Shown here: piece after piece, positions 1 through 64,000 of the stretch
How positions within the stretch are numbered: the stretch's first letter is position 1
Layout of the letters: the number at the start of each line of letters is the position of its first letter
Source: Branchiostoma floridae
Lineage: Eukaryota; Chordata; Leptocardii; Amphioxiformes; Branchiostomatidae
Reading direction: 5' to 3'
DNA: 64,000 nucleotides
NCBI RefSeq assembly: GCF_000003815.2
Contig: NC_049997.1
Location: 11,015,507-11,079,506, forward strand
Position numbers and translations under genes: made by a program
The notes under the pieces: generated by a model
The model's input: only the letters and a program-made list of their open reading frames with translations
What the model was told of the DNA's origin: nothing
The model's database searches: none

Positions 1-538
1 TTTGGAACTTTTGAAAGCCACATTTTTGGTTACTGTTATCATGGAGCTTTTATCTCCTTTGATTTACAAAAATATATCCATTCAATGGTCGAGACAATAC
101 GAGCAATCGCGATGATGTCACAGTGACGCAGTGGTAGGTAGAAAACAGGTTTTTGGCAAAAGATTGATTTACATATTAACCGGTAATTTGGTCTGCTAAT
201 TTAAATGTCAATTTTCAATCCAATCTGCTGACGTCCTGGTAGGCACCAACCGCCGAATACCCCGGATATAAACAACAACAGCGATCGCTTGTATGACTGT
301 TTTTGATTTCGGGGCCTTTACCTTTGAAACATTCTCGCCGCACATGCGCTCTGACCTCTGAGGTAGAGCTAATTGTGTGACCACTAACTTAGCTACGACT
401 CTCACAAAAGTTTAGACACAAAATCACACCCCATCACACCAAATGATAGTCTTATATATACGCACTCATGTGAAAATACCTTTACCTACAAGTCGAAATC
501 ACCCCCTCCCCTCCCGGGGCCCTTCCTTCCCAACTTAC
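1..538. other. Non-coding left edge (receptor intron)
   Basis: I see no exon here. If the receptor exon at 539-674 belongs to a live gene, this is its downstream intron, because the gene reads leftwards and its next exon would lie before base 1. A stretch around 328-362 resembles the motifs at 705-757 and 972-1023, which suggests a shared repeat. Confidence 0.4.
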
Positions 539-674
539 CGGCCCAAATGATGGCGGTGGTGAGTAAGACTCCGACAGACGTCCTGAACCAGGGCGTCTTG
601 AAGGGTCTGACGATGGCCCAGAACCGGTCCAGACTTAGGACAGCTAGGGTCATGCAGGTGGCCTGGGCTGTAAC
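539..674 (-). CDS. Rhodopsin-class GPCR exon, kisspeptin-receptor-like (TM3-ICL2-TM4)
   Basis: This is a single 136-nt exon on the minus strand. It is bounded by an acceptor (AACGACAG at 675 and above) and a consensus donor (GTAAGT just below 539). It reads VTAQATCMTLAVLSLDRF, then WAIVRPFKTPWFRTSV, then a hydrophobic stretch ending IIWAG. The LDRF occupies the DRY position at the end of TM3; RPFKTPWFRT is intracellular loop 2; the last 18 residues are TM4. The QATC.TL...S.DR spacing and the intron after W-x-G are most like the kisspeptin receptor family (KISS1R/GPR54); galanin receptors are the next choice. Family assignment rests on recalled motifs, not a search. The preceding TM1-TM2 exon was not found anywhere to the right, where a foldback element and a kelch pseudogene lie, so this may be the intact middle of a gene running off the left edge or an isolated remnant. 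The exon itself has no stop or frameshift. Confidence 0.75.
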
Positions 675-704
675 CTGTCGTTAAGAAAATAAGGCAGAGA
701 TTTT

Positions 705-1025
705 TAATACAGAGATCGGGACTAATATGCGGCGACAGGAATTCTGGGTAATATGTCAAAGGTAAAACCCTCCCCAAAAAGTCTCTACATTGTTATGCAA
801 ATCAAAACAATGGTCGAGACAATGCCTGTTTTATTTTGCCATGCCTTTACTTTTGAGACAAAGGTCTAGAGGCAGACAGCATGGGGAAAGCGTTACGCTT
901 GAAGGAGTCTTCTGGGCTGCTACAGTGGTTCGGGTGGCAGGGGAGGAGTGACACCCGACATAAGTCAAGTAAGTCAAGTATTACCCAGAATTCATGTCGC
1001 CGCACATGAGTTCTGATCTCTGTGA
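705..1025. repeat. Inverted-repeat (hairpin) element next to the GPCR exon
   Basis: The stretch 705-757 (CAGAGATC...GCGGCGACAGGAATTCTGGGTAATA) reappears as its reverse complement at about 972-1023, with roughly 215 bp between the arms. This looks like a short non-autonomous inverted-repeat element. Open frames across it (for example SPHMSSDLC) are products of the repeat and not genes. Confidence 0.55.
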
Positions 1026-1086
1026 AAGGGCTTATCAAGTAATGATTATTGGTTCATACATATTTGCTACATTGCTCGGGATCGGT

Positions 1087-1405
1087 GTACCGAAAGTGCG
1101 AAAAGGAACGAAAAGGAGCGAAAAGGAACGAAAAGGAACGAAAAGGAATGAAAAGGAGCGAAAAGGAACGAAAAGGAACGAAAAGGAACGAAGAGGAACG
1201 AAGAGGAACGAAAAGGAACGAAAAGGAAAGTACCGAAAGTGCGAAAAGGAACGAAAAGGAACGAAAAGGAACGAAAAGGAACGAAAAGGAACGAAAAGGA
1301 ACGAAAAGGAAAGTAACGAAAGTGCGAAAAGGAACGAAAAGATTGGATAGAAAAGGAACGAAAAGGAAAGTACCGAAAGTGCGAAAAGGAACGAAAAGGA
1401 ACGAA
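1087..1405. repeat. 10-bp tandem satellite (GAAAAGGAAC)n
   Basis: Perfect or near-perfect decamers are interrupted by ACCGAAAGTGCG headers. Because the repeat lacks stops, all six frames give long Lys/Arg/Glu-rich or Phe/Ser-rich open frames here. None of these should be read as a protein. Confidence 0.9.
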
Positions 1406-1455
1406 GTATGAAGCAAAGTGAAATAAAATCGATGGGAATATAAGGTAACGGTACT

Positions 1456-2526
1456 GTGATCGGCAAATGCATTTGACACGGACTTTATTTTTGTATTTTG
1501 TGGCTTGTTCCACGAAATTCCTAGAGCTCCAATGGTTCAACGGCGAACCGGCGGGAAAGTGCACGCGTGGAAATAGCTAAATACAAATCAAAGGCGATGG
1601 GCGGAGTCACGAATCAGTGCGTCCCGGGTTCCCACGCGGGCTGTCACAGATCAAATTAGGGGGGGGGGGGGTTGAAAGCAGATGAGTAGCGCGCTAGAAA
1701 AACGTTTGACAGGGTCGGGTTAGGTTATTTTTATACGGTCCCAAAAATGTCACAAAGTCGTTTTCTAGTGGTCCCGGCCTAAATTATAAGTGGCCCCGGG
1801 CAATCGGGACACCGGGTTGATTTCAATTTGAGACCTGGTTCCAAAGACTTTTTCTGCCGAACCTGCACGGGGAGACGTGAGTCGCCCGCCAGATCTCTCC
1901 GTAGTTTCCTAATATCCTTTGCACAAATTCCTCACGTTGGCCATTTCTTCCCGCAAAATTATTAATACTCATGGTACAACGTGAAGAAAACTCCTTGGTA
2001 CAATGTATACATGTCTATCCTTTCACAGCTTTTCTTTTGTCGTGAACGAGCAAGAATATATGTCTCCAGTCTCCAGAAAACCATGTTGTGGGCCCTGTTG
2101 AAGGGAGCTGTCATGCTCGTGGGGCAGCAGTTTATTAGCATATCCTTCCTGACCAGACTTCTATTAGACGTTAACAATAGTAGAACTTTATTGGACATTT
2201 GTACATGGTACAATGTATGGCAACAACTATTACACAAATCGCAGGTCATTTGCATGCGGCGCTCCCATCTTGGGAGAACAGAAGCCACCCAAATACAACA
2301 ACAACGCTACAATCTGGCCTCATTCTGAAAATGTATATTAATCGATATTTATCCATCACCCACCAGTAACTGAATTTTAGTCCTTACTTTCTTATCTCAG
2401 TTATGTTTCCTTGTATTTCGCTGATCTTCAAAGAATAATTTAGCCACACAAACACAACAGCCTAAAACAGCGCCATAAAAATTTGATATCGCCAAATTCT
2501 GAGTAAAATAAAGCACGTTTCATAGG
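1456..2526. other. Interior of the foldback element, no recognisable gene
   Basis: This unique sequence lies between the two inverted arms. It contains a G11 run near 1660 and two copies of TGGTACAATGTAT (near 1998 and 2207). A 115-codon frame at 1981-2328 has no recognisable domain and looks like chance. Confidence 0.4.
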
Positions 2527-2691
2527 CTTCTAACGCCCGCAGTACCGGTTCCTTATATTCTCATTGATTTTATTTTAGTTTGCTTCATACTTCGTTCCTT
2601 TTCGTTCCTTTTCGCACTTTCGGTAGCAAAAAAGCGAAAAGGAACGAAAAGGAACGTTCCTTTTCGTTCCTTTTCGCACTTTCGGTAGACC

Positions 2692-3121
2692 TAGGGCTGG
2701 GTTTTTCTCATTGGACCGGTCCAGAAAAACCGGACCTGAAAAAATTCGGTGGACCGGATGTTAGACCGCTTGGAAAATGAACTGATTATATGATCAGACA
2801 TTCACACGTTTTCAGGCACATAACACACATTCAGGCAAATAACAAGAGCGAAGCAGAGTAGACTCTATAGTCATTTTACCAACTTTTAGAGTCAATCGTA
2901 CAGAGGTAGTTAGCCTTGTGGGATTTTTAAAACGCCAATGGGAGTCGAATACTACACAAAACAGACTTCTTTGTAGCAAAATGAGTGAGAGTTTTGAGTG
3001 TCGTCCATTCACAAGTTTTCACATAATGAATCAGGTTCTGGTCCGGACATGGACCTGATCCTCTGGACCTGAACCGGACTTCAGCCGGGACCTGAATGTT
3101 CTGTACCGGTACCCACCCCTA
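2692..3121. mobile_element. hAT-like MITE, TAGGGCTGGG family, copy 1
   Basis: The element starts TAGGGCTGGG and ends GTACCGGTACCCACCCCTA. Its interior is shared with the copies at 37194-37557 and 41637-42069 (ACCGGTCCAGAAAAA near one end, GGACCTGAACCGGA near the other). No target duplication survives: the left flank is ggtagacc and the right flank gtcctgcc. Its right end interrupts the kelch repeat of the pseudogene at 3122-3768, and its left neighbour is the foldback element. Confidence 0.75.
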
Positions 3122-3768
3122 GTCCTGCCATAGGCCCGTTGGCCTGAGGGGAGTTGAGGAAGTGCCTTCCATTTCACTTCCTCTATCACGTACACTTGAG
3201 CATACTCTGTTGGGAACTTCTCTGTATTTAAATTTGCTGCACGACGGTAACCGCCTGCCATCATGAGAACTTCTTTCAGCCTCCCTCCTCTTGTCTTCAT
3301 ACCATGGATTGCCTCTGAGCTCAGTTTGAAACTTTGACATGACGTTGTCTATGATCAGTTGACATTCTTTGCTGTCACGTCGTCCATCCTGACTTTTGAC
3401 AAGAAGTCTTTGTTGATATCGCCATATCGAACGAGCTTGAGCAACTCGGCGAGGTAATGTTTTCGTACCTAATCCATTGCCGGACAAGTTCCAAGACGGA
3501 TTTTTCGCTCTTAACTTGGATGTGGCCATCGAGAGTGGTCAAGAGAGCACGTATGTCTTCAATAGACGTTTGCAGTACTTAGTATGTTGTCTCTCTTTAC
3601 AAAATTCATGGCCTTTTCTTCCAGTGTTCTCATGTTGTAAAGCTTTGCCAAATGTTGGATTCGCAAGCACTGGGCTGCATTGTTAGAGTGGAGCATATCT
3701 TGGAGGACATTCTGGCATTCCAGTTTTATTTCTGTGACGTGAACACCTGTGGCTGACTGTCCAGTTAT
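3122..3768 (-). pseudogene. BTB-BACK-Kelch (KLHL-like) pseudogene fragment
   Basis: Reading the minus strand from 3768, one frame gives the end of a BTB domain (GVHVTEIKLECQNVLQDML, then AAQCLRIQHLAKLYNMRTLE). After a frameshift and stop near 3570, a second frame gives the BACK segment (SIEDIRALL...HIQVKSEKSVLELVRQW). A further shift leads to LAELLKLVRYGDINKDFLSKV. After more stops, a first kelch blade follows (EVLMMAGGYRR, then VYVIEEVKWKALPQLPSGQ) and ends where the MITE at 2692-3121 begins. KLHL proteins are Cul3 substrate adaptors with this domain order. The order is correct but the frame breaks at least three times, the first half of the BTB domain is absent and only one blade remains. 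Assembly error cannot explain that many breaks easily, so a decayed or retrocopied gene is likely. Confidence 0.75.
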
Positions 3769-4841
3769 CTAGGACAAATGCCCGGGGGAGCTTGCATCAC
3801 CCAAATTCCTGCCATTAAAATTCCTCCGGACTAACTTCTCATAATGCAAACATGCCTGTGCACTGGCGTTCCTGCGGAAAAATGCCTGTGCAATTCCTAG
3901 AATTTTTGCAGACTGAACACAATAATATACCATTTGGCTTGCCCCTAACTTGGGGCCTAAGGCGTCGCCAAAAAAGTACTAACCCATATTTCACCAGAAA
4001 CCTCACCTTTGACCCCTTTTCCCTCCTGATACAACCGGTTGCACCAGTTGACCCTATAACAACGTTTTAATGTAGTTTCTTCCTTTATTCCTTTATTTCT
4101 GCCGTTCCTTAGCTCTCTATCATCTCTAGAAGTAGGTAAGAATGATTTTATGGTGCTTTGTAACATCATAAATATACGTGTATTTGGACTTTCCAACTAC
4201 ATATATCTCAAAAACTCCTGGTGCGTCTAAGTTCTCTCAAATTTTATATGGTTTGTTACGAAAGTTGTTTACTTCGTTCAAGGAGGTGATATATTCGTTA
4301 TTGTGCCGTTTGTTATATTTCAACGAGTAAATACAAATGTCGTGATCATACTTTCAATGGGTCATTCAGAATTTTACTACATCTGTATTTAGTAATGAAA
4401 CTAATTTCCGCAGTGACAGACATGTAAGGAGGGGCTCCAAGCTCAATCCTTTTGGAAAGGTTGTAGACGTTAACCGCCGCGTTTGTCTCGAAAAAAAAAA
4501 ATCCTGTCTCATCGACTGTCTGTTCCAAAATCGAAGACGTCAGGCTTCATTGATTGTTCACGATTTGCAGATTGGCATACTTTTTTATGTGTTTCTAGTA
4601 GTATAGTTCACAGTCTGACTTTAGATTTACTGCACATGTGTACTTTCTAGGCATCATGTATTTATATTACATGTAGCATGATTAAATCGCACTTACAGTG
4701 GTGTGCCTAATATCTGCCAGCCCCAGAGAGTGAGCGGAGGAAGCAGTTTGGGACAGAGGACAAAAAAATTATTAACAAAATTTGAATCAGGTATGTTATG
4801 CCTGACAAATTATTGCTGCATTTTTAATTCCAGACATTGCC
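3769..4841. other. 5' flank of zinc-finger gene 1 (duplicated upstream of gene 2)
   Basis: No coding exon is seen. The segment from about 4095 to 4650 is a diverged copy of 10500-11290. Shared landmarks are TTTCTGCCGTTCCTTA, AAGTAGGTAAGAATGATTTT, CGTTATTGTGCCGTTT, GAGTAAATACAAATGT, AGACGTCAGGCTT and GTGTTTCTAGTAGTAT. The conserved AAGTAG|GTAAGAATG (4130 and 10533 regions) looks like a splice donor and could end an untranslated first exon. Confidence 0.55.
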
Positions 4842-5130
4842 ATGGACCTCTCCCGGGACATGACCTTTGCCTGTGACCCCCGACCCCTGGACCTGTCCCA
4901 GGACATGACCTTGTCCCCTGACCCCAGACCCCTGGATCTCTCCCAGGACACATTGGCCCCTGACCTACGACCCCTGGGTCTGTCCCAAGACACCTTGGCC
5001 CCTGACCTACGACCCCTGGGTCTGTCCCAAGACACCTTTGCCCCTGACCCCCGAGCCCTGGGTCTGCCTGAGGACATGACCTTGGCCCCTGACCCCCGAC
5101 CCCTGGGTCTGTCCCAGTACGTGACCTTGG
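4842..5130 (+). repeat. Coding tandem repeat, seven LSQD units (zinc-finger gene 1)
   Basis: Units of about 39-45 bp begin GACCTSTCCCAGGACATGAC or CTGGGTCTGTCCCAAGACAC. They translate to L(D/G)LSQD(M)TLAPD(P/L)RP. The paralogue at 11632 has only three. The last unit runs directly into the LPRLYMEEVVSELG module in both genes, so copies are gained or lost inside the array. Confidence 0.85.
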
Positions 5131-7672
5131 CGGTTCTCCCCAGACTGTACATGGAGGAAGTGGTGTCTGAACTGGGCAGGAGAAACATCAGCACTGGGGA
5201 CGTCAACAACAAGGAGCTGCTGGTGGCTGTGCTGAAGTTTGCCATGGAGAAGGAATACAGTGGGACGGAAAACATCCTGATGTCAAAGTCGAGTCAAGGT
5301 GTAATATTGTCAAGCCTTTTTTGTCCACAAAAAAATTCAACTGTTTCACTAGAAGAATTAAAACATAACATTTTCCTAATATACTTTCATTTTATTCGGT
5401 ATTATGTAACGGTCATATGTCTTCATTTGGGGTGCAAACATATAAAAGGAATGAACTTAGGTTCAAGCTCATATATCTTCAATATTTGAAACCTTTTTAC
5501 AGGACAAAAGACGACAGCAATGCTATGTGGAGNNNNNNNNNNNNNNNNNNNNNNNNNNNNNNNNNNNNNNNNNNNNNNNNNNNNNNNNNNNNNNNNNNNN
5601 NNNNNNNNNNNNNNNNNNNNNNNNNNNNNNNNAGACTGACTCTCATATCAGGTTCAGAATATGGTAAGACCACACAAACTTCATTGCATGTATAAAATCC
5701 AGTAAATATGATAGAATTTCAGTAGTAGTAGCAGTAACAGTAACAGTAGCATGTTTTGTATATTCTTCCTTTTCTGCCTTTGTGTAGGAAAATCAACGTC
5801 ACAATGCCAAGAGTCAGAAAACTCAGCACATTCTCCTGTTCCAAAGAGACAACCTGTCCAAAAATTGGCTGTGCCCATGACAGTGCCTGCACCAGAACAA
5901 CAATGGACTTCCCCTACCACAGCACCTGCACCTCTTCAACAGTGTACCATCCCTGCCGCGGTGTCTCCACCTGCCCAACACTGGGTCATGCCCACAAAAG
6001 CACCTGCACCTGTTAAGCAATGGACCACCCCTACCACAGCACCTGCACCTGATCAACAGTGTACAATCCCTGCCATGGTGTCTCCACCTGTCCAACAATG
6101 GCTCACAATAGCACCTGCACCTGTTAAACAATGGACCGCCCCTACCACAGCACCTGCACCTGATCAACAGTGTACAATCCCTGCCATGGTGTCTCCACCT
6201 GTCCAACAATGGCTCACGATAGCACCTGCACCTGTTAAACAATGGACCACCCCTACCACAGCACCTGCACCTGTACAACAGTGTACAATCCCTGCCATGG
6301 TGTCTCCACCTGTCCGAAAATGGGTCAAAATAGCACCTGCACCTGTTAAACAATGGACCACCCCTACCACAGCACCTACACCTGTCCAACAGTGTACAAT
6401 CCCTGCCATGATGTCTCCACCTGTCCAACAATGGCTCACAATAGCACCTGCACCTGTTAAACAATGGACCACAGCTCCACAGGTGAAAATAACGGTAAGT
6501 TAAAGCCTTAGAAAATCTGCTTTTTTCAAATGATTGCTACCTGGTAGTAACTGTAATACAACTTCTTTCAGTGCAAAACTTCAATACTCTGTTGATTAGT
6601 AATGTTTTCATTATTTTTTGCTTGGTCCCTTCAGGAACGAGCAAGCAAGCAACTGAAACAATGTCCTCACTGTGAGTATACATCACTGAATTCCTCCAAC
6701 TTCAGACATCATGCCCTTACACACTCCAACAAGAAACCATTCAAGTGTTCTCATTGTGACTTTGCAACAAAAACAAGACCCATGCTTCGTCAGCACATGC
6801 GAATCCACTCAGGAGAAAAACCCTTCAGTTGCAAGTCATGTGATTTCAAAACAGCACACAAAAAATCCTTACAGACCCACATGCAAACCCACACAGGAGA
6901 GAAGCCGTACATGTGTGAGGTGTGCGGACACAGGACAGCTCTGGCTGCGACTCTAAGAACACATATGAAGGTACACTCCAATTCCAAAGAACAAATCAAG
7001 TGTGACATCTGTGGATACGTGACAAAAAAGATGTCCCTTCTAGAGAGACACATGGAATTTACCCACACTAAGAAGCACAGGTGTGACTTTGAAGGATGCA
7101 ACTTCACAACAACAATACAAGTGGAATTTCAGGAGCATCAGAAAGAGAAACCATTTGCCTGTGACCAGTGTACTTACAAAAGCCACAGCAAGTCCAGCCT
7201 GATAACTCACATGAAAACTCACACGGGAGAAACCCCATGCCTGTGACCAGTGTGATTACAGGTCAGTGACTTCATACGAACTCTTCAAACACAAGGCTAC
7301 AAATCACAGAGAGAAATTCTGGCCATGTGACGTCTGTGGTCGCCAATGTTGTTCTGAAGCCCTTTTGGAGAGGCATAAAGAACGACACAGCTATGAGCAG
7401 GACAAGGGGCTCTATGTCTGCAAAGAATGCAACTACAGAGCATTTAGTTTTAAAGCATTGAAAGAGCACATATGAAAAGCCATATTGAAAAGCCATATGC
7501 CTGTGACAAGTGTGATTACAGAGCAGCTCTGCAACATACTATGAAGGTGCACATGAGGAGGAAACACAATACAGAAAAGCCATTCAAGTGTCCCCACTGT
7601 AACCATTGTACAAAGACAAAGGATGTTCTGAAATGCCTCATTAAAAATAGACATAAGGGTGAAATATCTTAA
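4842..7672 (+). CDS. C2H2 zinc-finger protein gene 1 (12 fingers), with two frame breaks
   Basis: Exons I can place: 4842-5298 (ATG in GCCATGG, donor GTGTAA, phase 1), 5503 into the N gap, the gap to 5663, 5788-6494 (donor GTAAGT) and 6635-7672. Phases agree at each joint. Exon 1 carries seven LSQD-type repeats (unit about 15 residues: L-x-LSQDMTLAPDPRP) then a helical module starting LYMEEVVSELGRRN. The 5788-6494 exon is a proline-rich array of about 37-residue units (APAPVKQW, APAPVQQC, SPPVQQW). The last exon holds 12 C2H2 fingers of the C-x2-C...H-x3-5-H type, the sixth of them degenerate. The finger frame is lost near 7223-7229, where the HTGEKP linker lacks one base, and again near 7468-7475 by two extra bases (ACATATG). 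Either this copy is decaying or the draft has errors. An AATAAA follows at 7734. It is presumably a nuclear DNA-binding protein. Confidence 0.75.
5533..5632. other. Assembly gap (100 N)
   Basis: A run of exactly 100 N lies inside zinc-finger gene 1. It removes the end of the exon starting at 5503 and the start of the exon ending at 5663. The two could be one exon. The round number suggests a gap of unknown real size. Confidence 0.99.
5860..6480 (+). repeat. Coding minisatellite, proline-rich array (about 111-bp unit)
   Basis: Five to six units have the core GCACCTGCACCTGTTAAACA...CCTACCACAGCACCTGCACC...CAGTGTACAATCCCTGCCATG...TCTCCACCTGTCCAACAATGG. The translated unit has three sub-blocks (APAP-QW, APAP-QC, SPP-QW), so the array probably grew from a shorter unit of about 12 residues. 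The reading frame is kept throughout, as are flanking splice sites. Confidence 0.85.
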
Positions 7673-7733
7673 ACACAGCATTGATAGGGGAGTTGTTTTG
7701 TCTTAAATGTTTTGTAATACGGGGTAAAGGAAA

Positions 7734-7739
7734 AATAAA
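7734..7739 (+). terminator. Polyadenylation signal AATAAA of zinc-finger gene 1
   Basis: A canonical AATAAA lies 62 bases after the TAA stop at 7670-7672, as expected for a short 3' UTR. Confidence 0.65.
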
Positions 7740-7740
7740 G

Positions 7741-8073
7741 ATGCAGTATTTGTTTTCCATCATTTGCTCTTTTCATAATCATATGAGTAAGGTGAGTGAA
7801 TGCTGTATCAGCTCACTCAGGTCAAGTAAAGGGACACCAATGATCTGATGATATCAAGTTAAATTTTGATTCTACATACAAGCTATGGATAGTTTGAGGA
7901 AGAAAATTGTAAGTTGTCTCCACCAGGCCTTACTCATGGGTTTTGATACCAGAATTCAGGAAAAATAACCTCATTATTTTTCATTACAATGCAAATGGGA
8001 TTGCAAAGAAGTCTTATTAGTATAATTTGTATCTTCAGATATTCTCCAGGAAGTTTTTCCTCATTTACTCTAA
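7741..8073. other. Intergenic sequence, nothing recognised
   Basis: AT-rich sequence between the end of zinc-finger gene 1 and the Harbinger-like element. I see no coding potential or repeat. Confidence 0.5.
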
Positions 8074-9629
8074 GGGACCGTACGGCGTTTAGTGAGGGGG
8101 GAGGGCCGGTCACCAGAGGGTCGGGTCAAAAATTTTTTGCAAGACCCTCCCCCAAGGTAAAAAATTTTTTGCTAGGCCCTCCCCCCAAGGCAATTCTTTT
8201 TTGCTTGGCCCTCCCCCTCCTAGCAACTTTGAAAAAAATATTCAAGACGCCAATAAAACACTGCGCTCCCATTTGGAAATATGCTTTGCGTCATACTTTT
8301 TCATGATTTTCATCGAGAAGCAGATCTCTCACCCCTAGTAAAAAAAGGAAAACAGAATGGCTCGAAATATCTGCTTAATAGAGGGATAAATATCTGCTTC
8401 ATAGAGGCATAAATATTTGCTTTATTGAAGCTATTTCATTGTTTTGATATTAAAACAATACCTACAAAGCATTTGTATCTGAATTTCTAGTAGATTTGCG
8501 CCACGAAGCGGCGCGCGCCCCGCTCCCTAAATTTACGTATTGCAAGCTCGCGGGCCTGAGCGGCTTGACGGAAACTATTTTTAATTTACATATATTTTGG
8601 ACTTTTTCTTGGTTCTGTGGTGGTAATAACTTACGGTAAATCGGGGGGAAAAATGAAAACCAAAACGACAGCACGATTCGACTACCAAAACTGTAGTGGG
8701 GAGGGGGGGCGCCGACGCGTGACGCTGATTTTCCCACGGCGGGGTAGACGGGTCGCCTCTCTCTAGCCGCCGGTGGGCGTGAGAACGCAGACTTGCAGGA
8801 GATATTTTACTAGTTTTAGAAATGACACGCTTTTTTTGCTACGATTTCCTGCATTGCTTTAAGTTTTTTTATGGGAAAATTTGCTGGTTAGATGACATTT
8901 CTATGAAAAAAAAAATACGAGGGTTTCAAGTTTTTGAGAACGACGTTCCGAACACCATGTCCGGCGCCAAAGCCACGAAGAATCGCAAGGTAGGTCCGGG
9001 AAAATTTTGAAATCTTGACCCTCTTAAAAGCTATTTTCTTCAGTTTAAAGGAAATATTTTGCTGACAAACAAAGCCAACTTTAATGGCATTTCAATTTAG
9101 AAATACAAAATTAAATCCCCCCAAACACATTATCACGATGTCGGTCACCAAAGGCGTGAGGCCGGACGCGTCAAAAGGGATCCAGGGAAATTTGCAAATA
9201 TTTACCCTCGAGCTCTGAAACGCCATTTCTTACATTTTGAGGGCATCAAGACAGTGGTAAATTTTGCTGGCAGACTAATCTAGAGTTTAATAACATTTCT
9301 GTAAGTGAAAAAGGTTTTCGAGGGCGTCATGCATAAGCCCCGCCCCCTCCCTTTCGCATTTTCACTGTGTCCCGAGCGCCAACCTTGGGTGATCCCTTGC
9401 AGAGGTCCAGAAAAGTTTTGAAATCTTGACCCTCTGAAACGCCGTTTCTTGGATTTTAAGGGACATATTTTGCTGGCAGACGAAGCTATTTTTTTTTTTT
9501 GCTTGGCCCTCCCACCAAGTCAATTTTTTTTTGCAAGGCCCTCCCCCTGGCAAAATATTTTTTTGTTTGCCCCCCCCCCCCCCCCCCTGGCGACCGGCCC
9601 TCCCCCTTCGCTAAATGCCGTACGGTCCC
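8074..9629. mobile_element. PIF/Harbinger-like non-autonomous DNA transposon (1.56 kb)
   Basis: The terminal inverted repeats begin GGGACCGTACGGCGTTTAGTG on the left and end as the complement (CACTAAATGCCGTACGGTCCC pattern) on the right. They are followed inwards by GGGGGAGGGCCGGTC and its complement, so the arms extend beyond 40 bp. The element is flanked by TAA on both sides (8071-8073 and 9630-9632), the trinucleotide duplication typical of PIF/Harbinger. The right third (9000-9500) contains three degenerate units of about 180 bp (AAATCTTGACCCTC...ATATTTTGCTGGCAGAC). Subterminal stretches are pyrimidine- and G-rich. No transposase or Myb-like frame is visible, so it depends on another copy. 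Confidence 0.8.
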
Positions 9630-9686
9630 TAATTTGCATAATTCATGTCTGAAGATATTCACCTTTTTGACCTACATGTGTGAATG

Positions 9687-9940
9687 AGCACGTCACCGGA
9701 ACGTACTGCGCCTGCGCGAAAAGTATAGACATGCTAAACCTTGCTAAACCCCCGGTTTACTAAAGGGCCGCATTTAAGAAAGTACGTGCGTATATAAGGG
9801 TAAAATCCCGTGTACGTTTTGCATGAAACCATGTCTCTAACATATACTGTGCAACAAGCGAGATTTCAATGCAACGTTGACCAAACCAAGCCCCAAAACA
9901 CCACGGTTCGCGCAGGCGCAGTACGTTCCGGTGACGTGCT
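9687..9940. mobile_element. 254-bp MITE with 9-bp target duplication (Mutator-like)
   Basis: The terminal inverted repeats are at least 34 bp and near perfect: AGCACGTCACCGGAACGTAC at the left end and its complement at the right, continuing inwards to TGCGCCTGCGCGAA. The nine bases GTGTGAATG flank both ends (9678-9686 and 9941-9949). A 9-bp duplication with long inverted repeats is the pattern of Mutator-like elements. The arms carry TGCGCCTGCGCG, which resembles an NRF1 site. Confidence 0.8.
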
Positions 9941-9949
9941 GTGTGAATG

Positions 9950-10499
9950 CATCATCTACCAGGTACCAGTGAGGAATGATGCAGTTTTCTCATTAATTAT
10001 GCAAATTAGGTCAGGATTAGCATTATTGACATCCGTTGATGTTCCTCTTGAACAATTTGCAATTGTCCAGAGTATGAAGTACCTGTTATTTAGAAATATA
10101 AATTTTCTTCATTTCTATGCGGGGGTCCCGTGCTCGAGGAGGTGCCTCGACCACGTTAAACAGCCTCATTACTCTTACTTGGGGTACCTACTGGCTGGCA
10201 AAATACACCAGATGATTATTATGCAAACCTAGTCCTAATTTGCATAATCAACATACCAGTTTGTTGGTCTCCATCAAATTTACATGTAGGTTAAAAAATC
10301 ATGAAAATTGAGAACCATTTATATAATACGTCAACCGGAAAATTTAACATCATTTTTGTCGAAGGTGAAGTTGGAAATTTCCTTCACACCCCTGAAACAT
10401 AGTGGTACAGCCCAGATCATATTGTTGACCTTTGCCCTCTGAGGCCGACATTTGTCTCGATCGTGGCCGTGGGAGCAGACGAAACAACGTTTCCCAGGT
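9950..10499. other. Intergenic sequence with an inverted pair of octamer-like motifs
   Basis: No gene is seen. TTAATTATGCAAATTAGGTCAGGATTAG near 9994 is matched in inverted orientation by CCTAGTCCTAATTTGCATAAT near 10227, so another small inverted-repeat element of about 255 bp is possible here. Confidence 0.4.
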
Positions 10500-11623
10500 A
10501 GTTTCTGCCGTTCCTTAACTTCCTATTATCTCTAAAAGTAGGTAAGAATGATTTTGTGGTGTTTTGCTAGAACATAAAGAAGTGAGTATTGGACTTTGCA
10601 ACTACATATCAAGAAAAATTGGTGGTGCCTTTTTTACGAAATTATGTGGGGAGGGGGGCGTTTGTTGTGAAAGTCGTTTAATTCGTTCAAGGAGATAATA
10701 AATTCGTTATTGTGCCGTTTCGTATAATTCAGGGAGTAAATACAAATGTTCTGATAATACTTGCGTCATATAATTTATGAATTCAACTATATCTATTAAT
10801 AAAATCAATTTCCACAGTGACACACGGATAATAAACTCACATCATAGGCCCAGGGCTGCCATCGACTGTGCCCCACTGTCAACCGACAGGAACCAAGGAC
10901 GTTATGATATAACGTCCTTGCAGGAACGGACTAACATGTCTGTACTCTCAGACTTACCTCGGTTTATCTCTAAACAGTATGCTCGTGCGGTTTTCACCAG
11001 TATCTTTACCAGAAATACACCGACACTTTGAAATAAATCACAACTGCGTATACCATTTTTTTTACTTCATCTAATAGTATGTTGTCACATAAAAGCAAAT
11101 ACGCACAGGAGTCTGCCTGTAGAAAAAAGATTTCGTGGCATCGACGGCTTGTTGTAAAAACAGAAGACGTCAGGCTTTACTGTCCAGAATTTACAGATTG
11201 GGATCCCTTTTCAATGTGTTTCTAGTAGTATTGACCTCAGAATATCTATCTATACTCCAAACTAGCATATGTACTTTCCAGACAGTAATACTTGGGCTTG
11301 GTTCAGTTCAATCCTCTTCTGTACCCAGTGGTACGTAAGGCTTCAGGAAGTTCTTCCATCATTGTCTGTCAGCAGCAACTCTGTGGGGCCCCATCCAATG
11401 AGAAACCCCATTTCTTCACCTCCTTCTCTATGCAGCGCTTAGCTTGGTAGCCTGACTGAATCATGCCTACAGCTGCCTGCTCAACATCTGCCGTCCCCCT
11501 AGAGGATGAGGGTAGGGGCCAGTTTACAGCCTGGGAGAGCAGAGTTTGCAATTTTTAAATACACAGACTATGGTAAAGCTTATATGTTATTGACTGACAT
11601 TGTTGCTGCATTTTCAATTCCAG
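10500..11623 (+). repeat. Duplicated 5' flank of zinc-finger gene 2
   Basis: This is collinear with 4095-4830 upstream of gene 1, including the pyrimidine tract and acceptor (TTGCTGCATTTT.AATTCCAG) before the first coding exon. The shared flank shows that the two genes arose by tandem duplication of a unit including their upstream region. The possible untranslated-exon donor AAAGTAG|GTAAGAATG is kept near 10533. A self-complementary GGACGTTATGATATAACGTCC sits near 10897. Confidence 0.6.
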
Positions 11624-11631
11624 ACATAGCC

Positions 11632-14519
11632 ATGGCCCTCTCCCAGGACATGACCTTGACCCCTGACCCCCAACCCCTGGCTCTGTCCCAGGATGTGACC
11701 TTGACCCCTGACCCCCGACCCCTGGGCCTGTCTCAGGACGTGACCTTGGCGGTTCTCCCCAGACTGTACATGGAGGAAGTGGTGTCTGAACTGGGCAGGA
11801 GAAACATCAGCACCGGGGACGTCAACAACAAGGAGCTGCTGGTGGCTGTGCTGAGGGTTGTCATGGAGAAGGAATACAGCGGGACGGGAGGGTCGTCAGG
11901 GCAACCCAATGTCACAGACACACACACTTACGTAACGAGTAACGGTGCAACTGAAATCTGCTTCAGTTTCGAGCCAGAAGACTCACACACTGACTCTGAA
12001 GATGGCATCAACAGTAGTAGATTACAGGAGAACAAAGATGCTGAAACCGAAGCTTCTTCTACTGTGGTCATATCTTACACAGAGGAAGATAGGCCACATG
12101 AGGTATCTAACACCGAGGTAGTCTTAGCCACGGATGCAACTCCAGCTTTCAGTCCATCCACCAATATTAATGAGACAAATGACAGAGGAACGATGGAAGA
12201 TGAAGTTATTGAAGGAGTGAGAGAAGGAAGAGAAGAATCAGTAGAAGAACAGGCCAGATTAACCTCAGAAGTAGTAGAGAATGACTCTATGGACCAGACT
12301 GATACAGTGTCATATGCAGAAGTTGACTTAACCTGCACTTCTGTTGCAGAAATGGTAGTTTGGTTGCCAGGGCAACAAGGGAACAATGGAGCGCAAACTG
12401 TACAGGTGAGTACAGTATATATTGGCTTCTGTTGGTCAATATTGATGAAGATAAACTCATATTTCATATCAGCCCTACAACATTGGCTATGGCAGTTCTA
12501 CATGTATATGAGAATGACAGTCTCTGCCACATGTTTGTTGCAAATTTCGTTCTGTGGATCCATTTTTCTTCTGCACTACACATCTGTCTACTTTCTCCTA
12601 ATTTTAGTTGGTTGAACAGTGTTCATCTAGATTTCTCTTACTGGAATGGTCATTAATTATAAGTAACTTAAAGTATGTAATTAAGTCCTACCAAAGAAAT
12701 GTGGAAATGTACTCGGTACAAATAGCAGGAAATGTGCATAAAAAATCCATAATTTGTTTTCTGAAGAAAGATATGGAATGTGAATATTTTTTGTAAATGT
12801 AGATATTCTTCCTAACAATTTTTTGTGAAATATTGAATTTGCGGTGTCTGCCAATTTGATGATCAATAAATTTGTTAGTGCACATATGGGATATATCATT
12901 CCAAGAGGGTTGAAATCATTTATCTATTTCATTTTAAGACAGGCAGGTTGGTGACTCCTTCAACTTTTGAAAGTTCATTTCCAAATGGACCCACCGTATA
13001 TGTTTAATCAACTTAAAAGGACAAGACTAAGGCATGATCTAGACACGGTTTTTCCCGATATCGGCGAGCCAACAACCTCTCGCCGACAGCTTTTTTTCAG
13101 CATCTAGATGGAACTGCAATATCGCCATAAAGATATCGGCAGAATTTCTCCCGAAAGGTCTGGACCATTCACCCGATAGGTTAGCAGGGGTCCCCGATAG
13201 CTTGGCAGGGGTCCCCGACAGTTTTCGCACGCATGTAGATGTGTCCCGACTTCGGGAGGGCTCATTAGCATATAACGCGGGCTCATTAGGCTATATAGCT
13301 GTTTATGACTGCAAGTGCCACGGGTGTCCCGCGGCCAACGTTCCAGATCCCTTCCGACGTCTCCACAGATATCAGCAAAAACTGTGTCTAGATGGGGCCT
13401 AACAAAGATTTGTCAAATTATTTTTTACAGTTTGCTGAGGAGGAGTCAAGTGGTGAGAAGAAATCCTACAAGTGTTCTCTCTGCGACTACACAACCCGTT
13501 ACGCTTCAAACCTAACGAGGCACAACCAAGTGCACTCTGGGGACAGGCCCTTCAAATGTGCCCACTGTGACTACGCAGGGGGGTCCAAAAAAGCCCTGAA
13601 GCAGCACATGTCCCGCCACACTGGTGAGAAACCACTGGGGTGTAAAGAGTGTGGGTTCAGGACGGCCTACAGGACAGCGTTAGACTATCACCTGAAGACT
13701 CACACTGGGCACAAACCCTTCATGTGCGACAAGTGCGGGCACCGCTCTGCCAACAAAGCCAGCTGGCGAACACACATGAAAACTCACACCAAGGTGCCTC
13801 TCAGGTGTGAAAGTTGCGGGTACACCGCATCCAAACCCTCATACCTTGCTGCACACTTGAGGACTCACGACGAAGAGAAACTGCTGAAGTGTCCAGACTG
13901 TGACCACGAGGCCGTGGGAAGAAGGGAACTCCAACTCCACATGAGGACCCATTCTGGGGAGAAGCTGTTTGCCTGTGAGAGGTGCCCGTACAAGTCTCGC
14001 TACAAGTCTGGCCTGACAAACCATCTCAAGACACACACGGGGGAGAAACCGCACAAATGTGAGCAGTGTGGTTACAGGGCGGCACAGAAGGCAACCTTAT
14101 ACAGACACATGAGAACCCACACAGGAGAGAAACCCTATCCATGTACAGTATGTGGTCGCAGCTGTGCTACTCAATATCTTCTTCAAACCCACATGAAGTC
14201 CCATCAACCCAAAGGCCCGCTGGTGTGTAAAGACTGTAACTACAGGACCATGCACAAGGCAGACATGAACCGGCACATCAGAACCCACACAGGGGAGAAA
14301 CCCTACAGCTGTGAGGAGTGTGATTACAGGGCGACTAACAAGTCAGCTCTGGTGTTCCACACCAGGATACACAAAGGGGAGAAACCCTTCAGATGTCAGC
14401 TTTGTGACTACGCAGCAGTGAGGAAAGACTTGTTAACTGCACATTTACGGAGACATGCAAAGACTTTAACTTACCACCAGTGCTCTGCCATACATGTAGA
14501 GTGCGTGCATGGTAAGTGA
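11632..14519 (+). CDS. C2H2 zinc-finger protein gene 2 (12 fingers), intact
   Basis: Two exons: 11632-12405 (258 codons, donor CAG|GTGAGT, phase 0) and 13431-14519 (acceptor TTTTTTACAG, phase 0), giving 620 aa. The start ATG lies eight bases after an acceptor in GCCATGG context, so an untranslated exon should lie upstream. Exon 1 encodes three LSQD repeats, the LYMEEVVSELGRRNISTG helical module, then a long acidic Ser/Thr/Glu-rich region, a likely disordered transactivation or interaction segment. Exon 2 encodes 12 consecutive C2H2 fingers at about residues 273-600, from CSLCDYTTRYASNLTRH to CQLCDYAAVRKDLLTAHLRRH, joined mostly by TGEKP-type linkers. All cysteine and histidine ligands are present. 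The KRAB, SCAN, BTB and ZAD domains are absent. The likely role is sequence-specific DNA binding in the nucleus; targets are unknown. It is the intact paralogue of gene 1. Confidence 0.85.
12406..13038. other. First part of the zinc-finger gene 2 intron
   Basis: AT-rich intron sequence. I see nothing coding. In-frame read-through from exon 1 gives an apparent extension to 12615 that passes the GTGAGT donor and is not part of the protein. Confidence 0.5.
13039..13391. mobile_element. Inverted-repeat MITE just upstream of the finger exon of gene 2
   Basis: The left end is CTAGACACGGTTTTTCCCGATATC and the right end its complement (GATATCAGCAAAAACTGTGTCTAG) with few mismatches, 353 bp in all. 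It ends 40 bp before the finger-exon start at 13431, so it contributes sequence next to the branch point region. The interior has two copies of CAGGGGTCCCCGA. No convincing target duplication was read. Confidence 0.65.
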
Positions 14520-14554
14520 TTCTGTTCTTGGGCCAGAAGATTATTGTGTTCGAA

Positions 14555-14848
14555 TCCTGGCTGTTGCTTAGACTCAGTTGCAGTCTTCGAATCTGGGTTC
14601 GCGATCTTCAACGTTAGCTGGGTTCTCTTGTGCCGGGAAGGGGAGTTTGCCGAGGAAGGGAGTATGCTGTGAAAGGGGTTTCGGGACGGGGCAAAATCGC
14701 TATCACGGCAAACTTTCATAGCATACTCCCTTCCTCGGCAAACTCCCTTTCCCGGCATAAGAGAACCCAGCCAACGTTGAAACTCGCGAACTCCCCCAAT
14801 AAAAACCAGCCTCGTTCGAAGACTGCAACGGAGTCTAGCTGTTGCTAG
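14555..14848. mobile_element. Long-hairpin MITE after zinc-finger gene 2
   Basis: The two halves are nearly complementary over more than 100 bp. Landmarks on the left (GACTCAGTTGCAGTCTTCGAA, GCTGGGTTCTCTT, GGGAGTTTGCCGAGGAAGGG) recur inverted on the right. The loop lies near 14690-14705. No coding content. Confidence 0.75.
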
Positions 14849-16615
14849 GGGTATACATAATATTATGTAATTCAATATGATTGTAATTCAGCAGTGATGG
14901 ACCTGTTTCTATTGTATGGTTGTTTCATTCTCAGTGCTTATGCTTAAATGAATACAACTACTAGTATGTGTAGGGAGATGCCTTAGCAAATTTACAAAAA
15001 AAGCCCTTGGTGACTTTTATAAAGGCTTTTTTTGTAAAATAACTTGTATAAGGATATATGTCTAGGGATTTGATATAAAGAATGGACACACTTCAAGTCA
15101 TATACAACAGTTAGTCCGTTTATTTCTGTACAAACACATTTTTTATCAAAAGTCTTCAGACGTCTAGTCAACACCTAACATATAGAAATTTAAATAGTCA
15201 AACAACACTGTTACAGCTCCCACCAGGTATCTACTTCACAAAATAAATACATTTAATTTGTACAAGATAGGTTCACTTTTCTCTGAGATTATTCTTAACA
15301 CACTACACACCTTCTTGACTTTAACTTCTTAAGTTTCTTTAAAGAAAATATTTCCCCTGCCTGTTTCCATACACACGACTTTATGTTCTTATCAAAAAGA
15401 CAGTCCAGTAATGTCGCAGTGGTAGAGAAATTTATAAATGTTTTACATATTATTAAACATCTAACAGCAAACGTAGGTACCACATATAAAATAAGTTGTG
15501 AATGTGCATATTATATAAACATGGAAGCTTAGCCATAGTGATATTTGGAGAAGTTAGTTTGGGTTTTCTTGTTCAAAGTACATATCTTGTGGCACAAAGA
15601 CAACATTTAAGTATAAGACATCGCATGATACAGAAATCGAAAATTACAGTAAAAAAGTTTGCTTTCAGAGTTAAGGATGATATTCCATTCACAGCTACAC
15701 TTGGTGTAGACCTACATACATGTACATGTTACAGAATTTTCTCAATTCCTTACTGAAAAGGTAATTTTACTAATTATAATTAAATATTAATTTTATCATA
15801 AGTTTTGTCTAAATTCCTTTACTGATAGCATTATTCCCAAACTAAGGTGTACTTACAAGAAAGGAGCAGGATAAAGGACTATATAGAGCATTTTCAATGA
15901 AAGATATTATTACTGTATTTCTTTTGCTGTTTTAGCTTTGGTCCCATTTCTTTATCCATACAAAAATTTCTGGTGGGAAATATTCAGATATGATTTCATC
16001 TAAAAATGGCACATTTTCTCCTATCCTCAAAATAATTTACAAATTCAATATTTTTTTTATATTCACAATTTATCTAATGTCATGATTTTTACACAGGGGA
16101 GAAAACATGTTACGTTATATAATTATACTATGCATAACATCATTATAGTCTGAATCCCTTAGATATTTCCCAATTGCAACCAATTTACAAAATGTGTCTC
16201 AGTTTTTTATAAAAAAAGTCCTAATAATCTCCTGGCCACACATACATGTACAAGATACCAAAATATACATCTGCAAAATAGTTTTACAGTATAAATACTT
16301 TGCATCTAGACATATGAAAATACCCATCCACCCGTCTTATTTACGAAAATACCAATTTCTCCCAATTAACAAGTATTATGTATTACACAGCTTTTAAAAG
16401 GTACCGAACTGAAGGGAAGGCCCCCAGTAGAAGCAAGGGGTTTAAAGCACATATTAGCTTCTTGGTGAGAGATTTTCATTAACATATTTAGAGACTGTGA
16501 GAGGGAGTATGACTCAGTTCAGTGGTCACAAGTTGTAGCTCCTTATATATACATACTATATGGCATCTATACAGTTAGTATGGCCTAGCATAGTCTAGGT
16601 TGGGGAGAAAAGCTC
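14849..16615 (-). other. Probable 3' UTR and downstream flank of synaptotagmin-7
   Basis: AT-rich sequence lies directly after the Syt7 stop on the minus strand, with no other gene. A TTTATT at 15119-15124 (AATAAA on the minus strand) is a candidate end of a UTR of about 1.5 kb; other weak signals exist, so the end is not fixed. The zinc-finger gene 2 transcript converges from the other side. Confidence 0.4.
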
Positions 16616-16720
16616 CTATTTCTTGAGACCATGCCACATGGCCACCGGTTGTCTTGGTTTGGAGATCATCTCCTTCCAGTGTTTGGTCTCCAGAGGGCCG
16701 CTCCGAGGGGCCAGGCAGAC
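16616..16720 (-). CDS. SYT7: SYT7 exon 9, end of C2B and stop
   Basis: It starts at a CTTCTCCAG acceptor in phase 0. It encodes [19 protein letters not shown], then [15 protein letters not shown] and TAG. It carries the last C2B strand, the C-terminal helix and the WHxL motif. Confidence 0.93.
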   Translation of the reverse strand, partial: VCLAPRSGPLETKHWKEMISKPRQPVAMWHGLKK

Positions 16721-19700
16721 CTGGAGAAGGGAATTAGAAGATGTCAGTACAACAGAAATACATGACGGTCACACCATAAAACTTTTTAAAAGTCTTTATA
16801 CCTCCCCTCACATTAGGCGAAAATCGGTCGGACGACGAGTCTGCGAGCTCTAAATTACGAGGAGGCATGACCCTGCTGCCGACGAAGAAATGGCAGAGTT
16901 CCCCCCTTCCCGTCAGGGTCATGCCTCCTTGTGATTTAGAGCTCGCAGATTCGTCGTCCGACCGATTTTCGCCTAGTGTGAGGGGGGTATTAGAAATACT
17001 TCTGTATGTAAAGAAAATGTTAGGTATCTCGGGTATTACTGTCACGAATATCTTTCACATATTAAGTATCTTGTGTTTGCTTGCTTCTGTTGGATGTTGA
17101 ATACAAACATGTACTTCCCTCATCGTCACAAGTATCTGAAGCCTGGGTACCATCTGGGAAGTAGTTCGCTTCGGCATTTATTATATACTACAGGGCTCTA
17201 TAGCCAGCATCCGTTTTCCCGTCAATTGACGGAAATTTGCTGCGTGTGACGGAAAAATGTTAAAACCAATCCGTCAACCTTGCCGGACAAAAATCCTTGG
17301 TGGAAGCTACAGACGGTTTGGGGACGCCGTCCACGGCTGTAAAAGCCACACACTGTTTGATTTGCTATTGTTATTATTGTTGACGAAGTGTGTCGGCGGC
17401 CTTTTGCATACAATAATCTCATTAAAAACCCGTTTTCAAGGTCTCAGTTCAGTTTCTGTAACTCCTGGAATAGTGTTTTTGTCACAATGGGAATTGGCTG
17501 ACGGAAAAAAATTTCGAGCTGGCTAGAGCCCTGCTTGGATGTTGTGTCTTGCTGAGCTACCTTTTCTCTCAGTGTTACAAAGTCTTGTCTTACCTTTCCT
17601 ATGACATCATTTTTCTTGAGAGTGTCCTTGTCCATGACTGAGATGATGAAGCTGGTTTCCTTCATCTTGTCCATGGGGATGTCGAAGATGAAGGACTCGT
17701 TAAAGACGGGATTCAAGCAGCGCTTCTTACAAGACGTCTTCTTCTTCTCAATCTTCTTTTCTCTGTAGACTAGCCAGATCTTCACATAGGGGTCTGTAGG
17801 GGGGGAAAACAAAGGTAAATTTCGGCTGTCTCCAACAATTGAATATTTACATAACAAAGTACTGTCAATGTTTTGACCAAATTTACAAACATTTGATCTT
17901 GTCCAGTACTAGAGAACTGAACTATATTCAGTTCAAGATTAACTTAAACAAAAATTCTAAACAATAGGAAATCCTAAAAAAAGTTCAACAAACAACGGCG
18001 AGGTCTTCCAACATTGGTCGCTTAGATTTATCTGGAACAATATTTTCCTGATTTTACAATGTCACATTTTACAAAGAAAAGATTATGCATTCCTTGATTT
18101 ATCAGCTTTTTTTCTGTCAAATATACATATTACATAGACTATACATTGTACATGTGGTACATGAAACATTGTATTCAACAACAAAATCTGTTGGAAATTT
18201 CAAATATAGAACTGTTCACAAAAGAAACCTCCAAAGTGAGAAGAGCTGCACTGTACAAGCATTGATGATGCTGACCTGATGTGCCTGTGATGTCCATAGC
18301 CTTGAGATGTCTGGCCTTCATCACCACGATGGTGATACGCTGGGCTGTGGGCTGGTAGCACAGGGATACCAGCAGCTCCCCCAGGTTATCCTGAATGGAA
18401 TTGCAGCAGGTTAGAAAAACTCACAGTTCCTTTTAAATCAAGACTTATGATTGAATTACCAGGAATAGTTTGAAAACTTTGTTACCTTCACCAAGACTAT
18501 GTTTTGGGGCTGTGTTTGAAAAGTTCTCAACGCGAATAGCCATTTTCGTGGCTTTCCCGTAGACCGCGAGAAGCCACGTACGGGGCTTCGTACGTCACGT
18601 TTTGGATTTTGAACTCCCTGCCCACCATCATGACGAATCCCACAACTAGAACGCTGGTAATTGTAAGAGAACCAATCAATCAGAAAACATACAGCATTTT
18701 GACTTCATTCAAACCTTATGTGAACGTAATCCAGACGCTAGATTATCATGAGTGCTTCAGGGGCCTCGTCTGCCGATAATGAAGATTTAGTGGAGGCTCC
18801 CACCAGCGGGGAAAGGGAGGAACAACAAGGTAAACAACGGGGTTTTTTTGTGGAATATGTGCTGATGTCTCTTCATGCCAGGTTTGCGGTTTCGTACTGC
18901 TAATATCTAGCTGCATTTTACAGGTTTGCGATAGCGTAACCTGAAGGTTTTACAGGCTTGCGATAACAAACCTTTTTTTTTCAAATTTTTTTTTTTAGAT
19001 ATTGTCAGAGCTTGTAGTTATACTTATGTGAACATATAAATGAAAGTGGTCGGAAGTTGTACTATTTTTTAAATAATATTACTACAATTTTTCCTCAACA
19101 AAACAACAATTTCACATGATAATACAACAATACATTGGTCAACAACAAAACATGTGATTATTATAAACTATATTTTGGTTTTCTCCCCAGCATCCAGCAG
19201 TGACAACACCGATGAAGATGATGAGCAGTGTGAAGATGTTTGATGCCCATCACATAATACCAGCATTGCTCTTGTATTATAAATGTATTTGTGTAGTTTC
19301 AGGATAAATAAAGTATTTTTTTGCCCCTGAATGGACTTTTTATTTTGTGAGACATGTTTTTGTTTTGTTTTGCATATTTTTTTTTTGTTTATTGTTATTA
19401 CTATTACTACTATCAGATTTATGGTATGATGTTTATTTTGCTTTTATTGGAAAGGCCAGTCTGTGAGCTTTCCAGAAATATATAGTTTTCCTAGTCTACT
19501 CCTTACATAGCAGCTGTAATAATAATTAACAAAAAGTACTAATTGACACCTGTATAGACTGAAATTATATGTCGTATATGGTATACAGGAAAAAATTTTA
19601 TGACGTGCTGAGAGGGTTAAGTCTTTATGATATTTGGTATGATGAAAGGCGTTCCCAAAATGAAGACATGATTTAATTCTGGCCTCCTGGCAGATTTTCA

Positions 19701-22700
19701 TAGTACCGCAGCAGGACTTTGGTTTTCGACTTGGTTTTGGTATCTTGTGTGCTGGACATGCTGTATGGCCTTGTTGTAAATTCAACTGAGGGGCAACGAA
19801 AATGATAGGTGGAGGTAAAATCTGTCTGGCGCGATTTTCTGACTGTTACTTACAGTCCAGTCCAGTTATGCAGAAAAAAGCATTTTGAGTCCTTGCAATG
19901 TTGGCACATCTATTCCACTCAAAAGGGAAAGTACAACTTACATTTGAGTTGGGGCATGGTCTGAGGTCCTTCCAGAATGTGGGAGACTCTGTCAGGTCCA
20001 CCTCACACAGTGGTAAATGAACCTCCCCTATGGGATCATTCCTACTGAAGCGGTCGTAGTCAAACACTTGTAGGTACAACACTCTGTGTTGGAGCTTGTC
20101 ATACGGAAAACCTGGAGAACAATAGAAAGTATTATCTGAATGTCATAAATATTAGTTGACAATGTCATTATAGTATGAATCTGACCAGGCCCTGTATTTG
20201 AACCAGTATTAGGAATTTTTGGAACCTCTGCAGTGTTGGACAAGTTGTAAAAAAAACACTTAAAGCAAGGGCAGTACAAGTGTACATAAAATGATAAATG
20301 GTCTCCTGGCTCATACAGCTATGCACTGGCCCAAATTGAAAAGACACATTTCTATGCATTTTTACTAGCAACGAGGAAAATCTTTTGTTTTCAGTAAAGA
20401 AAGCACTTGAATATTTATCTAGTACAGATATGGGTCGAGACTCTTCCAGCTAAACTGTACATATTTTCTCCTATATCTATCTATTTAATATATAGAGAGA
20501 GATATATAATTATATATATATGTGTAGATATATATATTAACTACAGCCTTTTGCTGTCTTCATCATAAGGGTAAAATTCACAAGTTATGCTTTTGTCTTG
20601 GATGCTCCTTCAAAGTAATCCCGGAAGACGTACAATGTATATCACAGTACATGTACGTACCTTCAAACTGGAAGGTCTCGTTCCAGTGTGGGTTGAGATT
20701 CCGTCTCTTGACTTTGGTCTCCATCTTGTTCTTCTTGTCAGGCAAGAGGCAGATTTTCACAAAGGGATCGCTTGTGCCGCTGAAGTCCTGGAAGATTACG
20801 TAACAGAACAGTTGACTACAGAGCACCGTATGGTTGTCATGACTTTCTGGAGCATAAATCTACTATTGGCCACAACAACTAACCTTTATATAGTACACAG
20901 ATACAAATATCTGTGAGTGAGTGCATTTTCTAATTTTTGCCATCCATAGTTAGTGAGACCTTACGATAATAGAATGTCTTGGTCTGTTGTGTGTAAAACT
21001 CCATAAAATACCAAATTGAATGTAAAATTTGCAGAATCTCAAAATGCAGAATGAAATAATTTCATTGATGGTAAAACATCTTGTGAGGATACTTGGTCCC
21101 AACATTATATCAACTGCATATTGCTAGAAACAGAAAAGAAGAGCTTTTCATAATAACACCATGCTTGACTATACAGTAGCCTGGATAACATACCCCAACC
21201 TCAAAAATATCTTTTGTGTTGCGGTCTGGGAACATGGCTGTAGAAATGTTCTCGAAGGCCCTTGATCAGAGGGCGGAGAACCTAAGATTTATGACCACTC
21301 ACACCACAGGTAGCCAGCTACAACACACCACAGTTGGTCAGTAGGCTATCACAGTAGCGAATCAGGTACTAAGTGGCCACTGTTATGGATTCAAAAAATA
21401 CAGTTGGGGGTCTTTAACCAATCATGGCAGGGGTGTAATGACCTCCTGCTGATCCTGCTGATCCTACTGCTGTTCTATTGGTGGTGTTTTTTGCCCACTA
21501 TAAGGTGCAAAATTGAGAAGAGTTCCTATCCCATCAGGCCAGACCCAAGCACGATAGATACTTGAGATCGGGCTGGGGTTTGGTAACCAGGCTAACTATA
21601 CAGATGACCTCAATGAAATTTTGCAGGCCGATTTGAGCTTTCATGAATAAACAAACTTTAAGGTTCAAACAAATTTACAAACAGATAGAATGTTGTGCCC
21701 ACCTTTGCTGGCAGCTCCACCGCTCTCTTGATGTGCAGCACCAGAGTCATGGTGTCAAAGTTGTAAGACATGCTGAACTGGATCCTGCCCAGGTTAGCTC
21801 CCGGCTCGCTCACGGCTTCCTCGTTACTGTCGCTGCCTTCATCATCGTGGGACTGGAGAGGACAAGCAGACAGGAGACTTCTGATCAATACTTCAAATTC
21901 AGCAACCATGGTGCTATTTTTAATATACTTGTGGCATAAGACGCGGCGTAACGGGTTCAGAACTAATACTGTAAGTTCATTTATGTTCGCGAGCACTTAA
22001 TTTTGCGAGTTTGAGCAAATCGGGAGTTCGCGAGATCTTTGAGTTCGCGAGTGGGTGTTTCAATTATTTTTCGAAAGTTACGTTACGATCCGGTAGCGAG
22101 TGCCCCCCTCCCACCCACACCGCAACACTAGTCATGCCGTCAAAGGCGGCATTTACGCCTTAGGGTTCATAGTTCCCCTTCAAACAATGTCTAAAGTTGG
22201 TGTACTCAATAAAAAATGTGTTTCTACCGAGCCACTGTCTCATTGTTTAGCTCATTTCGGCCGTGATTTGACGACAGCGCACGGAACGCAACGGGGTCAA
22301 TGACCTCTGTTATGTCGCAATCACATTTGCCGCATAGGCTGACGGGATACCCCACGCCAAGCCAAGCGACGCGGGCGCCATTTTGAAATTTTTTTAGCGT
22401 GAAAGACGGCGCTAAGTTTTAAACTTTCAGCGTAATTTGTGGACACAAGTTGTACACAAGAAGGTGAAGAGTTTATCTCTCCCATATTTACAGTAGTTCT
22501 AACTCAGAATTATGAAACGGACGTCTTATATTCGGCATGTAAGCGGAGTGAAGTTGTGTTTGCCACGTTTCTGATAAAAAAGTAAATATTCCCCGGCTGT
22601 TATTGTTGTAAACCTGCTGCAATTCCATAGCCTTCCTTGTATTTGTAAAGACCAGTACTACTCAGTTTTATTTTTTTGTTTCGTTCGTAACTTGTAGAAA

Positions 22701-25700
22701 TCTAGTAAAACTAGGACAATGTACTAACTTAGTAAATTGGATCCAGTAAATTGTTATCGCAGCGCAGCCAATAGTCACGGCGTGTACGTACTAGTAAACA
22801 AAGCCGACATGTTTCTTTTTTCTCCGTTTGCCAGTGGCACATTTCTATACAACAATGACTCCATGTATCGTGTATGTGTTGAATTAACTTTTATTTCGGT
22901 TTGAAAAGAATAAATGGTCTGTTGTCAGTTGAGTATTGTCATCGGTATAAGTTGCTATCATAGTAAACACGTAGTTGAGACTGGATCATTTGGACGGAAG
23001 GTGTGGGGAGGGGGACGATGTTGAACATGCATGTTCGCGAGTAGATGACTTCGCGAAGAGAAGGTTTCAGCGAAATACGCGAACTTAAAAATCTCGCGAA
23101 CTTAAATGAACTTACAGTAGGTCCCATATAGGTTTGATACTCGCTATGCTCCGACACTGTGCGACTATGAGAAAGGCACTGTACATGTACATTTATACGA
23201 CCATGACTGTGGACTGACACCCACTGCCTCTATAGCTCTGTAAATAGTGACTGCCAAAAAAAGACACATGCAGGATTTAGTGGGTACAGATGCTGACACC
23301 TGCAATATTTGCCAGCAAGAGCCATGAATATCAATTTTGTTTTTGTACAAGTAGGAAAACAAATGTCATACCTGACCGTGAAATATTTTTAGCTTTTGGA
23401 AAAATCTTGTTTTATTCATAATATTGTGAATTTCTCGCTGATTCTGTCTAACACAGTTTTCCCTAGTATGGCTCTCAGATGACAGATATGCATTAAAGCT
23501 TAGGAAATTGAAGACAAAAAATGAGATTTTCTTCTCTGGGACATTTATTTGATTTAGGTGAAAATGGTAAAAATGTTATTCCGTATACTATTCAATGCCA
23601 AGCTTTAGTGTTTTAAATCACATTGTTCATGTAAGGTTTCTACAATGTGAAATTCACATCACATTTCACCTAGACTGTAATCACTGTGAGCCCTGAGATG
23701 AATACGAAGCAAATGGGCATTACAAGAAAGGCCAATATTGTTGATGTGCCACAATACACTATCAGACAAATTTCTATGTGTCTTAAGACATTGATAGCCT
23801 CTGTTGCTTGCAATAAGTCTCTGGGCCATCATCCTTAAATGTCACATCAAAAAACTGACAGATGAAAGCTAGAAATGAAGAACAATTTCATCTTAAAAGC
23901 TTTTCATAGATAAAATTCTATTCCAGGCAGAAACCAATTCTCAATGCAACCTACTTCTACAGCATCTCCAGGAGGAATGGGTTAACGAACTTTATTCAGG
24001 CTATACAAGACGCCAGTAATTCTCCGCCAGAAGAGTCGTGATAATGTACTTTGGGGGATCTAAGGAACTTGCATGTGCTTCCAAAACAAAATCATACTAG
24101 TACTCAGTACTAGTAGTATTTCATTGAATAAAAGGAAGCCAGAGGTTCATTGTAACCTATCATTGTAAATTTCATTGTAAATTGTTAATTTATTTGTTTT
24201 ATTTTTCAAAATGTTTGGAATAATGCATTTTTCTTCCCATGTCGTAAAGCCCACAGGCTTGCTATGAAAGCCATTAGGTATAGATAACAAAGTCAAACTC
24301 TGACAAGAAAAACTCAATAAGACCACAGGAAATGCTTGCTAGAGATGAAAGTTAATATCATGACAATATTTCCTAGGGTGAAAGAAAAGCAGAATTAGAT
24401 TCTAATGACCAATAATCAAAGTACAATGTAATGAAAATACTTTGTTCTCTTTGCACCAACACTAAGGATAATATCACATTATAGTCATAACAAAATCTGT
24501 TAATGGACAAATTAAAGAATAGTGAAGAGATTTGAAAACATAAAAGAAATTTGAAAGAACTAATTATGGGGGTATATTTAATATTTAACAAGGTTGAGAG
24601 GGAATGTCATTTTGTCCTCAAAGTACTACCTTTAATTTTCTCACAATGCACTGATTGACAGGGAATGGACCAAGCTTCATATTTGATGATGCTTTGTTAA
24701 GTGGCTGATATTTGTCTGGTAAATGTTACATTTTCACATGCCAGGCTTTGGGAAACTGCCAGTTGTTCTTGTCTACCGTGTGTTTGCTTTATCTTCTGTT
24801 GTTCAACAGAATCAGACAGGTGCACAAATAGACCAGACATCTCCAAGTTTGCTGAGCTCTTTAAGATTGTTTTTTTAATGCGACTACATTTGAAGACTTT
24901 CTAGAAGCTTGGATGCCACAATGTATGGCAAAGTTTCAATCACTGAATGTTGCTCCTTAACACTTAAGTCTAATTCACTGTTACAGTATCTTGTACCCTT
25001 AGTGTCACTGAAGTCAAGTGAAGTTCCAATTCCTGGGGACACCTTAATGTTACATTAATCGTAAAGATTAAAATCTAGTATTAGATTATGATCAGTCAAG
25101 TAGTCGAGTAGTTAGCAGTCTGCACCAGTTCTGAAAATCAACAAGAAGGCAAACCAACCAACCAATAACTACTGTAAACAGGGAAAGGTATTCAAGTTCG
25201 TATTACTGGTGTTAAGAAAATAGGGCGTTCATGGTGGTTTTTAAGTTGATGAAACTACTGCCAGGCAAGGTTTTTCTGGGAAGATGGGGGGTTTGATTGG
25301 GAAATGTTTGCGGCTTTAAGTCCGTTCGTAGTGAAGAGATCACAGGAAAACCACAAACATGAAACCACCACAAACATTTCCGCATTCAGAGGAACTTCCT
25401 CCAATACTCAAAACACCAACTGGTACAGATCACCCCAGACCAGTACAGACCAGAAGACAGAGTAAATGATAAAATTAATGCCTGGCATGGGTGCCTGCAG
25501 GGTTTTAACTCAAGTGAGGGTTTTACAGGGTTAAACAGGGAAAGGCTTGTGGTGGATTTAAGTTCCTGTTGAAGACGCCATATCAAACAATATATAAAAC
25601 TACCACAAATATTTCTACTTTTACAGTAAGTTGCGCAGACGAGCACAGACCAGAAGACAGAGTAAGTGATAAATGAAACTTTTATATACTGGCAAGATGG

Positions 25701-28700
25701 CCATTTTACAGGGTAAACAGGGAAATGCTTGTGAAGGTGTCACAGCAAAAACCACAAATATATAAAACCACCACAAATATTTCTACTTTTACAGAAACTT
25801 GAGTAAGTTGCATAGACAAGCACAGACCAGAAGACATAAATGAAACTTTTATATACTGGCAAGATGGCCATTTTACAGGGTTTAACAAGGAAATGCTTGT
25901 GCTGATTTTAAGTTCCCGATGAAGACGTCACAGCAAAAACCATGAATATATAAAACCACCACAAACATTTCCACTTTTCCAGTAAGTTGCACAGATGAGC
26001 ACAGACCAGAAGACAGAGTAAATGATAAATGAAACTTTTATATGCCGTTTTATAGGGTTTAACAAGGAAATGTTAATGTGCACCATAAAGTAAATTTAAG
26101 TTACTCAAGCAACTGGATATGGTTTTGGAAACGGTCAGACGTTTCGGATAGAATCCACTATCCTTTGTCAGTGACACTAAAGTGATCTGGAAGAAACAGG
26201 TCTTTTATACTCTTAAACTATGAATGAAGACAATTTCAGATGCCCAATAGGAAACGTTGTTAGACAATTCAGACAGAAGACAATTTGGATTCCAAAGAAA
26301 ACAAAGGTAAGGCAAAATGCTAATGTGCTGATTTTAAGTTCCTTATGAATACGGCACAGCAAAAACCACAAAATAAACCACCACAGACATTTCCACTTTT
26401 CCAGTATAAAGTTGCACAGACAAGCACAGACCAGAAGACAGAAAGTGTGACCTACTGAGGGAGAGAGTCGGAGGCTGAGTGACGGCATGGAGGAAGCGGA
26501 CAGGTTGTGCAGCGAGAAGGGATGGACCTTGAGCGACGTCCCGTTTTCCGCTGATTCCTCCTCGTGCCCGTCTGCGTTCGGCTGGACGTTCCCGCGAAGC
26601 ATCGCCTTTCCTGGAGGTCGCTCAAACCTGCAGGGGATGGGGAAAAATGTCAGTCTTATTAGATGTCATAGAAAATAGCTGAATACTTGTTATAAGTGGT
26701 TTTGTGGTTGCTGTTATCATTTGTAATACAAATCTCTGTGATTATGTTTTATCAATGTGGCAATACACGTAGAATTGTAGATTTGGTTGTTACAATAATT
26801 ATATTTCAGCCATACATAGTATGGTGAAATATATTGTATTCGTAATGTTTCTTTCTTTCTTTCTTTCTTTCTCCTGTCAAATCTTCAAAGTGATTCATCT
26901 CCGCCGTTCTTGGACCGAATGACCTGAAATTTGGCACAGGGGTAGAATGGGCCAATACCTTAATGCTTTTTTCTCAGTTTTTTCATATCTGTCTCTAAAA
27001 TGATTTTATTGAGATTTTTTGGTCAATTTTAGACCAAAACCGTATATTTTGGCCCCTGTACCCTGGTATTACAACCAAATGAGCTGACATTTGACAGAGA
27101 TGTGCCTTGATAATGCTCCCATATAAATTCGATAACACTTTTGGTGTACAGTACAACAAAATGCTTATTTTTGCGATTTTTTGACCAATTTTTGACCAAA
27201 AAAGGACACTTTTGGCCCCTGTACCCTGGTATTACAACCAAATGAGCTGAAATTTGACAGAGATGTGCCTTGATAATGCCGTCATATAAATTCAATAACA
27301 CTTTTGGTGTACAGTACAACAAAATGCTTATTTTTGCGATTTTTTGACCAATTTTTGACCAAAAAAGGACACTTTTGGCTCCTGTACCTTGGTATTGCAA
27401 CCGAATGAGCTGAAATTTGACGCAGATGTGCCTTGATAATCCCTTCATATAAATTCAATAACACTTTTGGTGCACAGTGCAACAAAATGCTTATTTTTGC
27501 GATTTTTGGCCAATTTTTGACCAAAAAAGGACACTTTTGGCTCCTGTACCCTGGTATTACAATTAAATGACCTGAAATTTGGTATAGATAGGCATTAGAT
27601 ACTTGGTAACAAGATTCAAGTAAAATTTTTGACATAAACAACTTTAAAATGATTAATTTTGGCACTTTTCTGAGGGGAAATTTGTTTTCTTTTGGCCTCC
27701 TGACGTGACCTTCCGTGACCCCGCACAGAGCCACACCTGTGCGCATCAGCCGGAGAGTTAATTGAATCAAAGACCTAGCCAATCAGCGAAGAGGAGGCCA
27801 AAGGCTAATTAATATTCATAAGCGGGGCCTCATGATCCCGTATATAGCAGTGTTCCCGCCAGGGGGAGCGAAGCCCGCCTAAGGCTCTCGCATTTTAGAC
27901 TATTCAGAAGGCTTTATATTGTATCAGTTCTTAGGGGCATATTTATGATAATCGCAGCAGTCACTTAACTTCTCTTCAGGAGTTTAGCGTAACACTATTT
28001 CAGGTCAAACCGTCAAAGGCAACTAAAAACAAACTTTGACGTTACTGAGTTCAACAGTACTTATAACTTGTTATCAGAAGTTGAAACGCTAGCGATGGTA
28101 TTTTCGCTGCGGTGTTAGCTCCGTGCGACTGTTGTTGACGGTCTTATAACGGTATATTTTGCACCCCTGTACCCTGGTATGAGTAACATTTGGTATAGAT
28201 AGGCATAAGATAGTTGGTAAAATGATCCAAGTAAAATTTTTGGCATAAAGTACTGTAAAAGGCTTAATTACAGCACTTTTTTTCGGGGAAATTGGTTTTC
28301 TTTCGTTCTCCATGCCATGACCTTTCGGACGTTCACCCCACAGAGCCGACATCTGCACCTGCGTCTAGCCGGCAGGAAGAGTTAATTCAATTAATGGTTC
28401 AGCCAATCAGCGAAAAGGAAAGCGAAGGCTAATTAATATTCATAAGCGGGACCACACAATACGTTAACTTGAAGACTCAGGCCGTACAGACTTCTCGCCA
28501 GGATTTTTTCAAAGCGTCGGACAGGGGTCCGGGGGCCGCCGAATGTCCCTGGCGGGGTCCAGGGCAGGGCCACTGTGGGGGGGACCCAGGTGGGCGAAGC
28601 CCCCCCGGAAGCTCTTGCATTTTAGAATATTGAGAAGGCTTCTTTTATCAGTTTTTTTAGGGCCATATCTACGATAATCGTAGTAGTCACTTACTTCTCT

Positions 28701-31700
28701 TCAGCAGTTTGACTTTAAAATATTTCGGGTCAAAGCTTCAAAGACAACTAAAACCTCATAAACAACAAACTTTACTTAGCTCAACAGTATACAAAAATAT
28801 TGTACGGGTTGCAATCCTTAGTTGAAGCGCTTATTTATAGCGCTAGTATCTTCGCTGCGCCGTTAGCCGCCGTGCGACTTTTGTTGACGGTCTGATATCC
28901 CTACGTCGCCGCCTCGCTGATATTCCCACGGACATGTTTCAAGAAAAATACCCAGCAAAAAACGCTGTTCTGCGTCAAATTCTATTCTATAAAACATGTG
29001 GGACTCAGTGTTACAGTCTAAATATTTTGTAGAAGCACCGCTGTAGGAAAGAAGGTCCAAGCAATGTAAAACATCACGTAGCATGAAGTTCGCTGTCAAC
29101 TGGCACACAGCACATGACTGTTTGAAACTCTAAGTCTAATAAACAGCCGTGTTTGATTGATAGCAGGCGGTCCTTTGATGAAGTCGGCGAAAGGTGCGTT
29201 AGTTAGAAAATCTGCGTTTAGTTTTGATACGTAATTATAAGTTAGACAGTGGCGAGAATGATTATATTCTCATCAATATTTCTCTTCAGAATTATTTGAA
29301 CTTAATTGTATATCTAAACAATTGGCTTACCTGTGCAATGTTTATATGATTAATGATCAGTGTACTGAAATCATGTGTAACGTATGGCTCCTAGTCAATA
29401 GATCAGCATTTTTCTCTATAGTGACCACCTGTCTATAGTGGCCACATTTCTATCACTGGACTGGAACTTGCGAAAACTGCTGTATTTTCTCCAGAGCAAA
29501 TGTATGTGTTCCTAGTGCTGTTGTTGTTTGACATAAACTTTGAACATTTAAATTGTAAGTAACTTTAAACTGCCAGAGTTTCAGCCCAATAAAACACTCT
29601 CAGCGCCAGAGTATGAACAGACTGACCAGACAGACGAAAATAAATCCTCGAACAAGGTTCAATCGTATCTTCCGGGTCTGGCAGGACTGAGTTGTTAAAC
29701 TAAAATAAGAATAGGCTCGATGGCTGATTGCATACAAAGTAAAACAGTTTTACAGTTTTACAGCTTGAAGAAAACAAACGCTCCTACAGTACCTGCACCT
29801 GCTTGATAATTATTAAATCGTATGCCCTACTTGAATAAAAAAAAGTTCACTGCAATAATAAACGTACCCACATCACAAGGAGCTTATACTTTTTTAAACT
29901 TACACCTGGTTATCGTACTGAAAATTGTTAATGACATTACATGAAGTCATTCAACAATTTTCAGTCATGATGAAACTTTTCTGAATGGAAGGTGTGATTA
30001 TTGTCATTTTCTGAAAAATAGAAGCAAGCTCTGTCTTTACCTGGAATCAATTCACAATACCAGTCCACTTTGGGGGATAATGTACTGTTAAGAGGATGTT
30101 CCATTTTTGCGCAGGGGTGATTTGGAACAGTCCAATGTTGCGTGGGAAGGGGTATGGCTGAAATATGCTGTATTTGCTCTTAAGCAAATGTCGGTCTTTC
30201 TAGTATTCGTAATGTTTCTTTCTTCTTTCTCCTGTCAAATCTTCAAAGTGATTCATCTCCGCCATTCATGGACCGAATGACCTGAAATTTGGCACAAGGG
30301 TAGAGTGGGCCAATACCTTGATGCCTTTTTCTCAGTTTTTTCATATCTGCCTCTAAAATGATTTTATTGAGATTTTTTGGTCAATTTTAGACCAAAACTA
30401 TATATTTTGGCCCCTGTAGCTGGTATTACAACCAAATGAGCTGAAATTTGACAGAGATGTGCCTTGATAATGCCCTCATATAAATTCAATAACACTTTTG
30501 GTCTACAGTACAACAAAATGCTTATTTTTGCGATTTTTTTACCAATTTTTGACCTAAAAAGGACACTTTTGGCTCCTGTACCTTGGTATTGCAACCGAAT
30601 GAGCTGAAATTTGACACAGATGTGCCTTGATAATCCTTTCATATAAATTCAATAACACTTTTGGTGTACAGTGCAACAAAATGCTTATTTTTGCGATTTT
30701 TGGCCAATTTTTGACCAAGAAAGGACACTTTTGGCTCCTGTACCCTGGTATTACAATTAAATGACCTGAAATTCGGTATAGATAGGCATTAGATACTTGG
30801 TAACAAGATTCAAGTAAAATTTTTGACATAAACAACTTTAAAATGATTAATTTTGGCACTTTTCTGAGGGGAAATTTGTTTTCTTTTGGCCTCCTGACGT
30901 GACCTTCCGTGACCCCGCACAGAGCCACACCTGTGCGCGTCAGCCGGAGAGTTAATTGAATCAAAGACCTAGCCAATCAGCGAAGAGGAGGCCAAAGGCT
31001 TATTAATATTCATAAGCGGGGCCTCATGATTCCGTATATAGCAGTGTTCCCGCCAGGGGGAGCGAAGCCCGCCTAAGGCTCTCGCATGCATTTTAGACTA
31101 TTCAGAAGGCTTTATATTGTATCAGTTCTTAGGGGCATATCTATGATAATCGCAGCAGTCACTTAACTTCTCTTCAGGAGTTTAGCGTAACACTATTTCA
31201 GGTCAAACCGTCAAAGGCAACTAAAAACAAACTTTAACGTTACTGAGTTCAACAGTACTTATAACTTGTTATCCGAAGTTGAAACGCTAGCGATGGTATT
31301 TTCGCTGCGCTGTTAGCTCCGTGCGACTGTTGTTGACGGTCTTATAACTGTATATTTTGCACCCCTGTACCCTGGTATGAGTAACATTTGGTATAGATAG
31401 GCATAAGATAGTTGGTAAAATGATCCAAGTAAAATTTTTGGCATAAAGTACTGTAAAAGGCTTAATTACAGCACTTTTTTTAGGGGAAATTGGTTTTCTT
31501 TCGTTCTCCATGCCATGACCTTTCGGACGTTCACCCCACAGAGCCGACATCTGCACTTGCGTCTAGCCGGCAGGAAGAGTTAATTCAATTCATGGTTCAG
31601 CCAATCAGCGAAGAGGAAAGCGAAGGCCGTACAGACTTCTCGCCAGGATTTTTTCAAAGCGTCGGACAGGGGTCCGGGGGGGCCGCCGAATGTCCCTGGC

Positions 31701-34700
31701 GGGGTCCAGGGGCAGGGCCACGGTGGAGTGGGAGGGGGGGACCCAGGTGGGCGAAGCCCCCCCGGAAGCTCTTGCATTTTAGACTATTGAGAAGGCTTCT
31801 TTTATCAGTTTTTTAGGGCCATATCTACGATAATCGTAGCAGTCACTTACTTCTCTTCAGCAGTTTGACTTTAAAATATTTCGGGTCAAAGCTTCAAAGA
31901 CAACTAAAACCTCATAAACAACAAACTTTACTTAGCTCAACAGTATACAAAAATATTGTACGGGTTGCCATCCTTAGTTGAAGCGCTTATTTATAGCGCT
32001 AGTATCTTCGCTGCGCCGTTAGCCGCCGTGCGACTTTTGTTGACGGTCTGATATCCCTACGTCGCCGCCTCGCTGATATTCCCACGGACATGTTTCAAGA
32101 AAAATACCCAGCAAAAAACGCTGTTCTGCGTCAAATTCTATTCTATAAAACATGTGGGACTCAGTGTTACAGTCTAAATATTTTGTAGAAGCACCACTGT
32201 AGGAAAGAAGGTCCAAGCAATGTAAAACATCACGTAGCATGAAGTTCGCTGTCAACTGGCACACAGCACATGACTGTTTGAAACTCTAAGTCTAATCAAC
32301 AGCCGTGTTTGATTGATAGCCGGCAGTCCTTTGATGAAGTCGGCGAAAGGTGCGTTAGTTAGAAAATCTGCGTTTAGTTTTGATACGTAATTATAAGTTA
32401 GACAGTGGCGAGAATGATTATTTTCTCATCAATATTTCTCTTCAGAATTATTTGAACTTAATTGTACATCTAAACAATTGGCTTACCTGTGCAATGTTTC
32501 TATGATTAATGATCAGTGTACTGAAGTCATGTGTAACGTATGGCTCCTAGTCAATAGATCAGCATTTTCTCTATAGTGACCACCTGTCTATATATACTAG
32601 TGGCCACATTTCTATCACTGGACTGGAACTTGCGAAAACTGCTGTATTTTCTCCAGAGCAAATGTAAGTGTTCCTAGTGCTGTTGTTGTTTGACATAAAC
32701 TTTGAACATTTAAATTGTAAGTAACTTTAAACTGCCAGAGTTTCAGCCCAATAAAACACTCTCAGCGCCAGGGTATGAACAGACTGACCAGACAGACGAA
32801 AATAAATCCTCGAACAAGGTTCAATCGTATCTTCCGGGTCTGGCAGGAAGTTGTTAAACTAAGATAAGAATAGGCTCGATGGCTGATTGCATACAAAGTA
32901 AAACAGTTTAACAGTTTTACAGCTTGAAGAAAACAAACGCTGCTACAGTACCTGCACCTGCTTGATAATTATTAAATCGTATGCCCTACTTGAATAAAAA
33001 AAAGTTCACTGCAATAATAAATGTACCCACATCACAAGGAGCTTATACTTTTTTAAACTTACACCTAGTTATCGTACTGAAAATTGTTAATGACATTACA
33101 TGAAGTCATTCAACCATTTTCAGTCATGATGAAAATTTTCTGAATGGAAGGTGTGATTATTGTCATTTTCTGAAAAATAGAAGCAAGCTCTGTTTTTACC
33201 TGGAATCAATTCACAATACCAGTCGACTTTGGGGGATAATGTACTGTTAAGAGGATGTTCCATTTTTGCGCAGGGGTGATTTGGAACAGTCCAATGTTGC
33301 GTGGGAAGGGGTATGGCTGAAATATGCTGTATTTGCTCTTAAGCAAATGTCGGCCTTTCTAGTTTATTTTATCTCTGTCAATGGAATTTAATAGTTTGTA
33401 CAATGTACATTTGAAAATCCCTTTTCATCTCTTAACAGAAAAAAGCAGGACTACCGTAGCTGTTTTAAATAGGCAAATATTGATACATGAATCCGTGTTT
33501 GTACTATTTTTTTGAGCAGGGCATACTGTCAGGAAATTGAGAGCATGATAACCTTGCCAAAGGATCGTCTACTTGTACAACACTCCTGAAGCTAAGTCAT
33601 TCAGAATGGTGGGTCAGCTATGTGCGTCATAGCAGCAAATCTCTTTAAAGTCAATTCAAATGAAGTTATCCTGCCTGTTTTGTACTTCCTGTATACCTCA
33701 AAGGGACAGGTCAGTGAGGCTTAGTGAGCTGTAACCAGATTTATTTGAGTGAGGTAAAAAACAAGAACTAACTCTGGGAGTGCAAATCTTTACCATTATG
33801 ATAGAGGTAGCTATAGGGTTCCCTTTATCAGACTTACAGTTACAACATACATGCCTTATTCAAGTTATTGAAAGGCAACTGTACTTTGAAGGGAGCTGCT
33901 AGGGGGATTGCTCTATTTTTCTCAGTATCCACAATCATCACTTATTTGTTGAAGCTAGAAGGCTCAAATGTAGGAAACATTACACATAAAAACAAGAGCC
34001 TACTGGCCAGGGGTCAAATCAGGGAGAGGATATCATCAGATTCATGTTTTCTTTCTAGCCCCATTTTCATGTCCTCCTGCTTATAGATTAGTCACTTTAA
34101 GATGGCTAAGAAGCAAAAAATAGGATTCAGATCTTTACCGAAATGTATTCAGTTCTTTCTTGAACAGTAAAAAATCTAATGTAAAAAATTCCTCTGGGCT
34201 TTGCGAAGGAATATCAACTGAAAAGTACTACTACAAATTTAAAGTACTACTTCTACTGTCAGTCAGCCTATACAGACTATGAAAGGAATTCAAATGACAA
34301 AGAAGACTCACTCATAAATGTACAATACAGAATATCATTTTCTATTACCAAAAAGTAAAGAAACACATTTTATGCAAAAATTCAAAGCTTATGGTGAAAC
34401 AGTGAATGAAAAAACCACTTTGTCTTTAGCCAACAGTTACAAAACTGTTTGGTACACTATGCAACAGGATCCCACCCTGGTTTTGACAGTTATAAACATG
34501 CTATGATTTAAGACCAGGACTCGGAACATAATGAAGAACTGAGGTAGGTCTGCAGCAATCATCGATTATCAGATAAGACTGTACCAACTTGCATATCATA
34601 ATCTTGTAAAACAAAAAGCCTGGACAGAGAAATTTATAATGCTTTTCGATGTAATTTGAACACATGGCTCTTGACTTGAGTGGAATGCCATATTTTATTT

Positions 34701-37700
34701 CGAGCTTATGCTGTATTTCATATAGAGCTTATGCCATTTCAAATTAATGCCTTTTCTTATTCAGAAATACTAGATCCAATATGTACTTAATACGTTACTG
34801 ATGACTAAATGAAACATGAACTACTGTGATTGATCTGTTATTGCAATATAGGCTTGACTTTTAGAGATAATGTATTTAACGGTGTCCCCAACACAAATAT
34901 ACAGACTTAATCTTGTTTTGTAAACAAGGTTAATTCAATAAAAAGACAATGAAATATTCACACAGGTGGGCAGTCATAATGCATGCTAGGCCATTTAAAT
35001 GTCTTAAAGCCACTTAACTGAAGAGACAACTAAATATTTCACTTTTTCCAGTGGAAACTTTCTTACACAATGTGTAACAGTCAGCACTACATATGTACGT
35101 TGTTTATGGGGAGAGAACACTCATCATAAAGTGTCTTGATATTTAGGGCTATGCTTACGAAAACAAAACCCATGGAAGGGCTCTTTAGTTTTGAATTTCT
35201 TAAAGGCAAACTCCAACAAAATTGAAGGAAATTCTCCTGGACCAGTTGTTGGAAAATACTTTAGAATCTTTCCACACAGAATTTCATGTTGAGGAAAAGC
35301 AGATATGTTTAATCAATTCTTCCAGCAATGTAAAATGTCATCATAACTTTATATATTTCTATTCATAAATCTGCCAAAATCATATACTAGTATCATAAAC
35401 CTGAAATAGTATCTGGTACTTGGAAACATTGTAAGGTAGACCTAATATCATACAAAATAACATACAGTCGGGGAAACAGGTAGCCTAAAAATCTGTTGTA
35501 CAATTTCACAGTCTGGTACGGAAAAGAGTTTTTTCATCCCACCAAGCACTTTATAAAACCACCAGTTGGTGAATATTGATGTTTGAATTCCTTTCATCCT
35601 CCCTCTGCGCAATATTCCTTTTTCAAAACTGACAGTGATAACGATTTGTATACAAGGCCTATTTACATTCATAGCAGTGACAAGCCCACATCAGAACCAC
35701 CAGCGAATCTTTCCGGCCCTTTTTTGACTCCCATGGTAACCTGCAGTAACCTAATGTGACAGCTGGTGTACGTGTCACATTGGATATTTTGTCAGTCACC
35801 ACCAGGAACTTCACATGTGTACATGTTATCTCTTCAAACAACAAACAGGGCTCATTTAAGCATACACAAGACCGTCAACATTAACCAAAGACAGGCACTA
35901 AATGTATGCAGAAGGCAATATCTAAAGTACTATTTTACTGAATCACCCTAAATTCAGACAACCACATGATGACACTTTTGAATAAAGCAAGTGCTTACAA
36001 AATGGCCTCCAGGTGATTTACTTGACAAGTGCATTATCATCTGGCGTAGGGATGTTGAGATCAAACTACTTTATCATTACAAGATAACCTAAGTGATGAC
36101 GGTGACTAAAAAGTACTTACCACGACCAAACAACATCCATGACTCCTGCAGTCTTAGTAGATATATATTAAATCCTTCAGTCAGATTTGCGAAGACAAAT
36201 TCCAGTTGCAAGTCCTTGTGTACATGTACGAGACAACGTGCACGCATCTACCCCGTGACTCCACGTACAATGTTGAGATTGCCAGGACTCTGACGAACCC
36301 AGAAGGGAACAAAAGCTCTGTAGATCGTCACCAACACATGCCAGGCAACCAGAAATGAGATAGGAGCATACTCTATTTGGAGCAATCCATCTGACTTGTT
36401 ACAGGCACGGCTGGCCATGCATATAAGGGTTACTTTGCATCCTCTAGGCATGATAGCATATTAAGATGATAACCTTTGTGTTATTAAAATTTACACTTGA
36501 GTTGACCCACTTTTAGTAATTTTTCATTATGCCTGAAGCAATTGACAAAATATTGTTTTCCTTTGCACCCCTGCGTATGATAACACAGTGGGACGCTCCA
36601 AAGCAAAGCTTTAATTGCTAGTGCTGTTTGCTGATAATGTTGACTCTCAAGTCACCAAAAATGGTAGTAAAGAATCTGTTAAATGGGCACAGGTCACTAT
36701 TGCCTCCTGTCCTAAAAGCTTTCCTTTTGTCTGGTACATCTATACGACAGTCGCTGTTTATATAGGAGAAAAAATTATGTTAGCAGTCATGACTACAGGT
36801 GGCTTTCTGCAGTACTAGTGCAGATATCATCTAACATAACACACAACCTGTTTTGAGAAATCTTTTCTCTTTGATGACGGTCTTTGATTTCAGCATTTTT
36901 GCTTTCGAGAAATGTTAGACAAAGGGGATATGCACGACTTCATCATTCCCTCGTTAACGAGGAAGCGGTAAAAAATTAATGAAGCGGCTGCAGTCGGTAA
37001 ATACTCTTAGAAACCTGGAGCGGAATTTAAATACGGCGCAGTGACATGTAAGCAGACGACGATTGTCAGTAGGGTGAATGTGATTTATTGCTCAGTAATG
37101 TGAACGTCCTGGCGTTATATACTGGTGTTATATATTACTTTTTGTTCCCAAAAGCTTCCCGGCCAGGCCCCCGGTTTAGAAATGTGTCGTAGGTAGGGCT
37201 ACAAAACTGTTTTTTTCTCATTGGACCTGTCCAGAAAAACTGGACCTGGAAAAAATCGGTGGACCGGGTGTTGACCAGGCATTCACACGTTTCGCAGCTT
37301 ACTGGTCGATGAAAACACCAAGAGCGAAGTAGAGTAGAGTCTATTGTCATTTTACCAAGTCTTGCCGTCAATAGTACATTGTAGTTAAGCCTTGTAGGAT
37401 TTTAAAATGCCGATGGGAGTCGATTACTCCACAAAACAGATTTCTTTGTGGCGAAGTGGATGATTGTTTTGAGCATCGTCCATTCACAAGTTCTCACATA
37501 CTTAATCAGGTTCAGGTCCGGACCGACCTGAATTTTCTGTACCGGTACCCACCCCTAGTCGTAGGCATAAACCACTGGTAGGTGGCTATACACTCAGCTT
37601 TTACGGACCTTTGCCAAGTTGGTCCGTTTGCTCAGTGTATAGCTCAAGAGAGGCGTACACGCCAGCCAGGTGGTGTTTCAAAGAATAAGAAACTGAAATG

Positions 37701-40700
37701 TGGGAAAGACATGAATCTAGTCCAGACTCCATCTAGAAATTTTCAATAATTCTTGACCTGCGACTCAAATCATTTGCATTTACCTCTGATGTAATTTTTC
37801 CCCTTTGTATTCTGTTTTCAAGTTTGTTTTATAAGAGTTGTGATATGATGAAGGGATTTTAATGATTTTGATGAGTTTTTGTTAGGGGGTTGACCTTTGT
37901 CAAAAGACTTTTTTAAACACGATAATACAATATACAATCATGTACATGTGAATGCAGGACTTTTTGAATGATAATTTTTTTTTTCACTACACATGAAAAT
38001 CCCACCACAAACATGACATACGGATGTTTTAATTTAAGATGTAAATTAATGAGATACTTTATCAATGTGATGATAATTATTTAATGTACTTTCAAAGTAT
38101 TCATAAGAGGTCTGCCTTTAAGTTAGCCTCATACCTAGAATATAACTAATGGTACATGACTATTGTATACCCTCCCGAGGTATCAAACCCCACAAGGAAC
38201 TGTCTCTTGTTAAAGTTTAAAAAAAGAATTTTCCCGTCCTTGGTCCATAGGTGTGCTTCATTCACTACCGGCCCCCCACTCAGTTTACACTCAAATTAGC
38301 TATATTAAGGTCTATATTTTGTTTCCAAGATTATGTTCAAATGGACAAAATTACCCCTCATTAATCTACTAGCCATTCAATGTATAGGTACTTAAAATAG
38401 CAGAATGCTTGCAGGTTTATTCCAGGAGAATTGAAACGAGTGATTTGATATGCTGCAATGGAAAATGCAAAGGTCATGGGATAGGTGAAGTAAGGTATAG
38501 TGTACCTGTTCATGTCAAGGAAAGAACGAGTGACTTTAAATTTATTAATAAAATGTGTGCATGTATAGTCTGCTTTAGGCTGTTCCAATCTATTGCCTTG
38601 GTTCTCTGATATCTTATCTAACGCTAGTTTACCTTTATCCGCAGGGTAACCTATTTCTGTTGTTTTCTATTTCTGTTGTTTTTAAAACAGGGTATTTAGG
38701 TATATCAAGTAGACAAACGGTGCAATAATTTGAAGATAACTGCAAAATTTTGAGAATATTGCAATTTGAAACCATAGTTTGTTGACTCAAGTTTTAAAAC
38801 AACGGATATAGGTTACCCCACGGAAAAGGGTGAACTAGCGTTAGATGGAAACGTCAACAAGAAGACAAAGTGAAAACAGAGGGTTGGGTTGAGTTGGGTT
38901 GGAAAAGCCTGAAACGTACTGTCACTACCGGTCCAGGAATAGTCATTCTCTAAAAGCAAATTTTTATGTCAATTGTTTTTGAAAATGCAAGACAGAACAG
39001 ATGAAATTGGAAAAAAAAAATTTTACTTCAACAAAATAATTAGCTGTGGGTCAGGCCCAGGGCTCTAGCCAGCTCGAAATTTTTTCCCGTCAGCCAATTC
39101 CCATTGTCACGAAAACACTATTCCATGAGTTAGAGAGACTGAACTGAGACCTTGAAAAACGCGTTTTTAATGAGATTTTCCTATGCAAAAGGGCGCCAAA
39201 ACACATTGTCAGCAATCATAACAATAGCAAAACAAACAGTGTGTGGCTTTTACGGCCGTGGACGGCATGGCATCCCCAAGCCGCCTGTAGCTCACCAAGG
39301 ATTTTTGTCCGTCAATATTGACGGATTGGTTTTAAAAATTTTCTGTCACACGCAGCAGATTTCCATCAATTGACGGAAAAACGGACGCTGGCTAGAGCCC
39401 TGGTCAGGCCACTCCAACCTAACCTTGCAGCCATATGGCTCGTTTTATCTCTTAATTGCCTATCAAACCCAATTTCTTTTGTTGGTAAAAAAATATTTCA
39501 TGATCCCTTACAACTAAACCCTTCAAAACTGGTGGTTCAAGCTTTAGGGCAATTTGCCTATCATTTTCTATTAGTAATTGTAATTGGCTATCAAGTTTTC
39601 AAACACTTTTCAAACACTTTTCAGAAAACACAGAAGCCTTTTCAGTTGTGTTTCAAGCTGCCCAATACCTTGGGGCAGTTTGGCTTGAACCTTCCCATCT
39701 GTCAATTGGCCTTTAGCTTGTCCTTTGCATGAAATGAATGTGACTAAAAGTGAGTTGCAAAGTACTTAGTGTAGGGTTGCACAGGTGGTATATTAGTCTC
39801 CACTAGTCTGGATAGTCTTACTTCCATTAGTAGCTGAGACGCCCAAGGTTATAAATCCTCAGATATCAGACAGGTGAAGGTAGCAATGAGAATACAACCC
39901 TAAAAGATTAAAAACTGGTTTTGTCGCAGTACCATAAGAAGCCACTGGGGGGCCCAAAATCCAATCCTTTGGAGGTCTGATTTAAACCTATATATGCTAA
40001 GTTCACCTTTATCCGCGGGGTAACCTTTATTCATTGTTTTTATAGCGAGGTATTTAGGGCTCTCATGCGGACGAAATGTGTGTTCAAACTGCTTTATTTT
40101 GAAACCACCGCCCAGCAACTAGATATCACTAAATGCGCTGTTTAGAAAAACAATGGATATAGGTTACCCGACGGATAAAGGTGAACTAGCGTTACATGCC
40201 AAATGTCAACTTACAATCTAACCAGACATTCTCTGATTGCGTGTACGCACACACACATGCTCCCCATAAATGCTCCCGATAACCATTCTCACAAAGGTTA
40301 GCATTGGTCAGGAATTTTGGCAAGAGATTAACCATAAGAAACTCTAATTTGTCTGGATGGTGGTTTTAAATCGGAACATTTTGAAAATATTGCAAATTTC
40401 AAACATCCTAAATGTGCTATTTTTAAAGACAACGGATAAAGGTCACCCCACGGGTAAAGGTGAACTAGCGTTACAGTCTTCAGACAGAAAAAATACAATT
40501 GTTGCCTTTTCTATCTGATGTGGAAATTCTAGAAACTCCTGTTATTGTAGATTTTGATTGTTTCTCGGGCCAGACGTTTTTGCTCCTAGGAACTGAGCAT
40601 GCCTACAAGCATAAAAAAACTCAGGTTACATGAATGAATGCTGAACCCAGGTTACACCAGAGTTGAACTTTGGCAATGCATTAGCAGGTATCATGTGTTT

Positions 40701-43700
40701 TCTATACTATTTCTGTTACAACATAACAGGAAGCACAGTTGATACATAAAGCTGCCGGCAGATGGTCAGGTAGATTGGCCCTATGAGGGGGCAAAGTTAA
40801 CTCAATGTTTCCTTATCATCAATTTCATAGGAAATGTGGTTCCCCGATGTGTAATACTGTAACAGCAAAATTGGCATAAACATATTTGGCCCTTTTTAAA
40901 ACAATTCCTGACAATGATTTTACTGCTCCACTAAATCACATAATTACAGTGGAAAATAAAAAATGACAAGTTTCATCACTGGCAGATATTTCTCTTTTCA
41001 GACTTCAGACTAGTTTTGTACAGTATGTCCAGTCTGCAAAAGACTAGACTGTAATGTTTCATAAACCAAGTTGGACCCATATTACTCTTTTTGGTATGTG
41101 TAGAGGGATTTTAATTAATGTACAAAATGTAGCCTTTTGTTCTTTAGCCTTATTCTTATTGTTTGTTTGTTATTACTTTCATTCGAGGAGAGACTCAGGT
41201 AAGCAATTGTTGATTTTTGTCTCATCCTCCTTAAATAAATGTGAATAAATTTTAAAAAGACTTTAATGTGCTCGATTCATGACAGGAAAAGGTATGCAGA
41301 CCGTCATTACGGTTCAAGGCCCAAACTTACTTGATAGTTTTTCTGGTGACGATGTTGGAAGGGGGGAAAGCCCCGCCCTTCTCTGTCGTTTCATCGTCCC
41401 GCTCCAGTTCCATGTAGCTGTCCCGCCGGTAGCACCACTGGCACAGCGAGCAGAGGGCAAGGGTCATCACCATGGTAACCACGCTGGCCGCAGCAACCAC
41501 CAATGGCAGCAGTGCTGAATGAGGCAGACAAGAGATTAACTTTTCTCCAAAGGCTCTAAAACTCTTTTTGGGGGTTTAAATTGATTGTTTTCATCAAAAT
41601 AAATAAAAAGAATTTTATGAACATAATTGTCCGTATTAGGGCTGGGTATCGGTACAGCGTACCGGTACAAAACCGGTTTTTCTTATTGGACCGGTCCAGA
41701 AAAAACGGACCTGAAAAGATTAGGTGGACCGGATGTTGGACCGATTAGAAAATTAACAGATTATTTCATCAGGCATTCACACGTTTTGGCGCTTGTAGGT
41801 GGAAGAAAATAACAAGAGTGAAGTAGAGTAGAGTTTATAGTAATTTCTACCAAGTTTTACAGCCAATCGTACAGGTGCAGTTAGCGTTGAAGGATTTTAA
41901 AAGGCCAGTGTAAGTCTAATACTCCACCAAACAGATCTCTTTGTAGTGAAATGGACCATTGGTATGAGTCATACTGCATTAGGTCCAGGTTCAGGTCCGG
42001 ACCTGGACCTGATCCTTTGGACCTGAACCGGACCTGGACCTGAATTTTCTGTACCGGTACCCAGCCCTAGTCCGTATAGTTATAAGCTGTAATGAAGTCT
42101 GTCATTGCATAAATGTGTAAATCAGTATGTGTTGACATGTTTTGACAAGTTTTAATTTCAAGATGTACGGCATTGCAGCAGTAGATTGGCTGAATTGTGT
42201 CAACATCTACACACATTTAAACAACTGTAACAAGCCACTAGGGGACTCAAAATCATTACGAGGTCTCATCAAGTTTTATCATGTATCAAATACATGTATC
42301 AGGACAATTCATCCAAGTACATGTATTGTCTAGTTATCATGTTGACAGATCTAGACAGACAGACACACAAATGGTCCCAAAAGCGAAACGTTCTTGGCGA
42401 AGGAAGTAAATTTTCTTCATCATCATTGCCATAACCAATTTTTTTCTAAGATCTGTAGAAACAGTCTAGTCTCAGTTCCTTAGTAGATATGCTAGTCTTC
42501 TGTCGCTCAATATTTAGCAAATGTTCTCAAATGTTCTATTTGTTTTTTTTACTGCTCCTGATAGGTGGACTGTAGTCTGTCCTAAGTCACTCATGTAACT
42601 CTTCTAGAGAGATACAAGTACATTTTATCCCTCAATGTGCAATATCAGTAGATTGTAGTCTTAGTTTCTTAGTAGTGCTACTCTTGTGTTGCTCCAAAAA
42701 AATGAATTATATAAATTTTGAAAAAAAATTGTCTATAGAACCACATAATAGATGGAATTATATACATTTCTGGTATACAGCAGCTCAGACAGATCATACT
42801 TTTCATAGCTAGGCTTCGCAAGGCTGGTAACAATCACTTAATCATGCCCTGTCAATCATGCACAATGAACCGTGTCATCCAAGTAATTAGCAATCACATG
42901 TTGGCAACCATGTGTACAGACACATGCTGTGCTGAGCTTCAAAACATGCTGTGCCCATTTCATGGATTAAGATATGAATAGATGGCATAACAGCAGGTTT
43001 CGAATGAGAAGTGTAACCTTTACTGTAACTCAAGGCACCCACGCATTTCGGATTGATGTGATGCATTTTAATCTGTAAATGGAAATTCAAAAGAAATCAG
43101 GTGGAATGATCCTGTATGTGCTCTTATTTTCAAATTAAAAAACATCTTCACTTTTGAATGAAACATGCAACCTTTACAGTAATCATAACTGAAAGCACCC
43201 ACGCATTTCAGATTGATGTAATGCATTTCAATCTGTAAATGGAAATTTAAAAGAAGTTGGACCCATAATCGGGTGGAATGATCCTGTATATGTGCTCTTA
43301 TTTTCAAATTAAAAAACCTCTTCACTTTTGAATGAAACATGCAACCTTTACAGTAAATATGACTGAAAGCACCCACGTATTGCGGATAGATGCGATGTGT
43401 TTCAATCTGTAGCCATTGCATTCAAAAGAAGTTGAACCCATGATCAGATGATAATGATACATATCTATGAGCTCATCTTTTCAAATTAAAACCTCTTCAC
43501 TCTAGCTACCCTCAGAAGTTGCTACAAACTTTGAAGATAAAACTCTCATGGTTAGATGTACATGTAGAATTTCTAAATGAGGAACCCTTTTATGTAGGTT
43601 GATACAACTTGTAAATTCATTTCTTTACTCAAAGGAACAGTTTTCTGGTGTCATGATAAAGAGGTACATGTAACTACAGCAGAAACCATGAAAAGAAAAC

Positions 43701-46700
43701 CACTGTGAACATTTCTGATTTACACACTTTATGGCATACCTAATTGGTTTCAGGGTTGCATGATTTTTTTTCTTTCAGTTTTGGCCTCATTCTGACCAGG
43801 GAGGGCATGTTTATACCTGGTTATGTGCAACAACATCATGATCACATGCTTCATCACAATTCCACTGCACGGAGTACACGTCGTGTGCTTTCCACATGTG
43901 CACGACATCCATTTACATGTGATCTACACGCTCAAACCAGGCTATCTATTTTGATTTCCCGTAATCCATAGGGATCAAAGCTTTTTATTATCCCCGTAAT
44001 GTCTTGCGAGGAGATATTTCTACAATGTATGAATACTCAAAAACTGCAACTTAATGAACAACAGCACCAGAGATACATTAAAACCTTCCAGGTGGCTACT
44101 TAAGACAGGACTCTTAATACGCGTGTCAATTAGAAAAGTTATCTATGGACCCCAAAAAAGTGGTAACATTGCCTGGGTGGTCCTTGTGTTTAGGAGTACT
44201 CTCCAAGCAGATGTTGGTGGGAAAAATCGTGACCTTATCCTTTCATTATCTTTTTTTTTTACCAGTTGGTAGGAAGGCCGGTCGAAAAAAGAATGATGAA
44301 AGGAAAAGTGCATGATTTTTCCCACCAACCTCTGCTTGGATAGTATTAAGGAGGTGGTCACTAGGTTTGGCTGAATGAGTTGGTCTCTACTTGCAGTAAC
44401 CCGTTTTGTTACTTAAGGAAGAAATGGCCCTTAAATCCTGTACATTTCCTGTTGCAACACCATTCAACCGTCACACAGTACGGATTATTTAGGTACCATG
44501 GCGGCAAACCACATGACAAAAATAGAACAGGAACTGTACCTGACTTTGTTATTTAGTTAACTAGTTCCCCAACCTTTACCTTTACTCATATCGTAGCAAT
44601 ATTCACAAGTTAGATTATGAAAATGTTTGTTCAGTTTGGTACAAAATGTGTAATATACTAACTTGAATGACACTATGGCTCACAATTTCCTGACCTAAGA
44701 CCATATCTGAATTAAAAGACATTTCCTCCTTTCAGGTTAATCCCATTATTCTTTTGTCCAAGCGATCTAAGGCAAAAGTTGCAAGAATATCATATTAAGG
44801 AGGACAAAATACTCACGGAATTCAGTAATTCTTAGCATCGTACCATCCGCAAGCGAAGACGGCAAGCAAGTGTCGATTTCACCCTTTCCTTTTGAGGCCA
44901 AGACCTTTCTAAGAATCCTTCTCATGAACGCAAGATCCTGTCTGACCTTCAAACAACCACTGTTGGAAAGCTATGATCACCCCTGATCTTACAGAGCCGT
45001 ATCAAAGGATGGAGAGTTGGGGTAAACTTCTTCTTGGAGAGTACATGCTTGCCATTTTGGTGGGAATTTTTCCTGATCCGACCACAAGAGCCTATCAGAG
45101 AGGTTAACTGAGTCGTGACCAAGTTGACAATGGGTGAATGACGTTGTAGGCGTGTCGGAACACCCGTGTATGTTTTAAGGGAGGGTGCAACAAATGGAAT
45201 GTTGTTTTGGTAAACAGAAGAAGCGACTGAGCATGTCCAACACATCTGATGCTCACTATGCCAAAAACACATGTTTGCATCACATGGTACTACATTGAGT
45301 ACATGTACTGTAATTCTGCAAATTTTCGCAGTGACTGCCAAATTCAAAACAATTACTGTAAATGCATTTAAGTTCGCGGGGATTTAATTTCGCGATAGCG
45401 GGAAAAGGACTTTTCGTGGTGGTTTTAAGTTCACGGTAGCACCATCCACTGTAGGCCCTTACTGCCATAGAAAAATGTTCGCGGTGGTTTTAAGTTCGCA
45501 GTAAATTAGCCACGTGAAAACCTCGAACATAAAGCCACCGTGAATATTTCTGCATTTACAGTATTTCCACTACGGTATAGTATGTGACTAGAGCGCTATT
45601 GGAAACATAGAACCAACACAAACACTCCATTTTCAAAATCTAATCACTGCAAATTTTAAAGCATTTGCAGTATGTTGATGTCCACCCAAGCAAGGCAGAT
45701 CCACCAGTGGTATAAGGAGTTTAGCTGGCCTTATGCCATCTTCTTGTTACAGGTTGTTGCAAAATTTCCAGGAATTCATGACAACTTCCTGTATGTGCCA
45801 CAAAGTGCATTTTTTTGTGGCAACTCTAAGTGGGGACCTCCCATTAATCAAACACAGCAAGTTTTCAAAACCTAAAAGTCCTTTTTAACTTAGTAGTAAT
45901 AAAGTATAAAGAAACTTTCAAGCATTATAGACAATCTTACAAAGTTATGTAGCAGGATTCTATATTGTATGTACTGCACCCAAACATACCACATCATTAC
46001 AAAATGTAGACAAAAACTTTCCTGTTATGCATAGAAAAGAAATCTTTATACTTAACACTGAACAACTTGTCACATGTGTTAATTCAGGAAGCACATGACA
46101 GTCACTACCAGTCACAAGTGTGGGAGGGTACATTTGTAAATCAATACAGTCTATTGTCATGGTTGTCATGGCAAACAAAAAGAGCAAGTAACAGTCTAGT
46201 TCACCTTTATTCGTTGGGTACCCTATATCCGTTGTTGATAAAAACAAGGTATTTATGGATACAGTATCAAGTCAATGGACATTTGAAATTGTAATATATT
46301 CAATATGCGGTTTGAAACCGATTCGTCTGTCAACTCGCTATCCCCAAATACCTTTTTTTCTACCAACAACGGATATAGGTTAACCCGCGGATAAAGGTGA
46401 ACTAGCATTACATGTATTTGAATCAATGTTCTGTTTTATGTTTTAATTGGTGTTAACATACTGTCAAAACTAAGAGTACAGGAGACCCCTCCCTGTGAAT
46501 TAAACATCATCATTTGGCTAATTCTTTTTATTGGAGGGATTAACAGACAAAATAGAGCCCACCAGGGGGCAGAAACCCCACACTGTGGTACACATTCACA
46601 CTTACTCATCAATGACTGTAATGTGTTACAGTGATTACATTTACTAGTATTGGAGGTCACATTTGTTCCTTATGTAAACATTTTTTTTAGTGAATGCAAC

Positions 46701-49700
46701 TCTTTAAAATCACACATAAGGCCACACCAATTTAATTTCTTGGTTCACGGATTTTTTTCATAAAAAATGTGGAGCGAGAGGGCGAAATAAAGATAAAAAT
46801 AAAAATTGTAAAAATGTTTGGGGTAAAGGTTAGGGCTAGTCCAAAACATAAAGAAAAAACGTTTTCAGCTTGAAAAAAGTACAAAAACACTATTATTGTA
46901 CAGTAAGAGCACCTGTACCCACACTTTAAGGAGCTTATAATATAATGGCCAATTTGCTACACCAGAAAGTTGGTGAATGGTTTCAATGATGGTGAAAATT
47001 TGCTGAGTGGTAATTTTTATCTTTATTTTTTTTCCAAAAAATAGGAGCGAGCGAATCCGTGAACCAAGACATTAAATTGGTGTGGCCTAAGGAGCAAATT
47101 TAAAGTACCATGAAAAAAAATAAAAGTACATGTGTAATGTTTTTCCTAATAATGTACAGTTTGAAAATGGGAACCATCAGGCTGATTATCCCAATTATTC
47201 AAGATTAAAACAGAGATAAAGGCATTCAATGTCATGTAGTCTAACAACAGGAACATGCTTTTTGTTTCTTCAGCGTGTCCATAACATAGTATTGTTAAAC
47301 ATTAACTTTTAATGTTTTGAAAGATTCTAGTGGTACCACTAGTAAGTCTTTTATTTCCCGCATTGACAAATCATTTTCTTAACTCCAAAGTTGCTACCTT
47401 TAGCCTAGCTTACAAAAATAAGTCATATTAACAGACCATTTACTCATAAAACAATATGTGTAGAAACACAATGGTTTAGACTGTTGTCAGTAGTTTTGTT
47501 TTTAGAAGGTCAAGTTCAACAAGTATTCCAGAAGCAAGGAAATCTCTCAAGCCTCCACAGTATAAACTCAGTAAGCAGTTACATAATTCTACTTTCAGAG
47601 ACCGTGTCAATGTTTAACTTCATGTTATGCACACACAAATGCCAAAAATAACAGATTCACCTCCGGCCAATTCCATTTCCATTAGTAACATAAACAGTTG
47701 ACTTTCCAGTAATGGACTACTACATCAGTACAAACTGACTTTAGGCTGCCATCTGCCATTAAGCAAACAGTTTTATCCTTACCAGAAATAGCTAGTAGGA
47801 GACTATCAAAGCCATTTCTGTTTTGCAGCCTGCAAAGAGCTAGTTTACTGTGAAATGTCAATTTGTCAAACAGTAGCCAGACACAAGGGATCAATTTTAC
47901 ACTTGTCAGTTTAGATAAGGAAAGTCCCTTGGCAAATTAACAGGGTTGCAACTTGCTCTGCTCTGCTCTCACTTCAGAGTACTGTGCAGTAAAAGCTGCT
48001 CTCTGTATAAATTATCATGCTTTGGTTCAACAGTTTCTCCAGGCTTTTGTCTTCTTTTATTCATCTCAGCACACCCTTATACCACACCTTGTTGTGACTT
48101 GACCTAGTTCTAAAATCTTCAGTCATATCAGTGTGTCAAGATGATGATGTTTTTGTCATTAGCAACAACCTGACTAACAATGCTTGAAAAGCCCTTTTTT
48201 CGACTCTCTGCCTAAAGCCATAGCCTATTTAAAAAATAATGCCTTACTGGAAAGCTATATGCCTGAAATTTACATGTATTTCTGGGCCCTGAAGGATCTA
48301 AACCTTCGTCCTGCTATCTAACTCTGTAACCAATACAAATTCGGTGCTAACAGGCCACTTTTCCAGTGGGGAACAGGTTAAATCTGAGAAGAACTGTCAG
48401 TTGGCTGATCACTGCTGAACCCTCTCCTCACACTGCAAAGTTCAAGTTCTTTTACAGGAAAACTAGAAACAGGAAGACGCCAGTACCAAATGTCAGAAAG
48501 CTATACGCTGCATCTATTATGACGACTGATAGACAATTGACATATTGTTCGTAAACCTTTTATCACTTAGGAAAGTTCAAGTTGCTTTTAGAGCATTTCA
48601 AGAAGACTAGAACTTCATTTTCCAGCTGCTCTGTATTGCTCATAATCTGATCAAGAAAATTCAATGGTTAATGTACAAATGTAACGTTAGGCCATCCCAA
48701 AATAATTCTTTGGTTCTTGGATACCCAGGGCTCTAGCCAGCATCTGTTTTTCCGTCTATTGATGGAAATTTGCTACGTGTAATTATAATAACGGAAAATT
48801 TTTAAAACCAATGATTCCGTCAGCCTTGGCGGACAAAAATCCTTGGTGGAAGCTACAGGCGGCTTGGGGATGCCGTCCACGGCCGTAAAGCCATACACTG
48901 TTTATTTTGCTATTGTTATTATTGTTGACGAAGAGTGTCAGCGCCTTTTTGCATACGATTATCTCATTAAAACCCGTTTTTCAAGGTCTCAGTTCAGTCT
49001 TTCTAGCTCCTGAAATAGTGTTTTCGCGGTTTTCGCGACAATGGGAATTGGCTGACGGAAAAATTCTAGCTGGCTAGAGCCCTGTGGATACCTTAAAAAT
49101 TTAACAATCAATATGGAAAAAGAGGGCTGGGAGCAGAGCTTTGATTTTTTCTGTCCCACTTACTATTGGGGAGCCCATGTTGTTGATTTTATTTGTATAA
49201 TCTGTCATTTAAAGCATATGAGAACATATTAGCTGTAACGCTAGTTCACCTTTATCCGTAGGGTAACCTTTATCCGTTCCTTTAAATAATAATGTATTTA
49301 AGGAAATCAAGTCGACAGATGGTGGTTTCAAACCGTCATATTTTAAAAATAGTACAATTTGAAACTACCTTCCATCGACTTGATATCTCTGGATACCCTG
49401 TTTAGCACCACAACAGATATAGGTTACCCTGCGGATAAAGGTGAACTACATGTAACATTACTTGTATTGAATTGTTTCTGCCAGTTCATAGTACTGACGA
49501 TGAAGAGTCATGGATGTCACTGGAAATGTCCAGAAGTACATGTAAACCTCTGTTTTCAATCCAGTTGTAGAGATTGAATTGTATTTGAATATTGTTTACC
49601 CGGATGTCTAACCTTTATACACAAAACTGGATCAGATTTAGCAATTACTGCCGGACATTTTGAGCGACATCCATCACTCTTCTTCAGTGTAATAGACTGT

Positions 49701-52700
49701 ACAGACTTTCTTCTTACATTTTTATTTCCTGTTAATCTTATGTAATGCAGGTTCACCTTTATCCGTTGGGTGATCTTTTTCTGTCGTTTTTAAAAACAGG
49801 TTATTTCGGCATATCAAGTCAACATGTGGTAGTTTTAAACTGCAATATCTTGAAAATGTTGCAAATTGAACCAACATCCGTCCACTTGTTAGCACCAATG
49901 GATATAGGTCACCAAACGGATAAAGGTGAACCAGCGTTAATCTTCCAGTCTGTAGGAAAACCAACAAGTTACGTTGACATGGCCTGAACCAGTGGCCTAT
50001 TACTCTTAATCTGACCAGATTTATTGCATTTGTCTGGCTTTTGTGCTTGTGATTTTCCAAGGGAACGGTACGCAAAACAGACAGGTGGACTGACTGATCT
50101 CGCTAATGGAGCGTCCATGGGAAAAGTGCCCTTTATCTGCACCTGGTGCATGTCGGCTTCCAAAAGGTCACCTCAGCCTGTAAGATCTCTGGCGGGAAAC
50201 ATGTAAAATACAGATGTGAGACATGTTTGAGCAGTTATTAAATTCAATGCCTGGGTTCAAATCCTAGTCTAGCTTAGACCTTCAGACTTTCTAACCCTGA
50301 CATAATAAATTAATCATACAATGACGAGTACTGGAAAAACTTTCTTTCATGTAATTCACCAGTGTATAAAACCGTATGAATGATGATGATGACAATAGAC
50401 TATTCAGGATTATAGTTTCAAAAATGATACTGGTTTCTAAAGGATATATTTCATAACTGAGAGTCGGAGGCTGTGCCTCCACATTTGCATGCAAGCGCAT
50501 GTCTAGCCCTCGACCTGACGAGGAACAACAGACAGTAAAAAGCTAGAATATGGAAATGTGATCTGGGCTATGTTGGTAGCAAAAGTTGACTAAATGGAAG
50601 AAAATCAAAACTTCTCTCACATGCACAAAAATCATATGTGCATGTGTAGAAGTATTTTTCTAATTCAGGAAATAGACTAAAATATTTGCAAAGTTGTCAT
50701 GCAGATCTGCCCAGACTGAATGCAGTTTATATTTGGACCGTTAGTTTCAAGTTGCCACTCGGAGAAAGCGACAATCTTTTGAAGACCACTTTACCAGCAT
50801 ACCAGCTAAATGGTCCTCAGGATATGGCCTCCGTAAAAGCCTTTTTTCCAAGAAGGCTACTTTCATGGCAGCCGTGTGATTATAGAAATACCTTCTATTT
50901 TAGGAAACGTTTCAACCATCAATTTTTCAAAAAGCTTTCAAGAAAATTTCAGTCTACTGGCACCATGCTGCCATTATCTAGTTATTAAAAAAATACTTGG
51001 AAATGGTAGGCCCAGCTTTTGACTTAGAAGCTAATAATACACCTTCTGCTGGCTTGTTGCTGGGCAGATTTATTATATATATTAGGATATTATAAGCCTA
51101 CTCATGTCATACCCGTGACGCGAAAACGTTCGATACGGGTGTTTCGGACCGGCTGATAACTTTCCGTACGGCCCGGGGTTATCACACGGGCTCCATTCGA
51201 ATAAATCGAACTGTTTCGAGTGGGCCGAGTACGGCGCCATCGAAAGTTCGAATACCTGATTCGGACGTTGGAACATTACTGTTGCAACGCTGTTTTTTTC
51301 GAGGGCGCCAAATTTGTTCAACTTCTGGTGCATTTCGCATCAAAACATGGGTTTTCTCAGGTGGGTATGACATAAATAAAATACAACACGGTGTATTCCG
51401 CATCACCCTCGGTCTCAGCCCTCCTGCGGGTCGGATCACCCCCCGGCCTTCGGGCGATCCGACCCGCGGTCGGGCTGATACCTTGGGCGATACGGAATAC
51501 ACCGTGTTGTATTCTATATATACAGGCAAGCTTAAAGGTTAAATTTGTTTGCCTGCTTATCTATATATATAATGTAATATTTAGGATGAGCGACTGTACT
51601 TCTTGTAATCAGCCTAACCAGTCTTCTGAATTTCATGAGTGTTTTTAAGCTGTCTGTAATAATAGCATAAGAAATATCAATCAGACAAATCTAGTGTTGA
51701 ATTCATTTTAAAAGTTTGCTTGTCAATCCCTCCCAAAAATCAAAGCATTCACGTTACGAAGTACATGGCACATACTGTTTTTGGTCTTTCAATTCAAGAC
51801 CTTGTCATAAACCACACCTTGACTAGCAGGTCTGGGCTCAAGCATACACTCCAAGCAGAGGTTAGGCTCTGGCTGTTTTTTTAACGTTTTTAGGTGTTTT
51901 TATCAGGCTTTTTGTTTTGTACTGTTTTCTTGATGTCTCGTGGGTTAGGTGGATTAAGCAGGCAGGTAGATAATAAGGAAGTAAAAGCTAAAACTGGGCA
52001 GGTGCCCATAGCAGTAACGCATGATTAGTCTGCTCTCATCCAGAGATAAAACAACATAACCTTTTCCTAAGACTGACATGTTACTGATGGGTAGCTGCGT
52101 CGTGTTCACCTTGTTTGTTGACACTTTACTTAGTTAGGACTCGAAATACCACCTGCGTATGCAGGATAGTGCAGGTATAAATTGGGCTGTGCAGGTATTT
52201 CTGATACCTACATGTACCTGCACCTAAACTGCACCAGGTTATGCACTGTGTTAAGTGGATTTTTCTTTGCTGTACTGGTAGTAACTTTTTATATATAGTT
52301 TCTATACAAGACAGTATTCCCTTACCTACGTTGTTAGTAAAAAGATGTATAAAATATGTTCAAAAGATTGTTTTATCCACTTTTGGGATATATTTGAATG
52401 GTGCAGGTAACATTTCTCTGGTGCAGGTAGTTTCAAAAGACACCTGCACCAGTGCAGGTAGACAGAAAAAAAGTATTTTGAGCCCTGTTAGTGCACTGTT
52501 GTTTGGCATCAGCCCATGGCTAAATCAACAGTAGTGACTGACATGGTCCAGTGGTCAGTTAAGCTGCTACTGGATCCCAAGGTCAGGGTTTGAAGCCCAG
52601 CATGTAGACCTCAAGAGTTTAAAACTGTAATATATTTCATTTAGTATACAACATAGAAATCTGTAAACTATGTAAAACATTCTTGTAAAAGATATTTACA

Positions 52701-55700
52701 AATGCTTTTAAATACTCAATGTTCCGCTGAACTTCTTTCAAGTTTTTTCATTGTCAGTATTCTACCATTTTTATTTTGCCACTACCAGTATGACATGCAC
52801 CTCACATTAGCCCACCTGGCAACACTGCTAACCACACAAAAGTTGCTAGGTAGCATTGGTCTCGTAAGGTAAGCCTTCTTAAGGGCCAGGCTATATGTGG
52901 TGAGAATGGTACTGAAGCAACATCTGATATTTACTAATTTAGGTAGTGCTAAGCTTCCATCTTACTTTGATTTCATTGAAAGCTTCCCCTATCATCAAAG
53001 GTAAAAGTAATCACTATGATGAAAAAAGATTGTACATTGTACATTCAATGCCAATGTAAAGAATGACCTAAACAATGGTTTAAACATGGTCGAAATATAA
53101 GAAAAGACACACCAAGTTTGACTACAATGTACATCCCCTATCATCAAAGATAATGGTCCTCCCCTATGGTCTCCTTCCAATATCATCAAAGCTAATGGTC
53201 CTCCCCTATGGTCTCCTTCCCCTATAATCAAAGATAATGGTCCTCCCCTTACTTCAGAAGATATGTGAGTGTTGTATATAAAATATTCCGCAGTCCTTTG
53301 GGAGGTGCACAAGACCCACAGCAATAAAAATTCCTGAAACTTGACTCTTGCTCTCCTTGGAGGTTGCTAAACAAAAGCTTTCTCAACCCTATATATATAT
53401 ATTTTCCTCTGGAATACTTGAGGACGTCCTTTGGGAAAGTCATAAGGCTGACAACATAAAAAAAAATCCTCAAAACACCTATCTAGGAGGATGCCAAAAG
53501 AGCATTAGAGTTGTTCAAAACTACTGACAATTGATGACTTGTACATGCAAAGTTTCAGAATTACCCATTCTATTCCAATCTACAGAAGAATTTGTTATCA
53601 TCAAATAAGCAGTTTAGAACTCCAAGCCAGAAATTGCCAAGTGGCAAGCTGTTTACATTTGTTTGACAATGTCTGAACTTTTCTGTGAAAAGCATGTTGC
53701 AGGTGGTTATTTTGAGCACTGGAATGTAACATTATACCTAACTGTTGACCATGCATGTAAAGCTCATGCGTTACGCCAGGGGGTGGCTAAGACAGATACA
53801 GATGTCCTCTTTTACATGCCTACACGGTTGCTTGGCAACAATGTGTATTACAGACATACTTCATGGGGCCACACCTTATGTCACACCTGAGCTGAGACAG
53901 GTAAAGGTAAGTTACACCTGGGATCACCTTGTCAGACCAGTGTCCATGGCTCGCAGAGGTCTACACATGTTAAGTGAAGTAAAAGAGGTGAAGCAGAACC
54001 CTTTTTCTTGTCGCTAATAGAGCAATGCGGCTTTGCTACGGCTTTGCTCTTTCCACCACACCAGGACACTTCTTATCGATACACTGTGTTCTTTAATCAA
54101 TACTTGCAAAAAAAACTATTAAAAACCAGTACTTCCATGAGCCATTGATCCCAACAAAAGAAGAAAATTTTTTTTAATCCCAAACAATTTGATGTTCAAT
54201 GCTGTCTTCAAAGAGATGGACCCCAGATGAAACCTTGTTGATACACTGTATGTGTGTTGGGTTCTTTAATCAATACCTGTGAAAAAAAACTATTAAAATC
54301 CAGTACTTCCATGAGCCAGTGATTAATCCCAACAAAAAAGAAAAAGTTATGAAATAATTTTAATCAAAATACTGTCTTCAAAAAGACCATAGATCCTAGA
54401 TGAAAACACTGCAGATGCAAAACCACCTGTTATCAAGTCAATCCCAAATTGCTTGTAACGCTAGTTCACCTTGATCCATAGGGTAACCTTTATCCGTTCT
54501 TTTTAAGAACAATGTATTTAGGGGTATCAAGTTGACAGATGGTGGTTTCAAACTGCAATATTTTTTTAAATATCATAATAAGAAATTACCGTCCATCAAC
54601 TTGATATACCCAGTTTAGCAGCACAACGGATATAGGTTACCCCGCGGATAAAGGTGAACTAGAGTTGCAGTCTTGATGGCTTCTGATTTTTTATAATGCT
54701 TGCAATTAAAGTTCTGATTAAACAAGAGCATGGTATGGAAAATGGTCCACTTATTAAGGAGTTACATAATAGTGTTGTATATGAAATGTTCCACAGTGTA
54801 AACATTATTTGGGAGGTGCACAAGACCCACAGCAATAAAAATTATTCAAACTTCAAACAAATTCTTCAAACAAAGACACATGCTCTCCTTGGAGGATGAC
54901 AAATGAAAGCTTTCTTGCCCCTATCATATTTTCCTGTGGAATGCCTGATGACATCATTTGAAGTTCTGAAAATAAACTATTAGACCACCTGTTGAACACA
55001 GCAAAATTCCAAGGAGGTTAAAAAAACACCTGCTTGAAAATTCCTCAAACAGTTTTGGGGTGAACCAAAATGGATTCTTCATGGATAGCTATGCATCTTT
55101 ATTTCCAGGGAGACAGTATGTAGCTTAAACCTTTCATTAACAAAAACTTGACACAAGCTGCATTTTAACTTTCTCTCCACCAAGCAAATGCATAAAGCGA
55201 TTGACCTCATTTCAGTCTGGACAAATCCACAAAGCTCTGACTATTTGTGGAGCTGTAATCCTATGTGTGCTTTAGCACTTAGTCTTACAGAAAGAATGGA
55301 ATCATGGGAGAACCACGGGGTAAAGAACATGGCTCCTATCTTTCTTTTTCAAACAAAAGTCAAGGCCACACTAGTTTAACTCCGATGGTTCTTAGTGGAG
55401 ATACGTGTGTATACCTTAAAAAAGAAGTCACTGTTTGATGAAAAATCTATCAACCATGACATGTCAAAGTTGGAATCTAGCACAGGGTCTAAATTAAAAT
55501 GAATGGCTGGGAAGAAAAATGAAAATCTGATGATAATGACATCTATTCCACGAAACTGTGTTTACAAAATCAAGGTACATGGACTTTCTAGTTTATCATT
55601 ATTTCTTAGCAACATGGAAACAATGAGACAAGTTTTAAATCGCAGCGGTTGCATGTAGCTGTTCAGAGACCACAGCATTTAATTCATGATTGCCTTTCCA

Positions 55701-58700
55701 ATGTACAATGTATCACTGCTTAATGTACTACATAATAAGCAAACTTTAAACATTGCAAAAAAAATTTCTTTCACCTTCCACTGCGAAATCTTTTTCACAT
55801 GAAAATAAAGAGTTACGGTAAATCAAAGAGCCTGATTGATGATTGTTAGTTAAACAGTGGTCAAAACTTTTGAATATGACCCCGCTTAAAACTACTCTGT
55901 AGCTATATTAGGCTCATGTGCTTGAGTAAGCTCTCTCTCCATAGGGCATTATTAAAGCTGAACACTCAGCGAGCCTTTTAGGAAGCCTCTTGTCATGAAA
56001 AGGTCATCCACTAAGATTTTTATTGCCCCGGTGCTAAGATACGATGACGTATAAAACCTTAAGAAATTAGATAGAAGCACCTGTTGACCTATAACACAGG
56101 GAGGTTATTACTGTGTGCACGTCAGACATGCACAGTGGTATTATGCCTTAAATTTTCTGACCTTTCTTCGAGGCATGTTCTGTACATGAATTTTGGAGAG
56201 AAGGAGGGCTGATAGAGAAGTTTTTCTAGAGAATTCTCAAGAAAGGGGAAGAACATCATCAAGAAGAAATGTGAATAAATAAAAAAAAACTAATCCACCC
56301 TGCTGTTCTTCAGTTATCTTACGGACAGATACAGACAGACACATGACAGGCAAATACTGTAAATGCATTTAAGTTTGCGGAGAGTTATTTTCACCGTGGT
56401 TTTAATTTTGCGGTCGCGCCATGCACTGTAGTCTCTTGCTGTTATGGAAAAATGTTTGTGGTGGTTTTAAATTCTCCGTAAAGCGGCCACCGGGAAAACC
56501 GCAAACATTAAACCACAGCAAAGTTTCTGCATTTACAGTACTGCCTGAAACACAACCTCCATTTTCCATGGAAGTAACAATTGGAAGGCTAAGAAAAGCG
56601 AAAGTTATTTTGATCTAATTTCAGCTGAATGAAATTACAGCATAAACTCCTACATATACATTGGGTACATGTACTGTAGCAGAAGACAGGTACCATGCAC
56701 TGTATATACAGGTTTGATGTACCCGCAAAATTCCTTTTGCGCTTTTGGAGAAAAACAATTAAGAGTGGATCATATTGTTTTGAGGACAACAATCCTTTCC
56801 AGTGACATGCGAGTTGGGGTGAGCATCAACAGAGGGGACTTGAACTTTCTAAGTTAGTTTAAGAGCAAGGTCACAAAGCACTTAACCATAAGCATTGAAA
56901 AAATGCGGCTTAAAGTTATCGCCCTCCGTCGAGAGTTTTACTGAAATAACACTTAGAAGGAAAAGGCAAATAGCTTAAATGCCTTATCCAGTAGCCTGTT
57001 CTTTGTCAATTTTCTTGCTAGTCTTAGAAGTCTTCGGAAAAAGCTTTTAAGCTTCCTTTGAATTATAGGAAAATTGATTTGGCATATAGAAGACCAAGTT
57101 ATATAAACCATTTTGACAACTAGGTATTTTATAAAGCCCTCTTCCTTTTACTCTAAGCACGCTGTCAGACATGTTACATAAAGTCATTACACTTTGAACA
57201 GCCTATTTTTAAATCCAACTTAATGTCTCAAGTATTATATGCTCATCTCTTGTGACAGTAATTGATACAGGCTTACATAATTCTGAAAATCGGTTTTAGA
57301 AGTATGATACTGCTGGATTTTAGAAAGGAGGTTTGGTCAGATTTCAGAAATAAATCTTGCAGTAGTGTTACTCTACTGAAATATAGTCTGGCCAATCATC
57401 TTGTTTAGCTTCACGGATTGGTATGAATATTCAATGTACATTCATGAAATAATTTACTTACATATCCAGGGCTCGAAATTCAATTTGGGGATTAGGTGCA
57501 CAAAAAAGTTTTTGGGTGCACCGCTTAAATTCAAGTAATAACCTAGTAATAATAGAATTTAGTTACAAGCTATCAAATTCTTAAATAAGTACCATGACAG
57601 ACATTTTTATTATCTTTCTAACACTTAGATGTCAAGAATATGATGTATACTAGACTAAGTATACTTTGATATCTTTACATACATGAACGTAAGAAAATAT
57701 TAGGGTGCACCCTGTGCACCCACAGAAAATTATAGGGTGCACAGCTCAAATTTTGGGTGCACCTGGGTGCACATGCACCCAGTATTTCGAGCCCTGATAT
57801 CTATTCCCATCCACTTAATCTACGTGTATTAATATTTCATATTTTCTAAGTTTTCGACGTTATCTTTCTTAGCCCTTCAGGGAATTAAGGAACAATAAAG
57901 GTGAAATAATCATAATCATGATAATAACAGGTTCTGGACTGCTGTAATGTCTGCTCTGCCTGGTAACATGCTAGTCCAGTCATCAGTGAAAGGACAGTTT
58001 TAACTGTTCTGACACCAGCACAGCTAGAGTGTTTAGTTTCAGGTGGCAAAGGAGCATTACCTGCATCTTCATTGCTAAAAAATTTAAGCAAAATGCTTGC
58101 CTTGTAAAAAAATAATAAAACCAAAATCCAGCGTCATACAAAAAATACTCAATTCACCTGCAAAAGATCTTGAGTAAAACAAAGTAAAACTAGTAAAAAA
58201 TAGCTCAAGGAATTGATTTGTTCGAAAATAGCATTTCATATACTGATATAGTCTCTCCCTTAATGTTAGTTAGATAAACTTTCTGAATTGTAACTAATAA
58301 AAAGGTGATTTGTTCAACAGCTAGTGTGTTACCATGGAAACAGGCAAATAAACAAATAGTTAAGACTTCCTGACAGGTCACCTGTGCAGGTGGGACAACA
58401 CAAGACAGACCAAACACAATACACTGCACCTGGGGGAGGGTGGGGCAAATGCTAATGCTTAACCTTGTAGGTTAAAAATAGCAGTTACTTCAACAAGGTC
58501 CAAGCTGCCAACGTCTAACTGAATATGTATAAGTAATCAGCTAATATCAGAGGGAGTAGAAAGGTAACATTTGCAAGCAAATGCAGATACTCTCCTCAAT
58601 CAATGACTCCTTAAAAATGTAACATACTGAAGGTTCAATCACTGAAAGGTTTTTCTCAATCTGTTATAGAGGACAAAGTAGGATGATTTCTTGAGTCTTC

Positions 58701-60566
58701 TTAGAATACATGTACATGTTAAACTCCAATCTTTTGTAATCATTTTAACAAATGCTTGATATAGACCAGATCCCTAAAACAAAAGAAGAGCTACTGTTAG
58801 TCTGTGGCAGGCTGCAAAATTGGCATTGAGAAAATGACAGGTTTGTCCACATGATTATCAACATTACACAAAATGATGGTGATTACAGCCTTTGATCTAA
58901 CTAATGACACTATACAGAAGTGTGTTTCTTTTCAATTGGTCTAGACTTTTCAGACCAGGAAGGGCTGAAAGAAGAGTGTGAATGGAACATTTCTTTTTAT
59001 TTTCTTCCGCTGCTCTACCCTTTGTGTCTTGAAAATTTTTAAAACTCTATGACAGTTTTTTGAGTGTTCTTTCAACTTTTTTTCCACTTCCGACATGGGC
59101 TTCTTTCCATTCCACTCATTGTTTTAGAGCACATTTTAATTTCCAATGTCAGGTACGTCAATTTAAGCTCCCGAATAAACATTTTCATCATCTCAGTCAA
59201 GATTTTTTGGATGAACAGGTTGATTTTTTTTCAGTCCCAACAAGCAAATTTCTATCCAAGAACAGAGGGACGGGTCTCAGAGACAAGCCCTGCCACAACA
59301 TTGATGGTCTGTCCCCAACACCTTATATATGTGACCGCCATGGTAGCCACTTGAATCACTGCTCTATGGACTTTTCGGTAGCAGGTACAGGTATATATTG
59401 CAGGCTTTAAATGAGTTTTTGACAGAGCAAACACCATAAAAGAAGAATTAGGTAGCTGATGTTTAGTCTTGTTTAGTTTTTATCTTAACCGTTGCGCTGC
59501 GTGTAGGCTAAATAAGTCTTAACCTCAGACAACCAAAATCTATGGTATCCCAGATTATAATAAGTATGATAAAAATATGTTTCTATCTTCTTGGGCTTAA
59601 TCAGGAAAAATGTTTTGGACTTCATTTTGAAGGCTTTTAGCCATAACTTGCCCAAACCTGACCTTTGCTTTCTTGGGTAGAGCCAATTTGCTGCTACACT
59701 GGACCAAAGTTCAGTACAAACTTGGCAACCATCTTGCCAGCTATCTTGTGTATGCACTCTCCTGTACATAAACTGTACAGTAGGCACCTAGATATTGTGA
59801 TAAACACAACCTAAATATACCCGACTACCGTTAATCGCATGACGAGAATTGTCCATTTTTTGTAGCTGATGAAGAAACATTTCCATTCTACTAGATAGCA
59901 TGTTAAAAGTTACTAAATGAAAAGGATTTTAACTATTTGAAGATTTAAAACTTTTAAATCTTTGGCCTTAAAACATGTCACGTTCCATGAACCCTAAGAC
60001 ATGTGAACTTTTCATTATTGTTGTAACATTAACATCTCTATGGAGAAAAGCAAGTTCAAATTGAAAGTCATTACCTCAGAATAATAAATCATAATGGTAA
60101 ATTCAAAATCATATTACTTTGAATAATTGATCATTATGTGAGAAAAACAGAGGCAAAGTACAGACAGAAGTGACAACTGATCTTGACTGATGACTGTACT
60201 TAGTACTGCCACCCACGGCTTTTGTCTCCGCTTTCTGAGATCCAGGCATCCGCGAAATTTTAGGCTTTCTACGGTACATCACAAATATGCACGCGATATT
60301 CACCAGAAATACTGTAAAATATTTCCTAAACTGCAAGTGCAAAATATCACATCGACTTGCAACTATTTGTGTAGAAATCGCGCTCTTGTTCTTGGAAGGA
60401 AAAGGAACGCCAACACAGAGGCTTAAGAAGATGGTGCGAAGTACATACAAAGAAAAGACAGAGAAGTTTCGTGCGGGAGAATTTCAACAACAGATTTCCC
60501 GTAAAGAACAGTACGGAAGCTCTACTTACTGCTCTCGGCCACTTGTTGCACGTCGCCCGCCCGCAT
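16616..60566 (-). CDS. SYT7: Synaptotagmin-7, complete nine-exon gene
   Basis: Coding exons (minus strand order): 60566-60530, 41514-41331, 26627-26456, 21852-21703, 20787-20661, 20111-19942, 18390-18276, 17793-17594, 16720-16616. All junctions are GT/AG and the phases close perfectly, giving 1260 nt, 419 aa (human SYT7 is 403). Order: a 12-residue lumenal N-terminus, one transmembrane helix (about 14-36) followed by Cys 34/37/40 (likely palmitoylated), a linker (about 44-150), C2A and C2B. Calcium ligands are complete: D182, D188, D241, D243, D249 in C2A and D313, D319, D373, D375, D381 in C2B. The polybasic strand EKKKT and the C-terminal WHGL (WHxL) motif are present. Syt7 is a high-affinity Ca2+ sensor for asynchronous release, lysosome exocytosis and vesicle replenishment. 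SYT7 rather than SYT1/3/9 is supported by [16 protein letters not shown] and [13 protein letters not shown]. Its long first intron (19 kb) is full of MITEs. Confidence 0.93.
16801..16987. mobile_element. 187-bp hairpin MITE with TA duplication in SYT7 intron 8
   Basis: The arms are near-perfect inverted repeats of over 75 bp (CCTCCCCTCACATTAGGCGA at the left end and its complement at the right, continuing through GGTCGGACGACGA). TA flanks both ends, as for Tc1/mariner-type elements. Confidence 0.75.
17191..17533. mobile_element. hAT-like MITE, CAGGGCTCTAGCCAGC family, copy 1
   Basis: The terminal repeats are CAGGGCTCTATAGCCAGC and GCTGGCTAGAGCCCTG. The interior matches the copies at 39058-39402 (opposite orientation) and 48726-49084. 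The flanks (atatacta, cttggatg) do not match, so this copy has lost or never had a target duplication. Confidence 0.8.
17594..17793 (-). CDS. SYT7: SYT7 exon 8, C2B core
   Basis: The acceptor is CCCTACAG and the donor AAG|GTAAGA. It encodes [19 protein letters not shown], then [14 protein letters not shown], then [16 protein letters not shown], with Ca2+ ligands D319, D373, D375 and D381. The usual KKRNLNP is KKRCLNP here. Confidence 0.95.
18276..18390 (-). CDS. SYT7: SYT7 exon 7, start of C2B
   Basis: The acceptor is CCATTCAG and the donor TCAG|GTCAGC (phase 1). It encodes [19 protein letters not shown], then [14 protein letters not shown], including ligand D313. Confidence 0.95.
18748..19243 (+). 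CDS. Small two-exon acidic protein gene nested in a SYT7 intron, opposite strand
   Basis: Exon 1 is 18748-18829 (ATG with A at -3, an in-frame TAG nine bases upstream, donor CAAG|GTAAAC, phase 1). Exon 2 is 19191-19243 (acceptor TTTTCTCCCCAG). The joined frame is 44 residues, [19 protein letters not shown] then [25 protein letters not shown], with 15 Asp/Glu, no basic patch, membrane segment or signal peptide. AATAAA at 19307-19312 lies 64 bases after the stop, and a CpG-rich stretch (18530-18640) plus a CCAAT (about 18670) lie upstream. It sits wholly inside the intron between SYT7 exons 6 and 7. I do not recognise the protein. The two matching splice sites, phase agreement and poly(A) signal argue for a real transcript. 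It could also be the tail of a longer gene with unseen exons, or a non-coding RNA. Confidence 0.5.
19307..19312 (+). terminator. AATAAA poly(A) signal of the nested acidic-protein gene
   Basis: A canonical signal on the plus strand, 64 bases after the TGA at 19241-19243 and followed by a T-rich tract. Confidence 0.5.
19942..20111 (-). CDS. SYT7: SYT7 exon 6, end of C2A
   Basis: The acceptor is TTCTCCAG and the donor AAT|GTAAGT. It encodes (G)[34 protein letters not shown] and [13 protein letters not shown], with ligands D241, D243 and D249. Confidence 0.96.
20661..20787 (-). CDS. SYT7: SYT7 exon 5, C2A core
   Basis: The acceptor is ATCTTCCAG and the donor GAAG|GTACGT (phase 1). It encodes [19 protein letters not shown], then [17 protein letters not shown], with ligands D182 and D188. 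Confidence 0.96.
21703..21852 (-). CDS. SYT7: SYT7 exon 4, linker end and first C2A strands
   Basis: The acceptor is TCCTCTCCAG and the donor AAG|GTGGGC, exactly 50 codons in phase 0. It encodes an acidic linker ([18 protein letters not shown]), then [19 protein letters not shown] and [11 protein letters not shown]. Confidence 0.95.
21967..23119. mobile_element. 1.15-kb TIR element of the TACTGTAA family (TA duplication)
   Basis: The left end is TACTGTAAGTTCATTTATG and the right end the complement of TACTGTAAGTTCATTTAAG, followed inwards by TTCGCGAG motifs on both sides. The terminal TA on each side suits a Tc1/mariner-type duplication. It shares its terminal design with the short copies at 45354 and 56355. 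The interior has CpG-rich patches but no transposase frame. Confidence 0.7.
23120..25160. other. SYT7 intron 3 sequence, nothing recognised
   Basis: AT-rich, with no coding exon, inverted repeat or tandem array visible on either strand. Confidence 0.45.
25165..26455. repeat. Degenerate tandem array (about 170-bp unit) beside SYT7 exon 3
   Basis: Four to five diverged units share TTACAGGGTTTAACAGGGAA, ATTTTAAGTTCC, GACGTCACAGCAAAAACCAC, ATATAAAACCACCACAAA and GCACAGACCAGAAGACAG. They lie at about 25490-25690, 25700-25870, 25870-26060 and 26310-26450. The array is interrupted near 26090-26300 and runs to within bases of the donor of SYT7 exon 3. The first part (25165-25390) resembles the TACTGTAA MITE family. 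Confidence 0.7.
26456..26627 (-). CDS. SYT7: SYT7 exon 3, cytoplasmic linker
   Basis: The acceptor is CCCCTGCAG and the donor is the weaker TCA|GTAGGT. It encodes (K)[12 protein letters not shown], an acidic stretch with HEEESAEN, then [20 protein letters not shown]. It begins in phase 2 and ends in phase 0, matching its neighbours only when included; skipping it would break the frame, so it should be constitutive. The linker is the fastest-evolving part of Syt7 and I assign it by splice phase and position, not by sequence match. Confidence 0.75.
26836..30202. repeat. 3.37-kb tandem segmental duplication, copy 1
   Basis: This begins GTATTCGTAATGTTTCTTTC and ends AAATGTCGGTCTTTCTAG, and is followed at once by copy 2 (30203-33361) with near-identical sequence. 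Relative to copy 2 it has a longer TTTC run, one extra unit of the internal 160-bp repeat and a 54-bp segment at about 28427-28481. No protein-coding gene is evident in either copy. Confidence 0.9.
27050..27560. repeat. Internal tandem repeat, about 160-bp unit, in copy 1
   Basis: Units begin near 27050, 27210, 27370 and 27535 with GGCCCCTGTACCCTGGTATT and contain GAGCTGAAATTTGACAGAGA, AATAACACTTTTGGTG and TTTTTGACCAAAAAAGGACA. Copy 2 keeps one fewer (30408-30735). Confidence 0.85.
30203..33361. repeat. 3.16-kb tandem segmental duplication, copy 2
   Basis: Head-to-tail copy of 26836-30202. Small indels and scattered substitutions separate the two. It ends AAATGTCGGCCTTTCTAGT, after which homology stops abruptly at about 33363. 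Confidence 0.9.
33364..37193. other. SYT7 intron 2 sequence, nothing recognised
   Basis: AT-rich, without a convincing exon. A perfect-looking minus-strand donor (GTG|GTAAGTAC near 36117) has no plausible coding exon before it in the phase required. Confidence 0.45.
37194..37557. mobile_element. hAT-like MITE, TAGGGCTGGG family, copy 2, with 8-bp duplication
   Basis: It begins TAGGGCTACAAAACTG (end slightly degraded) and ends CCGGTACCCACCCCTA. GTCGTAGG flanks it on both sides (37186-37193 and 37558-37565), an exact 8-bp target duplication as expected for hAT elements. Confidence 0.88.
38619..38843. mobile_element. TAACGCTAGTTCACC MITE, copy 1
   Basis: The arms TAACGCTAGTTTACCTTTAT and its complement (AAAGGGTGAACTAGCGTTA) bracket a core with GGTAACCTAT...GGATATAGGTTACC. 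It belongs to a family of seven copies between 38.6 and 54.7 kb. Confidence 0.85.
39058..39402. mobile_element. hAT-like MITE, CAGGGCTCTAGCCAGC family, copy 2, with 8-bp duplication
   Basis: The ends are CAGGGCTCTAGCCAGC and GCTGGCTAGAGCCCTG. The exact 8-bp duplication GTCAGGCC lies at 39050-39057 and 39403-39410. It is inverted relative to copies 1 and 3. Confidence 0.92.
39996..40194. mobile_element. TAACGCTAGTTCACC MITE, copy 2
   Basis: Arms AGTTCACCTTTATCCGCGGG and complement ACGGATAAAGGTGAACTAGC. The outermost left bases are altered. Confidence 0.8.
40350..40474. mobile_element. TAACGCTAGTTCACC MITE, copy 3 (one half only)
   Basis: Only the right half is kept: core TTGAAAATATTGCAA then ACAACGGATAAAGGTCACC and GGTAAAGGTGAACTAGCGTTA. 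The left arm is missing. Confidence 0.7.
41331..41514 (-). CDS. SYT7: SYT7 exon 2, transmembrane segment
   Basis: The acceptor is CCTCATTCAG and the donor ATCAA|GTAAGT (phase 2). It encodes [20 protein letters not shown], then [19 protein letters not shown] and NIVTRKTI(K). One hydrophobic helix is followed at once by a Cys-rich, basic stretch, the usual synaptotagmin stop-transfer and palmitoylation pattern. Confidence 0.92.
41637..42069. mobile_element. hAT-like MITE, TAGGGCTGGG family, copy 3, with 8-bp duplication
   Basis: The ends are TAGGGCTGGGTATCGGTAC and GTACCGGTACCCAGCCCTA. The exact 8-bp duplication GTCCGTAT lies at 41629-41636 and 42070-42077. This is the most complete copy. Confidence 0.92.
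42078..42990. other. SYT7 intron 1 sequence, nothing recognised
   Basis: No exon, inverted repeat or array seen between the MITE and the tandem repeat that follows. Confidence 0.4.
42995..43510. repeat. Tandem repeat, three units of about 175 bp
   Basis: Units share TGAATGAAACATGCAACCTT, GAAAGCACCCACGCATTTC, AATCTGTAAATGGAAAT and TGCTCTTATTTTCAAATTAA. Boundaries lie near 42995, 43150 and 43325. The third unit is the most diverged. Confidence 0.85.
44199..44342. repeat. Small hairpin element (about 144 bp)
   Basis: CTCCAAGCAGATGTTGGTGG with GAAAAATC on the left is mirrored by GATTTTTCCCACCAACC and TCTGCTTGGA on the right. A single related end (CTCCAAGCAGAGGTTAGG) occurs near 51850. Confidence 0.7.
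44820..44952 (-). other. Candidate alternative first exon of SYT7
   Basis: A minus-strand open frame containing an ATG ([18 protein letters not shown], ending LRITEF) stops at a consensus donor (C|GTGAGT at about 44816-44822). It leaves one base, which is exactly the phase needed to join SYT7 exon 2 (CCA, Pro). The length is ordinary for chance and the protein is not recognised, so this is a hypothesis only. Confidence 0.2.
45354..45563. mobile_element. 210-bp MITE, TACTGTAAATGCA family, copy 1
   Basis: The ends are TACTGTAAATGCATTTAAG and the complement (TGCATTTACAGTA). Internal motifs GTGGTTTTAAGTTCGCGG and its relatives repeat in both directions. Terminal TA fits a TA target. Confidence 0.8.
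46190..46410. mobile_element. TAACGCTAGTTCACC MITE, copy 4
   Basis: Arms TCTAGTTCACCTTTATTCG and GCGGATAAAGGTGAACTAGC, with the GGTATTTATGG core. Confidence 0.8.
46720..47087. mobile_element. 368-bp PIF/Harbinger-like MITE with TAA duplication
   Basis: The ends GGCCACACCAATTTAAT and complement (ATTAAATTGGTGTGGCC) continue inwards through CTTGGTTCACGGAT and its complement. TAA flanks both sides (46717-46719 and 47088-47090). Confidence 0.85.
47091..48725. other. SYT7 intron 1 sequence, nothing recognised
   Basis: No exon or repeat structure recognised. Confidence 0.4.
48726..49084. mobile_element. hAT-like MITE, CAGGGCTCTAGCCAGC family, copy 3, with 8-bp duplication
   Basis: The ends are CAGGGCTCTAGCCAGC and GCTGGCTAGAGCCCTG. 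The exact 8-bp duplication TGGATACC lies at 48718-48725 and 49085-49092. Confidence 0.92.
49236..49459. mobile_element. TAACGCTAGTTCACC MITE, copy 5
   Basis: The left end is TAACGCTAGTTCACCTTTAT. The right arm GCGGATAAAGGTGAACTA is followed by a small insertion before the terminal bases. Confidence 0.82.
49742..49939. mobile_element. TAACGCTAGTTCACC MITE, copy 6
   Basis: Arms GTTCACCTTTATCCGTTGGG and ACGGATAAAGGTGAACCAGC, core with AAAACAGGTTATTTCGGC. It lies only about 280 bp from copy 5. Confidence 0.8.
51104..51372. mobile_element. Inverted-repeat element, TGTCATACCC ends
   Basis: TGTCATACCCGTGACG on the left is mirrored by GGGTATGACA on the right (269 bp). The arms are short. It directly abuts the palindrome at 51380-51513. 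Confidence 0.45.
51380..51513. repeat. Near-complete GC-rich palindrome (134 bp)
   Basis: The outer arms AATACAACACGGTGTATTCC and its complement enclose a second perfect-looking stem (GCGGGTCGGATC and GATCCGACCCGC) with loop CCCCCCGGCCTTCGGGC. The single strand could fold end to end. It stands out from its AT-rich surroundings. Confidence 0.8.
52135..52487. mobile_element. MITE with (C)AGGGCTCGAAAT-type ends and 5-bp duplication, copy 1
   Basis: The left end is TAGGACTCGAAATACC and the right end AAAGTATTTTGAGCCCTG. TTAGT flanks both sides (52130-52134 and 52488-52492). The interior repeats GGTGCAGGTA and its complement many times. Confidence 0.7.
52540..52610 (+). repeat. tRNA-derived SINE-like fragment
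   Basis: TGGTCCAGTGG fits the pol III A-box consensus (TRGYNNANNNG). About 40 bases on, AGGGTTTGAAGCCC resembles a decayed B box. There is no foldable tRNA cloverleaf with a plausible anticodon stem, so a SINE head is likelier than a tRNA gene. Confidence 0.45.
53125..53252. repeat. Short tandem repeat, three units of about 45-50 bp
   Basis: CCCCTATCATCAAAGATAAT and GGTCCTCCCCTATGGTCTCC recur three times, with the last unit truncated. Confidence 0.85.
53265..53450. repeat. Dispersed direct repeat, copy 1 (second at 54772-54970)
   Basis: Shared landmarks in the same order are GTGTTGTATAT, TTTGGGAGGTGCACAAGACC, CACAGCAATAAAAATT, GCTCTCCTTGGAGG and TTTTCCT.TGGAAT. The copies lie about 1.5 kb apart. 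Confidence 0.75.
54075..54360. repeat. Tandem pair, about 165-bp period
   Basis: ATACACTGT, GTTCTTTAATCAATAC, AAAAAAACTATTAAAA and CCAGTACTTCCATGAGCCA occur twice, at about 54079-54170 and 54240-54350. Confidence 0.8.
54456..54668. mobile_element. TAACGCTAGTTCACC MITE, copy 7
   Basis: It begins TAACGCTAGTTCACCTTGAT and ends GCGGATAAAGGTGAACTAGA. The core TATTTAGGGGTATCAAGTTG matches copy 5 closely. Confidence 0.85.
54772..54970. repeat. Dispersed direct repeat, copy 2
   Basis: Partner of 53265-53450, with a small internal insertion of A-rich sequence. Confidence 0.75.
54971..56354. other. SYT7 intron 1 sequence, nothing recognised
   Basis: No exon or repeat structure recognised. Confidence 0.4.
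56355..56540. mobile_element. 186-bp MITE, TACTGTAAATGCA family, copy 2
   Basis: The ends are TACTGTAAATGCATTTAAG and the complement of TACTGTAAATGCA. The interior matches 45354-45563 with more decay (GTGGTTTTAA, AAACCACAGC). Confidence 0.8.
57467..57796. mobile_element. MITE with CAGGGCTCGAAAT ends and 5-bp duplication, copy 2
   Basis: The ends are CAGGGCTCGAAATTCA and ATTTCGAGCCCTG. ATATC flanks both sides (57462-57466 and 57797-57801). The right third is rich in GGGTGCACC-type palindromes. Confidence 0.78.
57802..60529. other. Start of SYT7 intron 1, nothing recognised
   Basis: No exon supported. The 116-codon plus-strand frame at 59060-59410 has no recognisable domain, no flanking splice sites in phase and ordinary AT-rich context. 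Confidence 0.45.
60530..60566 (-). CDS. SYT7: SYT7 exon 1, start codon and lumenal N-terminus
   Basis: ATG at 60566-60564 begins [12 protein letters not shown] and ends at a strong donor (A|GTAAGTAG, phase 1), which joins exon 2 to give T-LLPLVV. The frame is open upstream with no earlier ATG, so this is the first Met. The short unprocessed N-terminus before the membrane helix matches the topology of vertebrate SYT7 (about 16 residues). The exon sits in a locally CpG-rich stretch, as expected for a first exon. Confidence 0.75.

Positions 60567-64000
<3,434 letters not shown>

Follow-up and report, generated by a model that had tools for sequence, protein, structure and literature searches.

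The window, the whole stretch of 64,000 nucleotides of Branchiostoma floridae DNA that was analysed, contains two zinc-finger genes on the forward strand, termed gene 1 and gene 2. In both, an LSQD/PDPRP repeat array is followed by a 49-residue N-terminal module, a linker and an exon encoding C2H2 fingers. The features are listed below.

4096..4421, + strand: upstream block of gene 1, counterpart of the gene 2 block at 10502-10825 (blastn and alignment)
4136, + strand: putative 5' exon donor in the gene 1 upstream block (by eye)
4842..5120, + strand: gene 1 start codon and LSQD/PDPRP array, minisatellite-coded with a 42-45 bp unit
5121..5267, + strand: gene 1 copy of the N-terminal module, 49 aa
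5533..5632, no strand: assembly gap of 100 N within gene 1 (blastn)
5788..6494, + strand: Pro/Thr-rich linker exon of gene 1, built from a 111-bp minisatellite (splice sites putative, judged by eye)
6635..7672, + strand: gene 1 zinc-finger exon, broken (open frames and C2H2 pattern scan)
10502..10825, + strand: upstream block of gene 2, with a counterpart in gene 1 (blastn and alignment)
10542, + strand: putative 5' exon donor in the gene 2 upstream block (by eye)
11632..11739, + strand: gene 2 start codon and LSQD/PDPRP array
11740..11886, + strand: gene 2 copy of the N-terminal module, 49 aa
11887..12405, + strand: gene 2 acidic linker, 173 aa, net charge -30, ending the exon with donor GTGAGT at 12406
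13431..14519, + strand: gene 2 zinc-finger exon, 12 canonical C2H2 fingers, in phase 0 with the preceding exon

The two upstream blocks display 78% identity over 315 ungapped bases, and TRF identified the LSQD/PDPRP arrays of both genes as minisatellite-coded. In gene 2 the module stops in mid-exon, and in gene 1 it stops near a putative donor. Two open frames reach 375 and 370 codons, whereas the largest in 60 second-order Markov simulations of 64 kb each had 220. Rfam and tRNA scans revealed nothing informative.

Zinc-finger arrays of gene 1 and gene 2

Gene 2 (11632-14519) is intact and presents 12 canonical fingers in one frame (PF00096, E=7.7e-44 in Pfam). The tandem fingers are joined by HTGEKP-type linkers, as is characteristic of C2H2 proteins, and those of gene 1 lie in broken frames. 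Within the gene 1 finger exon the first frame meets a stop at 7244-7246, a second frame extends from 7215 to 7472, and the first frame then resumes as far as 7672. Nine canonical C2H2 patterns are distributed over these three pieces (6, 2 and 1), ligands have been lost from fingers 6 and 12, and a frame change falls within finger 10. An earlier note on this DNA had assigned an LSQD/PDPRP array, the module and 12 fingers to both genes; arrays, module and fingers were recovered, but the count of 12 fails for gene 1, with its nine canonical patterns in a frameshifted and degenerate exon. The gene 1 exon is 84% identical at the DNA level to that of L047, an intact 12-finger upstream paralogue. Gene 1 is a decaying or mis-assembled copy. 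That it is in fact intact, its frameshifts being assembly errors beside the gap, remains a minority possibility: the 100-N gap does lie inside the gene, both frame shifts cancel and the shifted stretch retains its cysteines and histidines, but fingers 6 and 12 also lack ligands which L047 retains.

The fingers of both genes pair one to one (diagonal score of 643 against a permutation mean of 469, with 0 of 20,000 permutations as high) and, by this comparison, the arrays are diverged descendants of one ancestral array. Base-contacting positions are identical at 10/44 compared with 37/88 for other positions (11 finger pairs, p=0.034), a count that omits finger 12, whose gene 1 copy has no standard pattern. 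Divergence at contact positions agrees with the previous suggestion that the fingers are diverging in DNA specificity, although the gene 1 partner in this comparison is broken.

Distribution and conservation of the N-terminal module

Searching the same genome as the window's (513 Mb, 431 contigs, one animal species) with the module returned 90 matches, 57 at E<=0.001 and 74 at E<=0.01, the E-values being the search tool's own statistics. In a tally taken from a hand-copied match list, contig C19, which makes up 3.3% of the genome, carries 51 of the 74 matches at E<=0.01, with 33 located within C19:3.35-3.66 Mb. The 90 matches refute an accident confined to two genes.

At 26 of 33 other loci, hand-picked from the 90 for spread and not at random, C2H2 fingers lie downstream on the module strand, a pairing judged by DNA position; two of the remaining loci are LINE ORF1s and five displayed no fingers in the stretch read. 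Module letters were seen for the first 16 loci, while for the second 17 the downstream stretch alone was seen and the module was taken from the genome search, four of these having a module E-value above 0.01 (0.054, 0.19, 0.21 and 4.77) and two of the four belonging to the 26. One finger-bearing locus, L068, was counted on a single finger and has the weak module match (E=4.77). Fingers were not found at L032, L037, L043 and L044 (further 2-3 kb) or at L069 (1.2 kb). In a control on 160 one-strand stretches of 1.2 kb from the window, none displayed fingers; some of the loci had been read over up to 5 kb. The proposal in the earlier note that the module is the defining domain of a zinc-finger family is thus upheld by the 74 matches and the fingers at 26 of 33 loci. 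Viral and prokaryote sequences scanned with the single module yielded 112 and 596 pattern matches, respectively, none of which was confirmed.

The family usually presents the module, then a long, mostly acidic linker, then a C2H2 array, and in at least eight members all three lie within one open frame. The ~45-residue module has the consensus S-x-EVTLAVLPRL-x-MEEL-x2-EL-x-RRNI...L-x3-LR-x-VM-x2-EY, with 11 positions invariant in an alignment of 18 rows. Median pS is 0.67 and median pN 0.33, pN being lower than pS in 152 of 153 non-independent pairs. From these substitution counts the module does look to be under protein constraint family-wide.

Possible relationship of the module to SAP domains

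The module has no Pfam, NCBIfam or clear PDB match. KRAB, SCAN, BTB and ZAD were rejected as identities, since the N-terminal pieces gave no match to any of them in Pfam-A up to E=10, a search in which HMMER filters discard most matches above about 0.1 despite that limit. The lack of these four domains recorded in the earlier note is confirmed at this scope.

A resemblance to SAP domains, described before as faint, was recovered at borderline strength. The SAP tests were made with a single module first, with a weak outcome, and with the family alignment afterwards, with a better one. A five-sequence SAP profile scored 4.4 bits against the single module, a value equalled or exceeded by 29 of 1849 shuffles. 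The family profile, compared with 177,635 distinct PDB sequences, had as its sole match at E<=10 the SAP domain 1zrj (E=0.031), and hhalign scored family against SAP at 23.8, above all 300 column shuffles (<=18.8). The AlphaFold model of the module, which is weak (pLDDT 61.5), comprises two helices extending from residues 11 to 20 and 30 to 47; Foldseek with this model found nothing at E<=0.001 and placed the Tho1 SAP domain third (E=2.4). The PDB match and the hhalign comparison suggest that the module is probably a divergent SAP-like helix-loop-helix.

Compared with the SAP domains of 1zrj, Tho1 and MKL1, the module is alike in length, in the pattern RL-x-EL-x-EL-RR and in its two predicted helices. 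It could, though we lean against this, be an ordinary SAP domain drifted below profile detection, in which case SAP-zinc-finger proteins would act on AT-rich or scaffold DNA and there would be no new domain. The PDB match and the hhalign result, with their common pattern, favour such a reading and the five-sequence profile does so weakly. However, none of 18 modules had the Pfam SAP model among its matches up to E=10, the significance is borderline, the structure model is of low confidence, and the PDB-matched stretch includes neither the conserved EVTLAVLP prefix nor the terminal EY.

Linker composition

In 14 linkers, which are related so that the count is not independent, 18 psi-K-x-E/D motifs were found where 4.5 are expected, and 0 of 2000 shuffles were as high. 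The motif is absent from 5 of the 14, that of gene 2 among them, and two of the 14 are basic. For another subset of five, at loci where no finger was observed, the remainder of the open frame was taken as the linker.

A similar module in a LINE retrotransposon

A similar module starts ORF1 of an esterase-bearing LINE. This ORF1, at L040, combines the module with a GDSL hydrolase match (PF13472, E=1.1e-5, 26.5 bits, below the Pfam cut-off of 32.9), and adjoining L045 encodes an endonuclease (E=4.3e-12) and a reverse transcriptase (E=3.4e-33), the order SGNH/GDSL ORF1, endonuclease, reverse transcriptase being that of an esterase-type LINE. A reverse search from the LINE ORF1 recovered L043 (contig C8, no fingers seen) at E=3.9e-6 and finger-bearing loci from E=2.9e-5 (C19:3613462, L056); in the forward genome search the LINE modules reached just E=0.21-0.33. 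Because a similar module heads this ORF1, it has probably moved, as judged from these matches, between retrotransposon and host zinc-finger genes, in either direction.

One such direction, which we regard as unlikely, is that the module is LINE-derived, a zinc-finger gene having taken over the N-terminus of an esterase-type ORF1 before expanding in number. PMC4592553 describes the precedent of SCAN, for which a Gmr1-like gag is the proposed source. The module does lie near the ORF1 N-terminus in three full-length copies that are 99-100% identical; a second ORF1 pair (C12, C13), 32% identical over residues 17-438, has it by genome-search positions, one of the two (L070) displaying a GDS/GTN hydrolase signature by eye; and four further matches of 40-48% identity cover the ORF1 N-terminus (C11, C5, C9, C3). 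Against LINE origin, the module is much commoner at other loci, and L040 sits on a long branch of the tree with weak support (84/70). Moreover, alignments of L040 with LINE ORF1s of 50-55% identity begin no earlier than residue 157, and the L040-type LINE may thus have gained the module as an addition.

Origin of the similarity between the two modules

The module copies of genes 1 and 2 are identical at 46 of 49 residues and differ at 2 of 35.5 synonymous sites; the finger exons are saturated (pS 0.86 and 0.72). Likewise, of 36 synonymous sites compared between the modules of gene 2 and the upstream paralogue L029, one differs, while gene 2 fingers are saturated against paralogues L046 and L047 (pS 0.82 and 0.86). 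Both genes belong to a five-copy tandem cluster (C19:10.98-11.03 Mb), of whose other three copies two match gene 2 at all 50 encoded residues and the remaining one at 98%. The site counts suggest that the likeness came mainly from recent copying or gene conversion, the simpler cause because so few synonymous sites differ. Selection on the protein sequence in place of recent copying is highly improbable: the whole family appears constrained, and the excess similarity of module over array is not significant on synonymous sites alone (p=0.069), but selection alone was rejected on the synonymous-site counts set against the saturated fingers, together with the identical or nearly identical cluster copies. 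Near-identity of module with divergence of fingers had been noted earlier and ascribed to conversion or selection, of which copying or conversion is retained and selection is needless as an explanation.

Comparison with known zinc-finger families

KRAB and ZAD families combine an N-terminal effector module with tandem fingers and have clustered genes with diverging fingers. The present family is similar in having tandem fingers, clustered genes, diverging fingers and an N-terminal module, which may likewise be an effector, but a Pfam search up to E=10 matched that module to neither KRAB nor ZAD. Large tandem C2H2 arrays also occur in other clusters of this genome; these have short leaders, often MAT..., and searches around 32 finger frames in 20 regions found no module, so that it is not a marker of all of this animal's zinc-finger clusters.

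FiNZ genes of cyprinid fish are described in PMC10547256 as having hundreds of paralogues and a short, acidic N-terminal sequence without known-domain match, a likeness to the present family in description. As in genes 1 and 2, the N-terminal exon is separate from the finger exon, whereas in at least eight present members a single open frame runs through module, linker and fingers. The FiNZ sequence has 28 residues compared with ~45 in the module, and transposon repression has been tested for FiNZ but is proposed from sequence here (PMC10547256). With SCAN the family has in common a module found in both a retroelement protein and zinc-finger genes (PMC4592553). The retroelement proteins differ: for SCAN the similarity is to the gag of a Gypsy-type LTR element, and the present module, which has no SCAN match in Pfam, occurs in an esterase-type LINE ORF1. 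A description of this module was not recognised in the literature searched (open-licence PMC papers, mostly at listing level), and a text search of PMC12373286 found zinc-finger terms absent.

Proposed function and implications

We propose, with a probability of roughly 0.62 for the explanation as a whole, that the module defines a zinc-finger family in which a SAP-like effector is combined with paralogue-specific fingers, SUMO-linked repression and exchange with a LINE. The module would be a divergent SAP-like two-helix domain with a common effector or chromatin-tethering function, and the fingers would give each paralogue a separate DNA target. Acidic linkers, many with SUMO-type motifs, may provide the link to SUMO-dependent repression. 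By analogy, the family would have a role resembling that of zinc-finger families with KRAB, FiNZ or ZAD, its probable targets being transposable elements, and we infer that targeted, SUMO-linked repression could be its function. A bolder and rather doubtful proposal is that an esterase-type LINE and the host family exchanged the SAP-like module, which now stands on both sides of a transposon-host conflict, zinc-finger proteins perhaps reaching the same partner or ribonucleoprotein as the LINE ORF1 protein.

If correct, the proposal would provide a defining N-terminal domain for a zinc-finger family in an invertebrate chordate, the group in which to ask what came before KRAB zinc-finger repression. 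With the module present in a LINE ORF1, the connection of zinc-finger families to transposons becomes directly testable, and this would be a second case, after SCAN, of a domain common to a retroelement and zinc-finger genes. Should the exchange have occurred, it would be a counterpart of SCAN/KRAB evolution outside vertebrates, and the occurrence of a similar module in the LINE hints at exchange between genome parasites and the genes that may control them.

Organization of genes 1 and 2

The two tandem zinc-finger genes of the window share the same start and comprise the following elements, splice sites being putative and placed by eye.

Features of genes 1 and 2
5121-5267 (+), module of gene 1
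From 6635 (+), finger exon of gene 1
11632 (+), start ATG of gene 2, directly 3' of a splice-acceptor-like site (by eye)
11632-11739 (+), short LSQD/PDPRP array of gene 2
11740-11886 (+), module of gene 2
After the module to the putative donor at 12406 (+), acidic linker of gene 2 (by eye)
13431-14519, ending in the stop (+), finger exon of gene 2, in phase with the preceding exon

The predicted product of gene 2, assuming these splice sites, has 620 residues. Gene 1 has a longer LSQD/PDPRP array, a 100-base assembly gap between the module and a Pro/Thr-rich exon, and a 111-bp minisatellite from which that exon is built. Its finger frame runs to a stop at 7244-7246, continues in a second frame and then returns to the first. 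The proposal in the earlier note that both genes carry 12 fingers thus holds for gene 2, with 12 canonical C2H2 fingers, and fails for gene 1, where nine canonical fingers are spread across three frame pieces and ligands are missing in fingers 6 and 12.

The intron of gene 2 contains a MITE-like element (13030-13400; 33-nt inverted ends, 82% complementary, and a possible TAA target duplication by eye), and the finger exon begins 30 bp downstream. Three more inverted-repeat elements lie near the two genes, at 8073-9630, 9687-9940 (perfect 34-nt ends and, by eye, a 9-bp flanking duplication) and 14597-14791 (79-nt arms, 92% complementary). A 10-bp minisatellite, CGAAAAGGAA, occupies 1099-1405 in 29 copies, with several frames open on both strands, and two frames at 27282-27782 and 30554-30976 (-), near-identical by eye, form a repeat interspersed in the window. 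The frame at 61550-61885 (+), which resembles a WW domain of an ARHGAP39-type protein, has no Pfam match at E<=0.01. Two further exons were identified.

C2 exons in the window
17447-17908 (-), synaptotagmin-7-like C2 exon (PF00168, E=1.8e-19; best PDB match 6ank, E=7.7e-41)
19849-20142 (-), second C2 exon

Relationship of genes 1 and 2

The fingers of the two genes align in order (diagonal score 643 versus a permutation mean of 469; 0/20000 as high) and therefore descend from one array. Synonymous sites of the finger arrays are saturated (pS of 0.86 and 0.72 in two blocks), while the modules differ at 2/35.5 synonymous and 3/111.5 non-synonymous sites, and the near-identity tract ends where the module ends. 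Compared with module synonymous sites, the first finger block (Fisher p=3e-19), the upstream non-coding block (~0.25 differences per site; p=0.025) and the LSQD/PDPRP array (0.28 at synonymous sites; p=0.069, not significant) are more divergent. The simplest account is recent homogenization of the module exon after an older duplication. Recent homogenization is supported by the genome search, which revealed three further near-identical copies at C19:10980199, 10984702 and 10988999, 26-35 kb upstream of the window start, with proteins 98-100% identical to the module of gene 2; in one of them (L029) only one synonymous site is changed relative to it. Behind the last upstream copy lies an intact array of 12 fingers (L047), which displays 84% DNA identity to that of gene 1 but is saturated relative to that of gene 2.

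Finger contact positions are numbered -1, 2, 3 and 6. Over 11 finger pairs of genes 1 and 2 these are identical in 10/44 cases versus 37/88 elsewhere (p=0.034), which, because gene 1 is broken, is weak evidence for selected finger change.

The module marks a zinc-finger family

Searched against the genome from which the window comes (513,431,437 bases, 431 contigs; window at C19:11015507-11079506), the module gave 90 matches, 57 at E<=0.001 and 74 at E<=0.01. Contig C19, 3.3% of the genome, carries 51 of the 74, with 33 of these packed into 3.35-3.66 Mb, and C15 carries nine. Thirty-three other module loci, picked by hand, were fetched in sets of 16 and 17, the second as downstream stretches only and including four weak matches (L067, L068, L069 and L070; E 0.054 to 4.77). 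At eight loci of the first set the open frame of the module itself also encodes fingers, within 1.6 kb, and at another three they lie farther downstream (L029, L033 and L042, via the stretches L046, L048 and L053, respectively); no fingers were found at L032, L037, L043 and L044 over a further 2-3 kb, and the remaining locus, L040, is a LINE. At least one finger on the module's strand within 1.2 kb was present at 15 loci of the second set, L067 and L068 included; L069 had none in the 1.2 kb downstream, and L070 is a LINE ORF1. Fingers thus lie downstream of the module, by DNA position, at 26 of the 33 hand-picked loci, the control being 0/160 one-strand 1.2-kb stretches of window positions 15001-64000. 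With tblastn (E<=0.5), no module was detected in 20 ten-kb regions elsewhere that surround high-scoring fingers and hold 32 finger frames, or in eight 3-kb loci; the module is therefore the mark of one of several families. The module-less finger genes have short leaders, often starting MAT.

At L037, L043 and L069 (C5, C8) the module is followed by an acidic linker, with VKKE/IKTE motifs at L037 and L043, and by no fingers in the fetched stretch; the fingers could sit in distant exons or be missing. At L044, extended by L049, the module precedes a repetitive open frame rich in Gln, Asn and Ser, which is very long (1128 aa) and has no fingers in the fetched stretch.

Nature of the module

Eleven positions are invariant across the 18 rows of the module alignment and pN is below pS in 152/153 pairs (the pairs are not independent, and the sole exception is an identical pair), so the module behaves, judged by its sequence, as a constrained protein domain. 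Pfam gave noise-level matches alone for the 18 rows, SAP not among them. The only PDB match of the 18-row profile at E<=10 was the SAP domain 1zrj (E=0.031), and profile comparison of the family with five SAP sequences scored 23.8, higher than 300/300 column shuffles. A single module scored weakly against the five-sequence SAP profile (4.4 bits; 29/1849 shuffles at least as high). The AlphaFold model, built without relatives, is of low confidence (pLDDT 61.5) and shows two helices, and Foldseek with this model returned no significant match, the Tho1 SAP ranking third (E=2.4). The module is consequently termed SAP-like, and not SAP.

A LINE carrying the module

Components of the esterase-type LINE
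C10:13439190, ORF1 (L040), open frame of 497 residues with the module followed by a match to GDSL hydrolases (PF13472, E=1.1e-5, below Pfam's own cut-off)
C10:13439190-13444790, L040 plus the adjoining L045, where endonuclease (PF03372, E=4.3e-12) and reverse transcriptase (PF00078, E=3.4e-33) are encoded

ORF1 occurs in three copies (C10 holds two, C2 one) with 99-100% identity along their full length, which suggests recent LINE activity; a second ORF1 pair (C12, C13) displays 32% identity across residues 17-438. The forward module search reached the LINE modules at E=0.21-0.33 only. The reverse search from the LINE ORF1 found a module locus at E=3.9e-6 (C8, where no fingers were seen) and finger-bearing loci from E=2.9e-5 (L056, C19:3613462). 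All 11 invariant module columns still hold when L040 is included. In ORF1 relatives with 50-55% identity the match begins no earlier than residue 157, outside the N-terminus, a possible sign that this LINE acquired the module as an addition.

Proposed mode of action

Family members combine an N-terminal domain under constraint with linkers that are mostly acidic and, in tandem clusters, with finger arrays that diverge. Net charge is negative in 12 of 14 related linkers, five of which were taken without a finger boundary. The 14 linkers contain 18 copies of psi-K-x-E/D, a SUMO-type motif, versus 4.5 expected (0/2000 shuffles); the motif is absent from five of the 14, that of gene 2 included. 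The finger arrays would pick the DNA target and the module would act as a shared tether or point of contact with a partner; repression linked to SUMO would follow. Transposons are plausible targets of the module zinc-finger proteins, given the analogy with KRAB and with FiNZ as outlined in PMC10547256.

Zinc-finger families with their own N-terminal domain are an already known kind, and PMC12513265 and PMC5588721 report zinc-finger expansions in Branchiostoma floridae. No description of the module was recognised in the literature searched, where the module and its LINE connection appear undescribed. A Jockey-superfamily ORF1 survey (PMC4120745) places esterase ORF1s in two vertebrate groups only, and its main text nowhere contains 'SAP'; relative to that survey, the lancelet esterase LINE would extend the range of esterase ORF1s beyond these two groups.
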